Shown one piece after another: positions 1 to 64,000 of a DNA stretch of 64,000 nt (position 1 is the stretch's first letter; every line of letters starts with the position of its first letter). Both the position numbers and the translations under genes were made by a program. Under the pieces are notes generated by a model, which was not told the origin of the DNA, ran no database searches, and worked only from the letters and a program-made list of their open reading frames with translations. Source of the stretch: Antedon mediterranea (Eukaryota; Echinodermata; Crinoidea; Comatulida; Antedonidae); the NCBI RefSeq assembly GCF_964355755.1, contig NC_092675.1, positions 30,466,912 to 30,530,911 of the forward strand. The letters are read 5' to 3'.

Positions 1-268
1 AACAAACATGTGAAACGTTTAAACAAACAAACTAATCAAACTCCTAAAAACGATCCAACGTTAATTTAAATGCATTTTTGATCTAAATTAGTACATATAT
101 CTCTACAAAAATGTACTTTCATCGCGAAACCAGTCATAACAATAACTTTTGCGACGAAATTACAAAATAGCTGGCGTTGTTGTATTTCAAAAGCAATAGT
201 ATAAACAAATATTTTCCGAACGCGAACAGATATTTTTTCGTACACGATTTTCGTACACGAAAAAAAGT

Positions 269-292
269 ACTATTAAACGATCGTTTAATAGT
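269..292. repeat. 24-bp perfect palindrome
   Basis: A 12-nt arm (ACTATTAAACGA) is followed directly by its exact reverse complement. It sits beside a direct repeat of TCGTACACGA at about 238-260. No function is assigned; it may be a relic of a transposon end. Confidence 0.6.
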
Positions 293-523
293 GCGAACTA
301 TTGCACGCCATATGACATACAATCGTCCAATCAAATTTCAGGAATTTATATAGGCGTTATATAAAATGTTAATAAATAATAACGCCATTATACTCTTGAA
401 ACTGGAGCTAATTTTAGTGGGACTAAAAGAGTGAACACTTACCTCGCAATGTGTAATCATTTTGTGTTTGGATTGATAGAAGAGCTTCAATGTTCTGTTA
501 AAAACCATCGATAAATATCAAAC

Positions 524-587
524 ATGATAATAATAGTAATAATAAGATTTTTATAGCGCACATACCACTCCAGAGTGCTCAAGGCGC
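524..587 (-). mobile_element. LINE 3' tail of CR1/L2 type
   Basis: On the minus strand it starts GCGCCTTGAGC, runs through GTGCGCTATAAAAATC and ends in a TTATTA-rich tract. This is the usual 3' end of CR1/L2-like non-LTR elements in marine animals. It lies on the same strand and about 240 bp downstream of the LINE reading frame at 831-1637, so it is probably the 3' end of that same copy. A related short tail occurs at 49,563-49,622. Confidence 0.6.
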
Positions 588-830
588 ATTTAAAAATAAA
601 AAAGAAATAAATCATACAAATTCCTGACAAATAAAATGCAATTTCTTTGGAGGGTCCCCATCCGTTGTCGTTCTGTCGCGGTCCCGGACCCCTACCTAGG
701 TGACCAAACAAAGGAGCAGGATACACATTTGCCTTGCCACAGACGACCGGGTGCTCAGAGACAACAACCAAGACAGAGGCACCCCAAAGATAATGCTGGC
801 CAGGAAAAGGTATACAAAACAATTCTAAGT

Positions 831-1637
831 CTAAAAAACTTTAAGAAACCTCATGATTTCCATATGCCTTAATAATAAATGTGTTTTTAATAATTTTTTA
901 AAAGTATCAACAGTTTTGCAAAATCTTATAGAGCTCGGTAGAGCATTCCACAGACGAGGAGCAGTAACGGAGAATGCTCTTTCACCCCATGAGTGGTGAG
1001 ACTTAGGCTGATGTAGAAGCAGCGAGTCACTAGAACGCAGATTACGTCCGGGAACATACAGCCTAAGCATGTCAGAAATATATTCAGGAGCCATGCCATT
1101 TATAGACTTAAAAACAAAGAGTAATATTTTAAAAACAATGCGGTACCTAACAGGGAGCCAATGCAATATTTCCAAAGTATTTGATATGTGTCCATATCTT
1201 GGTAATTTTTTAACAACTCGTGCCGCTGTATTTTGAATCAGTTGGAGCCTGTGGAGTTGTTTTTGTGGTAGCCCGTATAGCAAAGAGTTTCCCATATCTA
1301 GTCGTGAAGTGACAAAAGCATGAACAAGTTGTTTAGCTGCTGTCTCATTCATAAACTTGCGAATCCTTCGAATGTTTCGCAAGTGAAAAGACGACGCAGA
1401 AATAGTTTTGGAGATATGAGAAATCATAGTCATACCCACATCCATTTCAACCTGCCTAGCCGGGTCAATTTGGGTTTCACCAATGTGAATAAAGCTTGGT
1501 GGCAGTTTTTCCAACTGCTGTTTTGATCCAAAGAAAACAAATTCTGTTTTTTCATCATTTAATTTAAGAAAGTTGTTTTTCATCCAGACACGCAATTCAT
1601 AGATACAATGTTGGAGCAATTCCAAAGAAATGATCAA
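831..1637 (-). mobile_element. 5'-truncated non-LTR retrotransposon, reverse transcriptase C-terminus
   Basis: An uninterrupted frame of 268 codons matches the C-terminal third of CR1/L2-like reverse transcriptases. Visible landmarks in order are NNFLKLNDEKTEFVFFGSK, SRLDMGNSLLYGLP, LQLIQNTAARVV, LEILHWLPVRYRI, FKSINGMAPEYISDML, LRSSDSLLL and RAFSVTAPRLWNALP. The catalytic FADD region and the endonuclease are missing, so the copy is 5'-truncated and immobile. It sits on the gene A strand just downstream of its last visible phosphatase exon. The intact frame suggests a fairly recent insertion. Confidence 0.85.
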
Positions 1638-2027
1638 TGTTGTATATTAATCAGACTGTTGTTTTTTTACTTTAAAAATTACATTTTAAGTACTTCATCC
1701 AAATATACACATTTAAAATTGTTAGGCCTAAAATTGTTATTATAGGTTTTGATCGACCTAATTAAGAGGGAGCTTTTCATTTGCGACGATTTACAACCTA
1801 TCAAGAAATCAAGCGAAGAAGCACGTCCTAATACTTTCACATACTAACTATTCACTAGTTTTTATGTCGTCACAAATCAAAAACTCCATAATATTTATTC
1901 ATAATATGCACAACACAAATATTATTTCGATAGTACTTCTATTAGATTCTTCATTCTTATATTTTACTTATTAACATAATTTGATGATATAAGACATTTT
2001 ATTCATAGCAATGTTATGTTACCGTAC

Positions 2028-3601
2028 ATTTATCTCTTCTTGAATAACAGGTCTTCCTAGTATACTTCTTTTGATTTGTATTTCCTTGTACCGGTCAGGG
2101 AAGTGTGCCAATGATATGTTTGTTGCTCCGCAAAACAAACACTCCAAAATCATCTCATAGATAAATGCATACTGGTTCTGGAAAAAAATATAAACAATCA
2201 TTTTCTTCCATGCAGTACATGATTAAAACTGAATAAAATAATAACGATACATACCTCTTTCAAACGAATATGAGGACAGCTACTAAGTGTTTCTTTGACA
2301 AAGTTGAAAACATCAATCTCACTGCTTTCTTCTGCCATATCGAGAATTGCGTTTACGACGATGACAGTTCCGGTTCTCTGGCAATCGGTACTTTGTCACA
2401 AAAAGAGAAATATGGAAGTTTTAACAGGTTCAATTCACTAAGAAATAATGTAAAATAAATGGATGTTTAAAATACCTATACACAAGTGTTGGTCCAACTC
2501 CAAATTCTTTCTTAGCTTTCCTTAAACTGTGTGTAAACTCAATAAGATGTGCAGACGTGTCTATAACATCTCCAGGCCATGCAGTGCAGTTATATTGATG
2601 GACAACACGACGCTCTGAATCACTTTCATTTTTCTGCAAAGTAATAAACAAAATGGATTTAGTGAGTACATTGTGATATTGAAGTAAATCAAGATAGCGG
2701 TAATGAAATCAGTAACATTAGTTATGTTGCTAACTAGAAAAATATTGTAATATATACTAAATATTTATCAAAAATTACCAGCATAATTTCGAACATTTTG
2801 ATTGTAAAACCATTGTCATTCTGTTTATCTTCCAGTTTTCGAACAGACATCTTTCCATATTTGGTCTTTACGTATCCAGTTTCATCATGCAAAAAAATGA
2901 CCTTTGAAATGCGTAAACAATATTTTAATAGTTCATTATTAATATTTTTAAAAATGTATTAATTATATTAAAATTTAAAAAATTTTGTCTTCTAAATTCC
3001 TTCAAAACACTTCGAGAGAATCAACACCATTACTATACTGTGGGAAGTATTGGATAACAAAACTTCATACCTTGTCGCCATCACATGCAATATTAACTAT
3101 TACATTCAGGTTTTCTTGCCAAAAAATTTCCAATAATTTTTTTTCATTGCCTGTTAAAAGCAATAAAGCAGAACAAGCATTAAATAAGCCCATTTTTTAA
3201 ACTGGTGCTACAGGACTTTTTTATTTTATAAGATGATATTTAATAACTTATAAGTGCTGACCGGGTAACTATTTATTAAATAGTATTTTCTTGTTTTGTA
3301 AAATTGTTCTTTCTATTATATATTCTTTTTGTTCTAAGAATAATAATATTGTTCTCACCATGATAAGCAATGTATGCATTCGGTTTTCCCTGAGAATTAG
3401 AATATGTTGGAAATACAATTAAAAGTGAATAGAAAATAATAGTAAAAAGTTAATAGTGAAAAGAAAATTGTCAACAATGTACATTACTGAAGATTACAGA
3501 TTGTACATATGATGATATGATATACTTACATTGATGTAGCAGGCGTTTGGATTGTCACATTTACCATCTGCACGGCAACATGCATATTGACTATGGAGAT
3601 C
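2028..3601 (-). CDS. Gene A PTP domain D1, catalytically dead by sequence
   Basis: Exons 3530-3601, 3359-3389, 3071-3150, 2779-2901, 2476-2633, 2255-2390 and 2028-2177. Family landmarks are PNACYIN, PNAYIAYHG, FWQENLNVIVNI, CTAWPGDV (WPD loop as WPGD), the signature region, and QYAFIYEMILE. Joining exon 2476-2633 to 2255-2390 gives VYSTDCQRTG where active PTPs have HCSAGVGRTG. The nucleophilic Cys is Tyr (codon 2478-2480), although the Arg is kept. The exon carrying the KNRY phosphotyrosine loop in B and C has no counterpart. I infer a pseudophosphatase scaffold. Reading frames are intact, so it is not an obvious pseudogene. Confidence 0.85.
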
Positions 3602-6600
3602 CTATAGCAAAAACACAACAACATACAGATATTGCCTGCTTAGAGGTGAAATATAAGATTTGGTAATGAGGTAATGATATTTTGCTCAAGGAAAAATATA
3701 TTTTCCAAAGTGCAAGCTGAGGAAAATATATTATTCTCGAGAGCAAAATATCATTCTCAAGGGTATGTCAAATCTTATATTTCACCGATATAAAAGGGGA
3801 TATATGTTATATTATATAGCCAAGAACCAGTAGAATATCTGCTGGGTCGGCTAGTTAGTCCTATGTAATTTTAAATAAGCCTACCTAGTTAGGCTACCTT
3901 GCGAAAAATAAACTCAAATAAAATATTCATTCGGGAGGACCACGCGTTGTACATTAACAAAATAATTTCCATAAATAATTCTACACTTTACAGTAATAAT
4001 ATTATTACTTTACAGTAAACATTGTACTTTTGTTCTGTGCAGAAATGCCAATGACGGGCTACTGTTTTAGTCCACATCAAAGAATGGTCAACTGTGTTTA
4101 TAGCCTCAACTATGTAATACTAATGATGGGCAACTGTTAGTTTTGCATGATTCTATTCCTTTTACCATGTTCTATATTATTATTATATTAGATTGAAGCC
4201 ATCAAACAAATTCATCTTCATTTCTGTTGTTGTGTAACATTAAACATTTTTAAACAATTATAACCGTTACATTCTTTATATTTAGTACCCAGCTGTGATT
4301 CATGAATGTTAAGACGTTCCTTTTTTAAAATTATACCTTTCAGTAATATTCTTAATTCAGTTATTTTGTATTACCTCAAACTCTGATTTAAAAGTAAAGA
4401 TTCTTCCTTGTTTTCTATTTTTGATGTACGTGTGCAGATCTTTCAGCTTGACAGGTTGATTGTGATCAGTCACAGTTGACTCCATGGCAACTGCTTGAAA
4501 GTCATTCGCAACCATATTTAAACCGTCTTGCATTTCTGATAAAATTGGAAAAAGTGTAATATAAAAATAAATAAAACTAATATAAAAATATATTTTAACA
4601 TGCTGTAAATTTTTATTTTATCTAACAAATTAATTTTTGTTAAGTCAATTAAATACCAACCTTATAGACAATAAAGACAGAAAAGAATGTATCACTGTGT
4701 ATAAGTATAAGTGAATTTCAAAAGCAACAATGTTGAACTGACTGTTATGTTGGTTGGGATTTAAGAATTGATTTAAGATTATTAAGCATTATTATCAATA
4801 TTTTTGTTGTAAGAAAGACGAATTGTGTAAAAAGGTTCTATCTCGTAGTACTTATACATCGGTACGTTTTACTTACCTATGTTGCCATCTACTTCTGTTT
4901 TCTTCTTCGATTTTATTGTAGCAACGATAACAAAGACACCGATAACGAAGACACCAACTAAAATGATAACTACCAACAAACCTGTTACAAACGAAAAACA
5001 GAAAGCATACAAAAACAAAAACAAAAATAAGGGATTAGTTTTATAGATTATTGTAGAACAGAACGAATCAAAGTGCTGTGGAAAATACAAATAATATAAT
5101 AGAAGTTTATTTTATTAATCATTAATAGGCATACCCGGCACAAGGGATTATGCCTTCCTCCATAGCCTTTTTTTTTTTTAAATTCTATTTTCTTTTGTCC
5201 ATCCAACAATCATCATAATTTTAATTATTTTACCTTATCATTTCTGTATACTATTTTGTATTGTATTGCTATGGAGGAAAATAAATGTCTTTTGAAAATA
5301 AATGAAATGAAATAGCCTACTTGTATGTTTGAATGCAGTCACAGTAATGGATGTTTTAGGACCGATTCCCTTTGATGTTCTTGCTTCAATCTCAAATGTA
5401 TAAACTTTGGTTGTGTCAATTCCATCTATGGTTGTTTGTGTTTCTGTATATCCCGTCTTAGACTCTTTAAGTTCCAATCCATCAAGAAACAGTTTATACT
5501 CATAGGTTATTGAACCTTTTCTGTTGCCACATTTTGGAGGTTTCCATGATAAACTAATCGATTTAGATTTTGCAGACACAACTTGAAGTGATGCTGGAGA
5601 TCCAATTGGAACTATAAATATATACAATAATGTCATGTAGAAATACCGATTACTCTAAATGTTTAAGATCAGTAAACTTATACAATACTTATAATAATGA
5701 TGTTATTTCTGTGACAAGAGGCAGAACATAATATTTTAAAGGGAAAACATCATAGATTTTGTTAAATGATATACTGACTGTCTTCTCCAGTTTGAACGAC
5801 AAGCTTATCTGCTGATGGCTGTCTTGCTCCATCTTCATTGGATAACGATGTGACCTGGATTTCATATTTGGAATATGCACTCAGATTGGAAATGATATAC
5901 GAAGAAGTGTCGAAAGGGCCTTCTTCTACGGCGTCCACATGTACGTCCTCACACATATCAGCTTGTATTAGTTGGTAAGTGACGTTGTACGTAACAGGAC
6001 AGTCTCCATTTTCCACTTCGTTCCAAGTCAACGAAATATTATTTGTCCCAGTAGTAACATCTATCCCATCAATTTTGTTTGGAACTATATAAATGCATAA
6101 CATTAATTAGTAAATATTTTGTGTATAATTAACGTTTCATTGGTTGGATCTAGAAAAATGGTAAAAGTTAAAAATCATCTATGTTAGTTACGTTACTTTG
6201 GTTTAATAAATATTATTATAACATTCATACAGTGATTATTTACAATAATGATCATAATACAGAAAAATGATTTAAAACGTTCTCTACGAGGAAAGATTAA
6301 TTTAAATCTTCCCTATTTCTACTACACCTTATCATCATTAACATCGTATCCTTACCCGGACATTGTGTTGGGAATCGTGTTTTAACTTGACTGTCCGGTC
6401 CACAAACATCTCGTCCGACGATGTTCTTACACACACGAACTTTCACCTCAATTGTTTGATTTGGCGGTAACCCAGTAATTGTAAAGACGTAATCAGTTGT
6501 TGTGATTGTTGTAAATGTTGATTCTTCTTCACTTTTATATAACACTTTATAAGATGACGCTGGTCCAGTTCCATAATCTTCACCAAAAGTCCAATTATAC

Positions 6601-9600
6601 GAGATAGTCATATTGGTGGCGGTAACATCAATAATTTTAACTTGCTTAAATAAATACGGTAAAGCTATGTAAATGAATAAAGATTACAGTTAACATGCAT
6701 TTGAAAAGACCAATACAAAATAGGGTGTGTGTTGTTCAGTTAACATGCATTGAAAAGACCAATACAAAATAGGGTGTGTGTTGTACAGTTAACATGCATT
6801 TGAAAAGACCAATACAAAATAGGGTGTGTGTTGTTCAGTTAACATGCATTGAAAAGACCAATACAAAATAGGGTGTGTGTTGTTCAGTTAACATGCATTT
6901 AAAAAGACCAATACAAAATAGGGTGTGTGTTGTTCAGTTAACATGCATTGAAAAGACCAATACAAAATAGGGTGTGTGTTGTACAGTTAACATGCATTTG
7001 AAAAGACCAATACAAAATAGGGTGTGTGTTGTTCAGTTAACATGCATTGAAAAGACCAATACAAAATAGGGTGTGTGTTGTTCAGTTAACATGCATTTAA
7101 AAAGACCAATACAAAATAGGGTGTGTGTTGTTCAGTTAACATGCATGGAAAAGACCAATACAAAATAGGGTGTGTGTTGTACAGTTAACATGCATTTGAA
7201 AAGACCAATACAAAATAGGATGTGTGTTGTTCAGTTAACATGCATTGAAAAGACCAATACAAAATAGGGTGTGTGTTGTTTTGAGAAGAGGCTTATATTT
7301 TTTGTTCTTACATGACTCTTATTTAATGCTTTTTGGCTAATATCCTAGATGTCTGGATTTGTAAAGAAATTTTATTTATTATACTAATGCTCACCTATCT
7401 GGCAGTCGATACCAGCCCATCCATCTTCACAATCCCAGCAGTAACCCGTATCTTTATCACATGACGATGACGTTTTACAATGACAACTATACTGACAAAA
7501 TTCACCAAACTTTCCATCAGGGCATGTCACATGATCTTCGGAAAAACAGAAAGAAAATGTAAAACAGTATGCAACAAAGAAACCTTGCATACGACGTCGG
7601 CATATAGAATTGCTGTTTATATTGTACAATGATAGAGTAACGCAAATTGCCAGTTAGTGATAACTGGACGTGAATTAAGTGTAATAATACATTTAATTTA
7701 CCAAGACATTTGTTTCCTTCAAATCCATTGTTACATGTAGCTCCTTCTCGACATCCTTTTTCTTTGTCACAATCAGTTGAACTACAGTGACATTCTTGAC
7801 TACAACCTGCACCATACGTAGATCCTGTACATGCTATTTTGTGAAAGTATAATTTTAATAAACGTGTATGTAAATCCTGTCTCCATTTCTGTAGAAATGC
7901 CTGCTTGAGATGAAAACAGGTTATTAATAATTATATTGAAATTATAATTGTAACCTACCTTCATCACATGTAGTACCATGGAATCCTGTCGCACACGCAC
8001 AGCCAACTGGATCTGGAGGACACAGTAAACTCTGACAAGGAGAGGAGCAATAAATACTACATGACCGACCATAATATCCGGTACTACATCCTATAACATG
8101 ATAATATTAAAATGTCACTAATGTAAAAAAACACTAAATATAGCATAACTAGAAAACAATACTTTTGTACTTAATTACCTTCTGAGCAATCAGCACCTTT
8201 AAATCCTGCTGGACAGATACATAATCCAGTCACGTGGTCACATAATCCTCCATTATAACAAACCGGACAATTGTCATTACACTCTGCTCCATGTTTTCTT
8301 GTGGGACAACCTGATTTTTAGTAAATATATTATATTTTTTTTTTACTTTTTGAATCGTTTTCAATTATAACTAAATTTACCTGGTGTAAAAAATGAACAC
8401 ATGTATACTTGGTTCTGTATCAACCAACTGAAGATTTAAAAAAATGTCAAAAACTAACCTCTGACAATCATTCTCATCAGCGCATGTTTTCCGTTTCTGT
8501 CTTTGTAACATTCGTATATTCCAGCATCACTTGTTCTGATATTATTAATAGTCAATGTATCTTTACCATTGCCTTTTGGTATGTCAACGTTGTTTAATTT
8601 CCATTTTAATTCTGATGCATTGATTGTGGTACTGACTTCTAACGTCACGTGATCACCAATACTAACGGTAATAGATCGACGTTGGGGAGTGACGTCAGCT
8701 GGAAATATAATATAATAAGTTGTCGAAGTTACAAGATAATAAAATTCGGAGCTGGAAAATATCAACAAATGTTGCGAGTAGTTAATTATATTATACCCAC
8801 CTGCCTCCACTCATTTATATTTCTACTAATCTATTACAAAAACATATCTCACCATTTTTAGACAATATGATGAAAGGTATGTGTTGAGATATTGAATCTT
8901 TAGTTGCAGTGGCAAAGAAAGCACCGACTTTTTCAGCGTCTGACACAAGAATATCAATTGTTATGGAATGTACACTTGACGTAACTCGTGTTCTTACAGT
9001 TGATTGGTCCGGGAACATCGTTCCAGAAGGAACCAAGCCACCATCATTCCAATTTACTGCTCTTCCATATAACCCAGTTCCTGTATCGCTTTCTCTTCCA
9101 AGTACGATATCAGTAGTTTTGTCAGGAAAAGTGGTATAACCACCAAACATGGTTGATTCCATCGTAGAATCAATGTCCACGGTTGGATCTGGACACATAA
9201 CGGTTAGATCAAGGATTCCATCTAAAAAGTAATTTATTTTTAAGTTATTTTGTTTGTTTTAACATTAGCATATTATTTTCGGGTTTTTTTTTCTTTTAAA
9301 AGGAAGTAAAATATTTTTAAAAAGTATCATAGTCATAGTTTGTCATTGGATTAGTGTTATTTGTGCGTGCCATGGTCTTCAGAAGCATAATTTTGTAAAA
9401 ATAATATATTTAATAAATTGTGAAAATAATTAATACTATGGCAAAATACACCCTAATGATATATTTACCATGCAAAGAACATCGAACACCAGCTTCACTA
9501 TTAGGGTCGCAGTCGTGAATTCCAATACCATTTGATGGACATTGATTCAGACCAGTCTCTGTACCAACACATGCAACATTATCCAGCAAAATATCACCAG

Positions 9601-12600
9601 ATCCCTGCCCAGATTCCTGCCCAAAATCTGTACCAATTAGTGCTTCGCTGAGGCCTGTGTACAACAAAGAATTGCAGACAACGGTGGCATCTTGAACACC
9701 CCATGAATCATCACAGATTGTCCCCCATTTACCCTGGTAAAATATCTCGACACGGCCCTCTAAAGCTGTGGTACTTCCAGCAAGACGAACTACAAGATAT
9801 TAATTAACAGTTAACACTTGATTAAACAAAAACTGTCCACGTAAACAACTTAACATTCCACTGTATTCAGTATTTTGTTTCATTATTTTATGTTTACTGT
9901 CGTTTAATAGTGAGTCTGTTACATTCCTAAATGTATAGTTTTACCAACACAGAGAGGGAATTTCTTCCGTTCACTAAGGCCTTTAATATTTTGAAAATAG
10001 TGTAAAACATTAATTTATTTCTAATCTCCTGATTTGTTTGTGGATTTTGAGATCAAACAACGATTACCTATAATTATGTAGACATAGACAACGTATCGTA
10101 AATTATGTCAAAACAGCTTCAGTAAACTAATTGTTAAAATTGAGCATTTATTATTTCATTTTTTAAAAGAAAAAAAACCCATTATGATCATGCTTGATGT
10201 TGTCGAAAGCGACCTCATTTAAACGAGAAAAATATAAAATATTTACTTGATTGGAAGAATGATTGGAATCAATAGCATTAATACATACAATTTGAGCAAG
10301 GTGTTACAAACCTTTTGGCATACAGCGGACTCCAGCATCATTTTGGTGTCCGCACGATGACGTCAGAACACTATGGCCACACAGATGTAATCGTGGCTCA
10401 GTACCAGTACATTGAACACTAGTGAAGTGGATCGGACCGACTCCTTCACCAAATTTAGATCCAGTCACGGCAGAAAGAGCATCCGGGTAGTCTAATTGAC
10501 GACAGACGACTTTTGCATCTTTCTGGTCCCATTCGTTATCGCAAACCGTACCCCATTGACCGTCCTTAAATACTTCAATACGGCCCTCGCTTTCCAGGGT
10601 GCCTCCTCTAAATCGAAGGGTAGCTGTAGGAAAAAACAAACATTGTAAATGTATTATGTGGCAATCATTGGATGAATAGGTCTATACGAATACATGTCGG
10701 AACATTATTATCTGTTTTGCCCTACATCTATATTATAAGTGAGAGAGTTTGTTTGTTTGTTTGTTTGTTTTTTCGTTATACAAATTTGTGTTACTGCACG
10801 TAACCTTACATATTGAGCATCAAAATTACCGCAATTGTACCGGGAAGGTTCTAAACTACATTTGAACATCATCCACCATCTTGGATCCAAGTTAGGGGCT
10901 GAAATGTGGTCAAAATGGCCCACTTTTGATGTTTGTTCGTTATACAAATTTCTGTTCCTGCATGTAACCATACATATGGGTTATCAAAATGATCGCAATT
11001 GTACTGGGAAGGTTTTAAACTTCATTAAAAAAAAGTCCGGGGATTTGGTTGGAGAGGGGGTGGAGGGTTGGGAGATAGGGTGTGAGAGTTGGGGTTCAGG
11101 GTATAGTGGGATTTTGCTTAGGCTAGGGGTAGTAGGCTATCAAATTGACCAGAAATGTGGTAGGAAATTATTAAAGTATTTTAATTATCACTGGGAAGGG
11201 GATGGGAGTTTGGGGTGGGGATGTAGGCCTATCACCATGACTGAAACTGTACTGGAACGGAATGTTTTGATTATGGGTTGGGAGTGATGGCTAACATTAT
11301 TTGTACTGGAACTATCTTAAACACATCACCCAGTATCTGGGGTGTGTTGGGAGGGGGAGGAGGAGCGAAAATACTGGCGTAATGAAGTAGCCTATGATTT
11401 TAATTGTACTAGGAAGATTACTACATTTGAACTCTTCAGGAGAGGAGTTTGTTGATTGTGGCTGGGATGGTAAAAGAAGAAAGAAGGCTGGGGGACCGCA
11501 GTATCAAAATGAGATATTTTAATTATCAGCCAATATGACACCTATTCATTTACACAGATTACAACGTACTTAAACCATAGGCCTATCAGACCCCACTCAT
11601 TTTGAAGCTAACGTTTAATTGAATTTGTTTGTTTTTTTTTCAAAAAGAGTGTGGGGTGTTATTGAAGAAAGATGGAGGTTGATGAGTATATAGTGCATCG
11701 GGCTTTATGTACTGAGAAGGCTTCTCAACACTAATTTTGAAACCCGCCCTGGGGCGGGTATTATTGCTAGTATATCTATATTTATAAAAAGATTTTCTTA
11801 CAAATTCCGCAAACCACGCCAGCGTCTTCTTTATGACTACAATCATGTACATTCAAACCATTGTTGTCACAATCAAGGATATTGCTCTCTGATCCAGAAC
11901 ACGCTACATTATCAAGCAGGATGGGTGAGCCAGCATTCCCTTCACCATATGTGGCACCATTTGGAGCCTGAGTAGCATCTACATACCCTAGCTGACGGCA
12001 TACTACTGTCGCATCATGTATATCCCAGAAATCGTCACAAATCGTTCCCCATTCGCCGTTGTAGTAGATTTCAACACGTCCTTCATATTGGTCTGACCCA
12101 CCAACGAGACGAACATCTTGGTTTAAAAAAAAAATCATTAATTATCAAAAGTTACTGGAACACTAACTTCGTTTGTCATGATTTCAAATTTATATGTTAT
12201 ACATACACACAAAATGAAACTTTTTTATAAAATTATAATTCCGATTCTGAAAAAAAATATTACCAATTCAAAATATTAAATATGTGCAGATATTTGTATG
12301 GCAGTATGTTGAGCCAGACCTTTTCTAATTTTGTTATCGTTAGATTTCCTTTGGTGTCATATCATAATACAATATTTGTGACCATCTTACATTACTAAAT
12401 ACTATAAGTAGTTCAGAGTATTATCTTACAATTACAAATCACGCCAGCATCTTCAGAATGACCGCAATCGTGTACATTCAAACCACGGCTGCTACAATCA
12501 AGGATATTGCTCTCTGATCCAGAACACGCTACATTATCAAGCAGGATGGGTGAGGCAGCATTCCCTTCACCATATGCGGCAGAACCTGGAGCTCCAGTAG

Positions 12601-14728
12601 CGTATAAATACCCTAGCTGACGGCATACTACTGTCGCATCATGTATATCCCAGAAATCGTCACAAATCGTTCCCCATTCGCCGTTGTAGTAGATCTCAAC
12701 ACGTCCTTCATATTGGCCTGACCCGCCAACGAGACGAATATCTTGGTTTTAAAAAAACATTAACATATTGCACTCACGTATAAATATTGTTGATACTTTT
12801 TTATTTCAAATTTTCACTAAGTATAATACCAATATTCAAAATACTGTAATAATAGAATTGTTAGTAAGTAATAATCTAACAATCATTAGATATAACCTAC
12901 ACTGTGTGTGTAAAAGTGTCCATTGTTTGGTTTACAATATCTAATAACAGTCACCTATTATAGTAGGCATATTTTAAAACAATCTTAAACGCAAATAAGG
13001 CCCCAGAAAACAATTGAACAAATATAATTACTCGTGTAATAGGTTTAAATTTATGTTTAGAATCTTTGATTAAACTAGCTAACTATACACACTAAACTTA
13101 CCTGTTTTTACCGCATCAAGCATAACAATAATGGAAAAGCCCACACAAACTTACCTGTTTTTACCGCATCAAGCATAACAATAATAGAAAAGCCCACACA
13201 AACTTACCTGTTTTTACCGCATCAAGCATAACAATAATAGAAAAGCCCACACAAACTTACCTGTTTTTACCGCATCAAGCATAACAATAATAGAAAAGCC
13301 CACACAAACTTACCTGTTTTTACCGCATCAAGCATAACAATAATAGAAAAGCCCACACAAACTTACCTGTTTTTACCGCATCAAGCATAACAATAATAGA
13401 AAAGCCCACACAAACTTACCTGTTTTTACCGCATCAAGCATAACAATAATAGAAAAGCCCACACAAACTTACCTGTTTTTACCGCATCAAGCATAACAAT
13501 AATGGAAAAGCTCACACAAACTTACCTGTTTTTACCACATCAAGCATAACAATAATAGAAAAGCCCACACAAACTTACCTGTTTTTACCGCATCAAGCAT
13601 AACAATAATAGAAAAGCCCACACAAACTTACCTGTTTTTACCGCATCAAGCATAACAATAATGGAAAAGCTCACACAAACTTACCTGTTTTTACCGCATC
13701 AAGCATAACAATAATGGAAAAGCTCACACAAACTTACCTGTTTTTACCGCATCAAGCATAACAATAATAGAAAAGCTCACACAAATAACAATAATGGAAA
13801 AGCTCACACAAATAACAATAATGGAAAAGCCCACACAAATAACAATAATGGAAAAGCTCACACAAATAACAATAATGGAAAAGCTCACACAAATAACAAT
13901 AATGGAAAAGCCCACACAAATAACAATAATGGAAAAGCCCACACAAATAACAATAATGGAAAAGCTCACACAAATAACAATAATGGAAAAGCTCACACAA
14001 ATAACAATAATGGAAAAGCTCACACAAATAACAATAATGGAAAAGCCCACACAAACTTACCTGTTTTTACCGCATCAAGCATAACAATAATAGAAAAGCC
14101 CACACAAACTTACCTGTTTTTACCACATCAAGCATAACAATAATAGAAAAGCCCACACAAACTTACCTGTTTTTACCGCATCAAGCATAACAATAATGGA
14201 AAAGCCCACACAAACTTACCTGTTTTTACCACATCAAGCATAACAATAATGGAAAAGCCCACACAAACTTACCTGTTTTTACCGTCTCAAGCATAACAAT
14301 AATAGAAAAGCCCACACAAACTTACCTGTTTTTACCACATCAAGCATAACAATAATGGAAAAGCCCACACAAACTTACCTGTTTTTACCACATCAAGCAT
14401 AACAATAATGGAAAAGCCCACACAAACTTACCTGTTTTTACCACATCAAGCATAACAATAATGGAAAAGCTCACACAAACTTACCTGTTTTTACCGCATC
14501 AAGCATAACAATAATAGAAAAGCTCACACAAACTTACCTGTTTTTACCACATCAAGCATAACAATAATGGAAAAGCCCACACAAACTTACCTGTTTTTAC
14601 CACATCAAGCATAACAATAATGGAAAAGCTCACACAAACTTACCTGTTTTTACCGCATCAAGCATAACAATAATGGAAAAGCCCACACAAATAATTCTGA
14701 ATGCCGACATAGTCCCTAGGGGTGACAT
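2028..14728 (-). CDS. Gene A: SRCR/Tie-like-ectodomain receptor with pseudophosphatase domain (3' end not seen)
   Basis: Exons (high to low): 14644-14728, 12430-12741, 11802-12116, 10312-10623, 9469-9789, 8853-9221, 8459-8698, 8179-8310, 7959-8090, 7702-7833, 7395-7535, 6356-6664, 5779-6084, 5321-5611, 4877-4981, 4375-4535, 3530-3601, 3359-3389, 3071-3150, 2779-2901, 2476-2633, 2255-2390, 2028-2177. They join in frame to 1,471 codons. Order: signal peptide, SRCR x4, unnamed domain, Ig, EGF x4, FN3 x3, transmembrane helix, one PTP domain. It is the most diverged of three tandem paralogues: two FN3 domains are missing and the PTP active-site Cys is Tyr, yet all frames and splice sites are intact. 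I infer a single-pass surface receptor or decoy that binds phosphotyrosine poorly or not at all. The last exon ends at a phase-0 donor, so the 3' end lies outside the window. Confidence 0.85.
3645..3786. repeat. Fold-back (MITE-like) inverted repeat in gene A intron
   Basis: The element begins GGTGAAATATAAGATTTG and ends with its reverse complement CAAATCTTATATTTCACC. Imperfect complementarity continues inward through ATGATATTTTGCTC and AATATATTTTCC on both arms, giving a hairpin of about 142 bp. It lies in the intron between the juxtamembrane exon and the first PTP exon. There is no coding capacity and no clear target duplication. Confidence 0.65.
4375..4981 (-). CDS. Gene A transmembrane and juxtamembrane exons
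   Basis: Exon 4877-4981 encodes a run of about 24 hydrophobic residues (LLVVIILVGVFVIGVFVIVA) followed by the stop-transfer stretch TIKSKKK. This makes the protein type I with the PTP region inside the cell. Exon 4375-4535 encodes a 54-residue juxtamembrane segment ending PVKLKDLHTYIKNRK...FKSEFE, the usual lead-in to a PTP domain. Intron phase changes from 1 to 0 here, marking the edge of the shuffled ectodomain modules. Confidence 0.85.
5321..6664 (-). CDS. Gene A three fibronectin III domains
   Basis: Exons 6356-6664, 5779-6084 and 5321-5611 each encode one FN3 domain. Landmarks are [22 protein letters not shown] with V.VRVCKNI, ISLTWNEVENGDCPVTYNVTYQ with SKYEIQVTSLS, and ISLSWKPPKCGNRKGSITYEY with YTFEIEARTSKG. 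They correspond to FN3 1, 3 and 4 of paralogues B and C. The two-exon FN3-2 and FN3-5 of those genes are absent here: the introns between these exons are only about 270-340 bp. Confidence 0.88.
6687..7280. repeat. Minisatellite, twelve 49/50-bp units with tetramer structure
   Basis: Twelve head-to-tail copies start CAGTTAACATGCATT and end GGGTGTGTGTTGTT. The lengths fit six units of 50 bp plus six of 49 bp. Units differ at the run after GCAT (TTTG, TTG or TTTAAA) and at GTACAG versus GTTCAG. These variants recur every fourth unit, giving a higher-order repeat of about 198 bp. The array fills the intron between EGF4 and FN3-1 of gene A and is absent from B and C. Confidence 0.9.
7395..8698 (-). 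CDS. Gene A Ig domain and four EGF domains (Tie-like module)
   Basis: Exon 8459-8698 is an Ig domain ([26 protein letters not shown]). The first-strand Cys is replaced while the YxC Cys remains, as can occur in Ig sets. Exons 8179-8310, 7959-8090, 7702-7833 and 7395-7535 are EGF-like domains, starting with CPTRKHG, CSTGYYG, CTGSTYG and TCPDGKFG. EGF2 contains [18 protein letters not shown], the same pattern as the second EGF of Tie receptors. All borders are phase 1, and each of the first three EGF exons is exactly 132 bp. Confidence 0.85.
8853..9221 (-). CDS. Gene A unnamed ectodomain exon (possible degenerate Ig-like domain 1)
   Basis: One phase-1 exon of 123 codons. Conserved blocks shared by all three paralogues are [43 protein letters not shown] and SQHIPFIIL. 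Only one Cys is evident, so no canonical Ig disulphide. It sits where the first Ig domain stands in vertebrate Tie receptors, and the VGAFFA...IPFIIL strands may be the equivalent. That homology is inference. I do not recognise a named domain. Confidence 0.55.
9469..12741 (-). CDS. Gene A SRCR array (four single-exon domains)
   Basis: Four phase-1 exons (12430-12741, 11802-12116, 10312-10623, 9469-9789) each encode one scavenger-receptor cysteine-rich domain of about 104 residues. All show the family landmarks: RLVGG...[23 protein letters not shown] or [13 protein letters not shown], and a Cys-rich end with AGVRC. The first two are of one subtype ([13 protein letters not shown]) and are recent duplicates of each other. 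The third ([12 protein letters not shown]) and fourth ([10 protein letters not shown]) match single subtypes in genes B or C. SRCR domains commonly bind microbial or protein ligands; the ligand here is unknown. Confidence 0.9.
10727..11770 (+). mobile_element. Helitron-like non-autonomous element
   Basis: It starts TCTATATTATAAG and ends CTAG, with a 7-bp-stem GC hairpin (ACCCGCC/GGCGGGT, 11,742-11,759) ending seven bases before CTAG. It sits exactly between A and T. The orthologous intron of gene B (around 33,940) is the empty site, reading TACA-TATAT straight through. No target duplication is present, as expected for Helitrons. The inside is non-coding and contains several degenerate copies of a unit like CAATTGTACTGGGAAGG (10,819, 10,985 and decayed copies to about 11,720). 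It lies between SRCR2 and SRCR3 of gene A. Confidence 0.8.
13097..14691. repeat. Signal-exon/splice-donor tandem array of gene A (53-bp units)
   Basis: Thirteen 53-bp units (13,097-13,785), then ten 27-bp partial units (13,786-14,055), then twelve 53-bp units (14,056-14,691). The lengths fit exactly. Read on the minus strand each full unit is the end of the signal-peptide exon ([16 protein letters not shown]) plus the donor CAG|GTAAGT. The unit nearest the start codon is the functional exon end; the other units are intronic copies of exon end plus donor. The 27-bp units lack the donor. Confidence 0.92.
14644..14728 (-). CDS. Gene A first coding exon: signal peptide
   Basis: The exon encodes 28 residues plus one base (phase 1). 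It starts MSPLGTMSAF, has a hydrophobic core [11 protein letters not shown], then DAVKT before the donor CAG|GTAAGT. The start is chosen because genes B and C have matching first exons (MSPLGTTS... and MSQLGIS...) with the same phase and the same VKTG end. The 3' half of this exon and its donor are the founding unit of the 53-bp array immediately downstream. Confidence 0.85.
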
Positions 14729-15937
14729 GATGTGCTCAAATTGTCCTCCAATTCAACTAATATTTCGTAATGTTCTGACAGGAGGTGCGGGAGCGATAGG
14801 ATAAATGTGATGAGAATTGATATTTGATCGAAAGTGAGTATTGCTAAAGATTACCAATACTATAGTGGCCTAGGCAATACTTATGTAGAGGAAGTTTTTA
14901 GAATTAACACACTTATTGCTTATTCTATATTTTGTTTTATTTTAATGACACGAAAAGTAATATACACCAGGAACTATAATAATTTGATATTGGTTACGGT
15001 ACTATATTAAAAACGTGGCATTAAATGCTAGGAACTATAATTTGATATTGTTACAGCTACCTCCTCTACTAACACTTGGCTGCTCTTGATAAGCGGATAT
15101 CATTGGATACTACATTGAAACCATCGAGTTTCCACAAAATTTCCTTGTGATCATACAAGTAAAGCGTTATAATTATAATATAATATAAATATATACTAAC
15201 AATGTTGATAAAAAAAGAGACGCATTTATATACTAATCATTCAAACATTAACCATTGTTAAAAAATAATATGGAATTTATATAAAATATTTAGTTCCATT
15301 TGATGATATGACATAATAATCAATGTCTATGTCGCATGGCTATAACTGATGTTGCTGTTCAAAGCAAGCAACTCATTTTAAGATGATATTGAATTTATGT
15401 TTTTTTGATCCAATACAAAAGTATTACAGACGTTACGTTGTCTGGGTATGCTTGCGTATGTAACAGACGATTTACTGACAACATATTTCTACCATATGCA
15501 AGCCAGAAGTTGGGATGAGATTTGAAATATCTTAATTTGTTTCGTTATTAAAGTTCTAGATAATACATTCTACCTTAAAAAATAATAATTGTTATGTTAT
15601 AGTGTGAATATACAGTAGAAGAACTATTAAACTTGGGTTTTACTGTTTACTACTGCTTTACTATAGATTCTACTATCATCTACCATTTAACCTTGCTTGA
15701 GACTATTATATAGATATTACTATCATCTAACAACACTATAGCAACCATTTAACCTTGCTTGTAACAATTACGAGTACTATCTTGTAAAAAGTACTGTACT
15801 GAATTTAATAATTTCAATTTGATAGTAGTGTTGCTTTAAAACATTGGAATATTAATATCTTAAAATATTGTTATTGATAGTCGATAATACAAACGGTATT
15901 ATACAATCATGATTCTTTTTAAAATTCTAATTAGTTG
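14729..15937. promoter_or_regulatory. Intergenic region between genes B and A; presumed 5' flank of A
   Basis: About 1.2 kb between the stop codon of B and the start codon of A, with both genes read toward lower coordinates. It must hold the 3' UTR of B and the promoter of A. It is closely similar along most of its length to 37,581-38,816, the space between C and B, so A and B share a duplicated promoter region. I see no convincing TATA box. An ATTAAA on the minus strand near 15,804-15,809 is a possible weak polyadenylation signal for B. Confidence 0.55.
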
Positions 15938-18612
15938 TTATTGGAAGTTTCCATAGGTTTCGAACGAATCAAGGTAGTACTGTGCCGTCTCGTAGCATGA
16001 CTTGTATTGCTCCTGTAAAGTAAACGTAACATTATCTATAGGCCATGTCATTACAAATACATCGTTACCATCAATTGTAAAGTAAATGTAACATTAGCTA
16101 TTATCATCAACTTCCATTGTTATTCTTTTCGTTGTCATCCATATTAAAATCTTATCATCACGGTAGTCATTTGACATTGTTATCGTTACATGAATATTCC
16201 TTTTACAATCCCATGCCATGTTAATGCCTGGTGTGGATACATAATTTATCATTCTAACATTAACAACACTCCCCACGCTCCCACATTTACCATCACTGTT
16301 AATAAAAGTCTTCATTGATGTCATCACGATCGGAAATTTGTTTGTCATCATTCGTCATTAGTATTTAGTAATATTACCTTAGACTTTATCAAAGACGGAC
16401 AAGTACTTTTAATCCGTTTGATATTCTGAAAGACGTCAACGATGGCTTCTTCATTAATCATCTGAATGATCGAGTCTACTGCGCAGAAGTATCCACATCG
16501 ACTCCTGCCATCTCTGTGGGTGAATGCAAAGAACATTTATCATAATATTTCAAACCATCAATGCAGTGCATGACTGATGACTGATTTAGCAACATCCCAT
16601 TTCTAAATGCTTTTGCCGTATCGAAATAGGAAATTAAACAATATTGTACACAAAGGTCTTTAAAGGCGCAAAGTCAACCAATTACACAATTATTTACTTA
16701 TTACTTTATTTATATTATTAACAGATATTCAAAATCTTGTATGCGCACTTGTTGATGGCGTTACTTATACTATAGTCAAATATCATTCGGCTCCATCCAC
16801 ATTAAGGTCCTAATTAAAAGATCTTTCAGTTGTTGAAGTAATTTGGCCCGCTTGTAATAATTATTTAATAGTTTATTTGTTGTTTTTTTTTATTATTATT
16901 CTTGTTTGACACTTACAAACAATGAACAGCAACGATGTTGTGTTGATTCATTCGTTTACACTTATCAACATCGGATCGTAGTTGCAAAAAAGATTCCACT
17001 GAAGTAGGCTTTCCTGAATTATTAGGCCAATCACAATATTGAAAATGATGTATTTCCCGACGCTTTTGTTTAATCTTGGGAAATAAAAATATTGTTAGAA
17101 AATAAAATTTAAAGCAACCAGGTGTAAGAAAATGTTTAACATTTACTTGGATAGTTAGATAATACTTAAACAGTAAATGCAATACGCATCCAATGGGTAG
17201 GCCTACCTTTGATAAATGCAATGTTCGTTTTATGATACAACCATGGTGTTCGCTTGAAACAAGTTGAACAATAAAGGGGCCGACGATTGTTTTAACATTA
17301 AACTCTTGTGGAAAATAAGCACCGATCGTCTGAATAAATAAATATACTAATTTATTCAAATTACAAAATAGAAAAATAAATACAATAAATAATATTATGT
17401 AATAAATATTATTATTCTGGGAAGAATGATAGTCGACATAAAACAACAAACATGATATAATTCCATATAGAAAGCAATGGTCTTGTGTTAATCTATCTAT
17501 TGATTTAGAAAATAACCTCATTTTTGCAATGCCTTTATAAAAACCTTTCTAAAAATACATGTTTATATTTATTACCTTATCATTGGTGTCTTCGTTGTTT
17601 AACATTACAATGGTATGCAAATTATATTCATAAATTAATCTCCAAAAGTCCGACACTGTGTTTGGCATCGGTGCTTGCGTCACAACATACTTATTATCTT
17701 GTAGTCCGTAGCCCTATATGATATAACATGATAGGCTCGTATCTGATCAATTATCTTACATTAACAATACTACAGATGATGTTCAAGACATTTAGATTAT
17801 ATTGATACATTAAAACGCCATAATGTTGTAACACTGCACTGTGTAGTGTTGGATAAATAAATTGAAGATATAAAAAGTGCTTATTTATGTTGTGCTTATT
17901 ATTTATACATTTTCACGACGTTCAAATATTGTTTTTTCCGTGTAGAATGTTTACATTTACTCAAACAGTTGTATTCAGTGGCCAATATACAACTAAGGTT
18001 CCAAATAAAAGTGTGTACTGAAATACATTATATAAATAAAATACATTCTGTAGTCATTAAGTTGGGTCACTGAATGTCTCTCTTCCATTAAGATATACTT
18101 ACTTTACAAAACGAAGCATTAATATAATCGTTACGATCCCCATCTGTAGATAATAGAAAAGGTATCGCATTGTCCACTGAAATATAAAATAAAACTGTAC
18201 AATAATTTGCCATCTTCACCACATTAATCCCCAGTGGGCTAGATTATGAATATCATAATCATCATTATTATTCAGCATCAGTCGTAATCCTCATTATCAT
18301 TATCTTGTTTTTTGATCAACAAAATATAATGCAGGTATAAGTTTATCATCATTATTATCAAGATTATGGACATCACCACCAAGAAATTGAATTACCATTT
18401 GTAGACATTTCTTTCTTTTTCAATCTGTTTTAATTTCACAAATAATTTGAAAATCACAAGAAATGTTAATCGATTTGAAATAAATATTGAATTGAATTTT
18501 ATTGATACGTACACGGTACTATACGTGGATATCTGTTCTTATTGACGTTTGCATACTTAGTACCTATGCGAGTTGCATCAGGCGATGGAAGCGGTGACAG
18601 CGCATCCAGGAC
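15938..18612 (-). CDS. Gene B linker and PTP domain D2 (likely weak or inactive)
   Basis: Exon 18513-18612 is the linker and D2 start ([12 protein letters not shown]). The following exons carry [53 protein letters not shown] (WPD Asp changed to Asn), [15 protein letters not shown] (Cys and Arg of CX5R kept, Gly-rich loop altered), and the end [17 protein letters not shown], with the stop at 15,938-15,940. Loss of the general acid and a D2-type HCL loop are usual for regulatory second domains of receptor PTPs. The C-terminal exon aligns with the conserved QYKFCYE...YL helix of the family, so the protein end is complete. Confidence 0.87.
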
Positions 18613-21600
18613 CTTTAATAAAAAAAACAATCGACATTTTTTTGGGAAAAAGCATCACAACATTATTTCTTATTATTGTTGTTTTATAAATTAGTATTCT
18701 AATTTCAGTTTAATAGTAACCCTTAGTAATATATATTATCCGAATACTGCAGTTGATTGATATATTACTCACACTCTGCTGTTCCTGTAATCGTTTTCTT
18801 CCAAGTCGACTATTGGTTTCTTTCAATTGATTGAAAGAATTCATGAATGCCCCTGTTGGTATATGAGTCGGTTCACAAAATAAACTCTCCAAAATAGTCT
18901 CGTAAATAAACACATACTGTTCCTAAAATGAACAATTTAGGTTTCCTTTTTAATTGTCTACAAACATAGAAATAATAAACCTGTATAATATTCCAAAAAT
19001 GTCTAGTAACTGAAAAAAACAACATACTACTCAAGCCATAGTCGTAAGAATCTAAATCATAAATATAGAGATCTAGTACAGATATAAAGGCAGTGTGGCA
19101 TACCTCTGTCAAAGAATATCGATTGATATAGTATTGTGGTTTGTATTGTTAGTTGTACAATTACAGTTGTTGACATTCACTTACCTGTGTTTGTACCATA
19201 TTAAGCTTGTTTTCTCTCATTTCTTTCACAAAGTTGTATACATCGATTTTATCCTTTTCTTCAGCCATGTCCAACATAGCATCAATGGTTATTACTATAC
19301 CAGTCCGTCCAACGCCATCACTTATAATAACAAAAATCAAATCATTTTACTCTTCCACATTAATATTCACTGCAATGCCTTTAATACTTTTAAATAATAC
19401 TTTTAACAACGAACTATGACAATGATATGTAATTAGTTTGCCGACAAGTTTTTAAAAATTCGTAATTTAAACTGAAAGTTTGTTGCCGTGTGTTTTTTTT
19501 TCTACAAAAAAATTATTTGGAAATGTTTCATTTGGTAATATTAGCATTCTTTAAGATAATTATTAGAAAGATAGAAATTAGTGTATTTCCAATCTCTTTA
19601 AATGATATACAACTACTTTAAAATAAGTCTTGTCTTTACCTGCAATGAACTATCACTGGACCAAGAGATGTTTTTGCATCTTTTATTTCATAAATAAACT
19701 CAAGTAGAGGTGCTGGAGATGTAGGAAGATGTATGTCCACCCATGCGGTGAATTGGTAATGTCGCACAAATTTCTCTGCTTTGTTCTAATTTTGTTAATA
19801 ATAACATTCAGTCATCTTTAGGTATACCTTCAATTCATTATTTAGTTGGTACTAATTCGTATAATTTACCTTTAGATCAATATACTTACAGCAATATGCA
19901 GAATAGTAAGCCTGTCTACTAGCAAACGTTAAGTTTGCAAAAACGGCCGAACTCGAGGTTTGCGCAGACAAAGGTTTCCTAGTAAAGCCGAGGCTAAACT
20001 AGGAAATTTTAAACTGTGAGTTTACTTGTTCACCCATATCTTCTTCTACACACGCGCACTGCACTGTCCTCTCCACGATTCTGGGTCTGTTTTAACGTGT
20101 TACTCCTGGTGGATGTTGCAACTCTCTCATTTTCTCTTTCTGATTATGTGAACCATCGAATTAGTATCGACTGTTATATGGGTTCTGTTAGATTTCCGGA
20201 TTGTATGTATTTTCATGTTGCCGAAACACTCGAGTAGATGAGGTATGGCAACCCCAATTATCACATCCGAAACTGTTACCATAAGACAGAAATAAAAAAA
20301 TAAAATACTTACTATTTTCAACCTGAATGTCCTAATGGTGAAATTTCTATTTACATTTTCGTTTACATTCTGAACAAAAATATCACCATATTTATTTGTT
20401 TCTCCTGCTTCAGGCCAGTACTGTATACATTTCATCTACATAAATAAAAATATACAAATAAACGCATAATATTAATTGGATGTTATAGCTTAATAAACTC
20501 AATAATAAGAGCAATAGGTTGCCACTGTGAATAAAGGCAATAGTGAATCATGTGACCTTACCTTATGTTTCTCCACTAGATTTGTAACCATAACAATGAT
20601 ATTGCTTTCTTGCCAAACCATTCTCCAAGTATCATTCACGCTTGCTTCATTTGGACCTGTATGTATTTAATGGCATCATTTAATATGTATAACATTTGGA
20701 TCTGTATGTATTTAATGGCATCAAACGTTTTTAAATGTATTTTAAATATGTAAAATAGTATGATATCTTAATTTCATTTCTATTCAAATCGGTAATTATT
20801 CTTGAAATGCATATTTATACATAATAATATTTTTTAAATACCTTGAGATGCAATGTACGCTTTAGGATTGTCTTTAAACTGTAAGATAAATTTTAAAATA
20901 AAATCTTTATTTCATGAATAATCATACTCAAAGACGCTTTAAATAGCATATTATTACCCAGGTCATTTTTTTTATCAAACACGTATGGAAACATAATCCA
21001 ATAATACAGCTAGTAATCAGCGCAAAGCTGTGTCTAACCGGCTACCCATTTTATACACCTGGGTGGAGAAAGTAAAGTATCTTGCCTAAGGATACAAGAA
21101 ATGTAGCAAGAGTTGGATTAGAATCATGATCTCACGATCATTCATCCAACGTCTTATGAAAAATGAGTGATCCAAACTTATTAATAACTTGTTAATATAT
21201 AACAACTTTGTTTTAACCTTGATATATGAAGCGTTAATATAATCGGATTGACCATCATCAATGTCCTTTAGAATCACACGTGAGTGGTCATCTAGAAGAA
21301 AAAGAAAGCCAAATGGTATTACTCAGTAATGGTATCATCACGGGACACGCATTTGACGTATAATAATGATATAAATGTAAGAACAATTATTAAAATAACG
21401 TTTTATCATAAAATAATAATGTTATCTAATCTGCAGACCGTAATACTGTTTCGATCTTAATATATTTATTTTATCAAAATGCACAATTTCACTTACTGAA
21501 TTCATATTGTAAAAGTTATAGATATAATAACTTACACGGTAAGATGTTTCTAAATCTATTCTTATTCGTGTTGTTATACTTATTAGCTTCGGTGCATGGA

Positions 21601-24600
21601 TATAAAAGTTGGCATCCAATATCCTATGTTTTAAAAGGAGCAAAATGTAATATAAAAAATAAACATTACAGATAATATATTGTGTTTGTTACATTACATG
21701 TCATTATAAAAGAACCTAAAACCAAAATATACCGTACAACAAATATCAATCAATTTTATAGATTTTAACCAAGCAACTAAACTCACGTCAAACTCTTTTT
21801 GAAAGGTTTCAGTTTTGTGGTCTTTTCGTTTGCGGACGTACCCTTGAAGATCGTGCAAACGTACTGGCTGATAGCGGGTTTTTAGTTTCGATTTTGACAC
21901 AGATTTCTGTGATGGTATTGGTGTAAGTTTCGGCATAGGATTTGGACCAGGTTTCAGTGAAGTCATAGGTTTCAGAGTATTTATTTTCGGGTTAAGTGAA
22001 TCATCTCCAAGTTCATTTTCGTCGGAATCTGTAGACAAAATCATTTAGTAATTGATAAAACATGTTTTTTTTTTGTTTTTTTTGGTAAGGCTTACCCATC
22101 CTACAAATTGTTTCTTCTTTCTTTTAAAGTTTTGGCTGATAATAATAATAATAATGTGAAAAAAGGGTCATGTGCAAAAACATTTTAATACTACTAATAT
22201 AACTTGCTGTGAGAGCAAATAGCATGGTGACAATTCTCAGTGCTGAAACGTACAATAAATAATATTTATTTAATCAAGTGAATACTTAATTATAGAATAA
22301 TTATAATTCCAATTTATTGAATGGGGTATAATAATGAAGCATTTGATTTTGTTATACATACCTTGTCCGTAAGCGTTATATAACACGTTCGGTACAGCAA
22401 TATTGTCAGTTGTATCGTTAAGTCTTCTAAAAGTTGTACTGATAAAATAATTTAAAGAAATTAAAAAAAAATTAGATTCCACATGCATCAAATTCACTAA
22501 AAATAAAGTTAGGCTTACGTGGTAGGTAAAGAATATATTATTGAAATTCGTGGTGACGCAATTACGCAACTAGGTATGCCACATTCAAAATAAGCTCTCT
22601 AAACCATCATTGCTATTTCCCATCCCAGCTCAACAAACTTTTATACATTTTTGATTGTTAATGCATTCATTCATTTAGCCAGACATTTAGCAATACAAAA
22701 AATCAAAACATGAATATCAAAAATGAATTAACTAAATTACTGTAAATTCTTGTCCAAACTAAGAGATTCTCAATGATATAGCTTTTATTAACTTAATGAT
22801 ATACATATATAATGGAACAATAAATGATTGTAGTCTACATTATAAACAATACAAACCCTATATTGTCCTACCTTCGTTTGAATATCACAACCAATACAAG
22901 TAGTATCACCAAACACACAATTATCAGTCCTGATATTAGTACAACTAAATAAGAGAGGAAATTATTATTTTCATATTATTATGTCGATAAATAGAACAAT
23001 TAATATCAATACTAAGTAAAAAACATAGGACAAATTTTATAAAAATAAAGAAAATGAATAAAACAAAATTAATGTCTTTACGTACCTCTAACTTGTGTCT
23101 TATATGCTGCGCTTATACCTCCATTGTCAGCAGAAGTACCCATATCATTACTCGCCACCACCTACAAGCAAAAACAATCAGGCAACCCAACGTTTATTTT
23201 TGTAGAAAGGTATATTTTGAGTGTTGACTGATCAGTTTCAGCAGGAAAATATTGGTAAACATTTTACTACAAAAAAATGTGTGACAGGATAACTTGCCTA
23301 AATAAAATGTGAAAGTGTAAAAACAATTAAACAATTTATTTTTTGTCTGTACGTTTATAATTATAACTGACCTCAACGGTATACTCTGTGTTTGACTTGA
23401 TACCATCATCACTCGTAAACTTCGTACTCGTTACTGATCCACTAACGGTTTTGCTAATTTTGCCACCACCTGATGACGTCAGTGTCACTGTATAATTATG
23501 TACTGTACAATCATTACTGGTTGGAGCTTCCCATTCAACTTCAACTGTATCCTTTCCGGGAGTTACTTTGATATTTTCAGGATCTCCCGGAGCTAAATGG
23601 AATACAATGTTTACTGTATAGAAGGCCTTAGTAAATTAATAAAAACATTTTAAACAAATAGAGTTATTTAAACTACATTCCTGATCAGTATTCTTACCTA
23701 CAGTGCCACTTTGAATAATATCAGATGTTTTTGGTCCTTCTAGATCTTGATTCTTTCCATAAACTTCAAAAGTATATTCATTACATGGCTTTACAGCTAT
23801 TTTCACTGTGTTAGACTTTGTAGTACTTTTTATAACAACATTACTCTTGTCTTTTAATGAATATTCATATATCATGTCACCATTACGACTACCACACGGA
23901 ATCTCCAACCACGATATAGTTAAAGAATGTGGCTCTTGATCAGACATTTTCATTATCTTAGGCGCTTTATCAGGAGCTTTTTTAAGAAATAAAGAAGAAA
24001 CTATTATTAATATAATCATGTTATAGGATTTTGTGGATTTTAGGATGTTTTATATTACCTTTCCTCTGACCACATTCCTGCAAATCATATGACAATGTTT
24101 AGAATCAGTTGGAACTAAAGTAAGATCATATTTCTTTTTTACATTTTAGAATCACAACATACTATGAATTAATACTAATAGTTTACTATAGTGCATTTAC
24201 TGTATGATATGCCAATCAGTGGCGTATCCAGTTGGGGGGGGGGGGTGGATACCCGGACCCCCTTCTGATTTCGTGTTCGTCGGCACATCATCGCGTCCGT
24301 CGGCAAACAAAGGTGCCGGGGGAAAAAAATAGAGTTAGGATAATAAGAATAAACTATTATTCAGACAATAATTGAACTGTAAACATAATTCTTTTGAGTG
24401 TTTGTTTATTTACATATCATATCATTGATCCCTTCAGATCAACTATTTTTTATTTTCATTACATCTAACGAAAAACGTAAAAAATGTGGTCAAAATATCT
24501 TATTATCTAGAACGTACGTACGGCCGTACGCGTACGCGCTAAATTGTTTACTCAAAAGTCTTTGAATGGTCCGGTGACCTTACCCTATTCAACCTTGTTT

Positions 24601-27600
24601 TTGCAGCTGAGCCTCTCATGACCTGGGATTTGTATGGTTCCTACGCTAAGATTATATAGTTCCACATGCCATATGCTTTTTTCTCTAAGATATATTTATT
24701 ATAAGTGCCAAAAACCCGTTTTTTTTTTCTCTCGATATGAGTCCTTTATTATTAAAATTTTCTAAAGAAAAAGCACACATACCATACAAAATATCCATGT
24801 ATTTCATTTTTGGAACCGAATAGCCCGCGAGGCTCAACTACAAAACCACCATTTTGTGATATGATGTCATCGTAAGCCAATCAAAGCTGAGCTTTCTCGT
24901 GATTGGGATTGCCCACGGTTGAATGATTTTGGATTCTGGCTTAATTGATCGGTGGATGCGAACCCGCAGCGGAATCTTTTCTCTCGCGCGTGTACCATGA
25001 ATCTCTCTGATCGTTACTACACACAAAGTTAGAGCAATGAATTTTTCCAAATTCCGTTAATTAAACAAATTTATATATTTTATAAGCATTTAATAACATG
25101 TTTTATTGATATTTTCAATGGTGATATATAAAATAAATTACTAAAAAACGTAATTATATGTAATTATTTTAACCAAAAATGGCACAGTTAATAGATTCGT
25201 CGACTGAGGCCGCAAATTGTTTTACTTCTTTCGTGGCTAAAAACGATCAATTTCGGCGATGTTTTAGAACCTATATTTCGAAAACTACAAGTCAGATTTT
25301 CGTAATTCATTCTTTATTGTAATATTAATACAACATACTAACATATAATGTTTAATTTGGTTTTAATTTTGCATCGTTATCCCTATAAGACAACATGACT
25401 ATGCAATCCTATAACATAATTGATGTGTAGGGCTAGGCATGTGTACAGTACACGTAATGACCCTGATTTTGTCGGCAAATTGGCAATTCCCGACTTCAAA
25501 ATCCTGGATACGCCACTGATGCCAATGACCTAAAGAATAGGAACACAGTCTAGTAAACATGATATTAAGAAAGGTATAGTGTATCTCCTCGAATTTTTAT
25601 TTAAATTATTCACCAATCACCACTTCAAGACATCGTGACGAAAGATGTATTCTATGCAGTAATATATTGTTAATAAAAGTACAGTATTCATTGGGTTGCC
25701 TACCACTTTCTTCTGTTTGTACTGTATGTTCATCTGATGCTGCTCCAGCTACGTCATTAGACACTGCAGTAACTTGGATTCGATATTGAGAATACGCACT
25801 CAGATTTGATAAGATGTATGAAGCAGTTTGAACTGGACCTTTATTGATGACTTCATTACTAGTGTTATCACACATGTCAAATTCTATTAACTGATAAGTT
25901 ACGTTGTATATGACAGGACAGTTTCCATTTGTCACTTCATTCCAAGAAAAAGAAATGTAGTCTGGCCCTGAAGTATCAGTAAGTCCTTCAACTTTGGACG
26001 GAACTAAGAAATACATAACAATATATGTCTGTTAGTAAAAAAATAAACAAACAATCTGATATTATATTCAACGATTGTTAGTAATGCCTGCTGACCCATC
26101 TGGTAGATTAATCTATAAACGAAATAGAAAGTAATACAATACATTGCAAATACGATAAGATAAGATGCAACCTATCAAGTTGTCTTCAAACTGTCATCTC
26201 GTTGCGAAAGCGGCTCGACAGACACTTTTTTGGTTTTTGTTAGGAAAATGGTCGTCACATATATCTACACAATGTTACAACACAATCAGACGGAAGATGT
26301 TATTAAAAACAAAATTGGGGAACACACAGTGCAGCCAAAAGTGTGCCACACCTACAATTGGAAGGTTAATGTTTAAACAAAAATTTAATTTTAACATTTT
26401 TTTTACCAATTTCGAGAGTTTTAGTTGTTTCAATATTGCTCCATGGTCCTTTGAATCCAGCGTTGTTCTCTATTCGTACTTTACATGTATACCACGTGCA
26501 CGCTGTTAACCCATCAATTGTAGTCGATGTAACATCACTGACAGTGACAGTTCTAGATTCTGAATCTGACTCACAACATACATCATAATGAAAAGTGTTG
26601 CATTGTATTTTTTCTGCATCATTATTTATTTCCTGCGGAGAAAAATTAAAGCTATAACTATAATTGTAATTCTCATAGTTATATTCAAAGAAGAAGAAAA
26701 TACAGAATCAACACCCACCTGCCATGCGACTGTTAATGAAGAACTGGATGGATAAACTGCAATAATATGTAGAGAAACCAATGGCGCTATAAAAAAAAAA
26801 CTAACCAAATTAAGAAAGTATCGTTACCTCCTTTGCCTTTGAGTGTAAAAATACAAAATAGCAACAATGTAAGCTTATTGTCAAGGTTAATTATTCTAGT
26901 CTAGTCACAATTATTTTTCTGTCAAAGGTTTCTATGCTTGTTTTCAGATGATGAATATGAATGGTTAATTGATGTTTATAAATATATTGATCAATTGATC
27001 TTACTTGAACATATCGTTGATTCTGTCACAACTTGACTGTCTGGTCCACAAACATCTTGTCCGTCGATGTTCTTACAAACACGAACTTTCACCTCAATTG
27101 TTCGATTTGGCGGTAATCCAGTAATTGTAAACACGTCATCAGTTGTTGTGATTGTTGTAAATGTTGATTCTTCTTCACTTTTATATAACACTTTATAAGA
27201 TGAAGCTGGTCCAGTTCCATAATCTTCACCAAAAGTCCAACCATACGAGACAGTCATATTGGTGGCTGTGACGTCAGTAATTGTTATTGTCTTAAATAAA
27301 TGCGGTAAAGCTGAGGAAATGAACACGACGTATATTATGGAGTGATTAAAATGTGCATCTGGTTTTGGATATCCATGAATTAGCAATCAAAAATTAGCTA
27401 AATTAACCCTTCTTAACCCTGTCGAGAAGAAAAATATAGTAACGGGGATGGGGAATAATACATTTAGTTACTTACTCTATTTGGAAATGTTATTATAGTC
27501 ATTCGATTATTATGTATGTACTATGGATATTGACCAAAAATGAATAATGAATAGAATGGTTTTAGAATAGCTAAATTTAACAGTAATGTATAAGGGATAC

Positions 27601-30600
27601 ATTGATTAAGCTTGATAGTACATTGACGTTTTGGTATTGATCACTTTTGGTAGAAAAAATATGGTAAGTTATTATACATTAAATGTTAAAATTTACTCAC
27701 CTATCTGGCAATCGTTACCTCCCCATCCATACGCACAGTCCCCACTATCGCAGTAACCAGTGGTTTTGCTGCATGAGGAAGATGTTTCACAGTGACAACT
27801 ATACTGACAAATCTCACCAAATTTTCCATCAACGCATATCACGTGGTCTGGAGAAAAAATACATTGTTAGTTCTTTTTCTCTTTTGTGCATACATATTTA
27901 GTTAGGTTAAATAATTTGTCTATTCCTATTCCATGAAAGAAAGAAAGAAAATACATGGAGGAAATGAACAACAAAAATGTAAATATTGAATAAATCATCA
28001 TTATTCTATTCTATTTGTGTATTTGATTGTGCATACAAATTATGCAGTTCTAATCATGTATCATATTATCATATTTATTATTAGGCTATTATGCTGTATT
28101 TTATTGACTCTTATTAATGTTTGATCATATTCTTTGATAACATGTATCTTGAACATGTATCAAGTAAATCAGGTATACGTTATAGAATATAGTCTTTAAT
28201 TGTTCCCAGGATAGAAACGATGGCCTTCATTCATCCACATTTATTTGAAAGAGTCCACGAAAAACAAGCATGCATTTACAGTAAGTTAAATGGTACAATA
28301 ATATATAAACTATTTCAGGGATCGGAATCAGAAGTAAAAAAACTTGTTTTATACCAATCCAGAAAAACGGAAAAACAACTGCATGACATCATTAATAACA
28401 ATGATAGCTATTTCAAATATTTCATTTAACAAATGCAACTACGGCACATTATGATTTTATTTGGAAATAATATGTTTCCAAACATATTATTAAATATGTT
28501 TAGGTTTTTGTTGTAGTTTCTGTAGACAGTTTATTACATAACTTAGGACCATGTACTGTAACAAACAATTTAGTCTTTTTAGCCAAGTAAATGTGACTTC
28601 CGATCTGTTGGTATTGCTAAGATGATAAATGTTACTTACTTTATGTTTGAAAAAACATAAAGTTAAAACATAAAGTTAGAGTTTAGCAATAAATTATTCA
28701 CATTATCAATAATGGATACAACTTGTAAGCTATGTAGATCGTAAATATTTAGAATGTTTAACTTCTTAAATAAAGCTTCACTACACTATGAGCTATAAAA
28801 TGGGATAACGAAATAATTCTTACAACTCGTTTCTGTAACTTAAGAATTTTCATGATATTAGTGGTAAAGTCGGCTGCCCAGATAATGTTGCAATATTGCA
28901 AATGAGGAAAAATAATAGCATTATATAAATTAAATATGTTGAGAACAAAATTAAACTACAGCTTAAATATTTTACAAAAAGTCCAATAAATTATTTACAA
29001 TTAATTAATCTTCGTAAGTTTTGTAACTGGGCAAATTGTGTAGGCCTATCACCATCGGTCACGTATATAACAGCAGTAATTTGAGATCAATGGTATGAAT
29101 ATTATATTTGCATATCAAACTAAATTTACCAAGACATTTATTTCCCTCATATCCACCACTACATGTAGCAGCTCCACCTGAACATCCTATTTCGTTGCTA
29201 CAATTTGAACTACAATGACATTCTTGGTTACATCCTGCACCATAGGTTATCCCTGTACATTCTGTTTAAACAGATAAAAACACTTAAATAACAATGAAAA
29301 CGTATATATTTGCTATGAAACTGTTATATAGAAGAGAAAATGATGCAATAATTGTAAAACAAAACAATGAGATCACAAAAGAAATCCAATAATAACATAA
29401 TAGTTTAGATTTAGTGGATATTAGTAATATTTCCCAATTTACATTAATTGGTTTCCATCTTACCCTTTTCTCAATTTTGTTTCTCAGTGTTAACTGTTCG
29501 TGGGAGACCAATGCGAAAACAATTACATTTAGCCAACATATAAATTAAAAACTTACATTGCAGAGAGACAATAGTTTGAAACTGTCGTTTATGATTTACT
29601 TAAGCATAATATTAATAATTTATTTATTTACAAACCTTCTTCGCATGTATCGCCATGGAAACCTGCAATACAATCGCATCCAACAGGATCTGGAGGACAT
29701 AACATGGTTCCTGAGCATGTTGATCCTTCTCTACCCGAGCACTTAATACCGCATAGTCGACCCCAATTATTGTTACCACATCCTAAAAAGTTTTGAAATG
29801 TTAAAGATGTTATATATGTCATATGTCATGTTGCAACTGAATTTTAAGTTATACATATCTAGTATTTAGTTCAGTAACCGAAAATGTTCAGACAAAATTA
29901 CGGAGCGCCGTCCAACACACTACAGTACCTATTCTGTCATACAAACCATGATTTGTATTTTACAAACCACAGTTTGTCTTTTTATTATAGATAAATATTA
30001 TTGGTTTTTTTTATTTTAGTACAAAGTAAACCAACGGCTTTTATAGTTGGGCATGTGCGGCTGTCAAGCTGACTACCTCAAAATTGATTGCCTAATGAGA
30101 GTAGATTTGCCCCAAGTCTGTAATTATCTTTTTTATGTTAGTCCACCAGTCGAATTTTTTGAGTTTCTTGTCTGAAATACGAGTATTATATTATATGTAT
30201 GAAACGTTATATGTGCCAAAATATTTATCTTTATAATTACGGGATCTATAGTGAGGGTTGTAGCCAAACACAGTAATAAACGACACGGGTTGAAATAAGT
30301 TATAACACTGGGGTAACCACCTACTCTTTCCAAAAGATGCACTAGGTTCGAGTTGGATGTGTACATTGTAGTACCTCCATATTTAAGTCTGTGGTCGAAG
30401 AGTGCCTTCAAAACTGAAGCAAATATTATTCATGTAGCTCCCAGTGTCTCTATATCCTAACCACTCGACCACTGGACTCGATTTGAAGTATATTAATATT
30501 TTACATGAACGAGATAACCGATAGGTTCACACTCTTGTTCAACCTGGGGTTATTTTGGTAGTTATTCCTACCAAGCAAATCACAGGTTATCTTCAGTTTT

Positions 30601-33600
30601 GGGTTTATTATCTGAATGTAATACCTGTTATTCCAAGAAAAAAGAAACGCCAACTCAACTTAGTTATCGTTAGGCGTACTAGCTTAGCTAGCAAGGTATG
30701 GTAGTACCATCACGGACCAAGTCATTACAAATTGAGTATATATTGAGTTTTTTCTTCTTTTTTTTGTCATCATAGTCTGTTCCTCTCCCCCCCCCCCCCC
30801 CAGTCGCCTATGTCGCTATCACTTTAACCCGTTTTTAAATTAATATGGCAATGCTTTTAATCTACCTTGTGAACAAGTATCGTCTTTAAATCCTGCTGGA
30901 CATATACATAACCCAGTCACGTGATCACAAATTCCTCCGTTATAGCAAACTGGACAATTATTATCACAAGTTGATCCATATTTCCTTGTAGGGCAACCTT
31001 TTTTTATTATTAAGATAGCAGAAAACATCATTAACGAAAGACTAGCATCAAATAATAAATTGATAAGATTTTTTTCTGTATTTTTTTTTTATTTTGAGTT
31101 TCAGGTAAAAGTTATATTATGATTACTAAATAGTTAATTACAATTAATAATGAATAATTAATTTTTTAGGCATATTCTTAACGATGAGTAAAAGGCAATA
31201 GATTGAGTTGTGTTTACACAGAGTCGAACAAGTTATAGTAGTAAGGAAAGCAAAAACAAAATAATTGTTAACAACTCACCTCTGACAATCAATCTCATCA
31301 TTGCATGTTTTCCGTTTCTGTCTTTGTAACATTCATATATTCCAGCATCACTTGTTCTGATATTATTAATAGTCAATGTATCTTTACCATTGCCTTCTGG
31401 TATATCAACGTTGTTTAATTTCCATTGCAATTCTGATGCACTGATTGTGGTACTGACTTGTAAAGTCACGTGATCACCAATACTAACGGTAATAGATCGT
31501 CGGTATGGAGTGACGTCAGCTTTTAAAAAAAAATGTCCTCTTTAAAGTATAATGTAAATTATCTAGGCCTAATTATCAAATTGTTACAATTTAAATTTGA
31601 TTGCTTTCCGGGAGCGTGTGTGTGTGTGTCTTGTATGTCTATTTGTGTTTTGTTTTTTGCTCTTATTGACACTTTGTGTACATTAATATAATATGTACAC
31701 AAAGTGTCAATAAGAGCAAAGTCTTAAATCTTCGACTCCACCGGGCTTGCATTTCTTTTTTAATATAAATGATTTGCTTCCTTTTACCTGATAAATAATA
31801 TTTGTTTTGATGAAATGAATACTAGTTGTATTGTTATAATTGAAAAAGAAAGAAGAAAATAAATGATTAAACTTGGTCTAATAATGTATATGATAGATGT
31901 TATGAAAAAAGTGTACAATTGAAATATTCTACGTTACATAATCCTTTTTTAATATAAATGTATATAATTTCTCCCGTCAATATTAATAGGATGTTGCATT
32001 AAATGACATTAGTAATGACATAGAAAACATTTCTTACGGGAATTAGATAGTTTGATAAGCTGTATTGAAAATTAGACGACTCACCATTTTTAGGCAAAAT
32101 TATGAAGGGTATATGTTGAGATGTATTGTCCTTTGTAGCATTTGCAAAGAAAGCACCGACCTTTTGAGGGCCTGAACCACCATTGACATCGACAACCACG
32201 GCAGTACGTCCATCTCTATCTGATAATAATATCATTGATCCTGCAGGGAACATTGTATCTGAAGGAACAAGCGTGCTTCTTTCTTGATATTGATAACCAT
32301 CACCATCAACATTATCATCATTCCCTGTTACAGGTCTTCCTTGTAGCCCAGTGCCTGTGTCGCTTTCTCTTCCAAGTGTTATATTTCGAGTTCTATCTGG
32401 TTCATCGGTGTAACCTCCAAATGTTGACACTGTGTAATCATCAATGTTAACCATTGGATTTGGGCACCAGATAGTAAGATCAAGAATTTCACCTGTTACG
32501 TACAATTATTGTGTTACTTTACTGAGAATAATTAACAATACAAGATAAATAGGTCAATTTTGTATACGAACTTTCTATTCTCATCGAATATGCAATTAAC
32601 GTGCATTGTTACAGCATAGCTGAGTAATTTAGAAACAAATTAGAAATAAATAATTATATATTTCATAAAATTGAAAAAAATTTATAATCAAATATATAAT
32701 ATGTAAAATTCACATGATTATTTCACTATTTCTTAATTTTATGGCAAACTGTTTGCAAAGAGATACAGATACATTGCTAGTTGTGCTGTGATTTTTTTTT
32801 TGTGGAAGGCGGTACGCGTTAATAAAAAATTTCTAAATGTTGACAATGGAGGAATACAAAAATTAAAAGCTATTTCAATCTTTCAAATTTGGTTATCGTC
32901 AATAATGATGATGACATTATACAGTATAATATTTTTGGGTAAAATACTGCATTTTTATACTAAATGAATTTGTGTTATACGCACTTGGAAGTTTACATTT
33001 TACACCCACGTCCTCCCAATGATTACACTTAGGCTTCCCCCATACGCTATGGTCACACGCTGCTAAATTAGTCTCTTGTCCATCACACTCAACCTCACTA
33101 AAATGTATTCTTCCACTGCCCGCTCCAAAAATGTCACTATTTGTAACCTCCGCCGCTCCAAAGCCAAGCTGCCGGCAGACTACATCGGCGTCAAAGCGAT
33201 CCCAGTTGTCATCGCATACTGTTCCCCATTCCTTGTTGTAGAAGTACTCAATGCGACCCTCAAATGAGTTTAAGCCATCAACTAAACGAACTATAATATA
33301 GAAATGTGTTCATCCAAAAAATATATATATTTTCACCAATAGTAAAAAAAAAACAATGCCGCTGAATTGTTGTCGGAAGCGATCACATTTAAACAAGAAA
33401 AATAGAAAATAATTACTTGGTTGGAAGAATGATTGGAATCAATAGTGTTAATACATACAATTTGAGTTACAAACCTTTTGGCATACAGCGGACTCCAGCA
33501 TTATTTTGTTGTCCGCACGATGACGTCATAACACTATGACTACACAAATGTAATTGTGGCTCTGTACCAGTACATTGGACACTACCGAAGTGGATCGGAC

Positions 33601-36600
33601 CGACTCTTTGACCAAATTCAGATCCAGTCACGGCAGAAAGAGCATCCGGGTATTCTAATTGCAGACAGACGACTTTTGCATCTTTCTGGTCCCATCCGTT
33701 ATCGCAAACCGTACCCCATTGTCCGTCCTTAAATACTTCAACACGACCCTCGCTCTCCAGGGTGCCTTCTGTCAATCGAAGGGTATCTGTAGAAAAAACC
33801 ATTGTAAATCTATTATTTATTCATCTATTGTGACTATAAATTATCTGCTTATCTGCCGGTATCCTTATTAAGCACCGGGTCAACCCTTGTTTTGATGAAC
33901 AGGCCTATACGAATAAATAACGGGACATTATTATCTGTTATACATATATTTAAATTTATAAAAGGATTATCTTACAATTTCCGCAAACCACGCCTGCGTC
34001 TTCTTTATGACTGCAATCATGTACATTCAAACCATTGCTGCTACAATCAAGGATATTGCTCTCTGATCCAGAACACGCTACATTATCAAGCAGGATGGGT
34101 GAGGCAGCATTCCCTTCACCATAGGCGGCACGACCTGGAGCTCCAGTAGCATCTAAATAACCTAGCTGACGGCATACTACTGTCGCATCATGTATATCCC
34201 AGTTATCGTCACAAATCGTTCCCCATTCGCCGTTGTAGTAGATTTCAACACGTCCTTCATATTGGCCTAACCCACCAACGAGACGAACATCTTGGTTTTA
34301 AAAAATAATCATTCATGTGTTTTATTATAAATAACTGAAACATTAACTTCGTTTGCCATGATTTTAAATCCATATGTTATACATACACACAACATTTTAA
34401 AAAAATTATAAAAATCATGATGCTGATTCTGTAAAAAATATTATCAATTAACAAATTATTGAATATGCTCAGATATTTGTATGGCAGTATGTTGAGCCAG
34501 ACATTTTCTAATTTTTATCGTTAGATTTCCTTTGGTGTCATATCATAATACAATATTTTTGACCATCTTGCATCACTAAATACTGTAAGTAGCTCATAGT
34601 ATTATCTTACTATTTACACAAATCACTCCAGCATCTTCAGAGTGCCCGCAATTGTGCACATTCAAACCATTGCTGCTACAATCAAGGATATTCCTCTCTG
34701 ATCCAGAACACGCTACATTATCAAGCAGGATGGGTGAGCCAGCATTCCCTTCACCATAGGCAGCACGACCTGGAGCTCCAGTAGCATCTAAATACCCTAG
34801 CTGACGGCATACTACTGTCGCATCATGTATATCCCAGTTATCGTCACAAATCGTTCCCCATTCGCCGTTATAGTAGATTTCAACACGTCCTTCATATTGG
34901 CCTGACCCACCAACGAGACGAACATCTTGGTTTAAAAAAATAATCATTCATGTGTTTTATTATAAATAACTGAAACATTAACTTCGTTTGCCATGATTTT
35001 AAATCCATATGTTATACATACACACAACATTTTAAAAAAATTATAAAAATTATGATGCTGATTCTGTAAAAAATATTATCAATTAACAAATTATTGAATA
35101 TGCTCAGATATTTGTATGACAGTATGTTGAGCCAGACATTTTCTAATTTTTATCGTTAGATTTCCTTTGGTGTCATATCATAATACAATATTTGTGACCA
35201 TCTTGCATCACTAAATACTGTAAGTAGCTCTCAGTATTATCTTACTATTTACACAAATCACTCCAGCATCTTCAGAGTGCCCGCAATTGTGCACATTCAA
35301 ACCATTGCTGCTACAATCAAGGATATTGCTCTCTGATCCAGAACACGCTACATTATCAAGCAGGATGGGTGAGCCAGCATTCCCTTCACCATAGGCAGCA
35401 CGACCTGGAGCTCCAGTAGCATCTAAATACCCTAGCTGACGGCATACTACTGTCGCATCATGTATATCCCAGTTATCGTCACAAATCGTTCCCCATTCGC
35501 CGTTATAGTAGATTTCAACACGTCCTTCATATTGGCCTGACCCACCAACCAGACGAATATCTTGGTTAAAAAAAAACATTCATGTGTTTTATTAAAAATT
35601 ACTGGAACACTAACTTCGTTTGCCATGATTTGAAATCCATGTTATACATACACAAAAAATATTTTTTTTTTATAAAATTATGATGCCGATTCGGAAAAAA
35701 ATATTACCAATTAACAAATTATTGAATATGCGCAGATATTTGTATGGCAGTATGTTGAGCCAGACATTTTCTAATTATTATCGTTAGATTTCCTTTGGTG
35801 TCATACCATAATACAATATTCGTAATCATCTTACATTACTAAATACTGTATGCAGTTCAGAGTATTATCTTACAATTACAAACCACTCCAGCATCTTCAG
35901 AGTGCCTGCAATCGTTCACATTCAAACCATTGCTGTCACAGTCGAGGATATTGCTCTCTGATCCAGAACACGCTACTTCATCCAGCAGGATGGCAGCATT
36001 CCCTTCACCATAGGCGGCACGACCTGGAGCTCCAGTAGCATCTACATACCCTAGCTGACGGCATACTACTGTCGCATCATGTATATCCCAGTTATCGTCA
36101 CAAATCGTTCCCCATTTGCCGTTGTAGTAGATCTCAACGCGTCCTTCATATTGGCCTGACCCGCCAACGAGACGAACATCTTTTGAAAAAAACATTAACA
36201 TATTGCACTCTTGTACTTATTCCAATATTCAAAATACTGTAATAATAGAATTGTTATAGCAATAATCTAACAATCATTTGATAGACATGTACACTATGTG
36301 AATATCAAACAATTATCTATTTATTAGTTTCTATAGCGTCTCTATTCAGAAACTTTAAATTTGGTTTACAATATCTAAAATATCAGTCACCTGTTATATT
36401 AGGCATACTTTTAAAAGTCCAAATAATAAGATAGTATAACGTTAATTTAATTAAATCAGAGCACGTTAAAAAAGTATCTGAAATTCTATAAACGTATAAT
36501 TAAGTCACTGGCAGTTAGGATCCAACAATCTTAAACGCAAATGAGGCCCCAGAGAACAATTTAACAAATATAATTACTCGTGTAATAGGTTTAAATTTAT

Positions 36601-37580
36601 GTTTAGAATCTTTGATTAAACTAGCAAACTATACAAACTAAACTTACCTGTTTTTACCGAATCAAGCATAACAATAATGGAAAAGCCCACACAAACTTAC
36701 CTGTTTTTACCGCATCAAGCATAACAATAATGGAAAAGTTCACACAAACTTACCTGTTTTTACCGCATCAAGCATAACAATAATGGAAAAGCTCACACAA
36801 ACTTACCTGTTTTTACCGCATCAAGCATAACAATAATGGAAAAGCCCACACAAACTTACCTGTTTTTACCGCATCAAGCATAATAATAATGGAAAAGCCC
36901 ACACAAACTTACCTGTTTTTACCGTCTCAAGCATAACAATAATGGAAAAGCCCACACAAACTTACCTGTTTTTACCGCATCAAGCATAACAATAATGGAA
37001 AAGCTCACACAAACTTACCTGTTTATACCGCATCAAGCATAACAATAATGGAAAAGCCCACACAAACTTACCTGTTTTTACCGCATCAAGCATAATAATA
37101 ATAGAAAAGCCCACACAAACTTACCTGTTTTTACCGCATCAAGCATAACAATAATGGAAAAGCTCACACAAACTTACCTGTTTTTACCGCATCAAGCATA
37201 ACAATAATAGAAAAGCCCGCACAAACTTACCTGTTTTTACCGCATCAAGCATAACAATAATGGAAAAGCTCACACAAACTTACCTGTTTATACCGCATCA
37301 AGCATAATAATAATGGAAAAGCCCACACAAACTTACCTGTTTTTACCGCATCAAGCATAACAATAATGGAAAAGCCCACACAAACTTACCTGTTTATACC
37401 GCATCAAGCATAACAATAATAGAAAAGCCCACACAAACTTACCTGTTTTTACCGTATCAAGCATAACAATAATAGAAAAGCCCACACAAACTTACCTGTT
37501 TTTACCGCATCAAGCATAACAATAATGGAAAAGCTCACACAAATAATTCTGAATGACGACGTAGTCCCTAGGGGTGACAT
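15938..37580 (-). CDS. Gene B: SRCR/Tie-like-ectodomain receptor tyrosine phosphatase, complete
   Basis: Exons (high to low): 37496-37580, 35874-36179, 35246-35560, 34611-34925, 33976-34290, 33475-33786, 32985-33290, 32085-32492, 31280-31519, 30866-30997, 29636-29782, 29130-29261, 27701-27847, 27005-27310, 26719-26786, 26407-26632, 25704-26003, 23698-23976, 23372-23592, 23086-23161, 22872-22944, 22362-22426, 21787-22028, 21536-21623, 21218-21291, 20842-20878, 20562-20656, 20313-20435, 19640-19785, 19185-19320, 18773-18922, 18513-18612, 18103-18176, 17576-17713, 17207-17329, 16917-17074, 16378-16513, 15938-16012. All phases agree and give 2,222 residues with a stop. Order: signal peptide, SRCR x6, unnamed domain, Ig, EGF x4, FN3 x5, transmembrane helix, PTP D1, PTP D2. 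Predicted to dephosphorylate phosphotyrosine at the inner membrane face through D1, with D2 regulatory. The ligand is unknown. Confidence 0.9.
18773..21623 (-). CDS. Gene B PTP domain D1 (active-type signature, WVD variant)
   Basis: Eight exons between 21,623 and 18,773. Motifs in order: [18 protein letters not shown] (phosphotyrosine loop), [65 protein letters not shown] (general-acid loop, normally WPD, here WVD with the Asp kept at 19,735-19,737), [13 protein letters not shown] (Cys codon 19,642-19,644, split by a phase-2 intron), and [16 protein letters not shown] (Q-loop). All residues needed for cysteinyl chemistry are present, so I predict activity. The Pro-to-Val change may slow loop closure. 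Confidence 0.88.
20957..21155 (-). mobile_element. Decayed tRNA-type SINE in gene B D1 intron
   Basis: Related, in reverse orientation, to the SINE at 39,054-39,376. Shared blocks are AGCTAGTAATCAGCGCAAAG, ACACCTGGGTGGAG, AAGTATCTTGCCTAAGGATA and AGAGTTGGATT. The tRNA-like head is at the high end. An equivalent copy sits at the same place in gene C (about 44,962-45,162), so the insertion predates the B/C duplication. Confidence 0.7.
21787..22944 (-). CDS. Gene B transmembrane and juxtamembrane exons
   Basis: Exon 22872-22944 encodes the membrane helix ([18 protein letters not shown]) followed by KRR. Exon 22362-22426 encodes [20 protein letters not shown]. Exon 21787-22028 encodes an 80-residue linker rich in Pro, Lys and Ser ([18 protein letters not shown]), ending [14 protein letters not shown]...FQKEFD, the lead-in to D1. 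The PxxP-like repeats could bind SH3 or similar modules; that is inference. Confidence 0.85.
23086..27310 (-). CDS. Gene B five fibronectin III domains
   Basis: FN3-1 is 27005-27310; FN3-2 is split over 26719-26786 and 26407-26632; FN3-3 is 25704-26003; FN3-4 is 23698-23976; FN3-5 is split over 23372-23592 and 23086-23161. Landmarks include [83 protein letters not shown] and [21 protein letters not shown] 1.3-kb hAT-like element lies in the intron between FN3-3 and FN3-4. Confidence 0.88.
24217..25518. mobile_element. hAT-like non-autonomous DNA transposon in gene B
   Basis: The terminal inverted repeat CAGTGGCGTATCCAG starts at 24,217 and its reverse complement ends at 25,518. Flanks are a perfect 8-bp target duplication ATGCCAAT (24,209-24,216 and 25,519-25,526). 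The matching intron of gene C has no element, so this is a clean empty site. The inside has a G-run near the left end and no transposase frame. The 8-bp duplication and CAGTGGCG-type ends point to the hAT superfamily. Confidence 0.85.
27701..31519 (-). CDS. Gene B Ig domain and four EGF domains (Tie-like module)
   Basis: Ig exon 31280-31519 ([17 protein letters not shown]). EGF exons are 30866-30997, 29636-29782, 29130-29261 and 27701-27847. EGF2 here is the least altered: [13 protein letters not shown] followed by [18 protein letters not shown]. In Tie receptors the second EGF has the same CSG(R/Q)EG and LPDPxGCxC pattern. Introns are longer than in A, and the one after EGF3 holds a decayed LINE. 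Confidence 0.87.
28650..28960 (-). mobile_element. Decayed LINE reverse transcriptase fragment in gene B intron
   Basis: On the minus strand one frame reads [20 protein letters not shown] then [18 protein letters not shown]. After a one-base shift another frame reads [15 protein letters not shown]. These match the C-terminal part of Jockey/CR1-group reverse transcriptases, where the motifs occur in this order. The frameshift and an AT-rich stop-filled end show it is old. It lies between EGF3 and EGF4 of gene B. Confidence 0.7.
31656..31720. repeat. Perfect 28-bp-arm inverted repeat
   Basis: Left arm 31,656-31,683 starts TTTGCTCTTATTGACACTTT. Right arm 31,693-31,720 is its exact reverse complement, with a 9-base AT loop. 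It lies in the intron between the unnamed domain and the Ig exon of gene B and has no equivalent in A or C that I can see. It could be a MITE relic or form a strong RNA hairpin. Confidence 0.8.
32085..32492 (-). CDS. Gene B unnamed ectodomain exon
   Basis: 136 codons, phase 1-1. It shares [43 protein letters not shown] and HIPFIIL with the exons at 8853-9221 and 52868-53254, and has an extra acidic stretch in the middle. It is the most diverged of the three copies. A and C match each other better here than either matches B, which supports mosaic ancestry. I do not recognise a named family. Confidence 0.55.
32985..36179 (-). CDS. Gene B SRCR array (six single-exon domains)
   Basis: Exons 35874-36179, 35246-35560, 34611-34925 and 33976-34290 are four near-identical SRCR domains of the [13 protein letters not shown] subtype. 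Their high ends are spaced 619, 635 and 635 bp apart, so exon plus intron was copied as a unit. Exon 33475-33786 is the [12 protein letters not shown] subtype. Exon 32985-33290 is the [22 protein letters not shown] subtype, also present in gene C but not in A. All are phase 1-1, so domain number can change without breaking the frame. Confidence 0.9.
36643..37543. repeat. Signal-exon/splice-donor tandem array of gene B (17 x 53 bp)
   Basis: 901 bp, exactly 17 units of 53 bp, each containing on the minus strand the end of the signal-peptide exon and a GTAAG donor. Unit variants include T instead of C in the CACAC stretch, AGAAAAG versus GGAAAAG, and TTTATACC. There are no 27-bp partial units here, unlike gene A. 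Confidence 0.92.
37496..37580 (-). CDS. Gene B first coding exon: signal peptide
   Basis: 85 bp, phase 1 at its end, starting [10 protein letters not shown] with a hydrophobic core [11 protein letters not shown] and ending DAVKT before CAG|GTAAG. It differs from the gene A exon by only a few residues. It is the start-proximal member of the 53-bp array at 36,643-37,543. Confidence 0.85.
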
Positions 37581-38816
37581 AATTTGTACAAACACAATGT
37601 GTCCTCCAATTCAACTAATATTTCGTTAAAATGTTCTGACAGTGGGTGCGGGAGTGATAGGATAAATGCTCTGATGAGAATTGATATTTGATCGAAAGTG
37701 AGTATTGTTAAAGATTACTAATTGTGGCATAGGCAATACTTATGTAGAGGAAGTTTTTAGAATTAACACACTTATTGCTTATTCTATATTTTGGGTTTTT
37801 TTTAATGACACGAAAAGTAATATACACCAGGAACTATAATAATTTGATATTGGTTACGGTACTATATTAAAAACGTGGCATTAAATGCTAGGAACTATAA
37901 TTTGATATTGTTACAGCTACCTCCTCTACTAACACTTGGCTGCTCTTGATAAGCGGATATCATTGGATACTACATTGAAACCATCGAGTTTCCACAAAAT
38001 TTCCTTGTGATGATACAAGTAAAGCGTTATAATTATAATATAATATAAATATATACTAACAATGTTGATAAAAAAGAGACGCATTTATATACTAATCATT
38101 CAAACATTAACCATTGTTAAAAAATAATATGGAATTTATATAAAATATTTAGTTCCATTTGATGATATGACATAATAATCAATGTCTATGTCGCATGGCT
38201 ATAACTGATTTTAAGATGATATTGAATTTATGTTTTTTTGATCCAATACAAAAGTATTACAGACGTTACGTTGTCTGGGTATGCTTGCGTATGTAACAGA
38301 CGATTTACTGACAACATATTTCTACCATATGCAAGCCAAAAGTTGGGATGAGATTTGAAATATCTTAATAAATTTTTTTCGTTACTAAAGTTCTAGATAA
38401 TACATTCTACCTTATAAAATAATAATTGTTATGTTATAGTGTGAATATAGGCCTACTGTAGAAGAACTATTATACTCAACAAACTTGGGTTTTACTGTTT
38501 ACTACTGCTTTAGTATAGATACTACTATCATCTACCAACACTATAACAACCATTTAACCTTGCTTGTAACAATTACCAGTACTATCTTGTAAAAAGTACT
38601 GTACCGAGTTTAGTAATTCCGTTTATTTCAATTTGATAGTGTTGCTTTAAAACATTGGAATATTAATATCTTAAAATATTGTTATTGATAGTCGATAATA
38701 CAAACGGTATTTTACATGATTCTTTTTAAAATTTTAATTAGTTGTTATTGGAAGTTTCCATAGGTTTCGAACGAATCAAGGTAGTACTGTACTGTACCGT
38801 CTCGTAGCATTAGTTG
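37581..38816. promoter_or_regulatory. Intergenic region between genes C and B; presumed 5' flank of B
   Basis: About 1.2 kb from the stop codon of C to the start codon of B, closely matching 14,729-15,937 line by line with small indels. It contains, at 38,752-38,811, a partial second copy of the last exon of gene C. AATAAA on the minus strand at 38,622-38,627 is a plausible polyadenylation signal about 190 bp after the stop of C. No core promoter element is convincing. Confidence 0.55.
38752..38811 (-). pseudogene. Partial duplicate of the last exon of gene C
   Basis: Directly after the true last exon a second copy of most of its sequence appears (GGAAGTTTCCATAGGTTTCG and onward, with a small CTGTA insertion). 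The copy lacks the acceptor and the start of the exon, so it would lie in the 3' UTR. Confidence 0.75.
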
Positions 38817-41800
38817 TTATTGGAAGTTTCCATAGGTTTCGAACGAATCAAGGTAGTACTGTACCGTCTCGTAGCATGACTTGTATTGCTCCTGTAAAGT
38901 AAACGTAACATTATCTATAGGCCATGTCATTACATAACATAACATTAGATATAGGCCATGTCATTACAAATACATCGTTACCATCAATTGTAAAGTAAAC
39001 GTAACATTAGCTATAGGCCATGTCATTACAAATACATCGTTACCATCAATTATGTGAGGGCGTGTGGTGATGTGTGTTGGACGTTCGACTACTGACCGTT
39101 AGACCGAGGTTCGAATCCAACTCTCGCCGCATTGCTTGTATCCTTAGGCAAGATACTTTACTTACGTTTGCCTCTCTCCACCCAGGTGTATAATTGGGAA
39201 CCCGGTTAGATCAAGACACAACTTTGCGCTGATTACTAGCTGCATATATGGGAGTATGTTTCCATAGGTGTTTGATCAGGAAATGACTGGGATAATAAAA
39301 TGTTCAGCACATTGAGAGCTTGCTTATATAAGAATGAACTATTATTATTATTAGTAGTAGTGTTATTATTATTATAACTGTAAAGTAAACGTAACATTAG
39401 CTATAGGCCATGATATTACAAATACATCGTTACCATCAATTTGATTACATTGCTTCACTATATTTACAAAATTATCATCAACTTCCATTGTTATTATTTT
39501 CGTTGTCATCCATATTAAAATCTTATCATCACGGTAGTCATTTGTCATTTTTATCGTCACATTCCTTTTACAATCCCATGCCATGTTAATGCCTGATGTG
39601 GATTCATAATTTACCATACTAACATTAACAACACTCCCACGCTCCTACATTTACCATCACTGTTAATAAAAGTCTTCATTGATGTCATCACGATGGGAAA
39701 TTTGTTTGTCATCATTCGTCATTAGTATTTAGTAATATTACCTTAGACTTTATCAAAGACGGACAAGTACTTTTAATCAGTTTGATATTCTGAAAGACGT
39801 CAACGATGGCTTCTTCATTAATCATCTGAATGATCGAGTCTACTGCGCAGAAGTATCCACATCGACTCCTGCCATCTCTGTGGGTGAATGCAAAGAACAT
39901 TTATCATAATATTTCAAACCATCAATGCAGTGCATGACTGATGACTGATTTAGCAACATCCCATTTCTAAATGCTTTTGCCGTATCGAAATAGGAAATTA
40001 AACAATATTGTACACAAAGGTCTTTAAATGCGCAAAGTCAACCAATTACACAATTATTTACTACATTATTATGTGGACTCATTACTAATAACAGATATTC
40101 AAAATCTTGTATGCGCACTAAGATTGTTGATAGCGTTACTTATACTATAGTCAAATATCATTCGGCTCCATCCACATTAAAGATCTTTCAGTTGTTGAAG
40201 TAATTTGGCCCGCTGTGTAATAATTATTGAATAGTTTATTTGTTTGTCTTTTTTTATTATTCTTGTTTGACACTTACAAACAATGAACAGCAACGATGTT
40301 GTGTTGATTCATTCGTTTACACTTATCAACATCGGATCGTAGTTGCAAAAAAGATTCCACTGAAGTAGGCTTTCCTGAATTATTAGGCCAATCACAGTAT
40401 TGAAAATGATGTATTTCCCGACGCTTTTGTTTAATCTTGGGAAATAAAAATAATGTTAGAAAATAAAATTTAAAGCAACCAGGCGTAAGAAAATGTTTAA
40501 CATTTACTTTGATAGTTAGATAACACTTAAATAGTAAAGCCAATACGCATACAATCGGTAGGCCTACCTTTGATAAATGCAATGTTCGTTTTACGATACA
40601 ACCATGGTGTTCGCTTGAAGCAAGTTGAACAATAAAGGGGCCGACGATTGTTTGAACATTAAACTCTTGTGGAAAATAAGCACCGATCGTCTCAAAATAT
40701 AAAAATAAATACAATAAATAATATTAAATAAATAAATGTTATTATTCTGGGAAGAATGATAGTTGACATAAAACAACAAACATGATATCATTCCATATAG
40801 AAAGTAATGGTCTTTTGTATGCAAAACTAAGAAGCCAATCACACATCAGACTCCTCCTTTTAACTTAATAAATAAGTAGGCCTACAATTACGGCTACTTC
40901 GTCCTTTGACCTTTATTGATTTAGAAAATAACTTCATTTTTGCAATGCCTTTATAAAAACCTTTTTAAAAATACATGTTTATATTAATTACCTTATCATT
41001 GGTGTCTTCGTTGTTTAACATTACAATGATATGCAAATTATATTCATAAATCAGTCTCCAAAAGTCCGACACTGTGTTTGGCATCGGTGCTTGCGTCACA
41101 ACATACTTATTATCTTGTTGTCCGTAGCCCTATATGATATAACATGATAGGCTCGTATCTGATCAATTATCTTACATTAACAATACTACAGATGATGTTC
41201 AAGACATTTAGGTTATATTTATACATCAACACGCCACAATGTTGTATCACTGTTGGATAAATAAATTGAAGATACAAAAAGTGCTTATTTATGTTGTTAT
41301 TATTATTTATACATTTTCAGGACGTTGAAATATTATTTTTTCCGTGTATAATTTATACATTTACTTACTGTTCATAGTGACCAATATACAACTGAATCCC
41401 AAATCTAAAGTTTATACTGAAATGCATTATATAAATAAAATACATTCTGTAGTCATTAAGTTGGGTCACTGAACTCTTCCATTAAGATATACTTACTTTA
41501 CAAAACGAAGCATTAATATAATCGTTACGATCCCCATCTGTAGATAATAGAAAAGGTATCGCATTGTCCACTGAAATGTAAAATAAAACTGTACAATAAT
41601 TTGCCTTCTTCACCACACACATCCTAAATCCCAGTGGGCTAGATTATGAATTTAATAATCATCATTATTATTCAGCATCAGTTGTAGGCCTAATCCTCAT
41701 CATCATTGTCTTGTTTTTGATCAACCAAATATAATGCAAGTATAGGTTTATCATCATTATCTTCAAGATTATCGACATCACCACTAAGAAATTGAATTAC

Positions 41801-42032
41801 CATTTGTAGACATTTCTTTCTTTTTCAGTCTGTTTTAATTTCAGAAATAATTCGAAAATCAAAAGAAATGTTTTTAAATGTTAATCAATTTGAAATAAAT
41901 AAATATTTAATTGAATTGTATTGGATACGTACACGGTACTACACGTGGATATCTGTTCTTATTGACGTTTGCACACTTAGTACCTATGCAAGTTGCATCA
42001 TGCGATGGAAGCGGTGACAGCGCATCTAGAAC
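38817..42032 (-). CDS. Gene C linker and PTP domain D2 (likely weak or inactive)
   Basis: Exons 41933-42032, 41497-41570, 40992-41129, 40568-40690, 40278-40435, 39742-39877 and 38817-38891. WPN replaces WPD ([13 protein letters not shown]) and the signature is HCLDGRSRCG. The protein differs from the gene B D2 at only a few positions, for example one residue in the 45-residue exon 39742-39877, suggesting recent duplication or gene conversion. The end is [17 protein letters not shown]...NFQ and stop. Confidence 0.87.
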
Positions 42033-42136
42033 CTTTAATTAAAAAAAACAATCAACATTTTTGGGGGAAAAGGGATCACAACATTATTAGGTTATATGCA
42101 TGATATGCATATAACCTCTTGATTCTGTCAAAATCT

Positions 42137-42175
<39 letters not shown>

Positions 42176-45100
42176 TTCTTTCCTTAGCACTATTTGTCCG
42201 TCAATTATCTTGATATCAGTTTCATCTAACTAAGTCAATTTTTCAGAGTATATTCCTTATGGCCAGGAATCGATGTGGTTATGTTTTCACGGTGCGCAAT
42301 CAAACATTACGCGGTCTACGCGCGATTTAACGAAATCACGTTTGTAATCATATCTTCACAAGCATGAATCACTTTTAAACAAAATTTGGTACTCATAAAT
42401 TTCAGGTCATATTTCATCATATAGCAATACAATTACGTGCGTAGCGCATATAACGCATGCGTACGCGCGCTTAAAATGTTCAAAATTGTCAGAATTTATT
42501 TCTTATTATTGTTGGTTTATAAATTAGATTTCTAATTTCAGTTTATTAGTAACCCTTAGTAATATATATTATCCGAATACTGCAGTTGATTGATATATTA
42601 CTCACATTCTGCTGTTCTTGTAATCGTTTTCTTCCAAGTCGACTATTGGTTTCTTTCAATTGATTGAAAGAATTCATGAATGCCCCTGTTGGTATATGAG
42701 TCGGTTCACAAAATAAACTCTCCAAAATAGTCTCGTAAATAAACACATACTGTTCCTAAAATGAACAATTTAGGTTTCCATTTTAATTGTCTACAAACAT
42801 AGAAATAATAAACCTGTATAATATTTCAAAAAAGTCTAAAAACTGAAAAAACAACATACTACTCAAGCCATAGTCGTAAGAATCTAAATCATAAATATAG
42901 AGATCTAGTACAGATATAAAGGCAGTGTGGCATACCTCTGTCGAAGAATATCGATTGATATAGTATAGTATCGTTAGTTGTACAATTACAGTTGTTGACA
43001 TTCCCTTACCTGTGTTTGTACCATATTAAGCCTGTTTTCTCTCATTTCTTTCACAAAGTTGTATACATCGATTTTATCCTTTTCTTCAGCCATGTCCAAC
43101 ATAGCATCAATGGTTATTACTATACCAGTCCGTCCAACGCCATCACTTATAATAACAAAAATCAAATCATTTTACCAGTTAAGGTCACTCTTCCACATTA
43201 ATATTCACTGCAATGCCTTTAATTCTTTTAAATAATACTTTTAACAACGAACTATGACAATGATATGTAATTAGTTTGCCGACAAGTTTTAAAAAATGCG
43301 TAATTTAAACTGAAAGTCTGTTGCCGTGTGTTTTTTTTCTACAAAACTGTCTTATTTTAAATTATTTGGAAATGTTTCATTTGGTAATATTAGCATTCTT
43401 TAAGATAATTATTAGAAAGATAGAAATTAGTGTATTTCCAATCTCTTTAAATGATATACAACTACTTTAAAATAAGTCTTGTCTTTACCTGCAATGAACT
43501 ATCACTGGACCAAGAGATGTTTTTGCATCTTTTATTTTATAAATAAACTCAAGTAGAGGTGCTGGAGATGTAGGAAGATGTATGTCCACCCATGCGGTGA
43601 ATTGGTAATGTCGGACAAATTTCTCTGCTTTGTTCTAATTTGTTAATAATAACATTCAGTCATCTTTAGGTATACCTTCAATTCATTATTTAGTTGGTAC
43701 TAATTCGTGTAATTTACCTTTAGATCAATATACTTACAGCAATATGCAGAATAGTAAGCCTGTCTACTAGCAAACGTTAAGTTTGCAAACACGGCCGAAC
43801 TCGAGGTTTGCGAAGACAAAGGTTTCCTAGTAAAGCCGAGGCTAAACTAGGAAATTTTAAACTGTGAGTTTACTTGTTCACCCATATATTCTGATATACT
43901 ATTTTTACACAACTGTCTGTTATTACCAAAACTGATTTTGACCAAATGTTCATACCATTTTGTCTTCAAAACCAGCCATCAACCTTCACAATATTTAGTG
44001 CTCATAAACGTCAGGTCATATTATGCCTATAACATCATACAATAATTTAAAATACACACGCGCACTGCACTGTCCTCTCCACGATTCTGGGTCTGTTTTA
44101 ACGTGTTACTCCTGGTGGAGGTTGTAACTCTCTCATTTTCTCTTTCTGATTATGTGAACCATTGAAATAGTATCGACTGTTATATGGGTTCTGTTAGATT
44201 TCCGGATTGTATGTATTTTCACGTTGCCGAAACACTCGAGTAGATGAGGTATGGCAACCCCAATTATCACATCCGAAACTGTTACCATAAGACAGAAATA
44301 AAAAAATAAAATACTTACTATTTTCAACCTGAATGTCCTAATGGTGAAATTTCTATTTACATTTTCGTTTACATTCTGAACAAAAATATCACCATATTTA
44401 TTTGTTTCCCCTGCTTCAGGCCAGTACTGTATACATTTCATCTACATAAATAAAAATATACAATAAAACGCATAATATTAATTGGATGTTATAGCTTAAT
44501 AAACTCGTTAATAAGAGCAATAGGTTGCCACTGTGAATAAAGGCAATAGTGAATCATGTGACCTTACCTTATGTTTCTCCACTAGATTTGTAACCATAAC
44601 AATGATATTGCTTTCTTGCCAAACCATTCTCCAAGTATCATTCACGCTTGCTTCATTTGGACCTGTATGTATTTAATGGCATCATTTAATATGTATAACA
44701 TTTGGATCTGTATTTATTTAATGGCATCAAACATTTTTAAATGTATTTTAAATATGTAAAATAGTATGATATCTTAATTTCATTTCTATTCAAATCGGTA
44801 ATTATTCTTGAAATGCATATTTATACATAATAATATTTTTAAAATACCTTGAGATGCAATGTACGCTTTAGGATTGTCGTTAAACTGTAAGATAAATTTT
44901 AAAATAAAATCTTTATTTCATGAATAATCATACTCAAAGACGCTTTAAATAGCATATTATTACCCAGGTCATTTTTTTATCAAACACGTATGGAAACATA
45001 ATCCAATAATACAGCTAGTAATCAGCGCAAAGCTGTGTCTAACCGGCTACCCATTTTATACACCTGGGTGGAGTAAGTAAAGTATCTTGCCTAAGGATAC

Positions 45101-48100
45101 AAGAAATGTAGCAAGAGTTGGATTAGAATCATGATCTCACGATCATTCATCCAACGTCTTATGAAAAATGAGTGATCCAAACTTATTAATAACTTGTTAA
45201 TATATAACAACTTTGTTTTAACCTTGATATATGAAGCGTTAATATAATCGGATTGACCATCATCAATGTCCTTTAGAATCACACGTGAGTGGTTATCTAG
45301 AAGAAAAAGAAAGCCAAATGGTATTACTCAGTAATGTTATCATCACGGGACACGCATTTGACGTATAATAATGATATAAATGTAAGAACAATTATTAAAA
45401 TAACGTTTTATCATAAAATAATAATGTTATATCTAATCTGCAGACCGTAATACTGTTTCGATCTTAATATATTTTTTTTATCAAAATGCACAATTTCACT
45501 TACTGAATTCATATTGTAAAAGTTATAGGTATGATAACTTACACGGTAAGATGTTTCTAAATCTATTCTTATTCGTGTTGTTATACTTATTAGCTTCGGT
45601 GCATGGATATAAAAGTTGGCATGCAATATCCTATGTTTTAAAAGGAGCAAAATGTAATATAAAAAATAAACATTACAGATAATAAATTGTGTTTGTTACA
45701 TTACATGTCATTATAAAAGACTCTAGAACCAACAAATATCGTAAAACTTTAATAAACTCAATTTTACAGATTTTAACCAAGCAACTAAACTCACGTCAAA
45801 CTCCTTTTGAAAGGTTTCAGTTTTGTGGCCTTTTCTTTTGCGGACGTACCCTTGAAGATCGTGCAAACGTACTGACTGATAGCGGGTTTTTAGTTTCGAT
45901 TTTGACACAGATTTCTGTGATGGTATTGGTGTAAGTTTCGGCATAGGGTTTTGACCAGGTTTCAGTGAAGTCATAGGTTTCTGAGTACATTTGATTTTCG
46001 GGGTTGGTGAATCATTTCCAAGTTCATTTTCATCGGATTCTGTAGACAAAATCATTTAATATTTTAAATAATTTTTTTGTAAATCTTACCCATCCTACAA
46101 ATTGTTTCTTCTTTCTTTCAAATTTTTGGCTGATAATAATAATATTGTGCAAAAACATTTTAATACTACTAATATAACTTGCTGTGAGAGCAAATAGCAT
46201 GGTGAAAATTCTCAACGCTGAAATGTAAAACAAACAATATTTATTTAATCGAGTGAATACTTAATTATAGAATAATTATAATTCTAATTTATAGAATACG
46301 GTATAATAGTGAAGTATTTAATTTTGTTTATACATACCTTGTCCGTACGCGTTATATAACACGTTCGGTACAGCAATATTGTCAGTTGTATCGTTAAGTC
46401 TTCTAAAAGTTGTACTGATAGTAAAATACAAGAAATCGATCAAAAACTAGATTCCACATGCATCAAATTTACTCAAATTAAAGTTAGGCTTACGTGGTAG
46501 GTAAAGAATATATTATTGAAATTCGTGGTGACGCAATTATGCACCTAGGTATGCCACATTCAAAATAAGCTCTCTAAACCATCATTGCTATTTCCCATCC
46601 CAGCTCAACAAACTTTTATACATTTTTGATTGTTAATGCATTCATTCATTTAGCCAGACATTTAGCAATATCAAAAATCAAAACATGAATATAAAAAATG
46701 AATTAACTAAATTACTGTAAATTCTTGTCCAAACTAAGAGATTCTCAATGATATAGCTTTTATTAACTTAATGATATACATATATAATGGAACAATAAAA
46801 GATTGTAGTCTACATTATAAACAATACAAATCCTATATTGTCCTACCTTCGTTTCAATATCACAACCAATAAAAGTAGTATCACCAAACACACAGTTACT
46901 AGTCCTGATATTAGTACAACTAAAAGAGAAAAGAAATTATTCTTTATGTCGGTAGATAGCACGACTAATATCAATACTAAGTAAAAACAAACTCTATTAA
47001 AATGAAGAAAAATGATATGAATAAAACAAAATTAACTGTCTTACGTACGTACCTCTAACTTGTGTCTTATATTTTGCGCTTATACCTCCATTGTCAGCAG
47101 AAGTACCCATATCATTACTCGCCACAATCTATAAGCAAAAACAATCAAGCAACAACAATCAGGCAACCCAACTTTATTTTGTAGAAAGGTATATTTTGAG
47201 TGTTGACTAATCAGTTTCAGCAGGAAAATATTGGTAAACCTTTTACTACAAAAAATATACCTTGGTTAACTTGCCTGAATAAATAATGTGAAAGGGTAAA
47301 ACAATTGAACAATTTATTTTTGGTTTAGTATGTTTAAAATAATAACTGACCTCAACAGTATACTCTGTGTTTGCCTTGATACCGTCATCACTCATAAACG
47401 TCGTACTCGTTACTGATCCACTCACGGTTTTGCTAATTTTACCACCTCCTGATGACGTCAGTGTCACTGTATAATTATGTACTGTACAATCATTACTGGT
47501 TGGAGCTTCCCATTCAACTTCAACTGTGTTCTTTCCAGAAGTTACTTTGACATTTGCAGGATCTCCCGGAGCTAGAAAAGTAATAATATGGTGTGTAATA
47601 GGTTCTATTCCATTAGCTATACTATTTTTCAAACAAATAATATATGGCCTGGAATAAAAAAGGAATAAAATACATGTTTACGGTATAGTCCTAGGCCTAG
47701 GCCTATACCGTAAACCGTAAACATGTAAATTAATAAATTAATATGCATAAGTAACGGCTTTTACCTATAAATCGTTAATGAAGACATTTTAAATAAATAA
47801 AGTTATTTAAACTTAATTCCTGATATATTAATGTAGTCTTACCTACAGTGCCACTTTGAATAATATCAGATGTTTTTGGTCCTTCTAGATTTTGGTTCTT
47901 TCCATAAACTTCAAAAGTATATACATTACATGGCTTTATATTTTCCTCTATTTTCACTATGTTAGACTTTGTAGTACTTCTTTTTATAACAACATTATTA
48001 TTATCTTTCAATGAATATTCATACACCATGTCACCATTACGACTACCACACGGAATCTCCAACCACGATATAGTCAAAGAATACGGCTCTTGATCAGACA

Positions 48101-51100
48101 TTGTCATTATCTCAGTCGCTTGATCAGGAGCTTTTATAAGAAATAAAGGAGAAACTATTATTAATAATCGTAACTTACAGACATAATTTATATCACATTT
48201 CCTCTGACCACATTCCTGCAAATCCTATGACAAGTAGACAGAATGCGATATTTCTAAAAGACCAGTTGAACTAAAGTAAGATCATATTTCTTCTGCACAA
48301 GTTATTTTAGAATCAAAACACACTATGAATTAATAGTTGCACTTATAGTAATGCACACAGATATGATAATAACCTACAGAAATAGGAATATAGACTAGTA
48401 AACTGTGATATAGTGTATATGCTCTACTTTGTATTTAAATTATCATCAATCATGTGACGAAAGATGTATTCTATGGAACATATTAACACTACTTAGTAAT
48501 ATATTGTTAATAAAAGTACAGTATTCATTTTTTGCCTACCACTTTCTTCTGTTTGTACTGTATGTTCATCTGATGCTGCTCCAGCTACGTCATTAGACAC
48601 CGCAGTAACTTGGATTCGATATCGAGAATACGCACTCAGATTTGATAAGATGTATGAAGCAGTTTGAACGGGACCTTTATTGATGACTTCATTACTAGTG
48701 TTATCACACATATCAAATTGTATTAGTTGATAAGTTACGTTATACATAACAGGACAGTTTCCATATGTCACTTCATTCCAAGATAAAGAAATATAATCGG
48801 GCCCAGAAATATCAGAAAGTCCATTAACTTTGCTTGGAACTAAGAAATACATAACAATTATAATGTTAGTAAAACAATGCCAAACTTCCGATATTATATT
48901 CAACGATTGTAAAGTCTACCGTAGATTAATATATTACAGTATATAACAGAAATAAAGAAATAGAAAATAATACAATAAATTGCAAAAATCTCTTGGATGC
49001 TAAATATAAAGATGCAACATATCAAGCTGTATATAATCATTAGGAGAAAGAACTTTTTTTTTCTCGTAGCGATAACGGCTTGACAGACATTTCGTTGGTC
49101 TTTATTAGGCAAATTGTCGTCACATATATCTCTACACAATTTGTGTTAGATTCTGACAAAACAATTAGATTAGATGTTATTAAAAACTAATAACAAACAA
49201 AATTGATAAACACACAGTGCAATCAAAAGGTCAATACTCAAAAAACTAGTTATGTTTAACCATAGAGATATTATAGTTCACTATAATATCTCTATGGTTT
49301 AACATTGTTTTACCAGTTTTAGTTGTTTCATTATTACTCCATGGTCCATTGAATCCAGCATTGTTCTCTATTTGTACTTTACATGTATACCACGTGCACG
49401 CTGTTAACCCGCCAATCGTAGCTGATGTAACATCACTAGCAGTGACAGTTATAGATTCTGAATCTGACTCACAATATACATCGTAATGAAAACTGTTGCA
49501 CTGTATTTTTTCTGTATCATTATCTATTTCCTGTAGAAAAAATCTATTTATGATTATAATTAAGATAATATAAGATAATAAGATTTATAAAGCGCGCTCC
49601 ACAAAGTGCTCAAGGCGCTCATAGTTATATTCAAAGAAGAAAATACAAAACACCAACCTGCCATGCAACTGTTAATGAAGAACTGGATGGATAAACTGCA
49701 ATAATATGTGGAGAAACCAATGGCTCTATAAAAAAAATTATTAAATTAAGAAAATATTCCCTCTTTTGCATTTGAGTGTAAAAATACAAAATAGCAAAAA
49801 TGTAAACTTAGGTTAATTATTCTAGTCACAATTATTGTTCTGTCAAAGGTTTCTATGCTTTTTTTCAGATAATGAATATGAATGGTTAATTGATGTTTAT
49901 CAATATATTGATCCATTGTTCTCACTTGAACATATCGTTGATTCTGTCACAACTTGACTGTCTGGTCCACAAACATCTTGTCCGCCGATGTTCTTACATA
50001 CACGAACTTTGACCTCAATCGTTCGATTTGGCGGTAACCCAGTAATTGTAAAGACGTCATCATTTGTTGTGATTGTTGTAAATGTTGATTCATCTTCACT
50101 TTTATATAACACTTGATAAGATGAAGCTGGTCCAGTTCCATAATCCTCACCAAAAGTCCAATCATACACGATAATCATATTGGTGGCTGTGACGTCAGTA
50201 CTATTAACTTGCTTGAATAAATACGGCAAAGCTAAGTCAAAAGAAAAAAAATATATTGCATTATACAAGAGCGTATCAAATTATTGATTGGTCAAAATCT
50301 CGAATAATTGGCAATTATTTAGGTTGTGTCCTTGTAGAGAGCGTGTTTGTTCTGTTTTGTAGGATATTTTGCAAATTTATTAATAACTAACCTATCTGGC
50401 AGTCGTTACCGCCCCATCCATCTTCACAGTTTCCACTATCACAGTAACCCGTATCTTTATCACATGATGATGACGTTTTACAATGGCAACTATACTGACA
50501 AAATTCACCAAACTGTCTATCGGGGCATGTCACATGATCTTAAGGAAAAAAACAGATAAAATACACACAAAAAATAAAAATAACAAAATACACCTTGTAA
50601 CACACGTCCACAATGAGATCCACAAGTGTTACTGTTCCATTTTTAATAATAATAACATTATAGAATAACGCATAACTACTAAATAAACATTTTAATTTAC
50701 CAAGACATTTATTTCCATCAAATCCATAGTTACATGTAGCTCCACTTCGACATCCTTTTTTGTAATCACAGTAATATGAACTGCAGTGGCATCCTTGATT
50801 ACAACCTGCGCCGTAGTTTGTCCCTGTACATGCTATTTTTGTGAAAAGTATACCAATTTGAACAGTTGGATTTTTTTTATTTATTATTTTATATTTTTTT
50901 CTGCAAAAAAGTTAGCTGAACGCGTTTTTTCAGGCCATTAATGTAACAGCTAATAAAATAACTTCTGTTTTTTTCTTTTTTTTTCTCATACGCATCCAAC
51001 AGCGAGTGAATCGTCAATTACAGGATGGATAAACTATTTAATACTTTATACTAAATCTCATTTAAGGCTTAGGAAGTGGAGTTCAAAGAGTCGTGAGTTA

Positions 51101-54100
51101 CAACCCTGGCACTAGGTCAGGATTGAATCCCGGACCTTAGGATTGGAAGGCAAGCACGTTAACCACCAAGCTACAGCTCTTAAATGTATTATTGGTAAAT
51201 AAAAGTACATTTCTTTCTTCTTGATATATGTTGATCCGTTTAAGATATTGCATGCTTGTAATTTGTTTTAATGTTGAGTGATTTTTAATAGCACTGTACT
51301 ACTGATACCTTCTGTGAATACTACATTGTGAAGAACTAGAAAAGATCGTTTAAACTTACCTTCATCACATGTATTACCATGGAATCCTGCCGCACACGCA
51401 CAGCCAACTGGATCTGGAGGACACAGTAAACTCTGACAAGGAGACGAGCAATAAATACTACATGACCGACCATAATACCTGGTACTACATCCTATAATAG
51501 AATCATTTTCAAAAATAACAAATGTAACAATTTGTTTTTTGTTTAATATAGTACGTTATATTATTTACAATTGCAACAAATTCCTAATATCATATCGTTT
51601 TATTATAATTAGGTGTATTATTTAATGTCAGTTATCCTGACTTTTCAATGCTCAAGTAATTTTGCAATTTTATATATTTTATTCGAACTTTATCTTTTAC
51701 TTCTTGTTTGTTTGACGATACTTGTGTAAGTGGGCTAAGCCTATATATTTTTTTCGTAAAATTACATTAACACATAATACGTATTTTGTCTTTTTGTGAA
51801 TCACAAACTAAAATGAAATATATGTAAACTTTAAACTTACTTTAGATTACAATTTTACTTTCTGTTCGGAAGTTTAGCCACATCATTAATGACTTTGCCT
51901 CGACTAGTACAGTAACCAAGCAGGACCTTAGACAGTTTGAGAAACTTAACAAGAAGGTCGCAAAAGCAGACGCGGATATCAATTTCTTAAAGAATTGCAA
52001 AACGTTCGGCGTTTTTCCCAGATTTATTACAATTAAATTAGAATAATTAATTCGTTTTAAAATCTACCTGTAATCAAAATAGAATACAGTAATTACCTTC
52101 TGAGCAGTCAACACCTTTAAATCCTGCTGGACAGATGCATAACCCAGTCACGTGGTCACATATTCCTCCATTATAACAAACTGGACAATCGCCATTACAC
52201 TCTGATCCATGTTTTCTTGTAGGACAACCTATTGATTATCAACTATTATTTATTGACAACAAAAGTATTGTCCAGATTTAGCCTTTTTTGGTTTTTAATT
52301 TTTTTAATGGATTTGTAAAAGGAAACACATGTTTATTTGCCAACTGTATTAAATAACGTATACGTAATAATTCACCTCTGACAATCAATCTCATGATTGC
52401 ATGTTTTCCGTTTCTATCTTTGTAACATTCGTATATTCCAGCATCACTTGTTCTGACATTGTTAATAGTCACTGTATTTTTACCATTGCCATGTGGTATG
52501 CTAATGTTGTTTAACTTCCATTTTAATTCTGACGTATTTATTGTGGTACTGACTTGTAAAGTCACGTGATCACCAATACTGGCTGTAATAGATCGTTGGA
52601 GTGGAGTGACGTCAGCTATGGATTAAATAATGTTTAAAACTTATATGTGCAGATTAAAGCATTCTGGAGAAACAATGGCAATATACGATTGTATGTGGTT
52701 ATTTAAAATGATTTACAATTATACTTATACTCTTGAGGTAATTTGTAATTATTTCTGTTACAGGTATAGGTGTGCAACCTACTTAATTAATTATTATTAT
52801 ATTACGATTCAACTACTAAATAACCAATCAATAAATGCTAAATGGAATAACTATGTATATATCTCACCAGTTTTAGACAATATTATAAAAGGTATGTGTT
52901 GAGATCTTGAATCTTTAGTTGCGGAGGCAAAGAAAGCACCGACCTTTTGAAGGCCTGAACCATCATCGATACTGACGATGAGGGCAGTACGGTCACTTCC
53001 AGTGTATTGTTCAACTGTTGATCCTGTAGGGAACATAGTACCAGAAGGTACAGGTGTGCTTCCACTTGTATAATCATCACTCCACATCACAGGTCTCCCA
53101 TACAACCCAGTTCCTGTGTCACTTTCTCTTCCAAGTATTATATCAGTAGTTATATCAGGAAAAGTGGTATAACCCCCAAACATGGTTGATTCTATCGTAG
53201 AATCAATTTCCACGGTTGGATCTGGACACATAACGGTTAGATCAAAGATTCCATCTAAAACCAATAATTAATTATTAGTGAATTATTTTATTAATTTTTT
53301 TGTAAAATGATGCTTAAATATTTTGTTCAAATTAAAGATAGAAATTATTAAATTATACATAATAGAAAAGTGGTTGCCGTCCCGTAACCTCATTACTACT
53401 CGTGATTCAGTGTTTTAATTTCTCTGAAGAAAGATGAAAGAATATTAGTAAATTATTTTATTGAAGTTGTTATAAAAGTAATACGTATGCGCAGAGACTA
53501 CCTATATGTTGGAATAGTAAAAACGTTAAAATAGTGTAACATTAGCGTATTCTATGTTATATACTTACCATGCATAGAACATCTAACACCAGCATCCTCA
53601 TTATGACCACAGTTGTGAATTCCAATACCATTTGATGGACATTGATTCAGACCAGTCTCTGTACCAACACATGCAACATTATCCAGCAAAATAGCACCAG
53701 ATCCCTGACCAAAATAGGCACCAGAAAACGCTTTACTAATGCCTGTGTACGACAAAGAATTGCAGACAACGGTTGCATCTTGAACACCCCACGAATCATC
53801 ACAGATTGTCCCCCATTTACCCTGGTAAAATATCTCGACACGACCCTCTAAAGCTGTGTTACCTCCAACGAGACGAACTGCAAGATATATTTAACACTTA
53901 AGTAATAAAACCTCAAGTAGTTAATAACATTGCCCATATTTACTTATACAAACAACTTAACATTCCTGCTTATTAGATTTTTAAGCGCGGATTGACGACA
54001 AACTAAATAGATTTTAATTCCTTCTTCTTCAGTAAGGTCTTGAATATTAGAAGATTGGTGTAAAGAAAAATGTACTACTACTTTAGTTATGTTTTCGTTA

Positions 54101-57100
54101 ATGGCGATTTGATGAAAATGAGCCATATCAAAACACAAATATCTATCATTATGTAGACATAATTACTGTTTTGATCTTAACTTCTAGCACACTTTCGATA
54201 AGTTATCAGTGACGTGTTCTGAGGGAAGTAAAACTTGCACTGGACACAACAATTTTTAACGTCTTGGAACAAATATTTGATTTTATCTGAATTATTAAAG
54301 AGAGAAGGCACATTCTGTATTGTATTGCACTCATATACATATATTGCATAATAAAAAACATGACGTGCCTAAACACATTACTCCTAAATACCTTTAGCAC
54401 AATTTGGACCAATTAAACAGTCTGTCCTATGGTAAATTAAGATAAACATTTCAACAAATCCTTACCCGCCATAGAACATCGAACACCAGCATCCTCAGTA
54501 TGACCGCAGTTATGAGTTCCGATATTCCTTGACTGACATTGATTCAGACCAGTCTCTGTGCCAACACATGCAACGTCATCCAGCAAAATGGCACCAGATC
54601 CCTGACCGAAATATGCACGAGAAAACGCTTCACTAATGCCTGTATACGACAAAGAATTGCAGACAACGGTGGCATCTTGAACACCCCACGAATCGTCACA
54701 GATTGTCCCCCATTTACCCTGGTAAAATATCTCGACACGACCCTCTAAAGCTGTGGTACCTCCAACAAGACGAACTGCAAGATAATATGCAACACTTATA
54801 GTACAATATCGCCCTTATTTACTTATACAAAACAACTCATTATCCTATTTCTAAGCTCTATAAATAATGTTTTAAACAAACAAAAAATCTTCAGTGTAAA
54901 TTATGAATATGCGTTATCACTATATTTATTTCAGTTGAATTAAAGCTATGGTAACGAAGAGAAGAGTGAAAATACCACGAATATAAAATTGGCCTATTCA
55001 TTATTAAGTTTCTCTCCTTATTATCTAGGTACGTCAAATTCTGACCAAACTTATCCAATTATGAATGTAAAAATGTTATTAGAAGCATCATCTATATTCA
55101 TATAATATCGCCCAAAAGTTGTTACTATCTGTGAAACCGAGCTTTTAATTTATCTTTATCCTATCGGCTATGTTAATTCTGTTTTTCACTAGGCGAAAAT
55201 TCGCGCGAATTGAAAACGTTGACTAATGCGTATGCGTATTCATATTATTATTGTTATTATTATTATTATTATTATTGGTATAGTATTTTGTGACGCGATA
55301 AATTGCGCAACTAATCAGAACTCATGAATGCTCGATCCATACAAATTATTCGCCTAGTGGAAAATTGTTGTAATTTGTTTAATCATTTTTGTTTTATTAT
55401 CATAACATGTGATGGTAATGTGAATTTATGATAACGCACCTGGAATTCCACATCGAACACCTGCGTCCTCGCTATGATTACAATTATGCTTCCCCCACAC
55501 GTTATGGTCACACGCCGCTAAATTAGTCTCTTGTCCACCACACTCAACTTCATCAAGATGTATTCTTCCACTGCCAGCTCCAAAAATCCCTCCCTTTGTA
55601 GCCTCTATTGCTTTACTGAAGCCAAGCTGCCGACAGACTACATCGGCGTCAAAGCGGTCCCAGTTGTCATCGCATACTGTTCCCCATTCTTTATAATAGT
55701 AGTATTCGATACGACCTTCAAATGAGTTTAAGCCGTCAACTAAACGAACTGTAATATAGAAATGTATTTTAATTTTATTAAAGAGATCCCCTGAATATCA
55801 GTTAACTCACTGGGCCGATATAAACTGGAAGGGTTACCCTCTTTAAAGATGGTTGAATTTTGTAAAAAATAAAAAATGTAAGAAATAATAATAAATAAAT
55901 TATTGTTGTCTATTTGTTTTTATTTATTTCGGCAATAAAGAAAATCATTACAATAAACAAAAACAAGAAATAATTTAATTTAATTAATCAGTGTTGAGAA
56001 CTCTTCTTAAGAATAAAACAATACAATATATACAATTACTTAAATATGAAATAAGAGAGATACATATAACTCATAAAAACAATTATTCAAATTAACAAGA
56101 ACATTATTATGAAAAGTTAACCTCGTGAAAGGAACATAGTATAAGTTGTTTTGAAGAAAGAACATTCTAATTCATACAATCTAAAGAAGAATATTGAAAA
56201 CAAACAGTAGAATTCCAAATGTGGTCTAAATTGATGTCACAGAATCTATTTTTAGTTAGGATTACCACCGTCAAGTCATTGGTTTTCTTTATTTCATGAA
56301 TCAAAATGTTTTCAACATCAATACTCCAAATACTATAATGAATTAAAAGCACAGTGCTGGGTTTCCAAGAATAAATATTTGTAAAACCAGTATTACCAAC
56401 CTATTGGCGTACAGTAAGCTCCGGCATCATTGTTGTGTCCGCACGATGACGTCAGAACACTATGGCCACATAGATCCAATCGTGACTCATTACCAGTACA
56501 TTGGACACTAGTGAAGTGGATCGGACCGACTCCTTGACCAAATTCAGATCCAGTCACGGCAGAAAGAGCATCCGGGTAGTCTAATTGGCGACAGACGACT
56601 TTTGCATCGTTCTGGTCCCACCCGTTATGGCAAACCGTACCCCATTGACCGTCCTTAAATACTTCAACACGACCCTCACTTTCTAGGTAGCCTCCTACCA
56701 ATCTAAGTGTAACTGGAGAGAAAAATTAAAATGCTTAAATACTAGCCAAGTAGCACATCATCAAGGAAGATTATTTCAATTTATTTCGATTTTATGATTC
56801 AGGAGGCTAGTAGATTATCGTAAATGCCTTCATCATTATCTCAGATTAAAATGAAAGACTGTTATATCTGTATCTTATAATAATTTAAATAAACATCAAA
56901 ATACGTGCACTACACTGTACACACTTTTCATGTGAAACAATAATCTTCAGACGTTATGTTTGGTTTTGAATAGTTTAACACTAGCCATATAATATAAAGA
57001 ACACAAATGCATTAGTTATGAAATAAATACAGTAGTATGATCTTACAATTTCTGCAAATCGCACCAGCATCTTCTTTGTGACTGCAACTATGCACATTCA

Positions 57101-57798
57101 AACCACGGTTGCCACAATCAAGGATATTGCTCTCTGATCCAGAACACGCTACCTGATCAAGCAGGATGGGTGAGGCAGCATTTCCAGGACCATATGCGGC
57201 ATAACTTGGAGCTCCAGTGGCTTTTACATATCCTAGCTGACGGCATACTACTGTCGCGTCCTGCATATCCCAACCATCGTCACAAATCGTTCCCCATTCG
57301 CCGTTATAATAGAGTTCAACGCGTCCCTCATTTTGGCTTGGACCACCAACGAGACGAATCTCTTAATGAACAAAAAAAAATGTGTTTTTTTTTAATTTTG
57401 GCATAATTTTATTTTATTTTTACTTATAAATATAGGGGAAGAGGATGAGGCAGGAAACAATATCCTTACATTATTATTATTATTTCTTTTCTCATATTTG
57501 TTTGATGGCCATCCCAAAATTAGTCGTTACGGCATTACGAAAATCTACCTGTCTTATTTTTATTTTAATAATACTAATAATTTAAACAAAAACAGCAAAA
57601 GTTTCTTTACAGGTACAGTTTACAGTGTTTTTATTTTTAAATGATAAATAAGTAATAAATAAATGAAATGTGGGTGTACCAATTCTAGGCTATGGCTGCT
57701 AGTTTTGAAATACAATGCAGATTAAACTTACCTGTTTTTACCGTATCAAGCATAACAATCATGAAAAAGATCACATAACTAATTCCTAATTGTGACAT
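38817..57798 (-). CDS. Gene C: SRCR/Tie-like-ectodomain receptor tyrosine phosphatase, complete
   Basis: Exons (high to low): 57732-57798, 57047-57361, 56401-56712, 55440-55748, 54466-54774, 53569-53877, 52868-53254, 52376-52615, 52097-52228, 51360-51491, 50701-50832, 50392-50538, 49926-50231, 49658-49725, 49314-49530, 48540-48839, 47843-48130, 47351-47571, 47053-47128, 46847-46919, 46338-46402, 45795-46039, 45543-45630, 45223-45296, 44848-44884, 44568-44662, 44319-44441, 43489-43634, 43010-43145, 42606-42755, 41933-42032, 41497-41570, 40992-41129, 40568-40690, 40278-40435, 39742-39877, 38817-38891. The total is 6,303 bp, i.e. 2,100 residues plus stop. Order: signal peptide, SRCR x5, unnamed domain, Ig, EGF x4, FN3 x5, transmembrane helix, PTP D1, D2. 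It has one copy of the signal-exon unit, so it may represent the pre-expansion 5' end. Confidence 0.9.
39054..39376 (+). mobile_element. tRNA-type SINE in last intron of gene C
   Basis: The head contains a polymerase III B box GGTTCGAATCC at 39,108-39,118. The body has CCTTAGGCAAGATACTTTAC and AGCGCTGATTACTAGCTGC-like blocks, and the tail is GTTCAGCACATTGAGAGC followed by an ATT-rich microsatellite. Gene B lacks it at the same spot, reading CAATTGTAAAG without interruption. Around it a local unit (GTAAAGTAAACGTAACATTA...) is present several times, so the host intron also expanded. Confidence 0.8.
42087..42497. mobile_element. About 0.4-kb insertion in gene C, absent from gene B
   Basis: Gene B reads ACATTATTTCTTATT straight through near 18,660, while gene C is interrupted here. 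The insert starts with a perfect hairpin (AGGTTATATGCAT-GAT-ATGCATATAACCT) and an ATTT microsatellite (42,136-42,177), then a CpG-containing stretch with GCGGTCTACGCGCG. A related fragment (TCATAAACGTCAGGTCATAT) lies in another C-specific insert at about 43,890-44,055. The class is unknown. Confidence 0.6.
42606..45630 (-). CDS. Gene C PTP domain D1 (active-type signature, WVD variant)
   Basis: Eight exons between 45,630 and 42,606 with the same lengths as in gene B. Motifs: [45 protein letters not shown] (Asp at 43,584-43,586), [13 protein letters not shown] (Cys codon 43,491-43,493) and [16 protein letters not shown]. Predicted catalytic domain of the receptor. Both B and C carry WVD, so the change is fixed in this branch and is not a sequencing error. 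Confidence 0.88.
44962..45162 (-). mobile_element. Decayed tRNA-type SINE in gene C D1 intron
   Basis: Positional and sequence equivalent of the copy at 20,957-21,155 in gene B, with the same blocks (AGCTAGTAATCAGCGCAAAG, ACACCTGGGTGGAG). Its presence in both genes dates the insertion before their duplication. Confidence 0.7.
45795..46919 (-). CDS. Gene C transmembrane and juxtamembrane exons
   Basis: Exon 46847-46919 encodes the membrane helix, starting [11 protein letters not shown]. Exon 46338-46402 encodes [20 protein letters not shown]. Exon 45795-46039 encodes the Pro/Lys-rich linker ([18 protein letters not shown]) and the D1 lead-in. It is nearly the same as gene B except for a few substitutions and one codon more in the linker. 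Confidence 0.85.
47053..50231 (-). CDS. Gene C five fibronectin III domains
   Basis: FN3-1 49926-50231, FN3-2 in two exons (49658-49725, 49314-49530), FN3-3 48540-48839, FN3-4 47843-48130, FN3-5 in two exons (47351-47571, 47053-47128). They correspond one to one with gene B in exon structure and phase. The two split domains are the ones missing from gene A. Confidence 0.88.
49258..49299. repeat. Perfect 20-bp-arm inverted repeat in FN3-2 intron edge of gene C
   Basis: Arms AACCATAGAGATATTATAGT (49,258-49,277) and its reverse complement (49,280-49,299) with a 2-base loop. It ends about 15 bp below the donor of exon 49314-49530, so in pre-mRNA the hairpin would form just after a 5' splice site. 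The gene B intron lacks it. Confidence 0.8.
49563..49622 (-). mobile_element. Short LINE/SINE 3' tail
   Basis: On the minus strand GCGCCTTGAGCACTTTGTGG followed by GCGCGCTTTATAAATC and a TTA-rich end: the same tail class as at 524-587. Only about 60 bp are left, inserted between the two exons of FN3-2 of gene C. Gene B lacks it. Confidence 0.6.
50392..52615 (-). CDS. Gene C Ig domain and four EGF domains (Tie-like module)
   Basis: Ig exon 52376-52615 ([17 protein letters not shown]). EGF exons 52097-52228, 51360-51491, 50701-50832 and 50392-50538. EGF2 carries [18 protein letters not shown]. The exon lengths (132, 132, 132, 147) and phase-1 borders match gene B except that EGF2 is 147 bp there. 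Introns hold a tRNA-like SINE and a + strand retroelement fragment. Confidence 0.87.
51070..51180 (-). mobile_element. tRNA-like SINE head in gene C intron
   Basis: On the minus strand TAGCTTGGTGGTTAACGTGC resembles a tRNA A box and GGGATTCAATCC a B box, about 25 bases apart. The cloverleaf is not intact, so this is a SINE head and not a tRNA gene. It lies between EGF2 and EGF3 of gene C. Confidence 0.55.
51861..52046 (+). mobile_element. Retroelement-like protein fragment, possibly Penelope-like N-terminus
   Basis: On the strand opposite to the genes an open frame of about 61 codons reads [12 protein letters not shown]... then [20 protein letters not shown], then [20 protein letters not shown] and a stop. 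The pattern, a lysine-rich helix followed by FLxxCxxxxxxPRF, resembles the start of Penelope-like and related retroelement polyproteins. That assignment is from memory of the pattern and is tentative. It lies in the intron between EGF1 and EGF2 of gene C. Confidence 0.4.
52868..53254 (-). CDS. Gene C unnamed ectodomain exon
   Basis: 129 codons, phase 1-1. It keeps [43 protein letters not shown] and HIPFIIL, and matches the gene A exon more closely than the gene B one. It occupies the position of Ig domain 1 of Tie receptors but lacks a Cys pair. No named domain is recognised. Confidence 0.55.
53569..57361 (-). CDS. Gene C SRCR array (five single-exon domains)
   Basis: Exon 57047-57361 is the [13 protein letters not shown] subtype, 56401-56712 the [12 protein letters not shown] subtype, 55440-55748 the [17 protein letters not shown] subtype. 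Exons 54466-54774 and 53569-53877 are two recent copies of the TGLNQCxSxxIGxHNCGH subtype, spaced 897 bp. Gene C therefore holds all four SRCR subtypes found in the cluster, whereas A and B each lack one. Confidence 0.9.
57732..57798 (-). CDS. Gene C first coding exon: signal peptide
   Basis: 67 bp encoding [20 protein letters not shown] then KT, ending phase 1 at CAG|GTAAG. It is homologous to the first exons of A and B but lacks the tandem array downstream. The start is the only Met with a hydrophobic core directly after it and agrees with the paralogues. Confidence 0.82.
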
Positions 57799-58375
57799 AA
57801 TGAGCTTTAACCGTCATCCAGTAATTGTTTTTGTTTATGTTTTTTCTCCAAAAAACAATATAATTTGTAAAAAGCTAGTCACTCTGAATCTAACTATTAC
57901 CGAGTAACATGAAACGCGGAAATGCAAACGATTTTACATTTTGTTGCGAAATACGCTCTAAACTATTAACAGGAATTAATATTTAAAAATGATGAAGTTT
58001 GATGAAGATTAGTAATTACATTATTAAGCAAACAACTAAACATTTCAACAATGACATTTACTCGTCGATTAAGGAAATAATTACATGAAATATCGTTAAA
58101 TCAATAATATAAGTGTTGGCCAATCAAAGTGTGCTCATTACTTCATGTCAATTTTTAGACTGAATGTATTGACAAAACTGACAATTGACAGATCATGTTT
58201 TATCGTAACAGAGATATTGTCCCAAGATAAAAGTCATACGATATGACCACTTAATGTACTGCTATTGAATTTAATTATTGCTGTGAGCTAAACATTGTAT
58301 ATTAACTAGATCTATAGTATTGTAATAGTCTGCTGTAACTATACTGTGGAGTAGCTTTGCGTCAGGGTGTTGAGT

Positions 58376-58508
58376 CAGATATTTTGCCATACCATGAGGT
58401 AATTTGTACTTTATACTAAGTACATTGAGAACACTTTTCACAGGTGGGACTATTCTCAATGTACTTACTATAAAGTACAAATTACGTCAGAATATGGCAA
58501 AACATCTG
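58376..58508. repeat. Long imperfect hairpin upstream of gene C
   Basis: Arms 58,376-58,431 and 58,453-58,508 (56 bp each) are near-perfect reverse complements. The inner 33 bp have a single mismatch (GTAATTTGTACTTTATACTA against its partner) and the loop is 21 bases. It is MITE-like in size; an RNA from it would form a long stem. Confidence 0.75.
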
Positions 58509-58619
58509 AATAGATATTTAGTATATTAAATATTTGTTTATATTTTATTTATTCATTATGTCGATCAAATGGATCACACAAGGATAAAAACACAGAAATG
58601 TACAACAAAACAACTTATT

Positions 58620-58702
58620 CGTCGTCGTCGTCGTCGTCATCATTATCATTATCATTATCATTATCATTATCATTATCATTATCATTATCATTATCATTAT
58701 CA
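58620..58702. repeat. Compound microsatellite (GTC)n then (ATTATC)n
   Basis: Six to seven GTC units are followed by about ten CATTAT hexamers. It yields open frames (poly-Asp or Ser/Leu) in several directions that should not be taken as genes. Confidence 0.9.
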
Positions 58703-59325
58703 AACAACAATATTAAACCAAGCAAACTAGACGGCACTCCGAGAGTGCATACGCTACCTCCGTCTAGGCTTACTGTAAAAATTGTCCTACATAAAACAAT
58801 CTCCATCGGAACCCTTTTTTATTGTGTTTTGTAAATTAATTATACTTGGATGTGAGTTTGGTGTAATGGGTAACCATCTAGATTTATATTTCCAAAACAT
58901 ACAAATAAACCATGGCGTTATAGTGCATAAACCTATGATACCTTAAAACATCTAGATGGTCTAAAGTATGTTTCTGTTTTAAGATGTGTGATACCAACAC
59001 TAAACCCAGCCTAACTACACTCGAGAAAACCCAAGATTCAAAAGCCTACACAGAATCTTTGAAACGTATAACGGAACTTAAGTACTTTAGATTAAGGTAA
59101 CCTTAAACTAATAATTTAATTCTTTTAAACAAATTTTCTGGTAATATATCAATGTCTTTTTATTATGTATGACCTACCATGTTTGTACCAGGTAAGGCTA
59201 TATTTTCTTAACGGTGGTAGTTATGAAACCATATATATGATTTATTTTTTATAAACTGATTATGACTAAAACCAAAATATCTTGCTCATTTAACACCATG
59301 AGCCAAGTATTTTCATTGGCCAATG

Positions 59326-62300
59326 TTAGTAAGAAAAGAAAAATGTGGATGGCGTTACTAGATTGCTTAGAGAGTATATTTGTTGACGACGAACATTTTG
59401 TACTTTGACTAGAATTACTTTCACGTCTCCTGCGTCAATGTTACTTATCATGTTATTTTCTGGAATAAAATAATTAGGTAAATTTCTTTTCTGCAAAAAG
59501 TGGATAAGAAAATTTTGAAGATCTAGAAATCTATCACCCAGATTAGAATCTATCCAATCAGTTGGAGATGTTCTCTCACAAAGCCAAAACATGGTGGTCT
59601 TCATGTGATAGGAGGACAGTACCTTCGGTTCCTGTAATGAAAATAAATCAAATATAATACTCCATTAAAACAATCAATATCGAATTTGAATTCATAGACT
59701 ATATCGTGTCGTCTTCCTTCGCCATCTACATAAAGTGGTTCATTTTAAATATAAACAGTTAAAAAATTACCTAGCTTAGTTCATAGTCAACATACCAAGT
59801 ACTAGTATTGTAGTGTTGAAGTCTAAATATTCTTTACTATCTTGTATCGTGCAACAACGGTACAATTAAGTGACATTTATTTTATTCACAATTCAAACTC
59901 ACCTTAAAGTGTCTTCTCCAAAGTAGCTTGAAAATCATGTAACATTTACGTTGTTGGTCTGTAAATGTGTGTGCCAACGTACGTTCTGCCACAGAAAATG
60001 ACAACCGCCATTCTAAGTCGAGTCCTTTTCCACCAGGATAATATTTTGGAACAATATGGTAGCCGTCTGCAATAATCTTTTCTACAGTTGTCTTTTGAGG
60101 CCATTTTCGTTGTCTTGATACCCAAGAATTGGCAATGGTAGGCCAATTTACTCCATTCAAAGCGATAGCTACATCAACTGTTTGGTCAAACTGTAGTACT
60201 GAACCTGTGACATTGTCAATCAATACGCATTTTTAGGTACATTATTGTATTTGTCTATCGGTGGGGAATTAATTGATTTGAATATATACAAACTATGAGG
60301 ATTAAGTATCATTTACTGGATACTTTTTTGAAGTGTTCTTAATTCTGTTCTTCTTGTATTTGTATAGTTTGGGTATTGGACCATGTAGCAGGGCTTTCTA
60401 TAGGCCTAACAATATATATTTTAGGGTTTTTTCTCTGCCTTTTTCTTAACCTACCGGTACGGTATATTCCACTATATCTATCTCAACCTCAATTTGTATA
60501 AGTTGTTATTAATCTGTCGACGATTTCTTGAGTGTTGTTAAAAAGTAAACCATGGGCCAACTGATAAAATCATACTAAGGAAGCATTACAATTCTGGTAT
60601 CATAACTATGAATAATTTGTTTAACCTACCAAATGGTTCTTGTGATTCGTAACAAACAGAAATTGTTTGTACGGGTCCTTCTTGAACAAGTCTCAGTTTG
60701 CCTTTAAACTCATCTACTTTATTGTTTTCATTCCTAGTAAATTCAGACTGAACGGCTTTGAGTCGTCCTCTGGTATATTGCTCTTGGATACCTAATAGTT
60801 TCGAACGAGTTAAAAGCATTTCACCACTTGAAGATCTCGCACAAAGATGCTTGGTAAATCCAAGGCTCGTGTATGATTGAAGACTCTCTGGAATAAATAT
60901 TGTTACGTAACCAGAATGAACAGACGGACGCCATGTAAAAGTAGGACACTCTTGACGTTGTTGGCGATTTCCAATATCTTCCATTTCTGTTATAAAAGAT
61001 TTTTTGTGAACATCTTCTTTTTCTTCCATCATTCCTCTGGGTACGTCATTAGCAATCGTAAATTCTTCACAAGTTGTATTATGAGGATCTTCGGCAGCAA
61101 TAGCAAGAGGAATCATCAAGTCCATTTCATCGTCTACGTAAGACATTCCAGGACCGCTGTTATCTGATATTGCAAAGCCTTCGCTCGTGCTGCCTGTCCA
61201 TACAATGCCACTCATATCCTTGATGTTATCAAAGCATGGTCTCATCAACTCAAAAACCTGCTGAAATCGTTTAGGCAATGTATTTGTGTTTTCTGGCGGC
61301 GTACTATGTTTCTGAAACTTTGCTAGCATTTCACTTTGAATCCGAAGAATTGTTGTTATAAATGCCACGTGCTCGTTTGAAATCGGATCCACTCGTGTAG
61401 CGGGATCACTATGTATTTTATACAAACTTACAGAACGTTTGATGACTGTCTTTATGTCGATTTCATTCAGATATCCTTTTCGAGACCTCTGGTTAATCTC
61501 GTCGTATTCAGCAGATGAATTTTCTGCTTTCTTAAAAGCTTCTGTCAAAAAGCGGTCAGACCACCTTACACCTGAATATGAAACATATAAAGTAAGCTAA
61601 ATAGGAGCTTAGTGAATGTATTGTTAGATAGGGCATATTACGTTTGCGTTTATTTCCGCAATAACTTAATGTGACACTATAGAACAGACTGGTGTTCTAT
61701 ACTAACATTTATGATTATGTGAACTAGTGCTGTTCCGCCGCACTACTATCAAATCGATTTTGAACAATACCATGAAAGAGACTCTTTAACACACTCGGCG
61801 TGGTACGAAACAGCGCTAGTTTCTTAATTATTATAATAACAATATTTAAAAACAAAAACTCACTTTTCATTCGGTAACCAGTTTTTGAACTGCGTCCACC
61901 TTCATTTAAAAAGAAAAGATAATCAAATACATAACAAATAATATAAATAAAAAACAACGCCGATGCCACCCACTCAATCGGGTAGTAAACTAAAGCATGT
62001 TACCTTTCCGTGTTGTTTCTACTTTTGCTTGATGACTGTAAGTAAACATAGTCTTGCCCTTTTCTGATGACACGTTTTTAACTACTTTTATTCTGATCGC
62101 ATATAAGGTTCCTGGACTGAGGTTAGTTATCTCAAATTCCGGTTTAGTACTTCTTTCGTCCACTGAACCAGCTTCTGTGAACTCTGACCTAGGGACAGTA
62201 GTTTTGTATTCGACGACGAACTCGTCGATTTGCCGTTCTGTACCACAGTCGTCATTACTGACGTCATAAGCAGGCCAATATACACTGATTGAGCTATCCG

Positions 62301-63830
62301 TCTTATTCAATAATTTTGGCGCTGACAACATTGGTATAGCGTCTGTAAAAATGCAATCGAATATTAATTATTATTTTATTCTACTTTTATGAACAAGTCA
62401 ACACTTGTAGATAGACTTTACGATTTTGTGTATATTACGTTGTATAATTGAACTCCGACAATTTTTACGCCAAATATAATTACTATACAAAATAAACCTA
62501 CATCTACAGCAGACAATCATTACTAAACAATTAAATGGGATAGTATACATAAATTATAATGCCTAACAAGAGAGGACGATCCACTTGCGTTGAAAACGAC
62601 GCAAAACAATGTGTGCTGAAGCTGCTTCAACCTTCATTTAAAAAGAAAAGATAATTGCTTAACAATTAATTATAGACAAAACAACGCCGATGCCACCCAC
62701 TCAATAGGGTAGTAAATTCAAGCATGTTACCTTTCCGTGTTGTGCCTAATATTGCATTAGGACTGTAAGTAAACATAGTCTTGTCATTTTCTGATGACAC
62801 GTTTTTAACTACTTTTATTCTGATCGCATAAAAGGTTCCTGGACTGAGGTTGGTTATCTCAAATTCCGGTTCAGTACTACTTCCGTCCACTGAACCTGCT
62901 TCTTTGAAATCTGATCTAGGGAAAGTAGTTTTGTATTCAACGACGAATTCGTCAATTTGCCGTTGTGTACCACAGTCGTCATTACTGACGTCATAAGCAG
63001 GCCAATATACACTGACTGAGCTATTCGTCTTATTCAATAATTTTGGCGCAGATGACAACATTGGTATAGCTTCTGTAAAAAATGCAATCGATATTAATTA
63101 TTAATTTATTCCACTTTATGAACTACACAACTACTATGAACAAGCACTCAAATTTTCCAGTCGACGTACCATGCAGTCGGCTAGCGCATGCGCATAGCAT
63201 AACAATGCCGTAATAGGGAGCAGTTGACATAGTCGACGTGAAATTCTTGCTTTTAAAACGTCGCGAAATAATGTGTGCTTGAAAGGCCTGGCCTTCTATC
63301 TGCCGAATCTGTCGTAAGCAGACACTTGTCCGGACCTGAGGATGTTGAACTGTAAAATACATCAAGGAAGTAAACTCACTACTTTCTCGATAAATGTTTT
63401 TCAGGTTAGGATTTTTATCTTCATTAATGAAGTCAAGTCCATAGGGTCCTCGAAGGCGTGACAATGACGTAGACTTTCCACCAACAACCTTAACAGAAAA
63501 TTGTTCTTTGAAAAGAGAAGAAAATGTCATATCAAATATCCTAGTAATTATAAAAAGTATGTAGACCTAAATGAAAGATTGGGATAGCGTGGTATCAAAT
63601 TTAACACAAGCAAAAGGCCCTATTTTTTGTCTTTAAATCCATCCGATGTGGTATACTGTATAGTTGACTCAATATTTTACTTTATGATTAAATATAATCT
63701 AATGCATTATATTTACCGAAGGGTTCATCATTCGTAGTGTCAGGTGATTCTTGAAGAATTATTTGTCCAATATTTTCGGTGATTGATACTTGTACGCATT
63801 TTCCACTTGTCGCAACTAGTGCATACACAG
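59326..63830 (-). CDS. Gene D: FN3 x2 plus Mab-21/cGAS-like nucleotidyltransferase (5' end outside window)
   Basis: Exons (high to low): 63717-63830, 63380-63505, 62731-63072, 62004-62342, 61864-61899, 60630-61571, 59903-60204, 59326-59631. They join in frame to a stop. The first two exons encode 80 residues I do not recognise. Two FN3 domains follow (LLNKTNSSVSVYWPAYDVSN, then FVVEYKTT and ITNLSPGTFYAIRIKVVKN). The last three exons form a Mab-21 domain: IVWTGSTSEGFAI, DDEMDLMIPL, TVDVAIALNGVNWP, RKWPQKTTVEKI, EWRLSFSVAERTL, QRKCYMIFKLL, LSSYHMKTTMFWLCE, LPNYFIPENNM. GS, the ExD pair (61,120-61,128) and a third Asp (60,173-60,175) are all present, so nucleotidyltransferase activity is possible. 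The family includes cGAS and cGAS-like receptors that make cyclic dinucleotides. No transmembrane helix is seen in the visible part. Confidence 0.87.
62004..63072 (-). CDS. Gene D duplicated FN3 exons
   Basis: Exons 62731-63072 and 62004-62342 encode two FN3 domains about 85-90% identical by eye. Intron sequence next to them is also duplicated: the stretch ending TCATTTAAAAAGAAAAGATAA occurs below both (about 61,903 and 62,633). The 36-bp exon 61864-61899 (GGRSSKTGYRMK) has a decayed, apparently unused counterpart near 62,610-62,632. One segment of about 0.73 kb was copied in tandem. Confidence 0.82.
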
Positions 63831-64000
63831 CTAAACATAAATCAATGAAAGGCGTATTATTATCATTATCATCATCATTATTAATATTATTATTAATGGT
63901 CTTGTTTGTTAAATTGTTTAATAAATAATTTCCTGTAAAAAGGAACCATAGTGTACATAAGGACAAAGAACTGTAACTGAAGATAAAATTAGTACTTTTG

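What the first reader, a model, noticed from the sequence alone, without database searches (positions are those of the whole stretch)
38817..57798. Tie-type ectodomain joined to tandem tyrosine-phosphatase domains
Genes B and C combine an Ig domain, four EGF domains (the second with the [11 protein letters not shown] pattern of Tie/TEK receptors) and FN3 repeats with PTP D1-D2 instead of a kinase, and add 5-6 SRCR domains in front. Seen: domain order, phase-consistent exons and motifs. Known: Tie receptors carry Ig-EGF-Ig-FN3 with a kinase, and vertebrate Tie2 is opposed by a separate receptor phosphatase (VE-PTP). Inference: a lineage-specific chimera that could sense Tie-like ligands or microbes and remove phosphotyrosine.
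Basis: partly seen in the sequence, partly recalled or inferred. Interest (0 to 1): 0.8.

Follow-up and report, generated by a model that had tools for sequence, protein, structure and literature searches.

The report
Tie-like receptors with phosphatase ends
An animal genome seems to carry about two dozen or more cell-surface receptors that join the outer part of the Tie blood-vessel receptor to an enzyme that removes phosphate from proteins, instead of the usual enzyme that adds it; what they bind and do is unknown.

Summary
Gene C (57798-38817, minus strand) reads as one 2080-residue frame over 37 GT-AG exons (one a 5-base exon that I inferred): signal peptide, 5 SRCR, domain X, Ig, 4 EGF, 5 FN3, membrane helix, PTP D1-D2. 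Human Tie2 is the best PDB hit of the X-Ig-EGF part (7e-32; next unrelated hit 3.5e-6). The phosphatase is of the tandem-domain type, best matched by PTPRA, less by VE-PTP. It is not a one-off: 26 of 39 PTP active-site exons found by a D1 query have their own Tie-type EGF1 exon 6-19 kb upstream on the same strand. Three Tie-type kinase loci lie elsewhere. Of five Tie-ectodomain loci without PTP exons that I looked at, three have tyrosine-containing short tails. Among the 150 SRCR matches scored (of 387 candidates), SRCR precedes Tie-type EGF1 only at A, B and C. A, B and C are mosaics. I read this as a tandem, shuffling receptor family with a phosphatase arm. B and C have WVD instead of WPD, so their D1 may be weak. 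Function is inference; expression and other animals could not be tested.

The parts
57732..57798 (-). gene C exon 1, signal peptide ([22 protein letters not shown])
   Evidence: donor score 8.9; equivalent exon in A and B
53569..57361 (-). gene C, five SRCR exons (57361-57047, 56712-56401, 55748-55440, 54774-54466, 53877-53569), all phase 1-1
52868..53254 (-). gene C domain X, in the place of Tie Ig1; no Pfam or PDB match of its own
52376..52615 (-). gene C Ig domain, aligned with Tie2 Ig2
50392..52228 (-). gene C EGF1-EGF4 exons (52228-52097, 51491-51360, 50832-50701, 50538-50392); EGF2 has [11 protein letters not shown]
47053..50231 (-). gene C five FN3 domains (7 exons)
46847..46919 (-). 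gene C transmembrane helix exon
46090..46094 (-). inferred 5-base micro-exon that keeps the frame between membrane helix and juxtamembrane exon
   Evidence: inference
45795..46039 (-). gene C juxtamembrane exon
43010..45630 (-). gene C PTP D1; P-loop [10 protein letters not shown] intact, WPD loop reads WVDIHLP
38817..42755 (-). gene C PTP D2 with the segment before it; WPN loop, HCLDGRSR P-loop; last exon 38891-38817 ends in the stop codon
15938..37580 (-). gene B: same order with 6 SRCR; PTP exons 97% identical in protein to C
1..14728 (-). gene A: same order with 4 SRCR; degenerate D1 (WPG, no HC); D2 exons continue left of the window

Best explanation
Genes A, B and C belong to a tandemly arrayed family of type I membrane receptors whose ectodomain descends from the Tie Ig-EGF block. 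Shown from sequence: one open reading frame for gene C joining that ectodomain to one membrane helix and tandem PTP domains; at least 26 loci with the same Tie-EGF-then-PTP order; Tie-ectodomain loci without PTP exons in reach; three Tie-type kinase loci elsewhere; mosaic ancestry of A, B and C. Inferred: the ectodomain binds ligands on other cells, matrix or microbes, clustering moves the phosphatase domains to or from phosphotyrosine substrates, and the PTP members are the signal-lowering arm of the family. D1 would be the catalytic domain and D2 regulatory; in B and C the WPD loop is altered, so they may be slow or act by binding phosphotyrosine.
For: Gene C: 2080 residues, 37 exons, no stop. 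Tie2 7e-32. PTPRA 1.7e-114 over D1-D2. 26 of 39 P-loop exons have a different Tie-type EGF1 within 30 kb upstream, same strand. 35 of 92 EGF1 have a PTP exon within 25 kb downstream, while that zone covers 0.2% of the genome strands. C/B dS is 0.024 in PTP exons against 0.66 in X-Ig-EGF exons; C/A dS is 0.34 in X-Ig-EGF exons with a rough 35% PTP identity. Ectodomain dN/dS 0.29-0.38 (C/B) and 0.36-0.63 (C/A). Of 15 family D1s read (of 26), 9 keep WPD and CX5R, 1 keeps the P-loop with WPD not read, B and C keep CX5R with WVD, 3 (A, L039, L040) have lost essential residues.
Against: No RNA. The 5-base micro-exon is inferred. 54 of 92 EGF1 exons have no PTP exon in reach in the lists used, partly because the Pfam PTP search scored 150 of 278 candidates. 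No test of ligand, substrate or cell type. No sign of positive selection in the ectodomain groups (the 22-codon signal peptide of C/A gives 3.3, too short to weigh). In the D1 tree the family is one side of a branch in 0 of 200 bootstrap trees. Three of 15 D1s read are degenerate, and B and C have an unusual WPD loop.
Confidence: 0.62

Rival explanations
1. A large Tie-derived repertoire of paired recognition receptors: PTP members are inhibitory, short-tailed members carry tyrosine motifs that kinases and phosphatases act on, and together they serve immune or self/non-self recognition. (This goes further than the best explanation and is compatible with it.)
For: 92 Tie-type EGF1 matches in tandem clusters. 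Of five PTP-less loci looked at for tails, three (L004, L005, L006) have tyrosine-containing frames after a membrane or candidate membrane segment; two of these have ITIM-like motifs IFYLNV, TTYDEI, TDYQSL, SQYEDI. Exchange between genes. ITIM-bearing Ig receptor families exist in Botryllus (passages of PMC12065747).
Against: Motif enrichment is weak (shuffle P 0.024, 0.053 and 1.0 for the three tails). Tails were read from open frames, not from spliced models; L010 and L013 showed no clear tail. No expression, polymorphism or binding data.
Confidence: 0.33
2. Developmental antagonists of Tie signalling: the PTP members share Tie ligands with the Tie-type kinases and damp them.
For: Shared ectodomain ancestry and three Tie-type kinase loci in the same genome.
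Against: The number of genes, SRCR addition and divergence between copies fit a repertoire better than one pathway. Conservation of ligand-binding residues was not tested.
Confidence: 0.15
3. Adjacent separate genes: Tie/SRCR ectodomain genes lie next to RPTP genes by cluster structure and are not spliced together.
For: No RNA was available; one junction needs an inferred micro-exon.
Against: No stop between the parts in the gene C model, phases fit throughout, one membrane helix in the model, and the spacing recurs at 26 loci.
Confidence: 0.04
4. Genes A-C are decaying copies of a once working receptor.
For: A lost the catalytic HC and has a retroelement-like reading frame at 831-1646 among its D2 exons; B and C have WVD.
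Against: B exons that match C are open, C has no stop, and ectodomain dN/dS between C and B is 0.29-0.38.
Confidence: 0.12

Closest known systems
Tie/TEK receptor tyrosine kinases (human Tie2; own-genome Tie at C6:15.07-15.11 Mb)
   Same: Ig followed by EGF repeats with a PDP-x-GC (human) or DPYGC (own genome) second EGF, then FN3 repeats
   Different: No kinase but tandem PTP; domain X in the place of Ig1; four EGF instead of three; no Ig between EGF and FN3 in gene C; SRCR array in front
Tandem-domain receptor phosphatases (PTPRA, LAR group, PTPRK group)
   Same: One membrane helix, D1-D2, D2 with altered WPD loop
   Different: Ectodomain of SRCR, X, Ig, EGF and FN3; in the D1 tree the family rows lie outside the branch (98/93) that holds PTPRA, PTPRS and six genome RPTP rows
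VE-PTP (PTPRB, R3 group)
   Same: FN3 stalk and phosphotyrosine phosphatase; its link to Tie2 is recalled, from no call
   Different: R3 members have a single PTP domain (PMC5336234, abstract and passages); weaker match, D1 205 bits against 230-240 for PTPRA, PTPRT and PTPRK
SRCR proteins with kinase domains in the sponge A. queenslandica
   Same: SRCR joined to a signalling domain (14 PK_Tyr_Ser-Thr among sponge SRCR proteins, PMC10855680 passages)
   Different: Kinase, not phosphatase; the word phosphatase does not occur in that main text
Botryllus FcoR allorecognition receptors with ITIM/hemITAM tails
   Same: Clustered receptor family with tyrosine-motif tails (PMC12065747 passages)
   Different: Ig and sushi ectodomains, no Tie EGF block or PTP domain named in the passages seen

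Membership tests
Tie/TEK receptor family | Tie-type Ig-EGF ectodomain | tested here: met
   Tie2 7e-32 over Ig and EGF1-3; tree 95/96 against MEGF EGFs
Tie/TEK receptor family | Ig1 of Tie type at the N-terminus | tested here: inconclusive
   X of B and C has no Pfam match; hhalign with genome Ig1-like domains gives 0.6% probability; predicted structure too poor to use, mean pLDDT 44
Tie/TEK receptor family | cytoplasmic tyrosine kinase | tested here: not met
   PTP D1-D2 instead
Receptor-type protein tyrosine phosphatases, tandem type | one membrane helix followed by D1 and D2 PTP domains | tested here: met
Receptor-type protein tyrosine phosphatases, tandem type | catalytic WPD loop and CX5R in D1 | tested here: inconclusive
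   B and C: CX5R met, WVD instead of WPD; 9 of 15 family D1s read have both
Receptor-type protein tyrosine phosphatases, tandem type | phosphatase activity | not testable with these tools
   needs recombinant protein
VE-PTP / R3 phosphatases | single PTP domain | tested here: not met
   two PTP domains
SRCR superfamily | SRCR domains | tested here: met
   five in C, PF00530 6.4e-149

The most novel reading that the evidence does not exclude
One animal has turned the Tie ectodomain into a combinatorial recognition repertoire of tens of tandem genes with interchangeable outer modules (SRCR, X, lectin-like, duplicated Tie blocks) and interchangeable inner ends (tandem phosphatase, tyrosine-motif tails, with related kinases elsewhere), working as paired inhibitory and signal-receiving receptors for microbes or for self/non-self.
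Probability: 0.33. Interest if true: 0.9.

Novelty: new variant of a known kind. Interest (0 to 1): 0.7.

Why it matters
As far as I recall, the Tie ectodomain is known as the outer part of one or two receptor kinases per animal. Here it is the base of tens of tandem genes, with the inner end changed from kinase to phosphatase in at least 26 loci. If expressed, this would be a natural experiment in receptor rewiring and a candidate recognition system. My searches listed no paper on such a family: searches returned none; some searches returned 43, 121, 2 and 93, of which I saw 15, 10, 2 and 10 listed and passages of three papers. Only open-licence PMC papers are held, so this does not exclude one elsewhere.

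Tried and rejected
Domain X as a Tie Ig1 homologue: only position and a weak phmmer overlap support it; Pfam, hhalign, a PDB profile search and AlphaFold gave nothing usable.

A Tie-kinase query (150 of 172 candidates scored) found three Tie-type loci, none within 40 kb of a family EGF1. The canonical Tie's own EGF1 is not among the 92, so diverged Tie ectodomains were missed.

How rows were chosen: the 92 EGF1 rows are the listed matches (169 in all, list cut) that cover EGF1; I dropped EGF2- and EGF3-only rows and all C2 rows, which lie in long multi-EGF (MEGF-like) frames. The PTP list holds 150 of the 153 matches. The 39 P-loop exons are those of the 69 matches that cover the P-loop at E 0.005 or better; at least two of them, outside the family, look like D2.

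Organism: not assigned. Matches listed fall on C1-C11 and C17; bryozoan genome notes with 11 chromosomes exist (listing) but none with this size, and one search found no paper. The COX1 search found nothing; the rRNA search failed.

Single fusion origin: the D1 tree needs 3 changes of the family label, and 0 of 200 bootstrap trees make the family one side of a branch, although the starred branches do not exclude one origin. I left window A, L020, L032, L033 and L038 out of that tree. The EGF tree used 15 family EGF1-2 pairs, the genome Tie, human Tie2 and five overlapping EGF pairs from one MEGF-like frame; two MEGF rows have long branches.

Full report
WHAT IS THERE. The window is C6:30466912-30530911 of a 354 Mb genome in 18 contigs. 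Three related genes lie on the minus strand. I built gene C from anchored exons with consensus splice sites: 37 exons, 57798 to 38817, all GT-AG and in phase, one open frame of 2080 residues. The order is signal peptide, five SRCR, domain X, Ig, EGF1-4, five FN3, one membrane helix, juxtamembrane segment, PTP D1, PTP D2. The link from membrane helix to juxtamembrane exon needs a 5-base micro-exon, inferred, with the same bases in gene B. Pfam confirms SRCR, FN3 and Y_phosphatase strongly; Ig and EGF matches are below its cut-offs.

IS IT TIE? phmmer of the X-Ig-EGF part (390 residues) against the PDB puts three Tie2 (TEK) sequences first at 7e-32 to 1.5e-31, aligned through Ig2 and EGF1-3; the next unrelated hit is contactin-1 at 3.5e-6. 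A tree of EGF1-EGF2 from 15 family members, human Tie2, the genome's own Tie and five EGF pairs of a MEGF-like frame separates family plus Tie from MEGF at 95/96. The tree is short (92 columns), has one kind of outgroup, and only 2 of its 19 inner branches are well supported. Domain X sits where Tie has Ig1, but its homology to Ig1 was not shown. All 20 X matches found in the genome (23 of 23 candidates scored) lie within 10 kb upstream of a Tie-type EGF1 match on the same strand.

WHICH PHOSPHATASE? D1-D2 matches PTPRA over its whole length (387 bits). Single-domain entries give PTPRK 240, PTPRT 230, PTPRA 230 and VE-PTP/PTPRB 205 bits. In a D1 tree of 24 rows, human PTPRA and PTPRS and six other genome RPTP rows form one branch (98/93). 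The 12 family rows and four further genome rows (L027, L028, L029, L035) lie outside it, but L007 and L039 of the family fall nearest that branch with weak support (65/27). The family is one side of a branch in 0 of 200 bootstrap trees; one or several fusions cannot be told apart.

HOW MANY? A Tie-EGF query gave 92 EGF1-type matches among those listed (chosen as told under Tried and rejected), in tandem clusters on several contigs. 35 of 92 have a PTP exon within 25 kb downstream on the same strand in the Pfam list; that zone covers 0.2% of the genome strands. With a D1 P-loop query (77 of 77 candidates scored), 26 of 39 P-loop exons have a Tie-type EGF1 within 30 kb upstream, each a different one, at 5.9-19.2 kb; with both lists 38 of 92 EGF1 have a PTP exon.

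THE TIE KINASES. A Tie-kinase query finds three Tie-type kinase loci, C6:15.10, 4.28 and 27.49 Mb. The first was read: Ig1 (PF10430, 23.5 bits, just below the cut-off of 25), Ig2, three EGF with CLHDPYGCSC in the second, further Ig-like and FN3-like exons by eye, a membrane segment and kinase exons. At E 1e-40 or better its partial kinase matches four PDB sequences, all Tie2.

LOCI WITHOUT PTP. Five places opened for ectodomains (L003/L004/L016, L005, L006, L010, L013) showed no convincing family PTP exon in the stretch read (one weak hit in L004 on the other strand). In L004 and L005 a membrane segment and a tyrosine-containing frame follow; in L006 tyrosine-containing frames follow a candidate membrane segment of hydropathy 2.0. 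Two of these three tails have ITIM-like motifs; enrichment over shuffles is weak. L013 has two Tie blocks followed by C-type-lectin-like frames (lectin label by eye, not by a family search). The ends of L010 and L013 were not resolved.

EXCHANGE BETWEEN GENES. Between C and B the PTP exons are 97% identical in protein with dS 0.024, and DNA with introns aligns at 82-96% from FN5 on; the X-Ig-EGF exons have dS 0.66. Between C and A the X-Ig-EGF exons have dS 0.34, EGF2 is 93% identical (63% between C and B), and the PTP exons that could be paired are 35% identical. So C is a mosaic. In one search exons were paired by best match: several SRCR pairs are not true counterparts, and some A exons had no or clearly wrong partners, so sums for SRCR, and for A beyond FN1, are rough. 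SRCR exons precede Tie-type EGF1 only at A (4), B (6) and C (5) among the 150 matches scored of 387 candidates; the nearest other SRCR is on C1 at 87% identity, which suggests recent capture from another SRCR gene.

CATALYSIS. I read 15 of the 26 family D1s. Nine keep WPD and CX5R (L007, L012, L017, L018, L019, L021, L036, L037, L038). L020 keeps the P-loop; its WPD exon was cut off in the stretch taken. B and C keep [10 protein letters not shown] but read WVDIHLP. A (WPG, no HC), L039 (arginine of CX5R lost) and L040 (cysteine lost) look inactive. The neighbour L036 in the same cluster has WPDMDVP and HCSAGVGRTG, so the change in B and C looks local.

HOW IT PROBABLY WORKS. A rod of scavenger-type and Tie-type modules senses a ligand at the cell surface; a tandem phosphatase inside lowers phosphotyrosine signals, with D1 as the enzyme and D2 as regulator. 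For B and C reduced activity or phosphotyrosine binding is likely. The tandem clusters, shuffling and two kinds of inner end make a recognition repertoire the reading I favour beyond the receptor itself. All of this paragraph is inference.

LIMITS. Literature was searched in open PMC papers only; I saw search listings and passages of PMC10855680, PMC12065747 and PMC5336234, none read whole.

AFTER CHECKING.

Noticed in passing
window 13088-14691 and 36640-37543: In genes A and B a 53-base tandem repeat (30.2 and 17.1 copies) overlaps and resembles the end of the signal-peptide exon with its splice donor, so it may offer many decoy donor sites; the C exon region matches the unit once.
   Followed up: partly
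window 831-1646: Reverse-transcriptase-like reading frame on the minus strand among the D2 exons of gene A (label by eye).
   Followed up: no
window 16097-16324 and 39471-39688: A reading frame ([14 protein letters not shown]...) in the last intron of B and C, about 84-94% alike, in one frame in B and in two frames in C; not explained.
   Followed up: no
C9:20.88-20.97, C10:17.37-17.38, C10:20.23-20.33, C8:6.42-6.43 Mb: Clusters of tyrosine-kinase-like domains that mostly lie in one exon each, unlike the many-exon Tie kinase; possibly retrocopied families.
   Followed up: no
L013 (C8:15.79 Mb): Two Tie-type EGF blocks, the second with an Ig, followed by C-type-lectin-like frames in one stretch.
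   Followed up: partly
C1:13.88-13.93 and C1:5.32 Mb: SRCR clusters with exons up to 87% identical to SRCR4 of gene C, a possible source of the window's SRCR array.
   Followed up: no
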